A stretch of DNA of 40,189 nucleotides from a virus, in IMG/VR virus record IMGVR_UViG_3300030108_001459, positions 1-40,189 of that record, one strand, 5' to 3'. Both the position numbers and the translations under genes were made by a program. Below the pieces are notes generated by a model. That model ran no database searches, was not told where the DNA came from, and was given only the letters and a program-made list of their open reading frames with translations. Positions within the stretch are counted from its first letter, which is position 1. Each line of letters begins with the position of its first letter. Shown here piece by piece: positions 1 through 40,189 of the stretch.

Positions 1-3000
1 ATTCTAGTAATTCTCTATATAGTTCTTGTTTTTTTGCATCATTCCATTTACCCATAGCTTTAAAAGTAGTGGTAAATCCATCAAAACCATGTTTATAGAA
101 ATTAAGATGAAGATTTCTAATAGAATATCCTATATTAGCCCTAAAGTTATTCGCCTGTGTAGCAAAAGAAAATACTGTTTTAAATAACTTAAACAAACCT
201 AAACTATAAAAATAACCATTAAAAGCATGAAGAACTGCTTTGTGAACTCCTTGAGTACCTGCTGTAGCAACTTGACCTGGTGTTGTTTTTCCTAACATAG
301 CGTCAGCAGCAGCCTTTACTGTTCTAAAAGTTTTCATTTCACCATCAACCATTAGCTGTATATCTATTAAGTCGTTATTAGTGAATCCCATGTCTCTTAA
401 TTCTTTAGGAAATGGTTTAGATGGGTCAAATAAAAGTTTGTCTTGATACATTTCTACTAAAAAGTTTTGATACCTAGAGCCTTCCAATAAATTAATTTGT
501 TTTGTTACAGTAGTTAAAATATTAAGGAAAGGATTGTCAACTTCACCTAAAATATCTCTTATTATTTTTGGTAATTGTTCTTCTGTTTTTCTTCCTTTTA
601 AATATTTTGCTATTTGTGGACCAACTTTATTTAATATCATAATAGGAGACTCCCCATCAACAGGATTTAGTATCTCGCCTATTATCTCATCAACTTCATA
701 TTCTGGCACGTCTTCAGGTTTAGAAATTTTTCTTTTTGATTTCTCAGAATCAGACATAGAGTCAAATATTTGTTTTCTAAAAAATTGTTTGGCACTATTG
801 TATAGTTTGTGATTTCTTTTTATTAAATCTAAATCTTGAAATTCTTTTCCAAATACTTTTTCTGATAGAAATTTTAACGCACCTGCAGCAAAGCCAGTAG
901 GTTCTTTTTGTTGATGAGCTTTATAAGATCTAGTTAAATATATACCCTTATTTTCAGAGTAAAATACAGATAACTCATCACTTAATAAGCCAGAATCTAT
1001 TAACATTTGACTTAAATTGTCTATGTATGCTCTAATCTCTTTTATTTTTTCTTTCACATCATCTGGCATAGAATCAAGCTTTCTTTTGTTTTTGTGTCCT
1101 TCATAAAGGTTTCTTAACTGCTCTTCTTTTAATTTTAAAGTCTTTTCTAGTTTTTTGTATTTTACTGACTTTTCTTTAAAGACATCTAATGATTTTATTT
1201 CTTCTTTTATTAATCTTATACTTCTTTTGATTGTTTTGGCCCCTTTACTATTAGTAGGATCTGTTAAAACATCATTAACATTTTCCATTGTTATATCAGG
1301 ATATTTTTTTAAAACTTTTTGAAGCTCTTTTACTAAATACTCTCCTTTATCTATGTATGATTTTTGCCTACCTTTAGTTAAAGCTCTAAGTTCTTTTACA
1401 GCACCAGATCCAATACCACCTACAACAAACCAATCTTTAATAGTATTTAAATTGAATCCAAACTTTTTTCCTATTATTCCAAATCTTGTTTGAGTTTGAC
1501 TATCTAGTATATCTCTACCAGCAGCTTGAAACTTAGGGTTGTTAATTTTAGTGGTATTTTCAATCATACCATTGGATACCACAACCTGAGGTACAGATTC
1601 TCCATCTAGCTCTGTTATTCCAATATCAGAATTAGGGTCTATAGATTGCGTAGCCTCTTCCAACACATCAATAGACGATTCATTAGTTATTACATTACTA
1701 CTAAAAACTACTCTAGGTACGTCACTATCTACAGCATACTTAATTATGTTTTTGAAAACAGTTTCTAAACTACCAAAGTCAACACCATCAAAGTTCTCCA
1801 CAACCATTGTTCTAGGTCCTGACTCGTCAATAGAGTCATCCATTCTAAACTTAACTTTTCCTAGATCCATAATAGGATTTTTAAGGCTAAGTTCATTTTC
1901 TTTTGTAGCGTCAACACTTACCTTGTTCATATTAATGTAGTCTTTGACAGCTTGAATAGGAATTAGTTGATCGTCATAATTTAATTTTAGTCCTTCTAAG
2001 TAGTTTTCTAAACCACTAAATGTTAATTCTAAATTAGTCAATGGAGTAGAATGTATATCTATTTGTTTCAGTATCTCTTGTTTTGTGGATCTATCTGTTT
2101 GAATAGAGTTCACAGCTTGCTCTAAATTATTTAACTGCACCTCTGTACCTGCTTGAAATTTAGGATCTGTGCCTTCTATTTGTCCTGGATCTAATTCTTG
2201 GCCCCTAGCTAAACTTGTAGAAAAAACTTCTGTAAACTCACCTAAGTCAGACACCTCCTCCATAGTTTTAGAGTAAGCATCAAAATCTGAATCTACATTT
2301 ACACCAAATAAACCTAGTATTCTTCTCCATATACCTTTAGACCAGCTATTATCTTTTTCATAAACTTCTAAAGCAGAGTCACCAAGGTATTCTGCTAAAG
2401 CTTCTGTTAACTGCTCGTCTTTTGATAAATTAGGATAACTTCTTTCAGCCCAGTCTATGTAAGTTCCATTGTCTTTGTCTGCACCTATATTTCTTTTTGA
2501 TAAAAACTCTTTAGCTTCTTGTAATATTTTTTTTGCATCGTTAGCCTTATCACCCTTTTGTTTAGCTAGGTTTTGTAAAACACTAACAAATGGATGTGCA
2601 CCCTCATGAAACATTGTATTTAAACTAGCTGTTTCTAAATTAAAGTGTATAGTTCCATTTTTTTCATAAATAAAACCTCTAGTGTTTTTTACATTTAGAG
2701 CATACTGGTGACTAGCTCCATTTAAAATAAAGTGTTCGTATACTGAGTTACTATCACTATGCACCACAACATCAAACCCTATAGAGGACATAACATTATG
2801 AGCTATCTTTAATATCTTTGACTTTCTTCTGTTTGGTTCTTTTTTGGACATATCAAGAAGAGTTTGCTGACCCTTCTTTACTCTTTTTCCTGGTGTTAAA
2901 GCTTTCCCTCTAGCTTTTCTTGAATCAGTAACCTCTTTAGTTACTGCTTTTTGAAACTTTCCTTCTAACTCTTGTAGTGTGTCCAATTCATCTTGAGCCT

Positions 3001-6000
3001 CTGCTATAATGTTATCTATCTCATTCATGGATATAGAAGCAACATCAATAGAGTTCATTATTTGAGATATTAATTGATTAGCTGCTACATCAAGAGATAT
3101 GTCTTTATCAGTTATTAATTCAACTCCAGATATTTTACTTGCTTCATTTCTAAATGTGCTTAAATTTATTTCACCATTAGCATATTGTCCAGATAGTTTG
3201 TTAAGTTGTTTTCTTATTCTGTTTAGTTTTCTTTTATCAGAGAAGGTGTCATTATCAACAGTTAATACTCCACCTACATTATTTCCTGCCCCTCTAACTA
3301 CCTCTAATACTCTTTTTTCTTTTCCTCTGTTAACTACTAATTTATCTCCATCTATAGATACCACAACAGGGTCTATGCCCACCCCTACTGTCTTAAGCAT
3401 CTTTCTATTTGTTGCGTTGTCTATTTTATATCTTCTGCCACCAGATTCTATTGCATATTGACCATTTTTATTTAAGACCAATTTACCATTTCTACCTCCA
3501 TATTTTATTGTTCTACCAAGAGCATCTTTAAATGTTGATGTATCATCTATAGAGATTTCTTCTGTGGCTGATAAGTTTCCAAAATTTTCTGTAATACCTT
3601 TACTTTTAAGTCTTTCGACAAGCTGTTCAATTTTAGCTCTAAGTCCAGGGGAAGTTTTTTGGATTGCAAGTTTGGTTGTTTCTGTGATTTCTTCATTTAT
3701 ATCAGGTTTTACTTTTTTAACTTTTTTTAATAATGATCTATACGTTGCTAGTATCTTTTTATCTTCAGGTGTTGGTTTTTTTTTGTTGTTTAAAGAATCT
3801 ATATCTGACTCTAATTCTTGTTCTATTGCTCCTTTAGTTGACCTACTAAACTTACCACCTGTTCTAAATAGTCTTTCTGCAAGTTTACCTGCGTAAGATA
3901 CTTTACTACTATCTATGCCTAGTTTATCAAAAGAACTTTCTTTATAAAATATTGAGTCTACACTTTCTCCATTTAACAATCTAGAAACCTGATTGTCTAT
4001 TTGCTCCATTTCTTGCTTAAATTTAGGACCAAATTTTTTATCATTTTGAAAAGCCTCTACGTTATTTCTTCTATTTATTAAGGATAATAATATAGCTTCA
4101 CTTTCATTATTTAACTTAACTCCTGGCTGGGACTTTAATGAATTAACTTGTTCAAACAATCTATTTAACTTTTGCTTTCTACTATTAATAAAAGACTTAG
4201 TTAACTTTACTCTTTTACCATTAATATTAATAGTTTCACCAACCATTTTATCTAAAGACTGAAATACATTATCTTTATACTTATAAGCTTTGTGTAAAGA
4301 TGCTACCTGCATAGAGCTAGTTGTAGGTCTTGATGATATAGAAGCAACAGAACCAATAACAAAACCAGCTATAGCAGCATCTCTTGCTTGATCATAGTTT
4401 AGTTTTTCAAAGTCAGTCCCTTTATATTGATTGTAAACTTGACCCACTAAAGACTGAAGATTTTCATCAACTAGTTCCTGACCTGCCTCTTTAAACCCCT
4501 CTATTAACATATGTTTACTAGTTGCTGTTAAAGTGTTTTGCTTAGATGCGTTTCCAAGTATCATAGATAGCATAGCAGTGTTTGTTTTACCTTTAGCCAT
4601 TTTAGATGTAGCTCCAAGTATTCCAAGGTTAGGTGATATATAAGCATTAGATAACCCAAAAAGTACACTCATTAAGGTTGCATAAGAAGAAGACTCCCTA
4701 TCAGTCATTCCTTGTTCTTTAGCCATATTGTATAAGTTTCCACTATGATTGACCCACATAGAAGTACCCATAGCAACTTTTCTCCAGGTATTAGCACTAC
4801 CTGCTGCAACTTTACCTAATCCAACTGCTGAACCAACTCCAAAGGTACCATAGGTTAAAGCTACATCACCAGCAAATGTGGTTACAGCATCTGTTAACAT
4901 ATTAAATCCTGCAGTGTAATTTGTTTCTTTTTTTATTTCATATTCATCTTTATTGTCTGTGTATTTTTTTAATAACTCTTGATTTTTATCATAGTCTGTT
5001 CTAATCATAAAGCCATCTTCATCTTCATAATAGGTTTCCATAGGCTCTCCATTTCTGTCTACCATTACCTTAAATCCATTACCCATATCAACAGTATATT
5101 GACTAAAACCCCCAGCACCTTTTTGATTTAAACTATCGTCTCCAAAAACTCTATTAAGTCCATCATTAAATAAATCGTTAGCACCATCACTAAGTGCGTC
5201 AAGTTCATTGTATTCATTTCTTAAAAACCCATCTAATAATCTAGGAAAATCAAAAGCAACACTTTTTCCTAATTTTGCCAAACCCTCAATAGCAGTATCA
5301 CCAAGCCAAGAAAGAGCTTTCCCAACACCATTTTTATCTCTATATTTTTCATCTGCTTCTTTTTTTGCGTTTCTTTTCCATCTTTCGTGCTCCTCCAAAA
5401 GACCTCTTTGTTCGTTTAAAGCTAAAGCATGGTTTGTTAAAATATCTTGTGTTTTATTTATGCCATCAAAAGTGTTAAACTCAGGGTACTTTTTCTTTAA
5501 ATCTTCCCCTTCCTGTTCTAATTCTTTTTTTATTTTGTTTATTTCGTTAAACCTTTCTAAAAGTTTTTGATCTTCTTCATACTCTTCTTTATCAAAATAA
5601 ATATAACCTTGAGGCTTTTCTATTTTATTCTTTATAATAATTTGTTCATCTGTTAGTGATCCAACCTCGTCTATTAAGTCATTAAATTCTTTTAATCCTC
5701 CATTTTTTTCTAATTGAGACGTTACCCTTTCTGTAACTTTTCTTAACTGTCCTGCAGACCAAATAGAAAAAGCAGTTTGTCTTCTTTCTTGTAACTCAAG
5801 CCATTTTATTATTTCTGCAGGGTTAGTGTTTTTTTTATTATAAACTTTTTCTCCATATTTTTTATCTAAAAATTGTAATCTTTTATAATCTTCAGATGTA
5901 AAATTATTATCAAAACCACTAAAATTATATAGTTGCCAATAAAGTTTTAATGTTTCATCATTATTAATCATTTTTATTGCATCTATTTGCTCTGATAATC

Positions 6001-7873
6001 TACCTTCATATTCAATTTTTTCTTCCCCTAAAAGATCATCTAATATAGTCCTTGGATTAACAGATATACCTTTTAAGTCTGAAGCCTCATTAGTTAACAA
6101 ACTTGTTAAACCCTCTCCCTCTGTGTAACCATCATAGTCTAATATGTCCATGCTTAACAATTCACCTGGAGTATCTGTTGTAAATGGAGCATCATTATAA
6201 GCTGTGTTCATAGCATTTAAAAACAAACCTATCTCTCCTTTAGAGTCTTTATTAAATTCTGAAAGATCTTTCATTTCTCCACCTTTACTTAAAAAAGTAG
6301 CTTGATTAGATAATATCCATTGAGTAAGAGCATCTCTTTCCCCAGAGGGAGAAGAAACTAATTCGTTTAATTGAGATTCTAAAACAAATATTTCTTCTTT
6401 TATTTTTGCATGTTCCTCTGATTCTTTTTCAAATACTGGCATACCAATACCAAACTCGTCTTTAAAAGAACTTATTTGCCTTGGTCTAGTTTCATCAGCT
6501 TCAGATCTTTTTTGCTGAATTTTTTTATTTAATTCTCTTATGGTATTTTGCTTTGTTTTACTAGAGGAGACAAATTCACCAAGAATAGGATCTACAACTT
6601 TGTAAGTTTTCTCCCCATTTTCATCAACATCATAAGTTAAGTAAACGTCTCTACCACCAACTAAAGCTTCACCATCTGATCCCAATAGTTCTTTTACAGG
6701 AAACTTATGCACAAGTCTTTGATTTCCTTCTGCATTGTAAGCTTTCTCTTTTATTTTTTGTATTGTTGTGTTTTTTTCTTCTTCTGTGATTTCAGGATTG
6801 TATAATTTTTGTAGCTCAAAGTCTATAGAATACTCATCAAATATTTCAGGGTTTTCTACTACTTCTTGTGAATTAAATCTACCATAAAGACCTGGGTTGT
6901 CCATACTACCCTCTTCTTCAGGGGTTGTTTCTTCTACTACTTCTTCTATTGAAGCCTCTGCAAAGTCCCCTAAATCAACATCTTCTCCTAAATTTATTTC
7001 TGGTTTTTTATTTATATTTACCTTTGTTTGTACGTAGTCAGTGTTATCTATCTGACCTCTCTTAAAGCTAAAATGTAAGTGATTTAAATTGTGCTGTTTT
7101 TTATACATGTCTCCATACTCGTCATGTATACCATTTTTTAAATTACCTCCAGAACCCCATTTTTTAGCAAGAGCTTGTCCTTTAGGGTCTTCGTATAAAA
7201 AAGTCATTAACTTTTTTCCTGATTCACCTGCTACATCCATAGCTAAACCATGTTTATGTCTAGAGTGAACATTAGATTCAGGTTTTCTACCCTCTCTCTC
7301 AGCTTCGTAAAATCTATGATGTTTTTGATCTCTAAATAAACTAGTTATATCTAAGTTGTTAAAGTCTTCTTCAGGATATATCTCCTGTAACTCAGCTAAG
7401 AACTGAGCAACTTTAGGGTCTACTAATCTTGAGTTAAAATTCTTTTTTTCACTTGGTAGGTTTTTTATCTGTGGAAAAGCTTGAGATATATCAACCATAT
7501 AAGAGGTGTCATCAGGACTTAAATTAGTGGGTAATTTATTGCCATCAGCATCTTTTATTTCAGGAAATATTTGATTTATTACTTCATCCTCTTGTTCTCC
7601 AGAGTCCAAAGACCCATCTTCCACACCTGACGTACCATCTTCCACAACTGAAGAATCGTCTGGTTGTTCTGGCTGGTCTTTTTTTTTTACTTCAGAAAAA
7701 AACTGATTCTGAAACTCTTCGTATGATTTTGTGTATAAACCATCACTAGAAAGCTTTTCGTGTAAAGCTTGTTGACTTGAAGGCTCTGAGAATTGAGTAA
7801 CAAACTCATCAAATGATTTAGTGTATAAACCATCACTTGATAATTTGTCATATAGAGCTTGTAACTTGTCCAT
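1..7873 (-). CDS. Giant polyvalent virion/ejection protein with M15 and HEXXH peptidase signatures (partial, C-terminus beyond left edge)
   Basis: The frame is open from an ATG at 7873 to the window edge, at least 2624 codons with no stop. The N-terminus carries two copies of a 30-residue repeat with identical LSSDGLYTKS cores (residues 11-20 and 41-50), then an acidic linker. Residues 204-213 read SRHKHGLAMD, which fits the SxHxxGxAxD zinc motif of M15 peptidoglycan peptidases, and NHLHFSF (HLH at 265-267) fits the distal His motif. Much of 300-950 is charged helix. Hydrophobic Gly/Ala-rich segments lie near 1000-1025 and 1165-1180 around an EAGQEL motif. HEGAH at 1756-1760 with ExxxE at 1824-1828 gives a gluzincin-like metallopeptidase, like the zincin domains of phage polyvalent proteins. 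A GIYLTRSYK stretch follows nearer the left edge. It lies directly after cargo-type genes, so I infer virion packaging and ejection with the DNA, with M15 opening peptidoglycan. The ORF and motifs are seen; the role is inference. Confidence 0.85.
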   Translation of the reverse strand, partial: MDKLQALYDKLSSDGLYTKSFDEFVTQFSEPSSQQALHEKLSSDGLYTKSYEEFQNQFFSEVKKKDQPEQPDDSSVVEDGTSGVEDGSLDSGEQEDEVINQIFPEIKDADGNKLPTNLSPDDTSYMVDISQAFPQIKNLPSEKKNFNSRLVDPKVAQFLAELQEIYPEEDFNNLDITSLFRDQKHHRFYEAEREGRKPESNVHSRHKHGLAMDVAGESGKKLMTFLYEDPKGQALAKKWGSGGNLKNGIHDEYGDMYKKQHNLNHLHFSFKRGQIDNTDYVQTKVNINKKPEINLGEDVDLGDFAEASIEEVVEETTPEEEGSMDNPGLYGRFNSQEVVENPEIFDEYSIDFELQKLYNPEITEEEKNTTIQKIKEKAYNAEGNQRLVHKFPVKELLGSDGEALVGGRDVYLTYDVDENGEKTYKVVDPILGEFVSSSKTKQNTIRELNKKIQQKRSEADETRPRQISSFKDEFGIGMPVFEKESEEHAKIKEEIFVLESQLNELVSSPSGERDALTQWILSNQATFLSKGGEMKDLSEFNKDSKGEIGLFLNAMNTAYNDAPFTTDTPGELLSMDILDYDGYTEGEGLTSLLTNEASDLKGISVNPRTILDDLLGEEKIEYEGRLSEQIDAIKMINNDETLKLYWQLYNFSGFDNNFTSEDYKRLQFLDKKYGEKVYNKKNTNPAEIIKWLELQERRQTAFSIWSAGQLRKVTERVTSQLEKNGGLKEFNDLIDEVGSLTDEQIIIKNKIEKPQGYIYFDKEEYEEDQKLLERFNEINKIKKELEQEGEDLKKKYPEFNTFDGINKTQDILTNHALALNEQRGLLEEHERWKRNAKKEADEKYRDKNGVGKALSWLGDTAIEGLAKLGKSVAFDFPRLLDGFLRNEYNELDALSDGANDLFNDGLNRVFGDDSLNQKGAGGFSQYTVDMGNGFKVMVDRNGEPMETYYEDEDGFMIRTDYDKNQELLKKYTDNKDEYEIKKETNYTAGFNMLTDAVTTFAGDVALTYGTFGVGSAVGLGKVAAGSANTWRKVAMGTSMWVNHSGNLYNMAKEQGMTDRESSSYATLMSVLFGLSNAYISPNLGILGATSKMAKGKTNTAMLSMILGNASKQNTLTATSKHMLIEGFKEAGQELVDENLQSLVGQVYNQYKGTDFEKLNYDQARDAAIAGFVIGSVASISSRPTTSSMQVASLHKAYKYKDNVFQSLDKMVGETININGKRVKLTKSFINSRKQKLNRLFEQVNSLKSQPGVKLNNESEAILLSLINRRNNVEAFQNDKKFGPKFKQEMEQIDNQVSRLLNGESVDSIFYKESSFDKLGIDSSKVSYAGKLAERLFRTGGKFSRSTKGAIEQELESDIDSLNNKKKPTPEDKKILATYRSLLKKVKKVKPDINEEITETTKLAIQKTSPGLRAKIEQLVERLKSKGITENFGNLSATEEISIDDTSTFKDALGRTIKYGGRNGKLVLNKNGQYAIESGGRRYKIDNATNRKMLKTVGVGIDPVVVSIDGDKLVVNRGKEKRVLEVVRGAGNNVGGVLTVDNDTFSDKRKLNRIRKQLNKLSGQYANGEINLSTFRNEASKISGVELITDKDISLDVAANQLISQIMNSIDVASISMNEIDNIIAEAQDELDTLQELEGKFQKAVTKEVTDSRKARGKALTPGKRVKKGQQTLLDMSKKEPNRRKSKILKIAHNVMSSIGFDVVVHSDSNSVYEHFILNGASHQYALNVKNTRGFIYEKNGTIHFNLETASLNTMFHEGAHPFVSVLQNLAKQKGDKANDAKKILQEAKEFLSKRNIGADKDNGTYIDWAERSYPNLSKDEQLTEALAEYLGDSALEVYEKDNSWSKGIWRRILGLFGVNVDSDFDAYSKTMEEVSDLGEFTEVFSTSLARGQELDPGQIEGTDPKFQAGTEVQLNNLEQAVNSIQTDRSTKQEILKQIDIHSTPLTNLELTFSGLENYLEGLKLNYDDQLIPIQAVKDYINMNKVSVDATKENELSLKNPIMDLGKVKFRMDDSIDESGPRTMVVENFDGVDFGSLETVFKNIIKYAVDSDVPRVVFSSNVITNESSIDVLEEATQSIDPNSDIGITELDGESVPQVVVSNGMIENTTKINNPKFQAAGRDILDSQTQTRFGIIGKKFGFNLNTIKDWFVVGGIGSGAVKELRALTKGRQKSYIDKGEYLVKELQKVLKKYPDITMENVNDVLTDPTNSKGAKTIKRSIRLIKEEIKSLDVFKEKSVKYKKLEKTLKLKEEQLRNLYEGHKNKRKLDSMPDDVKEKIKEIRAYIDNLSQMLIDSGLLSDELSVFYSENKGIYLTRSYKAHQQKEPTGFAAGALKFLSEKVFGKEFQDLDLIKRNHKLYNSAKQFFRKQIFDSMSDSEKSKRKISKPEDVPEYEVDEIIGEILNPVDGESPIMILNKVGPQIAKYLKGRKTEEQLPKIIRDILGEVDNPFLNILTTVTKQINLLEGSRYQNFLVEMYQDKLLFDPSKPFPKELRDMGFTNNDLIDIQLMVDGEMKTFRTVKAAADAMLGKTTPGQVATAGTQGVHKAVLHAFNGYFYSLGLFKLFKTVFSFATQANNFRANIGYSIRNLHLNFYKHGFDGFTTTFKAMGKWNDAKKQELYRELLE
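7701..7843 (-). repeat. Two tandem 30-residue coding repeats at the N-terminus of the giant ORF
   Basis: Within the giant ORF, LSSDGLYTKS occurs at residues 11-20 and again at 41-50, followed by FDEF and YEEF and then a Gln-Phe. The DNA is also similar (AGTGATGGTTTATAC in both). The 30-residue period points to tandem duplication of a short helical module. Confidence 0.75.
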
Positions 7874-7883
7874 TAATTAAAAT

Positions 7884-9596
7884 TTATAAATTATCCAAAA
7901 CACCAATATTACTAGATGTATTAGCACTATTTCTTCGTTTTTCTACTTTATCCAAAGTACTTACTATTGGGAAGTCATCAGCCCCAACTTTTCCTAAAAT
8001 CTTGTTAATAGGTAATACAACTATTGCAGAGCTGCTTTTAGCATCTTTTGGTAACACGTTATTTCTTGATAAATTACCTAACGCTTTATCATCTTGTTTC
8101 CCAGCAACAGAGGGAGTAAGTACACCTATAGCAACTTGAACCCAATCACCTCGAGTTATTCCTAGGTCTTGAAGTTGTTTATCAGACATTTCCTCTTGTT
8201 CTCTATTTAAATAAATTTGTTTTTTAGAACCATCTTGCATCGTTTTTATAGCAGAAAGCTTTATACCAATGGAGTTAACCAAAATATCAAATTCTTTTTT
8301 TCCTGTTGTTTTACCCTCTTCTGTTTGTAAGAAAGATTCTAAATTGTCCATATTATCTGGCATAAAAACATTACTTAAGTTTGAAGTTGTTTTTATCCCA
8401 CTAGTTCTAGTACCAATAGCTAATGGTGAACTTACTATATGATTTTCTGAAATTTCATTAGTTTCAGTATAAAGTCGATTAAATCTTTGTGGATCATTAT
8501 ATATACCTAAGTCTACTTCCTCTGTTTTAGGTGGTTTATATGTATCTCTAGCTATAGTCTGATACTCTGCTTGAGCTCTTTCAAAAGCAAAGTTTTTTAA
8601 CTCATCCATAGATGGTAAATCTGAATTTGGATTTTCTTGCTTCCATTGTCTTAGTATAGCATTACCATCAGATGATAAAATATATGATCCATCAGGGGAG
8701 TAAATACCACCAGGTCCAAGTATCTTATCTTGTATTAATGACTTCATCTCTCTTTCATTTAACTGATTTTTAGGGTTCTCTGCAGTAGCAGTACCATCAA
8801 TAGTTCTAAATATATCTTCATATGATACTGCTTTACTACTATCGTGAGGAACAACATCTTTTAATACACTGTTGCTCCACTCATCTAAATTCATGGTTTT
8901 AACATTTTCTTCGTCAAACTCTTCTCCCTCTACCATTGATGGTTGTGAGTTTTCATCAAACGCATCATCATCCTGTGTTACTTTTTTACCATCAGAATTA
9001 ATAAAAAGAAGTTCTCCATTTTCATTTGCTTCTTGTACTTGCATCTTTTGTCTTTCTTTAATAACAAGATTACCTGTATTAAAATCAATATCAAAAAACA
9101 TACTACCATCTGCCCCAAAAGTTTTCCAAAGATTCTCAACACCCTGCATTAAAGAAACATTTTCTGAATTATTAAACAGATCTTTTGTCTGTGGATTATT
9201 CATTTTATTCAAGTTACTTTTATACTTATTAGATAAATTTGTAGATATAGAGCTAATCTGTTTTGCAGACATTTGAAGGTTAGCATTTATTCTATGTGCT
9301 TGTTTAACTTCTGGTGAAGCATCTGGACTAGTAGGATCTATCTTTAAAAGATCAGCATTAGCTAAAACCCACTGATAAGACTTATCGTTAAGGTTTCTCA
9401 TTTGGTCACTAAAGTATGGATTTTCAACCCCAAATTCAGCTTGATTAAATTCATAATTTTTAACCTTGCTTTGTTCTTGAGCCTTTTCTTCCATCATGGC
9501 CACTTTTCTCTTCTCAAGACCTAGTTGAGCCCACTGTTGAGCTTCTTGTACTAAGTTTCTTTTACCTATAATATCTGATACATCTGCAAAAGGCAT
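7884..9596 (-). CDS. Putative internal virion (cargo/ejection) protein, 570 aa
   Basis: I do not recognise a named family. The first ~130 residues are charged helix (Gln, Lys, Glu), followed by a stretch with many Asn, Ser and Lys residues and mixed alpha/beta sequence. No signal peptide, membrane segment or catalytic motif is visible. It begins 9 bp after the cargo candidate upstream and ends 10 bp before the giant ORF, so all three are likely co-transcribed. In crAss-like phages the genes between the muzzle protein and the giant ORFs encode cargo proteins held in the capsid or tail, and position suggests the same role here. It might instead be a tail component. The coding call is sure; the function rests on context. 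Confidence 0.8.
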   Translation of the reverse strand: MPFADVSDIIGKRNLVQEAQQWAQLGLEKRKVAMMEEKAQEQSKVKNYEFNQAEFGVENPYFSDQMRNLNDKSYQWVLANADLLKIDPTSPDASPEVKQAHRINANLQMSAKQISSISTNLSNKYKSNLNKMNNPQTKDLFNNSENVSLMQGVENLWKTFGADGSMFFDIDFNTGNLVIKERQKMQVQEANENGELLFINSDGKKVTQDDDAFDENSQPSMVEGEEFDEENVKTMNLDEWSNSVLKDVVPHDSSKAVSYEDIFRTIDGTATAENPKNQLNEREMKSLIQDKILGPGGIYSPDGSYILSSDGNAILRQWKQENPNSDLPSMDELKNFAFERAQAEYQTIARDTYKPPKTEEVDLGIYNDPQRFNRLYTETNEISENHIVSSPLAIGTRTSGIKTTSNLSNVFMPDNMDNLESFLQTEEGKTTGKKEFDILVNSIGIKLSAIKTMQDGSKKQIYLNREQEEMSDKQLQDLGITRGDWVQVAIGVLTPSVAGKQDDKALGNLSRNNVLPKDAKSSSAIVVLPINKILGKVGADDFPIVSTLDKVEKRRNSANTSSNIGVLDNL

Positions 9597-9605
9597 ATAA
9601 AAATT

Positions 9606-10592
9606 TTAACTAATTATTGAACTTCTTTTTTTAAATCTTGGTAGTCTAGGTTTGTGAACAGCACCATGTCTAGCTTTTGCTTCTTCTTTATTGTTTTCTT
9701 CAGCTTCCTTATCCCATTTTGTTAAAAGTCTATCCATTAGTGATACTAACTCATCACCATCTTTTTCTCTTATCAAGTCTCTTATTTGCTTTACATTTTT
9801 TGGAGGAACTATAGCTTCTCCACCAGTCATCTCTCCTATTTTTTCCCCTTTTCCATTTCCATCTCTTTGAACTAAATCTATTGGGTTTTTTTCGTGAGAA
9901 AACTCTCCTGGTGTTACTTCAGGCTCTTCTGCTGGAACTTGCATTTTTCTTTTCTTCATTCTTTCTTTTAATCCTTTCTTAACAACAGCACCTTTTCTAC
10001 CAAACATACCACCTGTAGCTAGACCAATACCAGCATCTATTCCACCATATATTTGTTGCCTAGCAGCTTCAGCACTTTGTTGAGCATTCATAACATCTGT
10101 TCTACCTTCTAATCTTTCTGTCTCTGCTTGTGCTATATCTGCTGTACTTCTTGCTTCTTGTATTCTTCTAAGGTCTGTTCTTTCAGTTTGTGCAGCCTGT
10201 AACCCAGCTCTTTGAGCAGAAGCTTGGTCTGTAGCTAATTGACCTTCAGCTTGAGAACCAGCTTGAGCAGCAGCAAATGGGTCTACTCTACTTCCACCTC
10301 TGGTAGCAGCAGCAGTAGCACCTGCTCTCATTCTTTCAGCAGCTTCTTGTCTTCTTTGTATTTCATCACCACCTAAGCCTTCTTTTAATTTCTCTGTTTC
10401 TGGAGATAAAGAAAGAGTTTGTCTTTTTGCTTTCTCAGCTTCTCTTTGGGCAGCAGCAGCAGCCATAGCCTCTCTAGCTTTAGCCTCACCTTCCTTAGCT
10501 CTCTTTTTAGCACCAAATCCTGCTATTATTCCTCCAATAAAGTAACTTGGTCCTCTTAATCCTTTTAATAACTTTTTTTTCTTTTTAGCCAT
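9606..10592 (-). CDS. Putative internal virion/ejection protein, Ala/Gln-rich helical, 328 aa
   Basis: The protein opens with a run of lysines and a Gly-rich hydrophobic patch (residues 14-28, GPSYFIGGIIAGFG). A long Ala/Gln/Glu/Arg helical region follows to about residue 175, then a second Gly-rich patch (about 180-198), a basic stretch and a charged C-terminal domain containing TGGEAIVPP. Long Ala/Gln helices with short glycine-rich hydrophobic stretches are typical of podovirus ejection proteins such as T7 gp14-like or P22 gp7/gp16-like proteins, though I see no direct homology. It is the first gene after the muzzle protein. TATATTTG lies at 10607-10600, 7 bp before the ATG, and may be an internal promoter. 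The coding call is sure; the ejection role is inferred from composition and position. Confidence 0.8.
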   Translation of the reverse strand: MAKKKKKLLKGLRGPSYFIGGIIAGFGAKKRAKEGEAKAREAMAAAAAQREAEKAKRQTLSLSPETEKLKEGLGGDEIQRRQEAAERMRAGATAAATRGGSRVDPFAAAQAGSQAEGQLATDQASAQRAGLQAAQTERTDLRRIQEARSTADIAQAETERLEGRTDVMNAQQSAEAARQQIYGGIDAGIGLATGGMFGRKGAVVKKGLKERMKKRKMQVPAEEPEVTPGEFSHEKNPIDLVQRDGNGKGEKIGEMTGGEAIVPPKNVKQIRDLIREKDGDELVSLMDRLLTKWDKEAEENNKEEAKARHGAVHKPRLPRFKKRSSIIS

Positions 10593-10599
10593 AGTTTTA

Positions 10600-10607
10600 C
10601 AAATATA
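10600..10607 (-). promoter_or_regulatory. -7 type box just before the cargo-type gene
   Basis: TATATTTG at 10607-10600 lies 7 nt before the ATG at 10592, in the gap after the muzzle gene. A promoter here would give a nearly leaderless mRNA for the cargo genes and giant ORF. No -33 TTTG is seen at the right distance. Confidence 0.35.
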
Positions 10608-10618
10608 GTAATTAATTT

Positions 10619-13600
10619 CTATTTATTACTTAATTCACTCTTGTTTACGTTTGCGTTGGTAGCAAATATGTGAATTTTATCTTTTGTTCTTTTAGTTAGC
10701 TCTGTATCCATGAAATGACCTTTTAATCTATCACCCTCTATTCTAGAGTTTTTCTTTACAAACATAAATGTATTTGCAAGAGAAGCTGTAGCGTTTGAAG
10801 CTAAAACTATATCATCATCATCAGTAATAGAACTTATTACCCCAATAAGAGTTTCTGTGCCATTATTATCATAAAATATAGAGTCACCAATATTTACTCC
10901 AGCAGTGGTAAAAGATGTATTAGTTGCTGTACCACTACCATCTGCTAAAGTATTACCTTTTAGGGTTGTGGCAGAATTACTTGTGGAACATTTTCCTAAA
11001 CCAAAATACTCGCCACCAACAGAGCTAGTTTCTCCATATGGTATTTTAGCACTACCAACATCTTCTCTCATAACCCACGAACCTGCAACTTGAGAATTAC
11101 CAGACTGAGAATCATTATTATATGATGTTCTATGTGTTAGTGTAGTAGAGTTTAGATTAGTTGTCATTTTAGTTTTGTATAACGTGTCCTTTGCAGTTAT
11201 AATAAAAGCACCATACAGAGCAGCATTTGTTGAAGTAGCATTAGCAGTAAGGGTTATAGATGTATCACTAGCAACTACACTTACTGTACCTAGTTGTGTT
11301 GCAACACCTGAAGCGTTATAAAAATTAATAGTATCACCAACCTCTATATCGTTATCTGTAAAGGTTGTTCCTGTTCCTGTAACTGTAGTAGAACTTGAGT
11401 TGGTTGTTATAAAACTACCTTTTATTGGGATTACCTCTGGTCTGTCTATACCCTCTATAGAAATATTGTTCCATCCTTTTACACTAGAAGCCTCACCATT
11501 AAAAGTAAAACTTAACCTTGTTTCTTCTGGATAAGGATTTTCGTGAAACATACAATGATTTGTAGCATCAGCATCATGTCTGTATATATTACCAAACTTA
11601 AAACTAACAAAAGTTCTTTGTATGCTAGAATAGTATTCTGGGTAAAATGTATAAAAGCTAGTCCACCTGTTTGCTTTTTCATTAAATGCTAAAGTCACTC
11701 CACTAGCCTCTTGTTCTCTACCATTGTCTATAACTATAACAACTTTATCTTCATCATAAACTTCATCTTTTTCTTCATCTTTTACTGGTATTTTATCAAA
11801 TTCATAAGCAGTGCTTCCATCTTGAAGTGTTGAGGCTGCATTAAAATTTACAGCAGCTCTAGAAAATTGATTTCTAGCTATGTTTGTAATACCTGTGTTT
11901 GTACTGTAAATACTAGGAAATGTTAATACGTATTCACCATGCCTAGGGTCAAATCCTCCAACTATTTTAAGTTCACCACCTAACCTGTCAGGATTTACTA
12001 TGGCTTGATATTGATCCATTTTATCTCTAAAAAAGTCCACCATTTTATATTCAGATACAGCAGTAAGTCCATCATTAGCATATCTTAATACAGCACCCCT
12101 TTTTATGTCCATAAAATAGAATGACTTACCATGAACTGCCACTGACTCAGGATTAGTACAAACCCCATATTCTCCAGTAGCAGGTCTAGCAGTTTCAGAT
12201 AATACATTTTTAGATAATCCTATGCCAGTATCGCCACCTGGTGTTGTTATAATATCTTTGTTTACTAACACAGTGCTAACTTTATCTTCTTGAAGTAAAA
12301 TTAAATCTGTATCTCTAGATATAAGTTTTTGTATTGAGCCTTTAGATATATCATAATCAATGTATGGTCTTTGACTAAAAGCAAAAGAATGAAAGCCATT
12401 AAATTGTGTATCTACCTGAAATACATCAGAATAAGTTACTGATGCAATTCTTTTTAATTCTGTTGCATATTCAGAGCTTAAATTAGGTCTACCTATATTT
12501 ATGTGATTTGTATTTAAAAAGTCATTTAAGAAATAACTTTCATAGTACCCAGTTATAAATGTTGCATTACCAGTTTCATCAACACTTCTTGTTACTCTTG
12601 GTTTATACCAAATATCACCTCTAATAAACTTACCTGATGCAGGTAATCCACCAGCGTTATATGTTGTTTCTACTCCATCACCATCAGCAGTATAAACATT
12701 TGATTGGTCTCCACCATTACCCATATGTGCTCTCTGATCTGTTCCTGGGTCAGATATATTAAACTTTTCAGAGAACTCATAATATAAACTCTCATCTTCA
12801 TTAAGGTTCTTTTTTGGTCTGTATATTTCTATTATACAACCTGTCCAAGCGTTAACTTTACCTGTTGTTTGGTCAGCATCAGCTACACTAAATCCACCAC
12901 CTATGGCTGGTTCGTCTAAAATAATAAACTTACCAAGCTCTGCTGTTTCAGGATCATTTGCAGAACCACCAACTGGAGAGTCAGGAGAAAGTTTTACTTT
13001 AGAACTTATACCATCTACTTCGTTTGAATTGGTGTCATCAGTGTCAAATACTAATTCGCCTGGATACCTGCCTATCTCACTAATTTTAAAATCGTAATAT
13101 TCTGGTTGACCAGTGCTAGGGTTTTGCATAGTAACAGCAGTTCCACTAGAGTCTATTTGTGTAATTATTCTCATTCTATCTCCCTCTGCAAAACTCCAAT
13201 CTCCAACAAGAGACCTGTTTCTCTGACTATAACTCCATATTCTTCCATCCATTGTATTCATAGATATATAAAGTTTAGTGTCAGCTTGAGAGTCTGCTGC
13301 AGAAGTTCCTGGTTTAGCCCCTTTGTTTATAAATGCTTTATCTATAGTAAACTGCATAAACTTACCAACTGAGGTATTTCTAGCATACATCCACTGATAG
13401 CTATGAGCCCATATAGGTGGTTTGTGCCATATTCTCCACCCTATATCTACTGGGTATAATTTTTGTGACTCTGTTAGTGCATTGTTAGTTATCCCATTAT
13501 TGTTATAGACTTGAGGTAAAAATGTTTCGTTTATTCTTTCTGGTGGGAACTTAACATAAGTAGATGACGACCTTGTAGGGAAAGATTTAGAAGGCTCTTG

Positions 13601-16408
13601 TAACATAACTGTTGAGTTTCTACCTTCCTTGTCATAATATACTAATCCAAACCTGTGCCATGCACCAGATTTAAAAGAACTAACATTTGCTGACCATGTT
13701 TGCATTTGAGTAAATGACATATTAGTATCACTAAATTCTGACCATGGATTGTTGCCACCAGCTACTGTACTCAAAGTTGAATCATCTCTAAGGCCTTCAT
13801 TTGAATTTTCTTGAAAAATAGTTTGGATTCTACCAAATTCACATTTTCTATTACCATCCATACAACCATTACCAGCATCATCTTCACTGCTACCAAGAGC
13901 TAAACATTCAGTAAAATCTGCGTAAGCATTACCATTAAATCCATTAGAAACTCTCCAAACGTGTAGATTAGTAACTTTTTGACCATTTAATAATTGATAA
14001 TCAGTTGGTGTTTCTGCACCATCAGTAAAGCCAACACAGCCCCAATTATAATTCTCATCATGTTGAGGATTATAATCAGCACTAGCTCCTCCACTACCTG
14101 TGTAATGCTCACAAGTACCAATTTCAGCTCCATCTTCAGTAACTCTCTGTCCTTGTGGGACTAAATGAATAAGCAACACACTTGTATCATTAGGGTCTTG
14201 CTCTGCCTTAACTCTCATTTCTGCAGCAGCTTGCAAACCACTATTAAGATATGTTTGAGGGGTGTCTAGTGTACCATCCTCTGTTAAATAATGATGCTTT
14301 ATAGCTTGACCAAAGTTTGGGTTATAATCTTCAGCTTCTGGGTCATCACTTTGACCACTATCATCTAAGGTTGTTTGAGCTTGAATACCATTAATGTACT
14401 CAACAAAATTATCAACTACTCCATCTATACCATCTGCAGCTACTGTAAAACTTTTTTCAATTTGTGCTCCAAACATATCATACTTGTAATAAGACCAAGA
14501 ATTTGACCAATTTGCAACTGGCCATCTTGCTATAGCATCATTACCAAGACTGACTTCAAGACCAAAAATAGTAATTGAACCTGGGTCGTAAAAATATTTA
14601 AATTGTACTCCATAATTAAATTTTAAGTTAATTTTTTGACCAGGGGTTGTTACTGTAGGTAGTTTATATTTTAATGTAATCTTAACTGCATCAGCGTTAT
14701 AACATATGGCATCATTTCCACCAACAGAAGCATTATCATAGGTTATATTAACTTGTGGAGGTTCACCATAATTTTCCTCACTAAACTCATTTACATTATC
14801 TGGGTCAGCATTAATTATTTCTTCTCCACCAAAAGATATACCATCAGAGAAAGATTGACCAGAAGGGTCTATAATAACCAACCCTGGGTCTGCTCCATAT
14901 AGTGGTATTAAATCAAAATGAATAGGTACTTGGTCAAAACCATCAGTATAATTACCATAAGCTATTCTGTTGTCACTTATTATTTCTTGTGCTTTTGCTC
15001 TCTTAGGAACCCTATCATATAGCTTACTAAATTGAACTGGGTCTACTTGAGTGTAAACACCATCATTCCTAAAATCAAAAAACCCTAATGGGCTATCACT
15101 ATAAACTACAGAAGAGCCATCAGCAGCCATACTTTGTATATAAGGAACATTATTTGACGTAACAGCATAGACACCACTTACAGGGTGCTGCATATTTACA
15201 ACTGTAGGTGCTGAAAAATTAGAATCATAATAATTATTATCAACAGTTGCTATTAAATAATATTCTCCTTGATTTCCTTTGTCTGGTGCTGTTTTTGCAT
15301 ACTGACATTTTCTAGCAGCTATCTCTATATGTTTAACATCACCTGGTCCATTATGATACCATATTCTTAATTCATTGTATAAGTTTTGTTTATCTTTGTC
15401 TTCTGCGTTTTGATAATATTGTGGTAATGGTGTCACAGCACTCCACTCTGACCAAGAGCTAAATTCATTATCTCTATAAACATATCTGTAAGCAAACTGC
15501 CAAATGAATCCATAAATATTATTTTTTTTGTAAGCTAAATCTAGACCACTTGTAGCATTAACAACATCAAAAGAAATATTATGACTAGCTACCTCACCAG
15601 GAGCAAATGCTTTTGAGTCACCATCTATGTCATTAACATTTATAGTTGCACTAGTATTATTAGTAAGTGGAGTTTGTGGAAAATAAACAGGAGCATGCTT
15701 AGGTCTTCTTTTATGGACATTTATATATGCTCTTTTTCTCCAACTATCTACATCTTCATTTCCATCAACAGCACTAGTAAAAAACTCAAAAGGATAAGAT
15801 GTTTCTAAAGGAAAATCAGTTCTAGGATTTACTGAATAATTATTTCCATCATAATAAGTATTAAATCCTGTTTTAGCTTTTTCTACATTTATAAATTTTG
15901 GTTCATTAAACTCTGTTCTATCTTTATGAACAAACTCTTTACCTGAAGATTTTACATATGTATTGTCACAAGTCCAGTATAGTAAATCATCAATTCTATT
16001 TACACCTGTTATTAAGGTGTCTTTATCAAATCTAAGTAAATTGTCTTGAGTTCCTGTATCTCTGTATACAGTAGATATTGTGTCAGTCTTTATATTATAT
16101 TCTAGAATCATATGAAAAAACAACTCACTAAATACAAAGTAGTATATACTATTGTTAGGCTCATCTTCATATGCACCTATAACCCTGTATTCTGAACCAT
16201 TTCCACCAAAGCTACCTTCTTTACTTCCAAATACCCTAGTATAATTTTCTTTAATCATACCCCTAAGATTTTCTACTAATTGACTATTTCTATCTTCTGA
16301 AGATGTTATTCTAACATTTTGTGCATAAAAATAATCCCCATTAGGTACTACTCTGGAATCATCGTCTCTATTTAATCCACCTATAAAATTTCTTTTATCT
16401 TGTGCCAT
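10619..16408 (-). CDS. Large tail 'muzzle'/stabilisation-type protein, 1929 aa
   Basis: The N-terminus (NFIGGLNRDDDSRVVPNGDY) matches the 'GGLNxDxDxRxxPxGxYxxAxN' start seen in tail stabilisation/muzzle proteins of crAss-like phages, which form the distal part of the short tail. The protein is almost entirely beta-rich, with many Gly, Asn, Asp, Ser and Thr residues. A more conserved core near residues 1370-1460 includes DKVSTVLVN, TGIGLS, FYFMDIKRG and a YKMVDFFRDK segment. Near the C-terminus, two related beta modules (about 1660-1735 and 1805-1885) each contain (V/I)GD(T/S)I followed by a Gly-Val/Thr-Val turn and a Thr/Ala-rich strand. It lies 5 bp after the P22 gp4-like adaptor and before the cargo genes, the same order as in crAss-like virions. 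The family call is by motif and size. Confidence 0.8.
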   Translation of the reverse strand: MAQDKRNFIGGLNRDDDSRVVPNGDYFYAQNVRITSSEDRNSQLVENLRGMIKENYTRVFGSKEGSFGGNGSEYRVIGAYEDEPNNSIYYFVFSELFFHMILEYNIKTDTISTVYRDTGTQDNLLRFDKDTLITGVNRIDDLLYWTCDNTYVKSSGKEFVHKDRTEFNEPKFINVEKAKTGFNTYYDGNNYSVNPRTDFPLETSYPFEFFTSAVDGNEDVDSWRKRAYINVHKRRPKHAPVYFPQTPLTNNTSATINVNDIDGDSKAFAPGEVASHNISFDVVNATSGLDLAYKKNNIYGFIWQFAYRYVYRDNEFSSWSEWSAVTPLPQYYQNAEDKDKQNLYNELRIWYHNGPGDVKHIEIAARKCQYAKTAPDKGNQGEYYLIATVDNNYYDSNFSAPTVVNMQHPVSGVYAVTSNNVPYIQSMAADGSSVVYSDSPLGFFDFRNDGVYTQVDPVQFSKLYDRVPKRAKAQEIISDNRIAYGNYTDGFDQVPIHFDLIPLYGADPGLVIIDPSGQSFSDGISFGGEEIINADPDNVNEFSEENYGEPPQVNITYDNASVGGNDAICYNADAVKITLKYKLPTVTTPGQKINLKFNYGVQFKYFYDPGSITIFGLEVSLGNDAIARWPVANWSNSWSYYKYDMFGAQIEKSFTVAADGIDGVVDNFVEYINGIQAQTTLDDSGQSDDPEAEDYNPNFGQAIKHHYLTEDGTLDTPQTYLNSGLQAAAEMRVKAEQDPNDTSVLLIHLVPQGQRVTEDGAEIGTCEHYTGSGGASADYNPQHDENYNWGCVGFTDGAETPTDYQLLNGQKVTNLHVWRVSNGFNGNAYADFTECLALGSSEDDAGNGCMDGNRKCEFGRIQTIFQENSNEGLRDDSTLSTVAGGNNPWSEFSDTNMSFTQMQTWSANVSSFKSGAWHRFGLVYYDKEGRNSTVMLQEPSKSFPTRSSSTYVKFPPERINETFLPQVYNNNGITNNALTESQKLYPVDIGWRIWHKPPIWAHSYQWMYARNTSVGKFMQFTIDKAFINKGAKPGTSAADSQADTKLYISMNTMDGRIWSYSQRNRSLVGDWSFAEGDRMRIITQIDSSGTAVTMQNPSTGQPEYYDFKISEIGRYPGELVFDTDDTNSNEVDGISSKVKLSPDSPVGGSANDPETAELGKFIILDEPAIGGGFSVADADQTTGKVNAWTGCIIEIYRPKKNLNEDESLYYEFSEKFNISDPGTDQRAHMGNGGDQSNVYTADGDGVETTYNAGGLPASGKFIRGDIWYKPRVTRSVDETGNATFITGYYESYFLNDFLNTNHINIGRPNLSSEYATELKRIASVTYSDVFQVDTQFNGFHSFAFSQRPYIDYDISKGSIQKLISRDTDLILLQEDKVSTVLVNKDIITTPGGDTGIGLSKNVLSETARPATGEYGVCTNPESVAVHGKSFYFMDIKRGAVLRYANDGLTAVSEYKMVDFFRDKMDQYQAIVNPDRLGGELKIVGGFDPRHGEYVLTFPSIYSTNTGITNIARNQFSRAAVNFNAASTLQDGSTAYEFDKIPVKDEEKDEVYDEDKVVIVIDNGREQEASGVTLAFNEKANRWTSFYTFYPEYYSSIQRTFVSFKFGNIYRHDADATNHCMFHENPYPEETRLSFTFNGEASSVKGWNNISIEGIDRPEVIPIKGSFITTNSSSTTVTGTGTTFTDNDIEVGDTINFYNASGVATQLGTVSVVASDTSITLTANATSTNAALYGAFIITAKDTLYKTKMTTNLNSTTLTHRTSYNNDSQSGNSQVAGSWVMREDVGSAKIPYGETSSVGGEYFGLGKCSTSNSATTLKGNTLADGSGTATNTSFTTAGVNIGDSIFYDNNGTETLIGVISSITDDDDIVLASNATASLANTFMFVKKNSRIEGDRLKGHFMDTELTKRTKDKIHIFATNANVNKSELSNK

Positions 16409-16413
16409 ATGTA

Positions 16414-17127
16414 TTAAATTTTAGGAGCTTGTTTAAATGCTTTTCTAATTGTTTGTAAAGCTTCAGACTTAGTAAATTTAAGCATCCTTGCTCTAGCTAA
16501 TCTTTTATTGTTATAATATTCAGACCTAGCAGCTAATTTTTCTGAAGGTGGTAAATTTCTTTTTCTACTTATAGACTTCCAGTATATATAAGACCTCAAA
16601 GCCTCTTCAGCATAAATATGAACCATGACCTTACCATATTTAGGGTGAACAAGATTGTTAGATATATACTCTAATATTATTTTTTTTCCTGACAAGTCAG
16701 ATGTAAATTGTATTACATTATTTTCATAATCAATTCTGTAATAACCATTTGCATTGTTACCACCTCCTATACCATATTTTTGAGTATATTGTTCAAATGG
16801 TGGCTCTAGTTCATCGTCACTAACAGATGTACTATTAGCAGCAGTAGATATTAAAGATCTTCTACTTCTTAAACCAAGAGGGTGAACGTCTCCATTTAAC
16901 CCATAAACACCAATCATAGTGTAATCTACATAATCAGCAGGCAGATCAACAGTCAAAGTGTTAGAGCTAACTTTAAGCTCTATAGTTCTAATACCACCAC
17001 CTACATCAAAATTAAGTTCTTTTAAACCATTAAGTGCAAGTTTAAAATATCTAAGGAAATCATTTTCACTATTTTTTCCCTCTTCTACTATTAAATCATT
17101 TACTATTTCTTCTACTTTTGTATACAT
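16414..17127 (-). CDS. Tail adaptor/ring protein (P22 gp4/T7 gp11-like), 237 aa
   Basis: The sequence has an N-terminal helical pair, a beta segment with the motif VDLPADYVDYTMIGVYG (about residues 57-73), a variable loop, and a C-terminal helical region rich in Arg/Lys with HIYAEEALRSYIYWKS (about 166-181). The 'LPxDYVDYxxIGV' strand is typical of P22 gp4-like and T7 gp11-like head-to-tail adaptors, which form a dodecameric ring beneath the portal. Its stop and the ATG of the upstream gene's product order (TAATG-type one-base overlap at 17127) show translational coupling. It directly precedes the muzzle gene, as expected for the ring that contacts it. Family assignment comes from motif and context. 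Confidence 0.75.
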   Translation of the reverse strand: MYTKVEEIVNDLIVEEGKNSENDFLRYFKLALNGLKELNFDVGGGIRTIELKVSSNTLTVDLPADYVDYTMIGVYGLNGDVHPLGLRSRRSLISTAANSTSVSDDELEPPFEQYTQKYGIGGGNNANGYYRIDYENNVIQFTSDLSGKKIILEYISNNLVHPKYGKVMVHIYAEEALRSYIYWKSISRKRNLPPSEKLAARSEYYNNKRLARARMLKFTKSEALQTIRKAFKQAPKI

Positions 17128-18716
17128 TATGTTATATCTATATTATCGTTAACAAGGTCTTCTTGTGCTTGCCTCATTATACTAAATGTAGCTACAAGAG
17201 ATTTAATCATTTCAGGAACGTATTCTTGTGGTACTGCAAATTCTTCTGTAACATCATTAATATCTTTAGAGGCTTTTATAGCTAAAACATTAAGCCTTAA
17301 AGTTGAACCTGTAAAAGTTGCATGATTACTATTATATAAATATATTCTTTTACCTTGCCTGTACCAAAACTTTCTACCACTAAGAAGTATAGCATTATCA
17401 TACATATTTGAGAACTGACCAGGATTAGACATCCTAGTGTAACAATCAATTCCTGTGATGTAATTTGCATCTTCTGCAAATTGTTTTATTTCTTCACTAC
17501 CTACAGTGGATATAGTTATTGAACCTGTTATACCTGTCATTCCTTGAAATTCTACAGAATCAAATCCACCATTGTTACTTTGTTCTCTAATAAAATGTTT
17601 TCCATCCCTTGATTCTACAATAACCCCATATGTTTTTAATAAACCTTGATATTTGTTTATCCACATCTGAACTAAAGTGTTTCCTGTTATTGTTTCGTAT
17701 CCACCATCACCATCTACTCTTATGTCATCTTCAGTTAATTCTATATATGTTGTTAAAGAAGTAGAACCTTTTTCTTTTATATTATGTATATCAGCACCTA
17801 AATCTTTTAATCTTTTATTCTTAGAATACTCTATTTTAATACCAAAGCCCAAAGTTGGGTAGTTTTGTCCACCTGCTTGAGAATAAGAACTTGTTATCAC
17901 AAGACCTGATGTGTCCCAGTCTACAACAGTTTTATTTGTAAGTATTGATCTTATACTAAAGTTGTTTGATTCAGCAGCACCAAAATATTGAGAACTATAG
18001 TGACTAGTAAAATTTAATCTCCAATATGTTCCTTCATCAGCCCATGTAAATTTTAATTTATTTACTTTTAAGAAATCTTGAAAATCTTTATTGTTGTTTA
18101 AACTCATAAGTAAAACTTGTGGGTTTAAAGAGTTTTGATTTACCTTGTCTGACTCTCTTCTATCAGATGGATTTTTGTATGTAAATGTAAAACTATAATC
18201 TTTTAATGTGTTTGCATCATAACCATGCTTAAAAGAAAAAACAAACTTAGTGCCTACATCCTCAGTTCCTGTTTTATTTTTTAATTGAATATAAACAACA
18301 GATGGAGTTGATGTGTTAATAGCAGTAAAATTATCAATAATTAATTGTCTTTCATCTGACCTTAAACTACCTGTGTTCTCTAAGTCTGTAGGATGAGTGC
18401 AAACACTGTATATAGCAGCGTCATTAGGTAAGTTTAAAACACTTCCAATAGAAGCATATTGTCTACCCATAAAGCTTCCACCCACACCATAATCAGAATC
18501 TGTGTAAACTTGTGCTTTTATTTTTGATAAAAATCCTGCTGGTATTTCATGCTCTCCTACAACAGAACTTTCCATTATATGCTTTTTAATCATAGCATCT
18601 CTTTCTTGTTCAACTAAAGCCATTACTTCTCTTAAAGTTACTTTAGAGTCATCAGAATTAGAACCACCATTAACTATTCTTTGTACCTGTTCTGCTATTT
18701 GTCTCTTATTTGCCAT
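17127..18716 (-). CDS. Putative neck/tail structural protein, 529 aa
   Basis: The protein starts with a short helical region (residues 1-50), then becomes beta-rich with many Ser, Asn, Thr and Tyr residues, and ends in a helical tail (about 480-529). I recognise no enzyme motif, signal peptide or membrane segment. It lies between two ring/adaptor candidates, 3 bp after the upstream gene and overlapping the next by one base. Crassvirales neck modules contain several ring proteins in this interval, so a ring, collar or tail-hub part is the most likely role. An alternative is a capsid-vertex or collar-fibre protein. The reading frame is certain; the exact role is not. Confidence 0.75.
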   Translation of the reverse strand: MANKRQIAEQVQRIVNGGSNSDDSKVTLREVMALVEQERDAMIKKHIMESSVVGEHEIPAGFLSKIKAQVYTDSDYGVGGSFMGRQYASIGSVLNLPNDAAIYSVCTHPTDLENTGSLRSDERQLIIDNFTAINTSTPSVVYIQLKNKTGTEDVGTKFVFSFKHGYDANTLKDYSFTFTYKNPSDRRESDKVNQNSLNPQVLLMSLNNNKDFQDFLKVNKLKFTWADEGTYWRLNFTSHYSSQYFGAAESNNFSIRSILTNKTVVDWDTSGLVITSSYSQAGGQNYPTLGFGIKIEYSKNKRLKDLGADIHNIKEKGSTSLTTYIELTEDDIRVDGDGGYETITGNTLVQMWINKYQGLLKTYGVIVESRDGKHFIREQSNNGGFDSVEFQGMTGITGSITISTVGSEEIKQFAEDANYITGIDCYTRMSNPGQFSNMYDNAILLSGRKFWYRQGKRIYLYNSNHATFTGSTLRLNVLAIKASKDINDVTEEFAVPQEYVPEMIKSLVATFSIMRQAQEDLVNDNIDIT

Positions 18717-18719
18717 TTA

Positions 18720-19388
18720 TTAAGTTTTTTGTTGTTCATTTTTTGACTCTGAATAAGTAATTATTTCAGACTCTCTTAAATTTACACCAATATAACCAAG
18801 TATTCTATTAGCTATTTCTTTATGAGTAGAGTCAGATAAAGTAATTTGAGTTGCGTTACTTGAGTTATATATCTCTATATTATTTACAGTGTTGTAAGCC
18901 CAGTTTGGGTCAGAAGGTTTTTTAATATAAGTAAGTTTTAATTCAGATGAAGTATTTGAATCTTGAAAACTTGATATAAATACCCTAATACCAGATGATT
19001 CAATCACAGCTATTGGATAAGCAGCAGATGGTTCAAGTAAAGAACTATTTCTTCTACTGTTAAGCTCGCCTAAACTAACAACTTCTACAGAGGTCTCTGC
19101 ATATTTTAAAGAAATAAAATGTAAATAATCAGCAGGTAGTGTAAATAAATCACCAGACACTGTTAGTGATGTTTCAAATACCATAACAGGATATAATTCA
19201 TCATACATTTGTGATGAATCTTTAAATCCAATTACAGAACCTGCTGGTGATACTTTTCCAACTTTTTCTTTCAAAACGTCTAATTGTGCTCTCTTAGCTA
19301 ACATGTTGAACTCACTAGGTTTTATAAAACCTCTTTGTTCTTTATTAGCCATAAACTGCACAAACTTATATATCTCATCTATTGTCAT
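18720..19388 (-). CDS. Putative portal-proximal ring/neck protein, 222 aa
   Basis: I chose the ATG at 19388 (MTIDEIYKFVQFMANKEQ) over a GTG two codons upstream, because the GTG overlaps the -7 element TATATTTG (19401-19394). The N-terminal segment (EIYKFVQFMANKEQRGFIKP followed by EFNMLAKRAQ) resembles a helical start I associate with Bacteroidota-phage neck proteins. The middle is beta-rich with a DYLHFISLKY strand, and the end is helical. This layout, a helical base with a beta insertion, fits portal-adaptor ring proteins. The gene opens a new transcription unit after a terminator, and the ATG is only 6 nt after the -7 box, so the mRNA may be leaderless or nearly so. The family call is tentative. 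Confidence 0.75.
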   Translation of the reverse strand: MTIDEIYKFVQFMANKEQRGFIKPSEFNMLAKRAQLDVLKEKVGKVSPAGSVIGFKDSSQMYDELYPVMVFETSLTVSGDLFTLPADYLHFISLKYAETSVEVVSLGELNSRRNSSLLEPSAAYPIAVIESSGIRVFISSFQDSNTSSELKLTYIKKPSDPNWAYNTVNNIEIYNSSNATQITLSDSTHKEIANRILGYIGVNLRESEIITYSESKNEQQKT

Positions 19389-19393
19389 AGACA

Positions 19394-19423
19394 CAAATAT
19401 AATAAAAAAAAAGGGGCTACAAA
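19394..19423 (-). promoter_or_regulatory. Promoter embedded in the terminator, for the neck/tail unit
   Basis: TTTG in the hairpin (19423-19420), an 18-nt spacer and TATATTTG (19401-19394) match the Bacteroidota promoter closely. The ATG at 19388 is only 6 nt after the -7 box, so the transcript may be leaderless. Confidence 0.6.
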
Positions 19424-19432
19424 AGTAACCCC
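19404..19432 (-). terminator. Rho-independent terminator before the neck genes
   Basis: On the minus strand, GGGGTTAC, loop TTTT and GTAGCCCC (19432-19413) form an 8-bp stem with one T-G wobble, followed by a nine-T run (19412-19404). It lies after the stop at 19464. Its core matches the terminator near 30050 (TAC-TTTT-GTAG plus nine T). Confidence 0.82.
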
Positions 19433-19463
19433 CTCTAAATAACAGATTAAATAAGATTATGGA

Positions 19464-20381
19464 TTAATTAAAATTCTTTATCTGTCTTTTAATTTCATCT
19501 AAAACTAACTCTCCATCACCTTCTAAACAAAAGTCTACAAAGTGGTCTGTTGAGTTCTTTCCAATAGGAGTATGAGTTATTAATACATTTTCATTACCTC
19601 TTACCCAAGAAACTCTATTAGACTCAATGTTTATAATGCCATACTCTTTTGCGTTAATAATAGTTTCTTTTATTGCAGTCTTTGGATCATCCATTCCAGA
19701 AATAAATGAAGATGGATTTTTCTTTGCAGCAATTTTCATATCATATCTAATCTCTTCTGTACTTTTATCTACATTTATTCCAAGAACTTTAGCATAACCT
19801 ACTAGTTTTTGAATAGGCATTTTAAGTGCTAACTGCATAGCATCTAATTCAGCAGCCTCTTTTTGAATTAATTTTTTAGCATCTTTCTTCCTATCTACTT
19901 TGTAAAAAGCTGGCTTTACTCTAGACATTCTATTTGGATTATCTGCATTTTGATTACAGTGATCTAAAAATGTTTTTAATGTTGGATTTTGAGCAGGAAC
20001 AGCTAAATAACCATCTGTAAAAGTAATGGGTGTTTTTACTTTAGCGTCTTTTTTTTGCTCATCCTCATATATAGAGGGCTCTCCAGGTATATATCTAATT
20101 TTTCTATTAACACCTTTTATTGGGTCAAATATAACATCTTCAGATTTAATCATATAAACCACAGGAAATTGCTTTCTTCCTTTTTTGTCTTTTTTACCTC
20201 TATTAAGAACATACATTGTAGGCTTCATTGTATTATTCTTACTACTAGTAAAAGGGTTGGATATTGTTTTTGCAACAGGTTTAGTTGCTTTTGTTGGATC
20301 GTATGGAGGTATGTTAATATCGTCTTCTACCTCTATTATTTTTACCTTTTTAGGGAATTTTGTTTTTGTTTTTGTTGTCAT
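19464..20381 (-). CDS. Basic virion-associated protein of unknown function, 305 aa
   Basis: I do not recognise this protein. The first ~85 residues are Lys/Pro/Thr-rich and look extended (KTKTKFPKKVKIIEVEDDIN and GKKDKKGRKQFPVVYMIKSE). The middle has alternating beta and helical stretches with an ITFTDGYLAVP segment. Residues ~165-240 are helical with a KMPIQKLVGYAKVLGINVD stretch, and the C-terminus is mixed alpha/beta. It sits alone between a strong hairpin (20423-20445) and a terminator (19405-19432), so it looks like a one-gene unit within the structural cluster. A head-neck, DNA-binding or auxiliary capsid role is possible. The coding call is secure from length and frame. Confidence 0.75.
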   Translation of the reverse strand: MTTKTKTKFPKKVKIIEVEDDINIPPYDPTKATKPVAKTISNPFTSSKNNTMKPTMYVLNRGKKDKKGRKQFPVVYMIKSEDVIFDPIKGVNRKIRYIPGEPSIYEDEQKKDAKVKTPITFTDGYLAVPAQNPTLKTFLDHCNQNADNPNRMSRVKPAFYKVDRKKDAKKLIQKEAAELDAMQLALKMPIQKLVGYAKVLGINVDKSTEEIRYDMKIAAKKNPSSFISGMDDPKTAIKETIINAKEYGIINIESNRVSWVRGNENVLITHTPIGKNSTDHFVDFCLEGDGELVLDEIKRQIKNFN

Positions 20382-20422
20382 TGTATTAAATATTAAATTA
20401 AATTAAACTTTTAAAACATCTT

Positions 20423-20445
20423 GGAGGAGGAGAAACTCCCCCTCC
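20423..20445 (-). terminator. Strong hairpin downstream of the capsid unit
   Basis: On the minus strand, GGAGGGGGAG, loop TTT and CTCCTCCTCC form a 10-bp stem with one G-T pair. It begins 52 bp after the stop at 20498. No long T run follows (AAGATGTTTT), so it may be a weak terminator or an RNA-stabilising/processing hairpin that protects capsid mRNA. Confidence 0.5.
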
Positions 20446-20497
20446 TTAATGTGTTCTTTATTCTGCCTATATATCATTTCAAGACAGTTCGCAATTA

Positions 20498-20863
20498 TTA
20501 TGAAGCATCAACTACTGCAATAGAAGCACAAGCTGTAATGTGAGCACTGCAAAATTCTGAATTTTCACTATCTGCAATATTCACAAATACATTACTTCCA
20601 GCAATAGAAGGCTCTGCTATAGCTTGAACTATATCTTTTATAGCTTCTTTGTGTTTACCAGAGGCAACAGTTAGAACAGCGTGAGCAGCATCTATACCTG
20701 AATCTGCGTCATTTTCTTGACTAGACTCAAAGTAAATTCTCAACGAAGTCGCTGATATATACTCCATATGAGACATTTGTGCAGCAGGGAAACAAACTAC
20801 TTGTTCAGTTGCTGCTGTTCCATCAGGAGCAGCACTTGCGAAATATAAATATTTTTCTACCAT
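20498..20863 (-). CDS. Small capsid-associated (decoration/head-fibre type) protein, 121 aa
   Basis: This small Ala/Ser-rich protein has predicted beta strands (EKYLYFASA, SLRIYFES, HAVLTVASG, NVFVNIAD) and one amphipathic helix (EAIKDIVQAIAEPS). It follows the major capsid gene by 27 bp and is followed by a strong hairpin, so it is probably the last gene of the capsid unit. Small beta-rich proteins made just after the capsid protein are commonly decoration or head-fibre-base proteins, and expression at capsid level would fit. I see no motif that proves this. It contains three Cys (residues ~33, 105, 112). Confidence 0.7.
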   Translation of the reverse strand: MVEKYLYFASAAPDGTAATEQVVCFPAAQMSHMEYISATSLRIYFESSQENDADSGIDAAHAVLTVASGKHKEAIKDIVQAIAEPSIAGSNVFVNIADSENSEFCSAHITACASIAVVDAS

Positions 20864-20890
20864 TTTTTATAAAATTTATAAGGTTAATAA

Positions 20891-22336
20891 TTAAGATTTC
20901 TTGATTAACATGTATCTGTTCGCAGCAAAACCTTCAAACCCTCTCTCAGTTCTATAGTGAGATTTAAGGTTATCTTCTGTATTTGTTTTGTTTTTAAGAA
21001 CAGCAGAACCTGTTAACCAGTGCTCCATCTCTCTTGAGTAACCATTAGCAGCTTTATATCTAATTCTTAATGAAGGAATTTTCTCTCCAGATCTAGCATC
21101 TCTTTGAGTATCCATAGGGATACAGATACCATAACCTGGGTAGTTAAATCCAGCAGCCCCTAGTAATTTAGGATGATTAAACACATCATAAGTTTTCTTA
21201 TGGAATGTGTATCCACCTCTAGAGAAAGAATTAAATCCAAGATTCAACGCCATGTTTTTGTTGTTTTGGAAAGTACCATAGTTAGCACCACCAGCAGCGT
21301 ATGCACCTTGAGTAGCTAATAAGTCATCAATATCTAAAGATAAATCAATACCAGCGTAAAGAGCATATTCTTTAGCACCTCTATATTTATCTAAAGACTT
21401 AACGATAGCATCAAAATCAGCCATAGTTATTGAAGCAGCTCCTAAATCCATTGATTGACCTTTGTTTTCAATAAATGGTAAAAGACCTTCAGTTGATCTT
21501 AGTCCAGTAGCTGTGGTATCAGAACCATATACTGCACTTGTAATGTCAGGGTTGTTATTTGTTTGACCAAGTAACATCATTAACTCCATGTGATCTTGAA
21601 ATCTTTTATAAGTATCAGCCTCGCCTTTTAAGTACCAAAGGTATCCTGAGCCCATTTTTTCGTTATCTACCTTAAAGTAAATTACGTTAGTAGCCTCAGT
21701 ACCAGATACAACGAAAGAATCCTTCATAATCATACAATCGTTAGAGTATGTATGAACCCTAGGTAATAATCCATCAGGTTGTGAAGTGTTTTCGTTATAC
21801 ATGTTACCTATAATACTAAATCTTTGAGTTGAACCATTCGCCATAGAAAAAGCGTCATCCATAGCCCACATTGTTATAGTAACACCTGAAACAGTTTGAA
21901 CGTAACACATGTCACCATTAGCACCCAAAAGAATGTCTCCACCTCTAACTGGGTGGTCATCTGTTGTTATATCATTTGTTCCTAATTGAGCATTAACATT
22001 GTCCTCTAATACTAAAGTAAAGTTATTTGCCCCATCTGGATCAGAAATTGTAGGTGCAGTTAATTTCACTGAATTGTGAATAAAAGCTTCCTCGTAATGC
22101 GAGAAAGTTGTTTGAGTGCTTTCTTTTTTTGCACCAACTAATTCTAAAAGACCAGTTATACCTTGATTACCATATCGTTTTACAAGATTTTCATCAACCT
22201 CTCTTTTGTGCATAGCTAATGCAGTAGAAGTAAGAGCACTCACGTAATTGTCCTGTGTTGCTAAAGCTACAGCAGTAGGGTTTAAAACCATACCTGAGCC
22301 TAAAGTAGCACTACTGGGAATATTTACAGTTGCCAT
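20891..22336 (-). CDS. Major capsid protein, 481 aa
   Basis: The length and position (after portal and scaffold candidate) fit a HK97-fold major capsid protein. The N-terminal part contains VKRYGNQGITGLLELVGAKK followed by SHYEEAFIH, similar to the 'RYG...LLE..G...Y.HyE' region of crAss-like capsid proteins. A beta insertion with GGDILLGANGDMCYV lies at about 128-142. A central helix-rich section follows (KRFQDHMELMMLLGQ, about 245-259), and the C-terminal part includes RIRYKAANGYSREMEHWLTG and RTERGFEGFAANRYMLIKK. There is no visible N-terminal cleavage domain. Codon use is a little less AT-rich by eye, as expected for a highly expressed gene. Family call is by motif and synteny; I consider it strong. 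Confidence 0.87.
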   Translation of the reverse strand: MATVNIPSSATLGSGMVLNPTAVALATQDNYVSALTSTALAMHKREVDENLVKRYGNQGITGLLELVGAKKESTQTTFSHYEEAFIHNSVKLTAPTISDPDGANNFTLVLEDNVNAQLGTNDITTDDHPVRGGDILLGANGDMCYVQTVSGVTITMWAMDDAFSMANGSTQRFSIIGNMYNENTSQPDGLLPRVHTYSNDCMIMKDSFVVSGTEATNVIYFKVDNEKMGSGYLWYLKGEADTYKRFQDHMELMMLLGQTNNNPDITSAVYGSDTTATGLRSTEGLLPFIENKGQSMDLGAASITMADFDAIVKSLDKYRGAKEYALYAGIDLSLDIDDLLATQGAYAAGGANYGTFQNNKNMALNLGFNSFSRGGYTFHKKTYDVFNHPKLLGAAGFNYPGYGICIPMDTQRDARSGEKIPSLRIRYKAANGYSREMEHWLTGSAVLKNKTNTEDNLKSHYRTERGFEGFAANRYMLIKKS

Positions 22337-22372
22337 AATTTAAAATTTTTTAGTTAAACTTATTGTTATTAA

Positions 22373-23515
22373 TTAATCGCCAAATATATGTTTATTTATT
22401 TGGTCAATAACAGAGTTTCCTTTATTAGATGGAGTATTTTTAACTGGTTCAAAAGAAGGATTTTTGATTTCTCCTAAGACTTGTTCAGCACCTTTAGACC
22501 TATATTGATTAGCAACAGACCTTATTATATTGCCTTGTAATTTCATAGCAATTAAGTCCATGGCTAATCTTTCCTTGTCCCAAGCACCATTGTCGTCTCT
22601 GTAGTCTTCAAAAAAAGTATCTAAATTTTCTAATGTATCAGTTACAACATTTCTATCCTCATCAGTGAGTTGGTAATCAAAGGTCTCTCCACTTTCATCA
22701 ACTCTAAAAGATAATGAATCAATATCATCTAATTCATCATCCATATCGTTTAGAAAGTCTATCCTAGCATTTTCCATTTCCTGCATGTCCTGTTGAGTAG
22801 TTGGTCCATCATTCTCTAATGGTGTCCAATACTCCTCTTGAAGTTCTAACAGCTCTTTTCTAGCTGCAGCACTGTCCTTCTTTAAATGAATATTACCTAG
22901 TTGAGTTTCCTCTTCTGAATACTTTTCATCTCCTTGTTTATAAGTGTTGTTGTAAAATAATTGAATTTCTTTCTGCGTTAAATCTGGATTTTCTAATCTT
23001 ATATATTCTTTTACTACCTCTTCATCAGACATCTTTTCATAGTCTTGAGTTTGTGTTAAGTAGTAATCCTCAACGCTTCTACCTGTCTCTTCAACGAATC
23101 TATTTAAACTTTCTATCTGGTCGCTAGCAAAGTTAGATTGTTGCTCTTTTGAGTCTAGGTTGTTGAGTAATTCATCCAGGTTATCGTAATCTGTTCCATA
23201 CTTTTCGTTTAGAACAAACAACGCATCCTCGTCATCCAATTCTCTAACATCACTATCATCTTGGATTGTTTCACTTTGAGGGCTTTCTTGTTGCTCCTCC
23301 CCATCTGTCAAAGAACTCTGTGTTTCTTCAGGTTGTTCTTCTTGAACTTCCTGTATTTCTTTTACAGGGTCTTCGCTTTGCGTTAAGTCAATAATGTTTG
23401 AGTTTTGAGCATTATCACCAGAGTTTAAATCTGGAGTAGACTCGTTAACTATTTCTACATTTGAACCTGTAGCTGCAGCAAAATCCCTTGCTATATCAAA
23501 ATTGTCGTCTGCCAT
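22373..23515 (-). CDS. Putative scaffold protein, acidic coiled-coil, 380 aa
   Basis: The protein is strongly acidic, with Asp, Glu, Gln and Ser dominating. Residues ~15-110 look disordered (for example EEQPEETQSSLTDGEEQQES). Residues ~120-300 are predominantly helical with coiled-coil character, including EELLNNL-like and ARKELLELQEEYW stretches. A short basic tail ends in SVIDQINKHIFGD. This acidic, helical, low-complexity make-up between portal and capsid genes is the standard signature of a phage scaffold, which binds the inner capsid during assembly. No protease motif is visible in it. A TATATTTG box at 23552-23545 lies 29 bp upstream of its ATG. Confidence 0.7.
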   Translation of the reverse strand: MADDNFDIARDFAAATGSNVEIVNESTPDLNSGDNAQNSNIIDLTQSEDPVKEIQEVQEEQPEETQSSLTDGEEQQESPQSETIQDDSDVRELDDEDALFVLNEKYGTDYDNLDELLNNLDSKEQQSNFASDQIESLNRFVEETGRSVEDYYLTQTQDYEKMSDEEVVKEYIRLENPDLTQKEIQLFYNNTYKQGDEKYSEEETQLGNIHLKKDSAAARKELLELQEEYWTPLENDGPTTQQDMQEMENARIDFLNDMDDELDDIDSLSFRVDESGETFDYQLTDEDRNVVTDTLENLDTFFEDYRDDNGAWDKERLAMDLIAMKLQGNIIRSVANQYRSKGAEQVLGEIKNPSFEPVKNTPSNKGNSVIDQINKHIFGD

Positions 23516-23544
23516 AATAAATTAAATTAAATTAGTAATTGTTG

Positions 23545-23552
23545 CAAATATA
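23545..23552 (-). promoter_or_regulatory. -7 type box upstream of the scaffold candidate
   Basis: TATATTTG at 23552-23545 lies 29 bp before the scaffold-candidate ATG (23515), in the 50-bp gap after the portal. It would give extra transcription of the scaffold and capsid genes. No clear -33 element is noted. Confidence 0.4.
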
Positions 23553-23565
23553 TATATATTTTTTA

Positions 23566-26016
23566 TTATAATAAATTTTCAGGAGATAAATCTTCTTCTG
23601 GTGCTGAAATATTACTTTCAGTAATAGGCAAAGCTCTATCTCTTTTTTGCTCTATAAGTCTAGATTGAGTCACTGCAGCTTTATCTTGACCCTTTAATTT
23701 TATCTCTCCACTAACATCAGCCACCTCTTTTTTACCTTGGTTGTTTAAGGCAATCTCTTGCATCCTTCTTTGATGTTGCATGTTATCTAATTGATCTTTT
23801 AATTGATATTCTGCTTGCAACTCTTGTATTCTAGATTGTGATTTTATTTGAGCTGATTGCATTTCTATCTGGGCCATCATTTGCATTTCTTGTTGCTTAA
23901 TCATAGCTTGTTGTTGAGCTGCTTGCTGTTGAATCTCTGCATTCATCATTTGTTGTTCTTTAGCTTTTCTTTCTTCTTCTTCTTGGTATTTTCTTCTTCT
24001 GTGCATTAAAACTTGATTAGCCAACTTAACATTTTTTATAGACCTGATAAAAATAGCATCTTCTAACCTTAACTCTTTTTGAGCTATAGATTGTTGTATA
24101 TTAGACTCCATGGCTAATTTTTCTTCTTGATTAGGTCCAACTTCTAAAAGAACTCCATATTCGTGCATACTTATGTCTTTACTAGAACTTAAAATTCCCA
24201 TATTGGCTTTACCTAATGCGTTTTCATAAGATTTATATTTAGATTTGTTTTTATACATATCTTGTAATCTTAAACAAATACATTCTGCAATTCTTTTAGT
24301 TATTGACAAGTGACCATCATTTATGTTTTTAGTGGCATTGTTAGAAGCCATTATTTGTAACTTTTGAACACCAACTAAAGCATCACTAGAAGGTTTTGCA
24401 CCTTCTCTAGCTTCGTTAACACCAGTCACATCTCTAATCATTTGTAAATTATGTTGGTATATAGCTATTAATTTATTCATATCACCACCTATACCATTCT
24501 CTAACTCTTGTATTGGAATACTACTCATGGGTTGACCATCATCATTTAATGACCTGTAATATATATTACCTGTTTGGTCAAATATTTCTTGAAGCTCAAG
24601 TGGTGTAAATGAACCTCCATCACCTTTAGATACATTTTCTAAAGATCCTAGTTCAAATGCAGCACCTTTTGGTCTAGCCTTTGCAATAATTTGTTGCAAC
24701 TTTAAATGAGCAAGTTGTATTTGGTCAGCAAATGGTATCATTCTTTCAACAAGTGATTTATTGTGCATTTTATATATACCAGGTGCATATATAACATATG
24801 ATAATTTAGTCTCAGTTAAATTTGACTTTTTTCTAACCATGTTCTTTGCCATTCCATAATTAATCATATGGTCTGTATCACATATCCATATACCAGAATA
24901 AATAACCTTAACAGATGTTTTAATTAACTCTCTTTCAAATTTAGATTTTTTAGGTTTTTTATATTTAAAGTCCTTTTTTCTTAAAGTATATCCACCAAAT
25001 GAGTTGCCTTTCTTTTCATACTTTAATTCGTTAACAGACATGAACTCAGCATCTAAAACAGTAACTCTAAATTTATCATAATAATATTCATAGTTTTCTT
25101 CATTAACATAAGACTCGTAACTAGAAACTATACTTTCGTTTTGATTTTTACCAGCGTATTTAGTAGCTATATCTTCGTAGTCAGCCTCACTTAACTGATC
25201 TCCTGCTATTCTTTTTAGTTCTGCTATAGTCATTGAATAAACTTCCCCTGCATGCTGTATATCAGAATAATTTTCAGTATTAGAAAAAGAAGTTATTAAA
25301 TTAGCTGGATCTACATATTTTATTTTAACACCTGTGTTTGGATCAAAAGAAACTTTAGATGCACCTATACCACAAACAATTAAATCTCTTATTACAGATT
25401 TTTTTATTCCATCAAAATTATTTTGTTCCATAACAAACTTAACTCCATTTTCCATAGCAATCTCTGAAGCTTGTTTATAAGAAATAGCCATATAAATATC
25501 TAACTCTTCTTGATTATGAGGAACGTAACCTTTATGATTTAAATCTCTACCTAATGTTTTAGACATAGAATCTAAGTTAGGTGCAGTTAACATCTTAGCA
25601 AATAAAGAATTTTTAAAAGCTTCTCTATCTGTTTCTGCTGCTGAGTCTATAGCGTTTGCCTTAACTTCATATTCTTGATTGTTAAAGTCATTTAAAACTA
25701 AGTCTACAAACTTTGGTATTATATTTACAGGTGTAAAATCTAAGTTTAAATATGAAGTGTCCCCTTCTACATCAAGTAAATCTTTATACTTTCTTGTGTC
25801 CTGTGCACCCTGTGCATAACTTCTAGCTTTTGTATATAAAGCTCTTCTACTATCTATATTTATTTCAGAATTATTTTTCCAGTCATAAAACATTCTTTTA
25901 AAGTATGCTAGACCATATTCTTTTTTTTCTTTTTCTTCTGGGGAAACATAAGGACTTGGGTACCCACCCACTTTCTTCATTCTGTCGTTTCCACCAAATA
26001 AATTTTTATACTCCAT
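23566..26016 (-). CDS. Portal protein, 816 aa
   Basis: The length and place immediately after the terminase (TAA then ATG with no spacer) fit a portal. After an N-terminal region (YGLAYFKRMFYDWKNNSEIN) come a conserved 'NIIPKFVDLVLNDFNN' segment (about 99-114), wing-type mixed sequence, and a helical stem containing VERMIPFADQIQLAHLKLQQ (about 422-441) and IGGDMNKLIAIYQHNLQMIR (about 507-526). The C-terminus is a long Gln/Met-rich coiled coil (about 690-760, QQMMNAEIQQQAAQQQ) that is likely the barrel or an internal extension. The portal forms the dodecameric DNA gate at one capsid vertex. Gln/Met-rich tails are known from other Bacteroidota-phage portals. The family call is by position, size and these segments. 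Confidence 0.82.
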   Translation of the reverse strand: MEYKNLFGGNDRMKKVGGYPSPYVSPEEKEKKEYGLAYFKRMFYDWKNNSEINIDSRRALYTKARSYAQGAQDTRKYKDLLDVEGDTSYLNLDFTPVNIIPKFVDLVLNDFNNQEYEVKANAIDSAAETDREAFKNSLFAKMLTAPNLDSMSKTLGRDLNHKGYVPHNQEELDIYMAISYKQASEIAMENGVKFVMEQNNFDGIKKSVIRDLIVCGIGASKVSFDPNTGVKIKYVDPANLITSFSNTENYSDIQHAGEVYSMTIAELKRIAGDQLSEADYEDIATKYAGKNQNESIVSSYESYVNEENYEYYYDKFRVTVLDAEFMSVNELKYEKKGNSFGGYTLRKKDFKYKKPKKSKFERELIKTSVKVIYSGIWICDTDHMINYGMAKNMVRKKSNLTETKLSYVIYAPGIYKMHNKSLVERMIPFADQIQLAHLKLQQIIAKARPKGAAFELGSLENVSKGDGGSFTPLELQEIFDQTGNIYYRSLNDDGQPMSSIPIQELENGIGGDMNKLIAIYQHNLQMIRDVTGVNEAREGAKPSSDALVGVQKLQIMASNNATKNINDGHLSITKRIAECICLRLQDMYKNKSKYKSYENALGKANMGILSSSKDISMHEYGVLLEVGPNQEEKLAMESNIQQSIAQKELRLEDAIFIRSIKNVKLANQVLMHRRRKYQEEEERKAKEQQMMNAEIQQQAAQQQAMIKQQEMQMMAQIEMQSAQIKSQSRIQELQAEYQLKDQLDNMQHQRRMQEIALNNQGKKEVADVSGEIKLKGQDKAAVTQSRLIEQKRDRALPITESNISAPEEDLSPENLL

Positions 26017-28086
26017 TTATTTTAATTCTTTAGATAAAAAACCTCTATTACTGTATTTTTTTACAAACTTAATAAATTTTGGCGACTCTTTCTTAGTTGC
26101 AACGAATTTTTGTGATGCAAGTAAAGCCAAACTAGAACTAATAGTCGCATCAAATTTAGTTCTATTGTCTATATCAAATCTACTCCAATCATCTAACAAC
26201 CTATTAAAATAACACTTTCCTATCTCTCCTGTGTCTGGTTTTATGCCAACATGGTCATATATATAAGTTGCTATTACTTCTGCCTGAGCATTTATAACAG
26301 CTACACCTGATCCTGGTATACCTTTAGTAACTTGCTTTTTACTAAAGTTTGTATGTGTAGACTCAGGTCTGTCCATTAAATAATCAAAATACCCTCTTCT
26401 TTCAAAGTATTTTATAATTCCTATTTTATTATTCTCTACAAGTATTTGACAACCATAAAAAACACATTGTTTTATCATGTCTTCATAAAATATCTCTGCC
26501 TTTGGTGGCCTATTTATATATTCACAAATAAACTGTTCTGAAGGAAAATCTTCAATCATAGAAAATTTATGATAAATATGACAAGCTGCATTAGATCTCC
26601 TTCCATCTGTTGTTGTATCATGGTCATAAGGGTCACAACCTGCAACTAAATTAATTGTATTACCAGGTTTTTTTTTATTATTACTGTTTACAATTAAATT
26701 TTGCATATTAGATGGAGGAAACCAAGACACTTCCCATTTTCCCTTTTTGTTTGGTATCCATATTACCTCACTATCTTGAACTCCACCTTTCCATATAAAA
26801 TCTCCTTTTATTGTTAAATTATCAGTTACTTCATTATAATCAAGTTGTTGATATATTCTTTCTACATCAAAAACACTAGACATAGAATCATTTCTAAATG
26901 CTTCTTCTGTAGTAAAAGGAAATTGTCTTTTAAACTCTGATAAAGAATTAGTATTATTTTTTAATCCATCCCTTCTATTTTTAATATAGTCTTTAGCTCC
27001 TATATTTACCTCAACATCATCAATACCCATTATTGGTTTATCAGGTGTTTCAATCACAGATCTTCCATACTCATCAATAAATCCTTCTAAGTTTTCATAA
27101 GAAGGTATAAATAAAGAATATAAACCTGATTTAGTTCTTCTGTTTAAATCTTTATCCTGAACATTTGAATCATAATATATATCCTTATACTCTAAACCAC
27201 CATCTTCAAGTTTATTAGCAGTAGAACCCATCATACACTTACCTACAATCTTTCTACCAAGCAACAAACAAGTCTGAGTAACTGACCAGTTTTTAGCTAT
27301 AGATGTAGAACCTGTCCATTTACCAGCCTCATCATGAATTAACAACTTAAGCTTCATACCATCATAACTGTTATCTGCAGTGTTTCTCCAATCTATTACA
27401 GAGTTTAAAGCTTCTGATTTCTCTATATGTTTATACTTCTTTGTTATCTTCTTAGCTGGCTCCCTAAATGCTAACTCAACCCTTGGATTACTAGAACCAT
27501 CTTGTATTGGTTGAAAGAAAAAAGGATACCTTCTATATATTCTAACGACCTTATCTGTAAACATACTCTTAGCGTCACCACCTGTTTTAGATAACAAACC
27601 AAAGTTTGAGTCATAAATCTGTGTTGCTTGATTAACCATTTCTGCACTTGCCATATATGAAAACCCAGACCTTCTGTTCTTAAGAAAACACATTCCCATA
27701 CAGTCAGGATCTAATTTACAAGCTTCCCAAAAAATAAAGAACTTTCTATTAGCCTCCCTATAATCAGGATAACCAATATCTATATGAGACCATTGTATAA
27801 ACATATAATGACTACCAGTAATATAGGTAGGATCACCATTATTCATAAACCATAAACCATCTCTTCTTCTTCTAAATTCTTCTTCTATATATTCTATGTA
27901 GTCTGAAGCGTTTTCTCTACTTAAACCAGTAGGCATATCTTGCCTAATCCACCTTTGTTCTTTTTTCTTTTTATCAGAAAATAGAATCTTCTTTTTCATT
28001 GGTTTTTTAGGAAGTTGTATTTTTAATCCTTGGATTTCAATAACTTCTCCTAGACTATTTGAATTTAATTGAATTGTATTAGGCAT
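26017..28086 (-). CDS. terL: Terminase large subunit (crAss-like type), 689 aa
   Basis: This is the ATPase-nuclease motor that packages DNA. I start it at ATG 28086 (MPNTIQLNSN); a longer reading from TTG 28110 would run into the TATATTTG box at 28115-28108. Motifs with the ATG as residue 1: atypical Walker A KNRRSGFS (about 136-143), Walker B LLIHDEAGKW (about 248-257), coupling motif GSTAN (about 287-291), and RNase H-like nuclease acids in GCDPYDHD (about 483-490), ILVENN and FDATISSS. The 'RRSGFS' loop in place of GxxGxGKS and the 'DEAGKW' Walker B are typical of crAss-like terminases. It is adjacent to the portal gene. High confidence. Confidence 0.93.
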   Translation of the reverse strand: MPNTIQLNSNSLGEVIEIQGLKIQLPKKPMKKKILFSDKKKKEQRWIRQDMPTGLSRENASDYIEYIEEEFRRRRDGLWFMNNGDPTYITGSHYMFIQWSHIDIGYPDYREANRKFFIFWEACKLDPDCMGMCFLKNRRSGFSYMASAEMVNQATQIYDSNFGLLSKTGGDAKSMFTDKVVRIYRRYPFFFQPIQDGSSNPRVELAFREPAKKITKKYKHIEKSEALNSVIDWRNTADNSYDGMKLKLLIHDEAGKWTGSTSIAKNWSVTQTCLLLGRKIVGKCMMGSTANKLEDGGLEYKDIYYDSNVQDKDLNRRTKSGLYSLFIPSYENLEGFIDEYGRSVIETPDKPIMGIDDVEVNIGAKDYIKNRRDGLKNNTNSLSEFKRQFPFTTEEAFRNDSMSSVFDVERIYQQLDYNEVTDNLTIKGDFIWKGGVQDSEVIWIPNKKGKWEVSWFPPSNMQNLIVNSNNKKKPGNTINLVAGCDPYDHDTTTDGRRSNAACHIYHKFSMIEDFPSEQFICEYINRPPKAEIFYEDMIKQCVFYGCQILVENNKIGIIKYFERRGYFDYLMDRPESTHTNFSKKQVTKGIPGSGVAVINAQAEVIATYIYDHVGIKPDTGEIGKCYFNRLLDDWSRFDIDNRTKFDATISSSLALLASQKFVATKKESPKFIKFVKKYSNRGFLSKELK

Positions 28087-28107
28087 AATAAAAAAATCCC
28101 ATATATG

Positions 28108-28115
28108 CAAATATA
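28108..28115 (-). promoter_or_regulatory. terL: -7 type box upstream of the terminase
   Basis: TATATTTG at 28115-28108 lies 21 nt before the chosen terminase ATG (28086) and overlaps the alternative TTG start. It supports the ATG start and an internal promoter. No clear -33 element is seen. Confidence 0.45.
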
Positions 28116-28126
28116 TGAATAAAATT

Positions 28127-28420
28127 TTATCTTTTAGCGAATTTTTCAGCTAACCCACTTTCAAAGTCTCTTTCTTCTTTTAATTCTGCTTCACTATTAG
28201 ATAGTTGTGCTTCAAGTTTAGATATTCCTATTATTATTTCTTGAGCATCTACAAAACATTCTTTTTTAGCTTTTATTGCATTTCTTCTTTTTTCATCAGA
28301 TAAATCAATATCTAATGGTTTTTTTATATCATCTATTAATATAGATACAGCTTCTTTAGAGGAGTCTATAAGCTCTTGTAATGTTCTTTTAATATAATTT
28401 TTATTTGTTTCTTTAGACAT
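28127..28420 (-). CDS. Small helical protein in small-terminase position, 97 aa
   Basis: The protein is fully helical with charged heptad-like sequence, for example AIKAKKECFVDAQEIIIG and ISKLEAQLSNSEAELKEER. It begins 8 bp inside the end of the GroES-like gene and ends 40 bp before the terminase ATG. A small helical protein directly before terL is where a small terminase subunit would be, but I see no helix-turn-helix DNA-binding motif, so the function stays open. It might instead be a scaffold-like or regulatory coiled coil. Overlap with the upstream gene and the clean frame support coding. Confidence 0.65.
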   Translation of the reverse strand: MSKETNKNYIKRTLQELIDSSKEAVSILIDDIKKPLDIDLSDEKRRNAIKAKKECFVDAQEIIIGISKLEAQLSNSEAELKEERDFESGLAEKFAKR

Positions 28421-29066
28421 TTTTTAATTTTGCTAATATATCTTGATTTCTCATCCTAAGTAATTTCTTGTTTTCTATTTTCATTTCATACTCAGAATTG
28501 GTAGAAAATAAAACCTCATCTCCTTCTTTTATTCCTTGATCTTTTAACCAAGTATTCATGTGTCTAACATAACCTCTTAATGTTATATCTTCCACTTCAG
28601 GTTTAAAGTATATACCACTATCTGTTTTTATATCTTCTTCTGATTCTTTCTTTTGTTCTACAAAATTCCAATGATTTAACATTTTTATTTTACCATCTCT
28701 AACTCTTGCATATATATAATCCCAATGAACTTTATATAAATTTTCTTTGTCTTCTAAAGTAAATAAATGTTCACTTTGATAATCTTTCCAAGAAGCTTCT
28801 CCATATGTTTTACTTATATTTAAATTTCCTGTATTAGCTGTAATTAAATGATGAAAGTAAACTTTATCACCAACTTTTACATCAAAGTCTAAACCTTCTG
28901 GTAGCCACTCTGGAACTTTATAAACTATTCCATATTGCCTAGCATGTCTTAATGGTTCGTAAGTAATGTTTATTGATAACTCTACTCCATCAATTGTTAT
29001 GGTATCTTCATAGGGTTTTTCAACTTCTACAATAAAGAAGTTTTTAGGTATTCTTAAATTTTCCAT
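28413..29066 (-). CDS. GroES-like co-chaperonin with two tandem chaperonin-10-type domains, 217 aa
   Basis: Two halves each look like a GroES fold. The first has YGIVYKVPEW, then VKVGDKVYFHH (about 64-74), the 'GDxVxF' hairpin of chaperonin-10. The second has GKIKMLNHWNFVE, a variable loop, GYVRHMNTWLKDQGIKEGDE (about 165-184, 'V...G.xVKxGDxV'), then a terminal RMRNQDILAKL, which fits the GroES end 'xxxxxxDILA'. GroES-like proteins cap GroEL folding chambers, and phages such as T4 (gp31) encode one to help the capsid protein fold. Location just upstream of terminase and capsid genes fits. The mobile-loop IVL-type motif for GroEL binding is not obvious. Family call is from motifs only. Confidence 0.6.
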   Translation of the reverse strand: MENLRIPKNFFIVEVEKPYEDTITIDGVELSINITYEPLRHARQYGIVYKVPEWLPEGLDFDVKVGDKVYFHHLITANTGNLNISKTYGEASWKDYQSEHLFTLEDKENLYKVHWDYIYARVRDGKIKMLNHWNFVEQKKESEEDIKTDSGIYFKPEVEDITLRGYVRHMNTWLKDQGIKEGDEVLFSTNSEYEMKIENKKLLRMRNQDILAKLKNV

Positions 29067-29071
29067 TTTAT

Positions 29072-29344
29072 TTAATTTACTTCGTATTCTTCTTTGTAAT
29101 CAAGATTGTATTCTACACCTGTTAATTCAAAGAAAGCTTTCCATAATTCTGATGTCTCAGAGCCCTCCATTTTTATATATATATTAAATTTTAACATCTT
29201 ATATCTTATAAAATACATTTCATCTTGAACTATAGCTGATATTTTAGCTTGACCTCTCATTATTGGTTGACCAACCACATAGGTTATTCCATTTTTTATA
29301 TCACCTATTACAATTTTTCTAATTATTCCATTAACTATTTCCAT
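29072..29344 (-). CDS. Hypothetical protein, 90 aa
   Basis: I recognise no family. The sequence is mainly beta in the first 60 residues (IIRKIVIGDIKNGITYVVG, then MYFIRYKMLKFNIYIKME) with an acidic helical tail. It lies 5 bp before the GroES-like gene and starts with a one-base overlap (TAATG) with the gene upstream, so it is translated as part of the unit from 30007. There are no membrane segments or Cys. The coupled spacing supports coding. Confidence 0.6.
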   Translation of the reverse strand: MEIVNGIIRKIVIGDIKNGITYVVGQPIMRGQAKISAIVQDEMYFIRYKMLKFNIYIKMEGSETSELWKAFFELTGVEYNLDYKEEYEVN

Positions 29345-29643
29345 TATGCTTCTGGTTTTTTATTGTCTACATTAAACATATTAAACAATCTAAGTTTATC
29401 ATCTATTTCTTCTTCTGGATTAACAAAAGGTAATTTTTCTTCTGGATATAAAAAGCTATCAGTAACAATTCCTAAAGCCTTGGAAGCCATATCTTCACTA
29501 ACATTAGTTATTACGTCAGATTGTAAATCATTTAAAGTTTTACCTACAACTATGTAAGAAAAAATATATCTTACATGCTCATCCTTCATAGATTCTAAAA
29601 TGTCTTCTATTTTTTTAATTTTATTTTTTACACTTTTTTTCAC
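29344..29643 (-). CDS. Hypothetical protein, 99 aa
   Basis: I recognise no family. The sequence is helical throughout with a lysine-rich start and acidic end, for example KIKKIEDILESMKDEHVRYI and NVSEDMASKALGIVT. The ATG at 29643 lies inside the end of the preceding gene (23-bp overlap) and the stop overlaps the next ATG by one base. These overlaps are typical of compact phage operons and support coding. It could be a small interaction or regulatory protein. Confidence 0.6.
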   Translation of the reverse strand: MKKSVKNKIKKIEDILESMKDEHVRYIFSYIVVGKTLNDLQSDVITNVSEDMASKALGIVTDSFLYPEEKLPFVNPEEEIDDKLRLFNMFNVDNKKPEA

Positions 29644-30007
29644 TGTACTTTAAATTTAACTGGTCCATTGTAGCTATAGTCTTGCCACTATTTACTATAA
29701 ATCCACCCATACCTATTATTTCCTTTTCACTGTCGTACTCATCTTGTACTTCTTTTATCATAGCAACTTTATATAAAATAAGATAGCCTATTAAATCCAT
29801 TAATGTGTCCTCAGTATCATTGTTAATACCAACGTTTTTTATACGCATTAGTTTATCGTCTATCCTTGCCCCTAAAGATTCTAAGGGGTCTCCATTTGAA
29901 AATACATTTGAAGGGTTTATGGCAGCGTCACCATAATTTCTGTTTTTTTCTAGTAATAGTTCTTTTACTTCTTCTACTACCTTTTCTATTAGTTCTTCTG
30001 TTATCAT
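29621..30007 (-). CDS. DUF1599-like / MazG-like nucleotide-metabolism protein, 128 aa
   Basis: Residues ~18-85 contain KNRNYGDAAINPSNVF, then ARIDDKLMRIKN, then TEDTLMDLIGYLILYKVAM. The pattern 'KNxxYGDa...RixDKlxRi...EDtlxDLigY' matches DUF1599 (also called nucleotide modification associated domain 1), an all-helical family related to NTP pyrophosphohydrolases and common in phages. It may act on nucleotide pools or base modification. It is the first gene of its unit: TATATTTG at 30036-30029 lies 21 bp upstream and follows a terminator. The family is confident; the biochemical role is inferred. Confidence 0.75.
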   Translation of the reverse strand: MITEELIEKVVEEVKELLLEKNRNYGDAAINPSNVFSNGDPLESLGARIDDKLMRIKNVGINNDTEDTLMDLIGYLILYKVAMIKEVQDEYDSEKEIIGMGGFIVNSGKTIATMDQLNLKYSEKKCKK

Positions 30008-30028
30008 ATTATATTAAATTAAATTTAT

Positions 30029-30055
30029 CAAATATACAAAAAAAAAGACTACAAA
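30029..30055 (-). promoter_or_regulatory. Promoter overlapping the terminator, for the DUF1599-like unit
   Basis: TATATTTG at 30036-30029 lies 21 bp before the ATG at 30007 and directly follows the T run of the terminator. A TTTG at the edge of the hairpin loop (30055-30052) lies 15 nt upstream of it; the spacing is short for a -33 element, so that part is uncertain. Confidence 0.5.
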
Positions 30056-30063
30056 ATGTAGCC
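30038..30063 (-). terminator. Rho-independent terminator after the 156-aa gene
   Basis: On the minus strand, GGCTAC, loop ATTTT and GTAGTC (30063-30047) form a 6-bp stem with one G-T pair, followed by nine T (30046-30038). It lies 28 bp after the stop at 30091. The hairpin pairs best in the minus-strand RNA, where the wobble is G-U rather than A-C. Confidence 0.8.
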
Positions 30064-30090
30064 TTCTTTTAAAAGTTATAAACAGGTTTA

Positions 30091-30561
30091 TTAAACACTG
30101 GCTATAAGAACCTCTATTCTTACAGCGTGACTAGAGCTATCTACTAATATACTTTCTAAGTCATTTAAAGACGTTATTATTGTTGCAGCAGCAGAATTGA
30201 CTGCTACAGAATCATGTGGTGTTCCAAGAATAAAACTTTTACCTGCTTCTAATAAAATAGTTGCTGAATCATCTGCATCAGAATCATCTTTATCAGTATC
30301 TATTTGTAAAGATAGATTAACTGAATTAGAACCATCTAAATTAGTTACCCTTATATATTTTACATTTTCAATATCCATAGCACCATCAGAACTACCAACT
30401 GTAGCTTTAAAGTTAATTAAAGTTGTATCCACACCTGATGGAACTGTTAACACTCTTTTATAAGCATCATTTATTCCACTTACTACAAAAGACTTAGTCC
30501 CACCATATTGGTGTCCATCTACTGTAATACTCTCTGTTAAAGTTACTGTTAAATCTGCCAT
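30091..30561 (-). CDS. Small beta-rich virion protein next to tail fibre, 156 aa
   Basis: The sequence is beta-rich and Asp/Ser/Val-rich, with strands such as VKYIRVTNLDGSNSVNLSLQ and ATILLEAGKSFILG, and no signal peptide or membrane segment. It starts 2 bp after the fibre gene stop and is the last gene before a terminator, so it belongs with the fibre. Small beta proteins of this kind occur beside tail fibres in marine phages and may be fibre tips, chaperones or capsid decorations. A second small beta protein sits next to the plus-strand fibre (36716-37204). Exact role unknown. Confidence 0.7.
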   Translation of the reverse strand: MADLTVTLTESITVDGHQYGGTKSFVVSGINDAYKRVLTVPSGVDTTLINFKATVGSSDGAMDIENVKYIRVTNLDGSNSVNLSLQIDTDKDDSDADDSATILLEAGKSFILGTPHDSVAVNSAAATIITSLNDLESILVDSSSHAVRIEVLIASV

Positions 30562-30563
30562 AA

Positions 30564-32603
30564 TTATTCAAATAATATTCTACTAATCTTTTCATAATGA
30601 ACAACTAGATTTCTAGCTGTTGTGTTTGTATGTTTTACAATACCAATATAAGGTATTAAATCTATATCATCTGTAAGTGCTGCACTTTGTGTTGTTCTAG
30701 TTGCAGCCTTAGTTCCAAATAAATATAAGTCTTCATCATCTGCCACTGCATGGGTGATACTAGATAACGTTAATGTGTTAGTTGCTACAGCAGATACTGT
30801 ACCTATTATATTACCAGAAGAGTCTGCTACAACGTCACCTACCACAAACCTAGTATTAGCAGCAGTTCCATCCACACTCATAGCCACTGAACTACCAGAT
30901 GTTCCATATCCACCTGAATTATTGATGTTTACCCCTGTGTCCCCATTTGCAACAGTTGCTGCACCATACTGCTCATCATTAATAAAAATAGATATTTTTC
31001 TAGCTGCATCAATAGATATTCTAAATCTGTAACTAGTATCTGTTGCTACTGAAACTCCAGTATTTACTATATAATCAGTACCACCAATACTATGACAGAA
31101 ATGCCAAGTATCTGTAGTTGTCTGATTAGATAATATTGTTTTGCTTGAATCATAAAAGAAAAAAGCTTGATTAGCATCTGTAGCTGATAAATGTGTATTT
31201 GTTAATTTAAGACCTGCATATATCATGTGGTCTGCAATATTAGAATCTGTAGTTACTGCACAAGACCATTCTACGCTGTTCTCTGTACCCCATAAAACAC
31301 CAGTCCAAGCTGTTTGTGCTCCTGTGTTTTGGTCTGTTAAGAAATCTAAATGTGGTAAGATAATCATTGAGTCTGCTGAGTTACCACCATTTGTTGCTAA
31401 ATTTATACCAGCCTTAGTTGAGCTATAAGTCACTTTAGCATCACTAGCATTTGTTCCAAGAAGCTCAAAATGTCTGTTTGCTTTTACATACTTAGCTAAA
31501 GCTGCAGCATCATTTGCATCAGCATCTATAATCATTGATGCGTTTGATTGTGGTTTTCTACTAAAGTATTCCTCTAATTTATATCTACCTGTTGGCTCTA
31601 TAACCACATCTGAAGAAATAGAACCTGTAGCCACTATATTACCTGCTACATGTAAAGTTGCTGTTGGAGCTGTGGTTCCTATACCCACATTACCTGTGCT
31701 AGCTATTCTCATTCTCTCTGCTACAGTACCACCATCTGATGTTTCAAAAGCCATAAAAGCATCTTGAGTAGAAGCAGTAGATGTCCAATCTGTTTCAGTA
31801 CCTACAGATATTCTACCTGCATCAGCGATAGCTGGAGTAGAAGCATCATAATAAAACTGATTAAACAATATACTTGTTTCTGTACCATCCATATCAGCGT
31901 TATTAATTGAGTTAGTTAACGCTAACATATCTATATTACCTTTAGCACTACCACTAGCCTGTATCTCTAAAGTATTATTAGGGGCAGCAGTACCCATACC
32001 TATTCTTTTGTTATTTCCATCTACAGAAAATAAAGTAGTAGAATTACCAAATATATCAAATGCTTGAGTAGCACTCCTAGCTTCAAAGTAAAACTTCTTA
32101 TCTGCATCACCAAAGTGAATAAAACCAGTTGATAAACTGTTTTGACCTATACCAATAGAACCTGTACCATCACCTGCTTCATTGTTTATTATAGTAGAAC
32201 CATTACCACTATGTGCAGTAGGGTCTATAGCTATATAAGTTTTACCTGTTGTTTGTGCTGTAGTAGAACCTGCACTACCCCCACCAACTGTTGCTGCAGG
32301 GTTGCAGTCACCAGCACAGAAACCAAAAGTATTTCCCTTACCAGATATTAAAGATACATTCGTCCCATTATCTATCCTAAAAGAATTTGTCGTACCATTT
32401 AAGTCTAGTTTGAAAGTTGGAGTAGCTCTGTTTATACCTAACGAAGTAGCTATGTTTACTTTGTTTGTTGCTATCTGTAGGTCACTATCATTACCAGCTC
32501 CATCCTGTAACGCTGTTACAGTAGAAGTTAATGTAGAGTCACTATTAGTTTTTAATAAACTAGAAAACCTACCTGCTATTGTTTGTCCTGATAATGTTGC
32601 CAT
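30564..32603 (-). CDS. Tail fibre/receptor-binding protein, 679 aa
   Basis: The protein has a fibre-type repetitive architecture. A short N-terminal region (GQTIAGRFSSLLKTNSDSTL) is followed by repeats such as LGINRATPTFKLDLNGT, IGMGTAAPNNTLEIQ and VGIGTTAPTATLHVAGNI, typical of fibres and adhesins in marine phages. The C-terminal half (about 400-560) looks like a jelly-roll/lectin-type domain (RKISIFINDEQYG). A late module (about 575-632, VGDVVADSSGNIIGTVSAV) resembles two modules in the muzzle protein. It is expected to bind a host surface glycan or protein. The minus-strand location, apart from the plus-strand fibre, means the phage has two separate adhesin cassettes. Confidence 0.8.
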   Translation of the reverse strand: MATLSGQTIAGRFSSLLKTNSDSTLTSTVTALQDGAGNDSDLQIATNKVNIATSLGINRATPTFKLDLNGTTNSFRIDNGTNVSLISGKGNTFGFCAGDCNPAATVGGGSAGSTTAQTTGKTYIAIDPTAHSGNGSTIINNEAGDGTGSIGIGQNSLSTGFIHFGDADKKFYFEARSATQAFDIFGNSTTLFSVDGNNKRIGMGTAAPNNTLEIQASGSAKGNIDMLALTNSINNADMDGTETSILFNQFYYDASTPAIADAGRISVGTETDWTSTASTQDAFMAFETSDGGTVAERMRIASTGNVGIGTTAPTATLHVAGNIVATGSISSDVVIEPTGRYKLEEYFSRKPQSNASMIIDADANDAAALAKYVKANRHFELLGTNASDAKVTYSSTKAGINLATNGGNSADSMIILPHLDFLTDQNTGAQTAWTGVLWGTENSVEWSCAVTTDSNIADHMIYAGLKLTNTHLSATDANQAFFFYDSSKTILSNQTTTDTWHFCHSIGGTDYIVNTGVSVATDTSYRFRISIDAARKISIFINDEQYGAATVANGDTGVNINNSGGYGTSGSSVAMSVDGTAANTRFVVGDVVADSSGNIIGTVSAVATNTLTLSSITHAVADDEDLYLFGTKAATRTTQSAALTDDIDLIPYIGIVKHTNTTARNLVVHYEKISRILFE

Positions 32604-32606
32604 ATT

Positions 32607-32780
32607 TTATACTTCAAATCCAAAGTTTAATATTATAAATCTAAGTCTTCTACACTCACAAGAGTCTTCACATTTATCTCCACAAAAGTCTATCTCAAGT
32701 AATGTTAAGTAACCTAGTCTTATTTGTATTATAAATTTATTTTTTTTATTTCTTTTGTTCCAAGAATTTATCCAGTTCAT
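32607..32780 (-). CDS. Cys-rich microprotein, 57 aa
   Basis: This short ORF runs from ATG 32780 to TAA 32607. Its start lies 2 bp after the stop of the thioredoxin-fold gene and its stop lies 3 bp before the fibre ATG, so it fits exactly in the operon. The N-terminal part is basic and Asn-rich, then FIIQIRLGYLTLLEI, then FCGDKCEDSCECRRL with four Cys spaced CxxxCxxxCxC, then FIILNFGFEV. The Cys cluster suggests a metal or Fe-S site or disulfides; I do not know the family. Tight spacing on both sides supports coding. Confidence 0.6.
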   Translation of the reverse strand: MNWINSWNKRNKKNKFIIQIRLGYLTLLEIDFCGDKCEDSCECRRLRFIILNFGFEV

Positions 32781-32782
32781 AA

Positions 32783-33169
32783 TTAATTAAATTTTGCTAA
32801 CATTAATTTATCTATATTTTTTTGTACTGTCTTTGAGTCAACCTCTAGTTGAAACATGACATTTGGTACAAATCTACTCTTTTCCTCGCCATTTTCAAAA
32901 ATAATGAGTGTTGGAATTGCTGTAACATTAAATTTAGACTGTAAATTCATATGCTTAGATATGTCTACCATATAGTAAGAACAGTCCTCTAATGAGTATT
33001 TAGCAGCGTTAGATGAGTTCCAGTCAGCGTAGAACTCCACTACTACAATATCTTTTGCTACAACATTATTAAAATCATTAGATGATACAAACTCTTGTGC
33101 CTCACACTTAGTAAACATAAGAACAAGTAGTAAAAATACAGCTATTGATAATTTATTTTTTAAAGTCAT
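32783..33169 (-). CDS. Secreted thioredoxin-fold protein lacking the CxxC site, 128 aa
   Basis: An N-terminal signal peptide (residues ~1-24, KLSIAVFLLLVLMFTKCEA, likely cut before Gln25) precedes a thioredoxin-like domain: VVVEFYADW (42-50), then the active-site position, VDISKHMNLQSKFNVTAIPT with the cis-Pro at 86, then LIIFENGEE. The usual WCxxC site reads WNSSN (50-54), so both redox Cys are Asn and the protein cannot do dithiol chemistry. The lipobox is poor, so C22 is probably not lipidated. The stop and next ORF are 2 bp apart and the start overlaps the upstream gene by 4 bp. It is likely periplasmic in the infected cell, or a virion part; role unknown. Confidence 0.75.
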   Translation of the reverse strand: MTLKNKLSIAVFLLLVLMFTKCEAQEFVSSNDFNNVVAKDIVVVEFYADWNSSNAAKYSLEDCSYYMVDISKHMNLQSKFNVTAIPTLIIFENGEEKSRFVPNVMFQLEVDSKTVQKNIDKLMLAKFN

Positions 33170-33507
33170 TTTAGTTCTTTTATTTCTTCTTTCATCTCAT
33201 CTATCTCCTTCATTATCATATCAATTTGGTTACGTGCCATCTGATCCTTCATATTAAACTCCATTCTGGTAGGTGGCCATGTTTGAGAGGCTGCAGGGTC
33301 ACCCATATCTATTGTATAAGTTCCTGTGCCTGGTTTTGGTAACTCTAATGCTTCTTGAACTTTTATTTCAAGCTCCATAAACTTAGAGTCTATATTTGAA
33401 ATCATACCATAGTAACCAGCTATTATAGCACTTACACCTGCAATAATCCAAGCAAGAGTTTTAATACTTATATTAAACTTGCTATCTTCTGAAATTTCGT
33501 TTGCCAT
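33166..33507 (-). CDS. Single-TM protein with C-terminal coiled coil (holin/spanin-like candidate), 113 aa
   Basis: One membrane helix is clear (residues ~13-30, TLAWIIAGVSAIIAGYYG). A helical segment follows, then a Pro/Gly linker containing GTGTYTIDMGDPAASQTWPP, then a charged coiled coil to the end (MIMKEIDEMKEEIKELK). The gene overlaps the end of the 574-aa gene by 26 bp and the start of the thioredoxin-fold gene by 4 bp. One TM with a coiled coil fits an inner-membrane lysis or superinfection protein, but I cannot tell which. I give no firm function. Confidence 0.7.
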   Translation of the reverse strand: MANEISEDSKFNISIKTLAWIIAGVSAIIAGYYGMISNIDSKFMELEIKVQEALELPKPGTGTYTIDMGDPAASQTWPPTRMEFNMKDQMARNQIDMIMKEIDEMKEEIKELK

Positions 33508-35206
33508 AGATTCCTCCTTTTAAATAATTAATTTTTTTAACAAGGGCTCCACGTTTTGCAAACATAGCAGCACGCTTTCTTTTTTTCCAATCAAAGTATT
33601 CCTCACTCCCATAATCATAAGGGTTAGGTCCAGAAAAATCATCTCCAGTGTTCATACCTGTATCACTAGTAACATTGTTATTATTAGTGGTTTTTACAGA
33701 GGTCTCAACTTCGTCTGTATTATCCTCTGGTTTATTATTCTCATTTCTTCTATTTACAACTGTCTGTGGAGCTATATTTCTCATTGACTGTGGAATATAT
33801 TCCTCTGTTACTTTTTCTCTAGTATCATTTCTGGTTTCAGTTGTTTTCATTTCTTGATTAGCCATAAGGTCAGAGCTATCATCAGTATCTACCTTAGTTG
33901 GTCCTATTTTTTGTAAAGTTAGATCAGGTTTAGTGTCAACTTTTTTCTGATCTGTTTCTGACGTTTTATTATCACTTAATTTAACTTCTTCACTTTTATC
34001 TGATAAATTAGGTCTATTATTGCTATCCAATGCTTTCCTGTCTGTACCACCATAATCTATAACTTGATTACCAGATTGGTTTGTTTTGAATTTTATACCT
34101 TGACTAGTCCAGTAGTCAGCCATTTTTTTACTCGCCTCTGCTTCTGCTTTAACTAGACCTTCAGAATCATCTTGGTAATCAAATGGATCTACAATACGAG
34201 ATGGTATAATCCCATCAAGTAGAAATTGCTCTTCAGGTGTTAATGGTACCCTCCCATCTTTTTCTTTTTGTCTTATTTCTTTTAATTTTGCTTGTACTTT
34301 TTGACCCATTTCACTTACAAACTTATTCTTAAAATCTTTGAATTTACCTTCTCCAAAAAAACCTTGATACATGCCAATATCATCTCCAGCAACCCCCTTC
34401 TCAACAATTTTTCTGTGATTTTGTTCTGTTGCTCTCTTATAACTTCTATAAGCTTGAAGAGCATCATTTACAAGGTCATCAGTTCTAGCTAATTTTCGAA
34501 ATTCTTTATCATCATTAAAGCTTATTTTGTAATTTTTCAATAATTCACTCCATTTTTTTCCACCTTTACCTTTGCTAGCAATTTCAAAAAAACCTGTGGC
34601 CTCCATAGGTTTACCACTTTCTGGTAAGTCCCCATACATATTTTTATAAATTTTTAACTGATTAGTTAAACCATCAGTAGTTCCTCCTTCTTGATAAGCC
34701 TTAGCATATCTTTGCATTAATGTTCCACCTTTTTCCATAGTTCTTGTTCTTGCATTTGGATGCTCTTTATCTAATTTTTCTACAGCAGACTTAAACTTAT
34801 CCCCTGATAAATCAAAAAACTTTGTTGTTCCCTTTTTTCTAGTAAACCATTTGTTGTCCTCAACTTTATACTCCCAGTTTTTATCATTCTTTAAATTATA
34901 TATTTTAGAGCCTGTTTTACTTTCTTTATTGTTTACTTTGTTATTGTTTGTTGTTGTTTTTGATTTTTCTTTTTTAGAAACCAGATTATCAAGTTCTTTT
35001 CTAGTCATCTGAGTTTGTGGCTTCACATCTTTTCTTTTTGACTTAGTTTGTGGCTCTACATCTTTTCTTGTAAATCTTTGTGGTCCTTTACTTGGACCAT
35101 AAGCTTTCTTATCTAATTCCTCTCTAGACATTTGAGTTTGTGGTATATATCCACCTTTTCTGTAGGTGCTTTTACCACCATACATATACTTGCTTTGGAT
35201 TTTCAT
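33482..35206 (-). CDS. Hypothetical virion-type protein with RY-QEGG motif, 574 aa
   Basis: I do not recognise a family. The N-terminal ~80 residues are basic with repeated short motifs (PQTQMSREELD, PQTQMTRKELD, TRKDVEPQT, KRKDVKPQT). A Thr/Asn/Lys-rich linker follows. Residues 162-175 read TLMQRYAKAYQEGG, nearly the same as the N-terminus of the next gene upstream. The middle (about 180-370) is helical and lysine-rich; the last third is Asp/Ser/Asn/Thr-rich and probably disordered; and the end is Arg/Lys/Gly-rich (KINYLKGGIYGKRNF). It overlaps the ATG of the basic protein upstream by one base. The composition suggests a virion or DNA-associated protein. Confidence 0.7.
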   Translation of the reverse strand: MKIQSKYMYGGKSTYRKGGYIPQTQMSREELDKKAYGPSKGPQRFTRKDVEPQTKSKRKDVKPQTQMTRKELDNLVSKKEKSKTTTNNNKVNNKESKTGSKIYNLKNDKNWEYKVEDNKWFTRKKGTTKFFDLSGDKFKSAVEKLDKEHPNARTRTMEKGGTLMQRYAKAYQEGGTTDGLTNQLKIYKNMYGDLPESGKPMEATGFFEIASKGKGGKKWSELLKNYKISFNDDKEFRKLARTDDLVNDALQAYRSYKRATEQNHRKIVEKGVAGDDIGMYQGFFGEGKFKDFKNKFVSEMGQKVQAKLKEIRQKEKDGRVPLTPEEQFLLDGIIPSRIVDPFDYQDDSEGLVKAEAEASKKMADYWTSQGIKFKTNQSGNQVIDYGGTDRKALDSNNRPNLSDKSEEVKLSDNKTSETDQKKVDTKPDLTLQKIGPTKVDTDDSSDLMANQEMKTTETRNDTREKVTEEYIPQSMRNIAPQTVVNRRNENNKPEDNTDEVETSVKTTNNNNVTSDTGMNTGDDFSGPNPYDYGSEEYFDWKKRKRAAMFAKRGALVKKINYLKGGIYGKRNFRR

Positions 35207-36018
35207 TATTTCTTACTTTTTTTGTTAGCAATAATCATTATAGCTACACCACCTTTCTTTGGCATCTTACCTCCATGTCCATACTTTGTCATACCTCCTT
35301 TCTTCATATAACCCATTTTGTTACGAACTTTTCTTGGAAGTTTTCTTAAACCTTTTCCTTTATTTCCTTCAGGAGTTGGTCTTAGCCCTCCATCTTCATA
35401 CATGTCTTTTTTCTTAGACATACCACCACCCATCATTTTTTTCTTAGCCATACCACCATACTCCATCATATCTTTAGGATCTTTTTTCTTCATCATTCCT
35501 CCTGCTACAGATTTTGCAGCTTTAGCAACCATTCCCAACATAGCTTTAGGAGGTTCTTTTTTACCTAACATTTCCCTAACTCTTTGTAATCCTTTAGGAG
35601 ATTTTTCAATGTCTTTTTTTATTCCTTTCTTCATCATACCACCACCCATCATCATTTTATCTTCTTTCATTACGCCACCTTCTTCCATTCCTCTCATTCG
35701 TCTTCTCATACTTCTTTGATTTTGCCTAACCATTCTTCTTACTTGTCTATCGTCCTTTCTTGCTTTTCTTCTATCTATTCTAGCCATTTTCTTCATATTT
35801 CTTTTTTCTTGCCTAGCCATCTTTCTTTCATTTCTAGCTTTTATTCTAGCCATTTTTCTTTCTTGTCTCATTTGAGCTTTAGTCATGTTAGGATCATCAA
35901 TAGAATCGTTAACTGACATTATTGTTTCATCTTCCATTTCTTCTTTATTCATTCCTCCTTCTTGAAATTTCTTAGAATACCTTTTCATTAAAGTATTTTC
36001 TTTTTTTGATTTTTTCAT
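35206..36018 (-). CDS. Very basic Met/Lys/Arg/Gly-rich protein, probable DNA-condensing or virion protein, 270 aa
   Basis: More than a quarter of residues are Lys or Arg, with many Met and Gly. Residues 9-22 read TLMKRYSKKFQEGG, then a short acidic patch, then a repeat region (about 46-105) built from 'RKMARIKAR' units, for example ERKMARIKARNERKMARQEK. Gly/Met stretches follow (MMMGGGMMKKG, KKMMGGGMSKKK), and the tail has KKGG repeats. It starts at the stop of the next upstream gene (one-base overlap). Such proteins in phages can bind and neutralise DNA or coat the capsid interior; I see no enzyme motif. The repeat region is shared with the 95-aa gene next to it. Confidence 0.75.
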   Translation of the reverse strand: MKKSKKENTLMKRYSKKFQEGGMNKEEMEDETIMSVNDSIDDPNMTKAQMRQERKMARIKARNERKMARQEKRNMKKMARIDRRKARKDDRQVRRMVRQNQRSMRRRMRGMEEGGVMKEDKMMMGGGMMKKGIKKDIEKSPKGLQRVREMLGKKEPPKAMLGMVAKAAKSVAGGMMKKKDPKDMMEYGGMAKKKMMGGGMSKKKDMYEDGGLRPTPEGNKGKGLRKLPRKVRNKMGYMKKGGMTKYGHGGKMPKKGGVAIMIIANKKSKK

Positions 36019-36305
36019 TATTTACTTATTATTTTAAACATTTTTCTTTTTTGTCTAGCTTTTATTCTAGCCATTTTTCTTTGATGTCGCATTTTTGCTT
36101 TTTCAGAGACTTTTTTCTTTTTTCTTTTACTTTTAAAATCTTTACCAAACTTGAACATATCAAAAAATGAAGGTGGAGTATAATCAGCTTTACCTCCTTC
36201 CTCAAATTTTTTAGATATAGATTGCTTTTTCTTTCTAGCATATCTTTTTGCTTTATCTATTCCTTCTTTAGAATAAGCAAATTTTTTGTTACCTACTTTT
36301 GGCAT
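36018..36305 (-). CDS. Small basic protein sharing the RKMARIKAR repeat, 95 aa
   Basis: This is a strongly basic, mainly helical protein. It contains SKKFEEGG at 31-38, like the QEGG motifs in the next two genes downstream, a middle hydrophobic patch (PPSFFDMFKFGKDF), and a C-terminal QRKMARIKARQKRKM stretch similar to the repeat of the 270-aa protein. This suggests local duplication of the basic repeat. It lies 3 bp after the winged-helix-like gene, in the same operon. Likely role: DNA or RNA binding in the virion; inferred. Confidence 0.65.
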   Translation of the reverse strand: MPKVGNKKFAYSKEGIDKAKRYARKKKQSISKKFEEGGKADYTPPSFFDMFKFGKDFKSKRKKKKVSEKAKMRHQRKMARIKARQKRKMFKIISK

Positions 36306-36308
36306 AAT

Positions 36309-36632
36309 TTACATTTTATCTTCTTTTTTCTCTAGGATATTATAAAATTTAGTTATTAATAATTTACCCCTGTGAGAAATCATATATTTTCTAGCTCTAT
36401 TTTGAGCTCTTTCCTGATATATTGCAATATAACCTTTATTTTTTAAATCAGGCATATTATAAACCAGGAATGTTCTTGAGCAGGGATAGTTGTTAGCTAT
36501 ATACCCTCCTGTGAAATACTTTAAATCGTATATAAAGAACAAAAATTCTATATCTGAAACCTTCAGATTATAGTTGTCCCTGAAGAAATATAGGGTGTCC
36601 CTATAGTATTTCAGGTAATTATTTTCTTGCAT
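36309..36632 (-). CDS. Winged-helix-like (MarR-type) DNA-binding protein candidate, 107 aa
   Basis: Residues ~22-100 have helices and a beta wing of MarR/winged-helix type: LKVSDIEFLFFIYDLKYFTG, then a helix with YIANNYPCSRTFLVYNMPDL (candidate recognition helix), then KGYIAIYQERAQNRARKYMI forming the wing. It is the first gene of the minus-strand unit and lies just after the promoter-like box at 36657-36650, opposite the plus-strand fibre cassette. A small regulator at a divergent promoter region could control both units. Fold is suggested by pattern only. Confidence 0.6.
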   Translation of the reverse strand: MQENNYLKYYRDTLYFFRDNYNLKVSDIEFLFFIYDLKYFTGGYIANNYPCSRTFLVYNMPDLKNKGYIAIYQERAQNRARKYMISHRGKLLITKFYNILEKKEDKM

Positions 36633-36649
36633 TTAATTGAATTGAATAA

Positions 36650-36683
36650 CAAATATAAATAAATATTTCTTATATTTAACAAA
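36650..36683 (-). promoter_or_regulatory. Bacteroidota-type promoter for the winged-helix/basic-protein unit
   Basis: On the minus strand, TTTG (36683-36680) is followed after 22 nt by TATATTTG (36657-36650), and the ATG is 17 nt further (36632). TATATTTG fits the Bacteroidota -7 TAnnTTTG; the spacer is slightly long relative to the usual ~19 nt. Confidence 0.55.
36671..36678 (+). promoter_or_regulatory. Candidate plus-strand -7 box TATATTTA for the fibre cassette
   Basis: TATATTTA at 36671-36678 (continuing AAC) lies 37 nt before the ATG at 36716 and is near the Bacteroidota -7 element, except that the final G is A. The same TATATTTAAC string occurs before the last plus-strand ORF (39804). 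No clear -33 TTTG is seen. Confidence 0.3.
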
Positions 36684-36715
36684 AATTAATTTATAATCAT
36701 AAAAATTTATACATA

Positions 36716-37204
36716 ATGGCTAAGAAATATAGTACAGTTACAGTAACGCCAACAATAGCAGCAACAAGTTTTGACGACAATGATGTTATAGGAGATTTCA
36801 CAAGGCTACCACTACCTGTTAGGGATGGTGAATCTTGTTTATTAAAAAGTATAACTGTTATTGATACAGAACATACTGGGGCTAATCTTGATATTATTTT
36901 TGTTAAAAATACAGATGGAGACACTGAGCTTGGTACAAATGATGGTGCTGTTGATATTAGTACTGCTAATTTAAAAACAAATACCCTACTTGGGCATGTA
37001 AGCATTACAGTGCCAGGAACAGACCTTATAACATGTGAGGTTGGAACAACTACAGATATAAATTTAGTTCTTACATCTTCTAATCAAGATTCTACAGATG
37101 GAGTTCAAACAGGGTGTTTTTTTGGTATTATAGCTAGAGATGCTTCTGATGCCTCAGGTAATGCTAATCATTTGACGTTTACATTTGGATTTGAAATAAA
37201 CTAA
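36716..37204 (+). CDS. Small beta-rich virion protein, 162 aa
   Basis: The protein is beta-rich, with strands such as STVTVTPTIAATSF, KSITVIDTEHTGANLDIIFV and LLGHVSITVPG, and ends in HLTFTFGFEIN. It has no signal peptide or membrane segment. It is the first gene of the plus-strand fibre cassette and its stop lies 11 bp before the fibre ATG. The order (small beta protein beside a fibre) mirrors the 156-aa gene beside the minus-strand fibre. It may be a fibre-base, decoration or collar part. Unknown family. Confidence 0.7.
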   Translation: MAKKYSTVTVTPTIAATSFDDNDVIGDFTRLPLPVRDGESCLLKSITVIDTEHTGANLDIIFVKNTDGDTELGTNDGAVDISTANLKTNTLLGHVSITVPGTDLITCEVGTTTDINLVLTSSNQDSTDGVQTGCFFGIIARDASDASGNANHLTFTFGFEIN

Positions 37205-37215
37205 AACCTTAGCAT

Positions 37216-39396
37216 ATGGGAGCAAAAAACTTTCTTCCTAGATTTAATGCTACTGGTGGAACAAACCCAGACATAGGTTCTAATACCCTTACTATTCATG
37301 GTGAGGGTAGCTTTGGTCAAGGACAAAACTTAACAGCAAGATGGGGAACTATTTTTGCTAATCAAGGAAACTTCACAGGTAATTTATCTATTGGTCAATC
37401 TGAACTTTCTGGGGGAGCAACCTCAACCACAAATCAAATAACTTTTGGGGATGATTTTTATATAGGTCAAAATAATAGTGCTACTACTCTATCAATAGGA
37501 ACAGGCACTGACGTAAGTGCAAACACTATTTTGTCATTATCATCCTCTAATATTATTCCTGCTGTAAATATAACATCAAGTGCTGGTATATCTGGTAGCA
37601 TTCTTAATGCCAACACTTTTTTTACAGGTCCAGCTTTTTATCCTACTTCTGCTAATTTTATAGTATATGAAGGAACTGCTGACGACCATGAGACAACCCT
37701 GACTATTACTGACCCAACTGCAGATAGGACAATAACATTTCCTGATGCCACTGGAACAGTAGCTTTAACGTCTGACATTACTGGTACTGTAGATACTTCA
37801 GGTAGCCCAGTAGATGATGACTTTGCAAAATTTACTGATGCTAACACTATTGAAGGTAGAAGTATTGCAGAGACTAAATCAGATTTATCACTTGACAATG
37901 TAGAGAATAAATCTTCTGCTACTATTAGGGGTGAAATAGTATCTGGTGATATACCTAATAATGCAGCAGATACCTCTGGTCAAGCTGGCACTGTAGCAAC
38001 TATAGCTGGTCTAGCTCCTGACACAGCTACGACACAAGCAACACAACCAAACATAACTACAATGACTGGTTTTGTAACTGGGTCTGCTAATCAATTAATA
38101 ACAGATGATGGAGATGGTACAGTAACATCAGAGAGTAATTTAACTTTTGATGGTGACGATTTTAATGTAACTTCATCATCAGCCTCAAGACCAAAATTAA
38201 CTATTACCAATACTAATATTAGTAGTAAAGGACCTAATCTTCTTTTTGTAAACGATAAAGGTGCTGCAGGAGCATTAAATGATGAAGCTGGAACAATAAC
38301 ATTTAAATCTGACAACGCTAGTCAATCACTCATAAGTTATGGTTCTATAGATGTAAAAGCTATTGGGGTAATTCCTGGTGATGAATCTGGACAAATGGCA
38401 ATTAAAACAGCTTCTAGTAATGGAACTACTTCAAATTTAAGAAACGTTATTACTGGTATTGGTAGTGTGAGTGCTGATACTGTTACTGTTGATATAGGTT
38501 ATGGAACTGGCTCTACTACGACTATAGCTGGAGATTTAGATATAGATGGAGATGCTTTAACAGTTGCTGGTAATTTAACCCTTACGCCAGGTGGAACATT
38601 AGAATTAGATTCTACTGGTGATATGACATTAGACTCATCTGCTAATATAGAACTTAACGCTGATGGTGGAGATATTGATTTTAAAGATGGTGCTGCTCAA
38701 TTAGCTAAAATTAGTTCAGCAGGATTAAGTTTTGTTGACAACACAGGGGCTGGAATTATATTTGAAGGGGACACTGATGATGCCCATCAGACAACATTAA
38801 CTGCTGCTGACACAACATCTTCAGATAAAACAATAACATTACCAGATGCCACAGGAACAGTACAATTACAAGGGGAGAACACTGGTCATGTAATTCATGT
38901 TAACATTAGAGATAATGGTTCTTACTTGTTTTATTTATTTAATGATGACTCTTGGTACAGTGCTGGTTCAACTACTTTAGCTATATTAGGAAGCTCTACA
39001 GCACCTAGTGATATATCTAGTGCTAATAGTGAATATCAAGGTAGGGTAGGTTGTTATACAGCCATAGCAGATTGCACAGTTAAAAAGCTTATATTTACTT
39101 TTTATTGGAGTTCTAGTGTAGTAAACTCTGCTGACATAGATTTTGCTTTTTCAAAATTTACACCAATAACAGATGGAACTGCAGCAAGTATAACAATGAA
39201 TGCTATAACAGCAACAGATTGTAATGGATCTTATACAGAGGTAAAACCATATCAAAAAACCTTTACTTTTTCAGGTGGTAATGCTTCATTATCTGCTGGG
39301 GATTCTTTTGCGTTTCACATGAGAACTACTGGAGGCTCTAGCTCACAAAGAATATTAGTATATGGTAATGCAGTGTTATCATTAGAATTAGATTAA
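37216..39396 (+). CDS. Tail fibre protein, 726 aa
   Basis: The protein shows the repeated beta motifs typical of phage tail fibres. Near residue 152 and residue 517 there are paired blocks of the form TTLTxxDPTADRTITFPDATGTVAL and TTLTAADTTSSDKTITLPDATG, each followed by a linker. A beta-helix-like run near 450-500 reads GGTLELDSTGDMTLD and NIELNADGGDIDF. The last ~175 residues, starting at GHVIHVNIRDNGS, look like a separate globular C-terminal domain, likely the receptor-binding tip. It is on the plus strand, opposite the head and tail genes. It is expected to recognise a host surface receptor. Confidence 0.8.
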   Translation: MGAKNFLPRFNATGGTNPDIGSNTLTIHGEGSFGQGQNLTARWGTIFANQGNFTGNLSIGQSELSGGATSTTNQITFGDDFYIGQNNSATTLSIGTGTDVSANTILSLSSSNIIPAVNITSSAGISGSILNANTFFTGPAFYPTSANFIVYEGTADDHETTLTITDPTADRTITFPDATGTVALTSDITGTVDTSGSPVDDDFAKFTDANTIEGRSIAETKSDLSLDNVENKSSATIRGEIVSGDIPNNAADTSGQAGTVATIAGLAPDTATTQATQPNITTMTGFVTGSANQLITDDGDGTVTSESNLTFDGDDFNVTSSSASRPKLTITNTNISSKGPNLLFVNDKGAAGALNDEAGTITFKSDNASQSLISYGSIDVKAIGVIPGDESGQMAIKTASSNGTTSNLRNVITGIGSVSADTVTVDIGYGTGSTTTIAGDLDIDGDALTVAGNLTLTPGGTLELDSTGDMTLDSSANIELNADGGDIDFKDGAAQLAKISSAGLSFVDNTGAGIIFEGDTDDAHQTTLTAADTTSSDKTITLPDATGTVQLQGENTGHVIHVNIRDNGSYLFYLFNDDSWYSAGSTTLAILGSSTAPSDISSANSEYQGRVGCYTAIADCTVKKLIFTFYWSSSVVNSADIDFAFSKFTPITDGTAASITMNAITATDCNGSYTEVKPYQKTFTFSGGNASLSAGDSFAFHMRTTGGSSSQRILVYGNAVLSLELD

Positions 39397-39406
39397 ATAT
39401 AAAATT

Positions 39407-39787
39407 ATGGCATTAACAAATAAAAAATATTCAGCAGTACACAACAAAACAGGAAGTGATAAAGCAAAACTTAAAACTAACTTTGATGATGGTCACATAA
39501 ACACTTTTGTTGATTTAGCAGATAATGGAACCAACCCTGAATTTGGTGCATTAATATATCAAATACAGGAAATGCAAGATGAATTAGATTATCTTAGAAC
39601 AGAAATAGCTCTTAATAAAGCTAAAACACCCATAGCAACTGGTGCTAATACAGTGGTGTCATTTGGAGATATGGTTTCTACTACAGTAAAAGGTAAAACA
39701 ACTTATAGTATAGTAATGACTGTAGTTTTTACTGACCCTGTTAGTAGTAAAGTAACAACTAAAACAACAACACTAACATTAGCTTAA
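39407..39787 (+). CDS. Small fibre-associated protein with coiled coil and beta tail, 126 aa
   Basis: A helical/coiled-coil segment (GALIYQIQEMQDELDYLRTE, about residues 47-66) follows a basic N-terminus, and the C-terminal half is beta-rich (TVVSFGDMVSTTVKG, then KTTYSIVMTVVF, then KTTTLTLA). A coiled coil with a beta end suggests a trimeric fibre part or connector. The start is 10 bp after the fibre stop, so it belongs to the same plus-strand unit. Family unknown. Confidence 0.7.
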   Translation: MALTNKKYSAVHNKTGSDKAKLKTNFDDGHINTFVDLADNGTNPEFGALIYQIQEMQDELDYLRTEIALNKAKTPIATGANTVVSFGDMVSTTVKGKTTYSIVMTVVFTDPVSSKVTTKTTTLTLA

Positions 39788-39803
39788 ATAAATATATATT
39801 TTG

Positions 39804-39811
39804 TATATTTA
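39804..39811 (+). promoter_or_regulatory. Candidate plus-strand -7 box before the secreted protein
   Basis: TATATTTA (followed by ACC) lies 18 nt before the ATG at 39830. It shares TATATTTAAC with the box at 36671. The repeat of this string at the two plus-strand unit starts is the main support. Confidence 0.3.
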
Positions 39812-39829
39812 ACCTTAAAATAAATAATA

Positions 39830-40189
39830 ATGAAAAAGTTAATTTTACTCTTATGCTTAATAAGCATTTGTGCCAACGCACAAATTAAAAATTTTTTTAA
39901 ATACTCTACATTCTATGCTTCTGCATCTATGAGCTCTCCATTTGTCGAAAGAAATGACTATATTGCAGTAGATAAAGGTTATCAAGATGTTACAAGAATA
40001 CACGACTATGACTACAATGTAACATTTGGCCTTAGAAAAATAGCAAGATTTGATTATGAATATAAAGTTAAAACGTGGTATTATGGTACTGAAAGAGCTG
40101 TTGCAGACAACGTGCTTATTGGTAACGCTGTTGGTTGGGAGTATCTTCTTAATTACTCTTTTATACGCAGTCGTGGTGAGTCATTTACT
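39830..40189 (+). CDS. Secreted protein, possible outer-membrane beta-barrel type (partial, cut at right edge)
   Basis: A reading frame opens at ATG 39830 and stays open for 120 codons to the window end. It has a signal peptide (MKKLILLLCLISICANA, likely cut before Gln18), then a region of alternating aromatic and polar residues (FFKYSTFYASASMSS, DYDYNVTFGLRKIARFDYEY, KTWYYGTERAV) typical of outer-membrane barrels. It is preceded by a TATATTTA box at 39804-39811 and by the fibre cassette. A phage-encoded envelope protein could act in host binding or in superinfection exclusion; I infer only that it is exported. Confidence 0.6.
   Translation, partial: MKKLILLLCLISICANAQIKNFFKYSTFYASASMSSPFVERNDYIAVDKGYQDVTRIHDYDYNVTFGLRKIARFDYEYKVKTWYYGTERAVADNVLIGNAVGWEYLLNYSFIRSRGESFT

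Follow-up and report, generated by a model that had tools for sequence, protein, structure and literature searches.

Iyer et al. 2017 (PMC5512222) described the polyvalent proteins of phages, of which ART-PolyVal and LPD domains are hallmarks, and proposed that zincin domains process these proteins themselves and that DD-peptidase domains breach the cell wall. Other described systems close to the present locus are the N4 virion RNA polymerase gp50 (PMC12633501), an ejected protein of about 3,500 aa in which a large helical C-terminal portion comes after an HExxH zincin-like domain; crAss001 gp47, a virion cargo protein (PMC10172136) encoded in the slot after the muzzle and two cargo genes, with HEAFH and E..AE and no DxDGD; and the Pachyviridae giant encoded by gp122 and gp123 of phi18:3, of which gp123 was annotated from MS/MS. 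Transcriptional slippage within a long ORF, with near stops in both shifted frames, is known from dnaX of Thermus thermophilus, where it yields a truncated product (PMC5009743).

In this study, we analyzed a giant gene in a 40,189-base IMG/VR virus record (the whole stretch is hereafter called the window) and compared it with these systems. First, its product resembled the polyvalent proteins in being a giant multidomain chain with a zincin hub, an occasional DD-peptidase and proposed virion delivery, but it carried no curated LPD or ART domain, and its leader, A10 tract and repeated boundary motif were not found described in the cited sections of PMC5512222. Second, the general layout was that of N4 gp50, except that the window giant had no RNA polymerase domain. 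Third, crAss001 gp47 was alike in its slot and in the motifs named above, but had no detectable profile homology, and neither a run of A>=9 nor a tandem leader was seen in it. The Pachyviridae giant shared the leader, the A-tract, the C-terminal module and the gene order, whereas it had neither an M15 nor an HExxH signature and an A9 run set its leader and giant in separate frames. Finally, dnaX offered a parallel in its long ORF and near stops; it is another gene, and slippage in the giant is read from sequence comparison.

Genomic context of the giant gene

The features of this part of the window are as follows.

1..7873, minus strand: giant gene for a putative polyvalent virion-cargo protein, 5' 2,624 codons (3,199 aa complete in L002), based on the ORF, the twin contig and dN/dS
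7884..9596, minus strand: 570-aa gene, by position the counterpart of phi18:3 gp121 (MS/MS) and the giant's neighbour in sister phages
9606..10592, minus strand: 328-aa gene between the muzzle protein and the 570-aa gene, from the ORF list
10619..16408, minus strand: muzzle protein (crAss_MUZ, 62 bits, cut-off 27)

An earlier note on this DNA had claimed an uninterrupted frame to the window edge, and the minus-strand frame from 7873 to 2 was indeed open for 2,624 aa with zero stops. A protein search revealed an IMG/VR contig 98% identical to the window (L002) whose giant was also unbroken; following the frame leftward to its stop, which the same note had proposed, was possible in this twin, where the giant ends at 3,199 aa (L002:10001-19600), and thus about 575 aa lie left of the window. 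A remoter copy of the giant's second half was present in L003 (best segment 85% identical). Codon changes between the window and L002 (dN 0.012, dS 0.063) showed that the giant is a real gene under constraint. Searches of the whole giant against Pfam, PHROG and PDB sequences gave nothing informative, and hhalign of whole giants gave unusable alignments. The Gly/Ala-rich segments that had been described as hydrophobic were so only mildly: a Kyte-Doolittle scan (19 residues, >=1.3) marked a single segment, which falls beyond the window edge at residues 2793-2811 of the full-length giant.

Read leftward, beginning in the window's right part, the genes were GroES-like, terminase, portal, one for a probable major capsid protein, several other structural genes, and then muzzle, 328 aa, 570 aa and giant. 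The muzzle protein, a Crassvirales trait, was present with crAss_MUZ over its cut-off. The closest cultured relatives were the Flavobacterium elemo phages and the Cellulophaga phages of Pervagoviridae and Pachyviridae, none of which is listed under Crassvirales (Pachyviridae according to NCBI taxonomy), and the closest complete genome was ctfjg026. All of these had the identical gene order and a giant in the equivalent slot (1,691 aa in phi38:1, 1,935 aa in phi18:3, annotated from MS/MS, 3,694 aa in elemoA and 3,859 aa in ctfjg026), and a giant was also found there in the IMG/VR TerL-sister contigs long enough to reach the slot. The window phage, a podovirus related to crassviruses, probably infects Flavobacteriia. 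Past a strand switch, the plus strand of the window (36716-40189) carries genes of 162 and 726 aa and others, which had no Pfam or PHROG match over threshold; the 726-aa gene contains a DIDGD string, for which a link to RNA polymerase is improbable.

No DxDGD had been noticed in the visible part of the giant, and the whole 3,199 aa, missing part included, contained none either. A few DxDxD strings occur (1856 and 3035 of the complete giant), but they are not kept as a motif in sister giants. A virion RNA polymerase in the giant's slot was therefore rejected. The suggestion that this phage places a different giant where crAss-like phages hold their RNA polymerase did not survive in that form, because a giant of this kind is regularly found in the slot in this clade and crAss001 gp47, which occupies it, has HEAFH without DxDGD. 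Moreover, absence of an RNA polymerase is not unique: Yutin et al. 2021 (PMC7886860) report that crAss-like phages of the epsilon group are likewise without the transcription block. With regard to crAss001 gp47 itself (L169:8120-15145), which is annotated as an RNA polymerase subunit, the HEAFH and E..AE near its C-terminus and the lack of DxDGD suggest that it could be a cargo protein with a zincin domain. No profile homology was detectable between crAss001 gp45-gp50 and the giants, and gp47 is taken as a positional parallel only.

Candidate zinc peptidase domains

Two distinct zinc-peptidase signatures had been claimed for this one protein, and their positions proved exact to the residue.

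2294..2836, minus strand: predicted zincin metallopeptidase domain, residues about 1680-1860 (alignment A5; AlphaFold2 core)
2594..2608, minus strand: HEGAH motif, residues 1756-1760
2390..2404, minus strand: EALAE, residues 1824-1828, candidate third zinc ligand (alignment and motif)
7004..7486, minus strand: M15-type peptidase region, residues 130-290 (SxHxxGxAxD and HxH; VanY match below cut-off)
7235..7264, minus strand: SRHKHGLAMD motif, residues 204-213
7073..7081, minus strand: HLH motif, residues 265-267

The zincin signature was strongly supported. The pattern NTxFHExxHP...EAxAE was invariant in all 18 aligned relatives (alignment A5), and a profile of the zincin region found 23 loci, 21 of them besides the twin and L003. 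Complete giants among these loci had 2,408-3,878 aa, one more was open at 4,058 aa, and the L144 locus had FYEIIH instead of HExxH. Composition alone would give 0.03-0.05 HExxH in the window giant, and the motif was present in 10 of the 15 long TerL-sister and reference giants (expected, at most 0.05 per protein). In the elemo phages it reads HEIFH. AlphaFold2 placed helix, strand, strands, HExxH helix and Glu helix in the expected order (pLDDT about 65-88 in the core, 56 overall), so the element order fits a zincin. Nevertheless, Foldseek on this model gave nothing significant (the N4 virion RNA polymerase ranked third by E-value, 0.53, and first by probability, 0.28), and the zincin profile against PDB matched a single chain, non-significantly.

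For the M15 signature, the support came from the motifs. SxHxxGxAxD and HxH were both present with all metal-ligand positions filled, and VanY (PF02557) was the best Pfam match of the excised region, at 18.7 bits (E=0.0015), under the cut-off of 25. AlphaFold2 of the domain alone from a single sequence gave a poor fold (pLDDT 52), for which Foldseek returned zero structural matches. Relatives of the region were sought in IMG/VR, the phage collection and the sister genomes, and only the twin L002 was found; the domain is limited to these two phages and absent in all other giants examined. The sub-threshold profile match, the fold unsupported by the model and this narrow distribution would all suit an inactive relic or a chance motif. 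We nevertheless regard such a relic as unlikely, because the full metal-ligand set is kept, the window and L002 differ in this region by 5 synonymous and 0 nonsynonymous codon changes, and the SxHxxGxAxD pattern, which occurs six times in 390,790 ORF residues of these phages, is found apart from the giant and its twin only in 4 short stand-alone ORFs of M15-endolysin size. Residues 130-290 are thus a probable M15 peptidase domain, judged by their motifs. Directly after the giant lies a 205-aa endolysin-like gene (L002:19607-20224; phrog_3000, phrog_33083), and therefore lysis is probably not the task of the M15 signature in the giant. Opening of the wall by the M15 part during entry, as the earlier note inferred, is plausible and agrees with the DD-peptidase proposal of Iyer et al. 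2017 (PMC5512222).

Relationship to polyvalent proteins and packaging

Several unrelated enzymatic signatures in one huge chain are a trait of polyvalent proteins, and the giant combined M15 (by motif) and zincin within 3,199 aa. None of the curated polyvalent domains (ART-PolyVal, LPD) was matched in the window giant. In sister giants, ART-PolyVal and LPD23 were found over the cut-off, and DUF3293 preceded the zincin immediately in 12 of 14 (over the cut-off in some). Since its sisters bear the hallmark domains, the window giant is, as far as sequence relationships tell, a new phage polyvalent protein, and one whose pair of domains is unusual.

2..1345, minus strand: start of the conserved C-terminal module (KTV..T..NF.AN), which runs past the window; homologous to phi18:3 gp123, Y3, HTVC027P, 023Pt and sister giants

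The GenBank note on phi18:3 gp123 states that MS/MS detected this protein in virions. Homology to this protein lends support to the earlier claim that the giant is packaged, a support that consists of the virion presence of a homologue and concerns the C-terminal module.

A recurrent motif at domain borders

A short motif, [ILVPSTGM][RK]F[QS], recurred in the giants. Its form [ILVP][RK]FQ was observed 26 times, compared with 4.5 in shuffles; its density was 2.9 per 10,000 aa in giants versus 0.19 in other ORFs (about 15x), counts that include many related sequences and are not independent. Twenty-three of the 35 strict sites lay 120-230 residues past HExxH or just ahead of the C-terminal module, where 3 were expected. 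In L158, which has the variant [RK]FS, sites 1826 and 2039 flank an ART domain (1859-2028); in L162 site 1139 stands ahead of ART at 1146, and in L156 site 2603 adjoins LPD23 at 2607. The window contained two strict sites.

2150..2167, minus strand: DPKFQA, residues 1903-1908, boundary motif just past the zincin domain
1523..1540, minus strand: NPKFQA, residues 2112-2117, boundary motif just ahead of the C-terminal module

Between them, the approximately 205 residues 1909-2111 (nt about 1541-2149) had no recognised domain. Per-protein significance within the window clade alone was marginal (P about 0.05). One of three control patterns, [RK]QF, was also about twofold enriched; thus the bare three-residue enrichment is weak evidence, and what counts is the longer motif together with where it lies. 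No [RK]F[QS] site was present in several sister giants (e.g. L143, L157 and L159), and the motif was absent from the Y3 giant, so universality in polyvalent proteins is not shown.

The simplest reading of these sites is that they are candidates for self-cleavage by the zincin at domain boundaries. Alternatively, the zincin might be injected as an effector to cut host proteins (the earlier note had the second peptidase act on host or phage proteins after ejection), with [RK]F[QS] merely an inherited linker; Iyer et al. 2017 (PMC5512222) admit both roles, and sister giants bear other effector-type domains such as ART. Cutting of host proteins is possible, but the motif stands at non-homologous borders, is scarce in other ORFs and flanks inserted domains, which points rather to self-processing, and we consider the effector alternative rather improbable. 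The motif at domain borders appears to be new: a narrow literature search found a description of neither this motif nor the A tract.

Leader and A10 tract

The N-terminus of the giant showed a further pair of features.

7691..7873, minus strand: N-terminal leader, residues 1-61, two copies of LxxKLSSDGLYTKSxxxFxxQF (leader HMM)
7679..7688, minus strand: A10 tract (T10 on the plus strand), V-KKK-D at codons 62-65, proposed slippage site (sequence comparison)

In the giants, the leader mostly consisted of two copies of a 25-30-residue motif, ended in LKKKD or VKKKD and was followed by a Ser/Gln-rich linker. Among 4,841 ORFs, the leader HMM found only giants (several of them fragments), the leader ORF of an N-split giant and phi18:3 gp122, the small gene just ahead of the giant gp123. 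The split giant, on the minus strand of L103 (IMGVR_UViG_3300037991_005048), is broken by Ns, and its 340-aa leader ORF is intact with LKKKD.

The KKK of the leader was always spelled (G/T)TA AAA AAA AAA G or CAA AAA AAA AAA G, whereas only 61% of Lys codons are AAA and an all-AAA spelling was found for none of the 19 internal KKK. In elemoA, the A10 run lies in a different register and encodes EKKN, which suggests that conservation acts on the DNA and not on the peptide. Of the 29 giants examined whose 5' end was intact and whose frame was unbroken, 26 had A10 or A11, and A>=10 occurred within the first 110 codons in 18 of 21 giants, compared with 2.8 under synonymous-codon shuffling. The tract was absent in G007, G009 and G011 and in the remoter HTVC027P and 023Pt proteins. 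In all four cultured Pachyviridae, an A9 leaves leader and giant out of frame, and one additional A fuses them as LKKKDVSES; this A9 could be a homopolymer sequencing error. Between phi13:2 and phi18:3 (L005:9769-10032 versus L006:9886-10197), the leaders were unrelated and the tract and downstream sequence the same, as if leaders had been exchanged at the tract between phages.

We also scanned the DNA of 2.9 million contigs for the tract. A frame-blind IMG/VR scan for the A10 form gave 18 matches, 17 of which lay at codon 36-71 of an ORF. A second scan for any AAA/AAG spelling gave 49 matches (27 A10 and 22 other spellings); a leader was fitted by 23 of the 27 A10 matches (24 including one cut by the contig end), whereas of the 22 other spellings a single one was classed as fitting, and this one does not resemble a leader. 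Most scan matches run off the fetched stretch, so that their proteins are read only in part, and several come from close relatives. At least seven unrelated leader types were seen, of which the MEDQDLL type stands on a giant that also has HExxH (HEIFH). The A10/A9 tract is kept at the DNA level at the end of several unrelated, mostly tandem-repeat leaders (window 7679-7688; L006:9886-16016; L005, L167 and L168; L170-L219), and together the two may form a separate, new element.

Past the tract, both shifted frames stop within about 9-57 codons, and the alternative frames did not clearly point to a second product that is conserved. The run thus has the length of a slippage site (at least about 9 A), conservation at the DNA level and stops in both shifted frames, and programmed slippage is the likeliest interpretation of the A10 tract. 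A_AAA_AAG is a classic -1 slippery heptamer, and runs of A9/A10 have the length associated with transcriptional slippage. The tract might act at the ribosome instead, by a programmed -1/+1 frameshift or by pausing on AAA-AAA-AAA: phages with A9 have A_AAA_AAG, and fusion there requires a -1 shift. Sequence alone cannot separate this from transcriptional slippage, but the A9/A10 length and the parallel with Thermus dnaX (PMC5009743) led us to see ribosomal action as the less probable course, with some chance of being right. A phase-variation site, at which replication slippage toggles the giant between virions, would account for the natural occurrence of both A9 and A10 states; however, all four A9 records come from a single context and sequenced in-frame giants have exactly A10, or A11 where the preceding codon ends in AA, which makes such toggling very unlikely.

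Proposed mechanism and biological meaning

With transcriptional slippage as the preferred reading of the tract, the observations can be assembled into one account. RNA polymerase would slip on A10, so that the leader is made both alone and fused to the giant, as the conserved DNA suggests. The free leader might, as a guess, serve docking or packaging control. The giant, a homologue of which was seen in virions, would ride in the particle and leave through portal and muzzle before the DNA; its N-terminal M15 domain would cut peptidoglycan peptides during entry, and the zincin would act mainly on the giant itself at the [RK]F[QS] borders, whereby effector and C-terminal modules would part. We hold this account as a whole, from cargo protein to a leader made in two ways, to be fairly probable. 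More tentatively, and short of probable, a general device of Bacteroidetes phages might join a short leader (usually two tandem copies, of several unrelated sequence types) to a giant via A10/A9, with slippage setting the ratio of free leader to fusion and the zincin then cutting itself at [RK]F[QS]; this could provide, for example, free docking peptide together with packaged giant at a low dose.

Both the conserved candidate cleavage sites and the putative slippage tract would be simple to test on existing phages, such as Cellulophaga phi18:3 and phi38:1 and the Flavobacterium elemo phages. These results bear on how crassvirus-like and N4-like phages may dose, package, eject and divide their giant cargo proteins.
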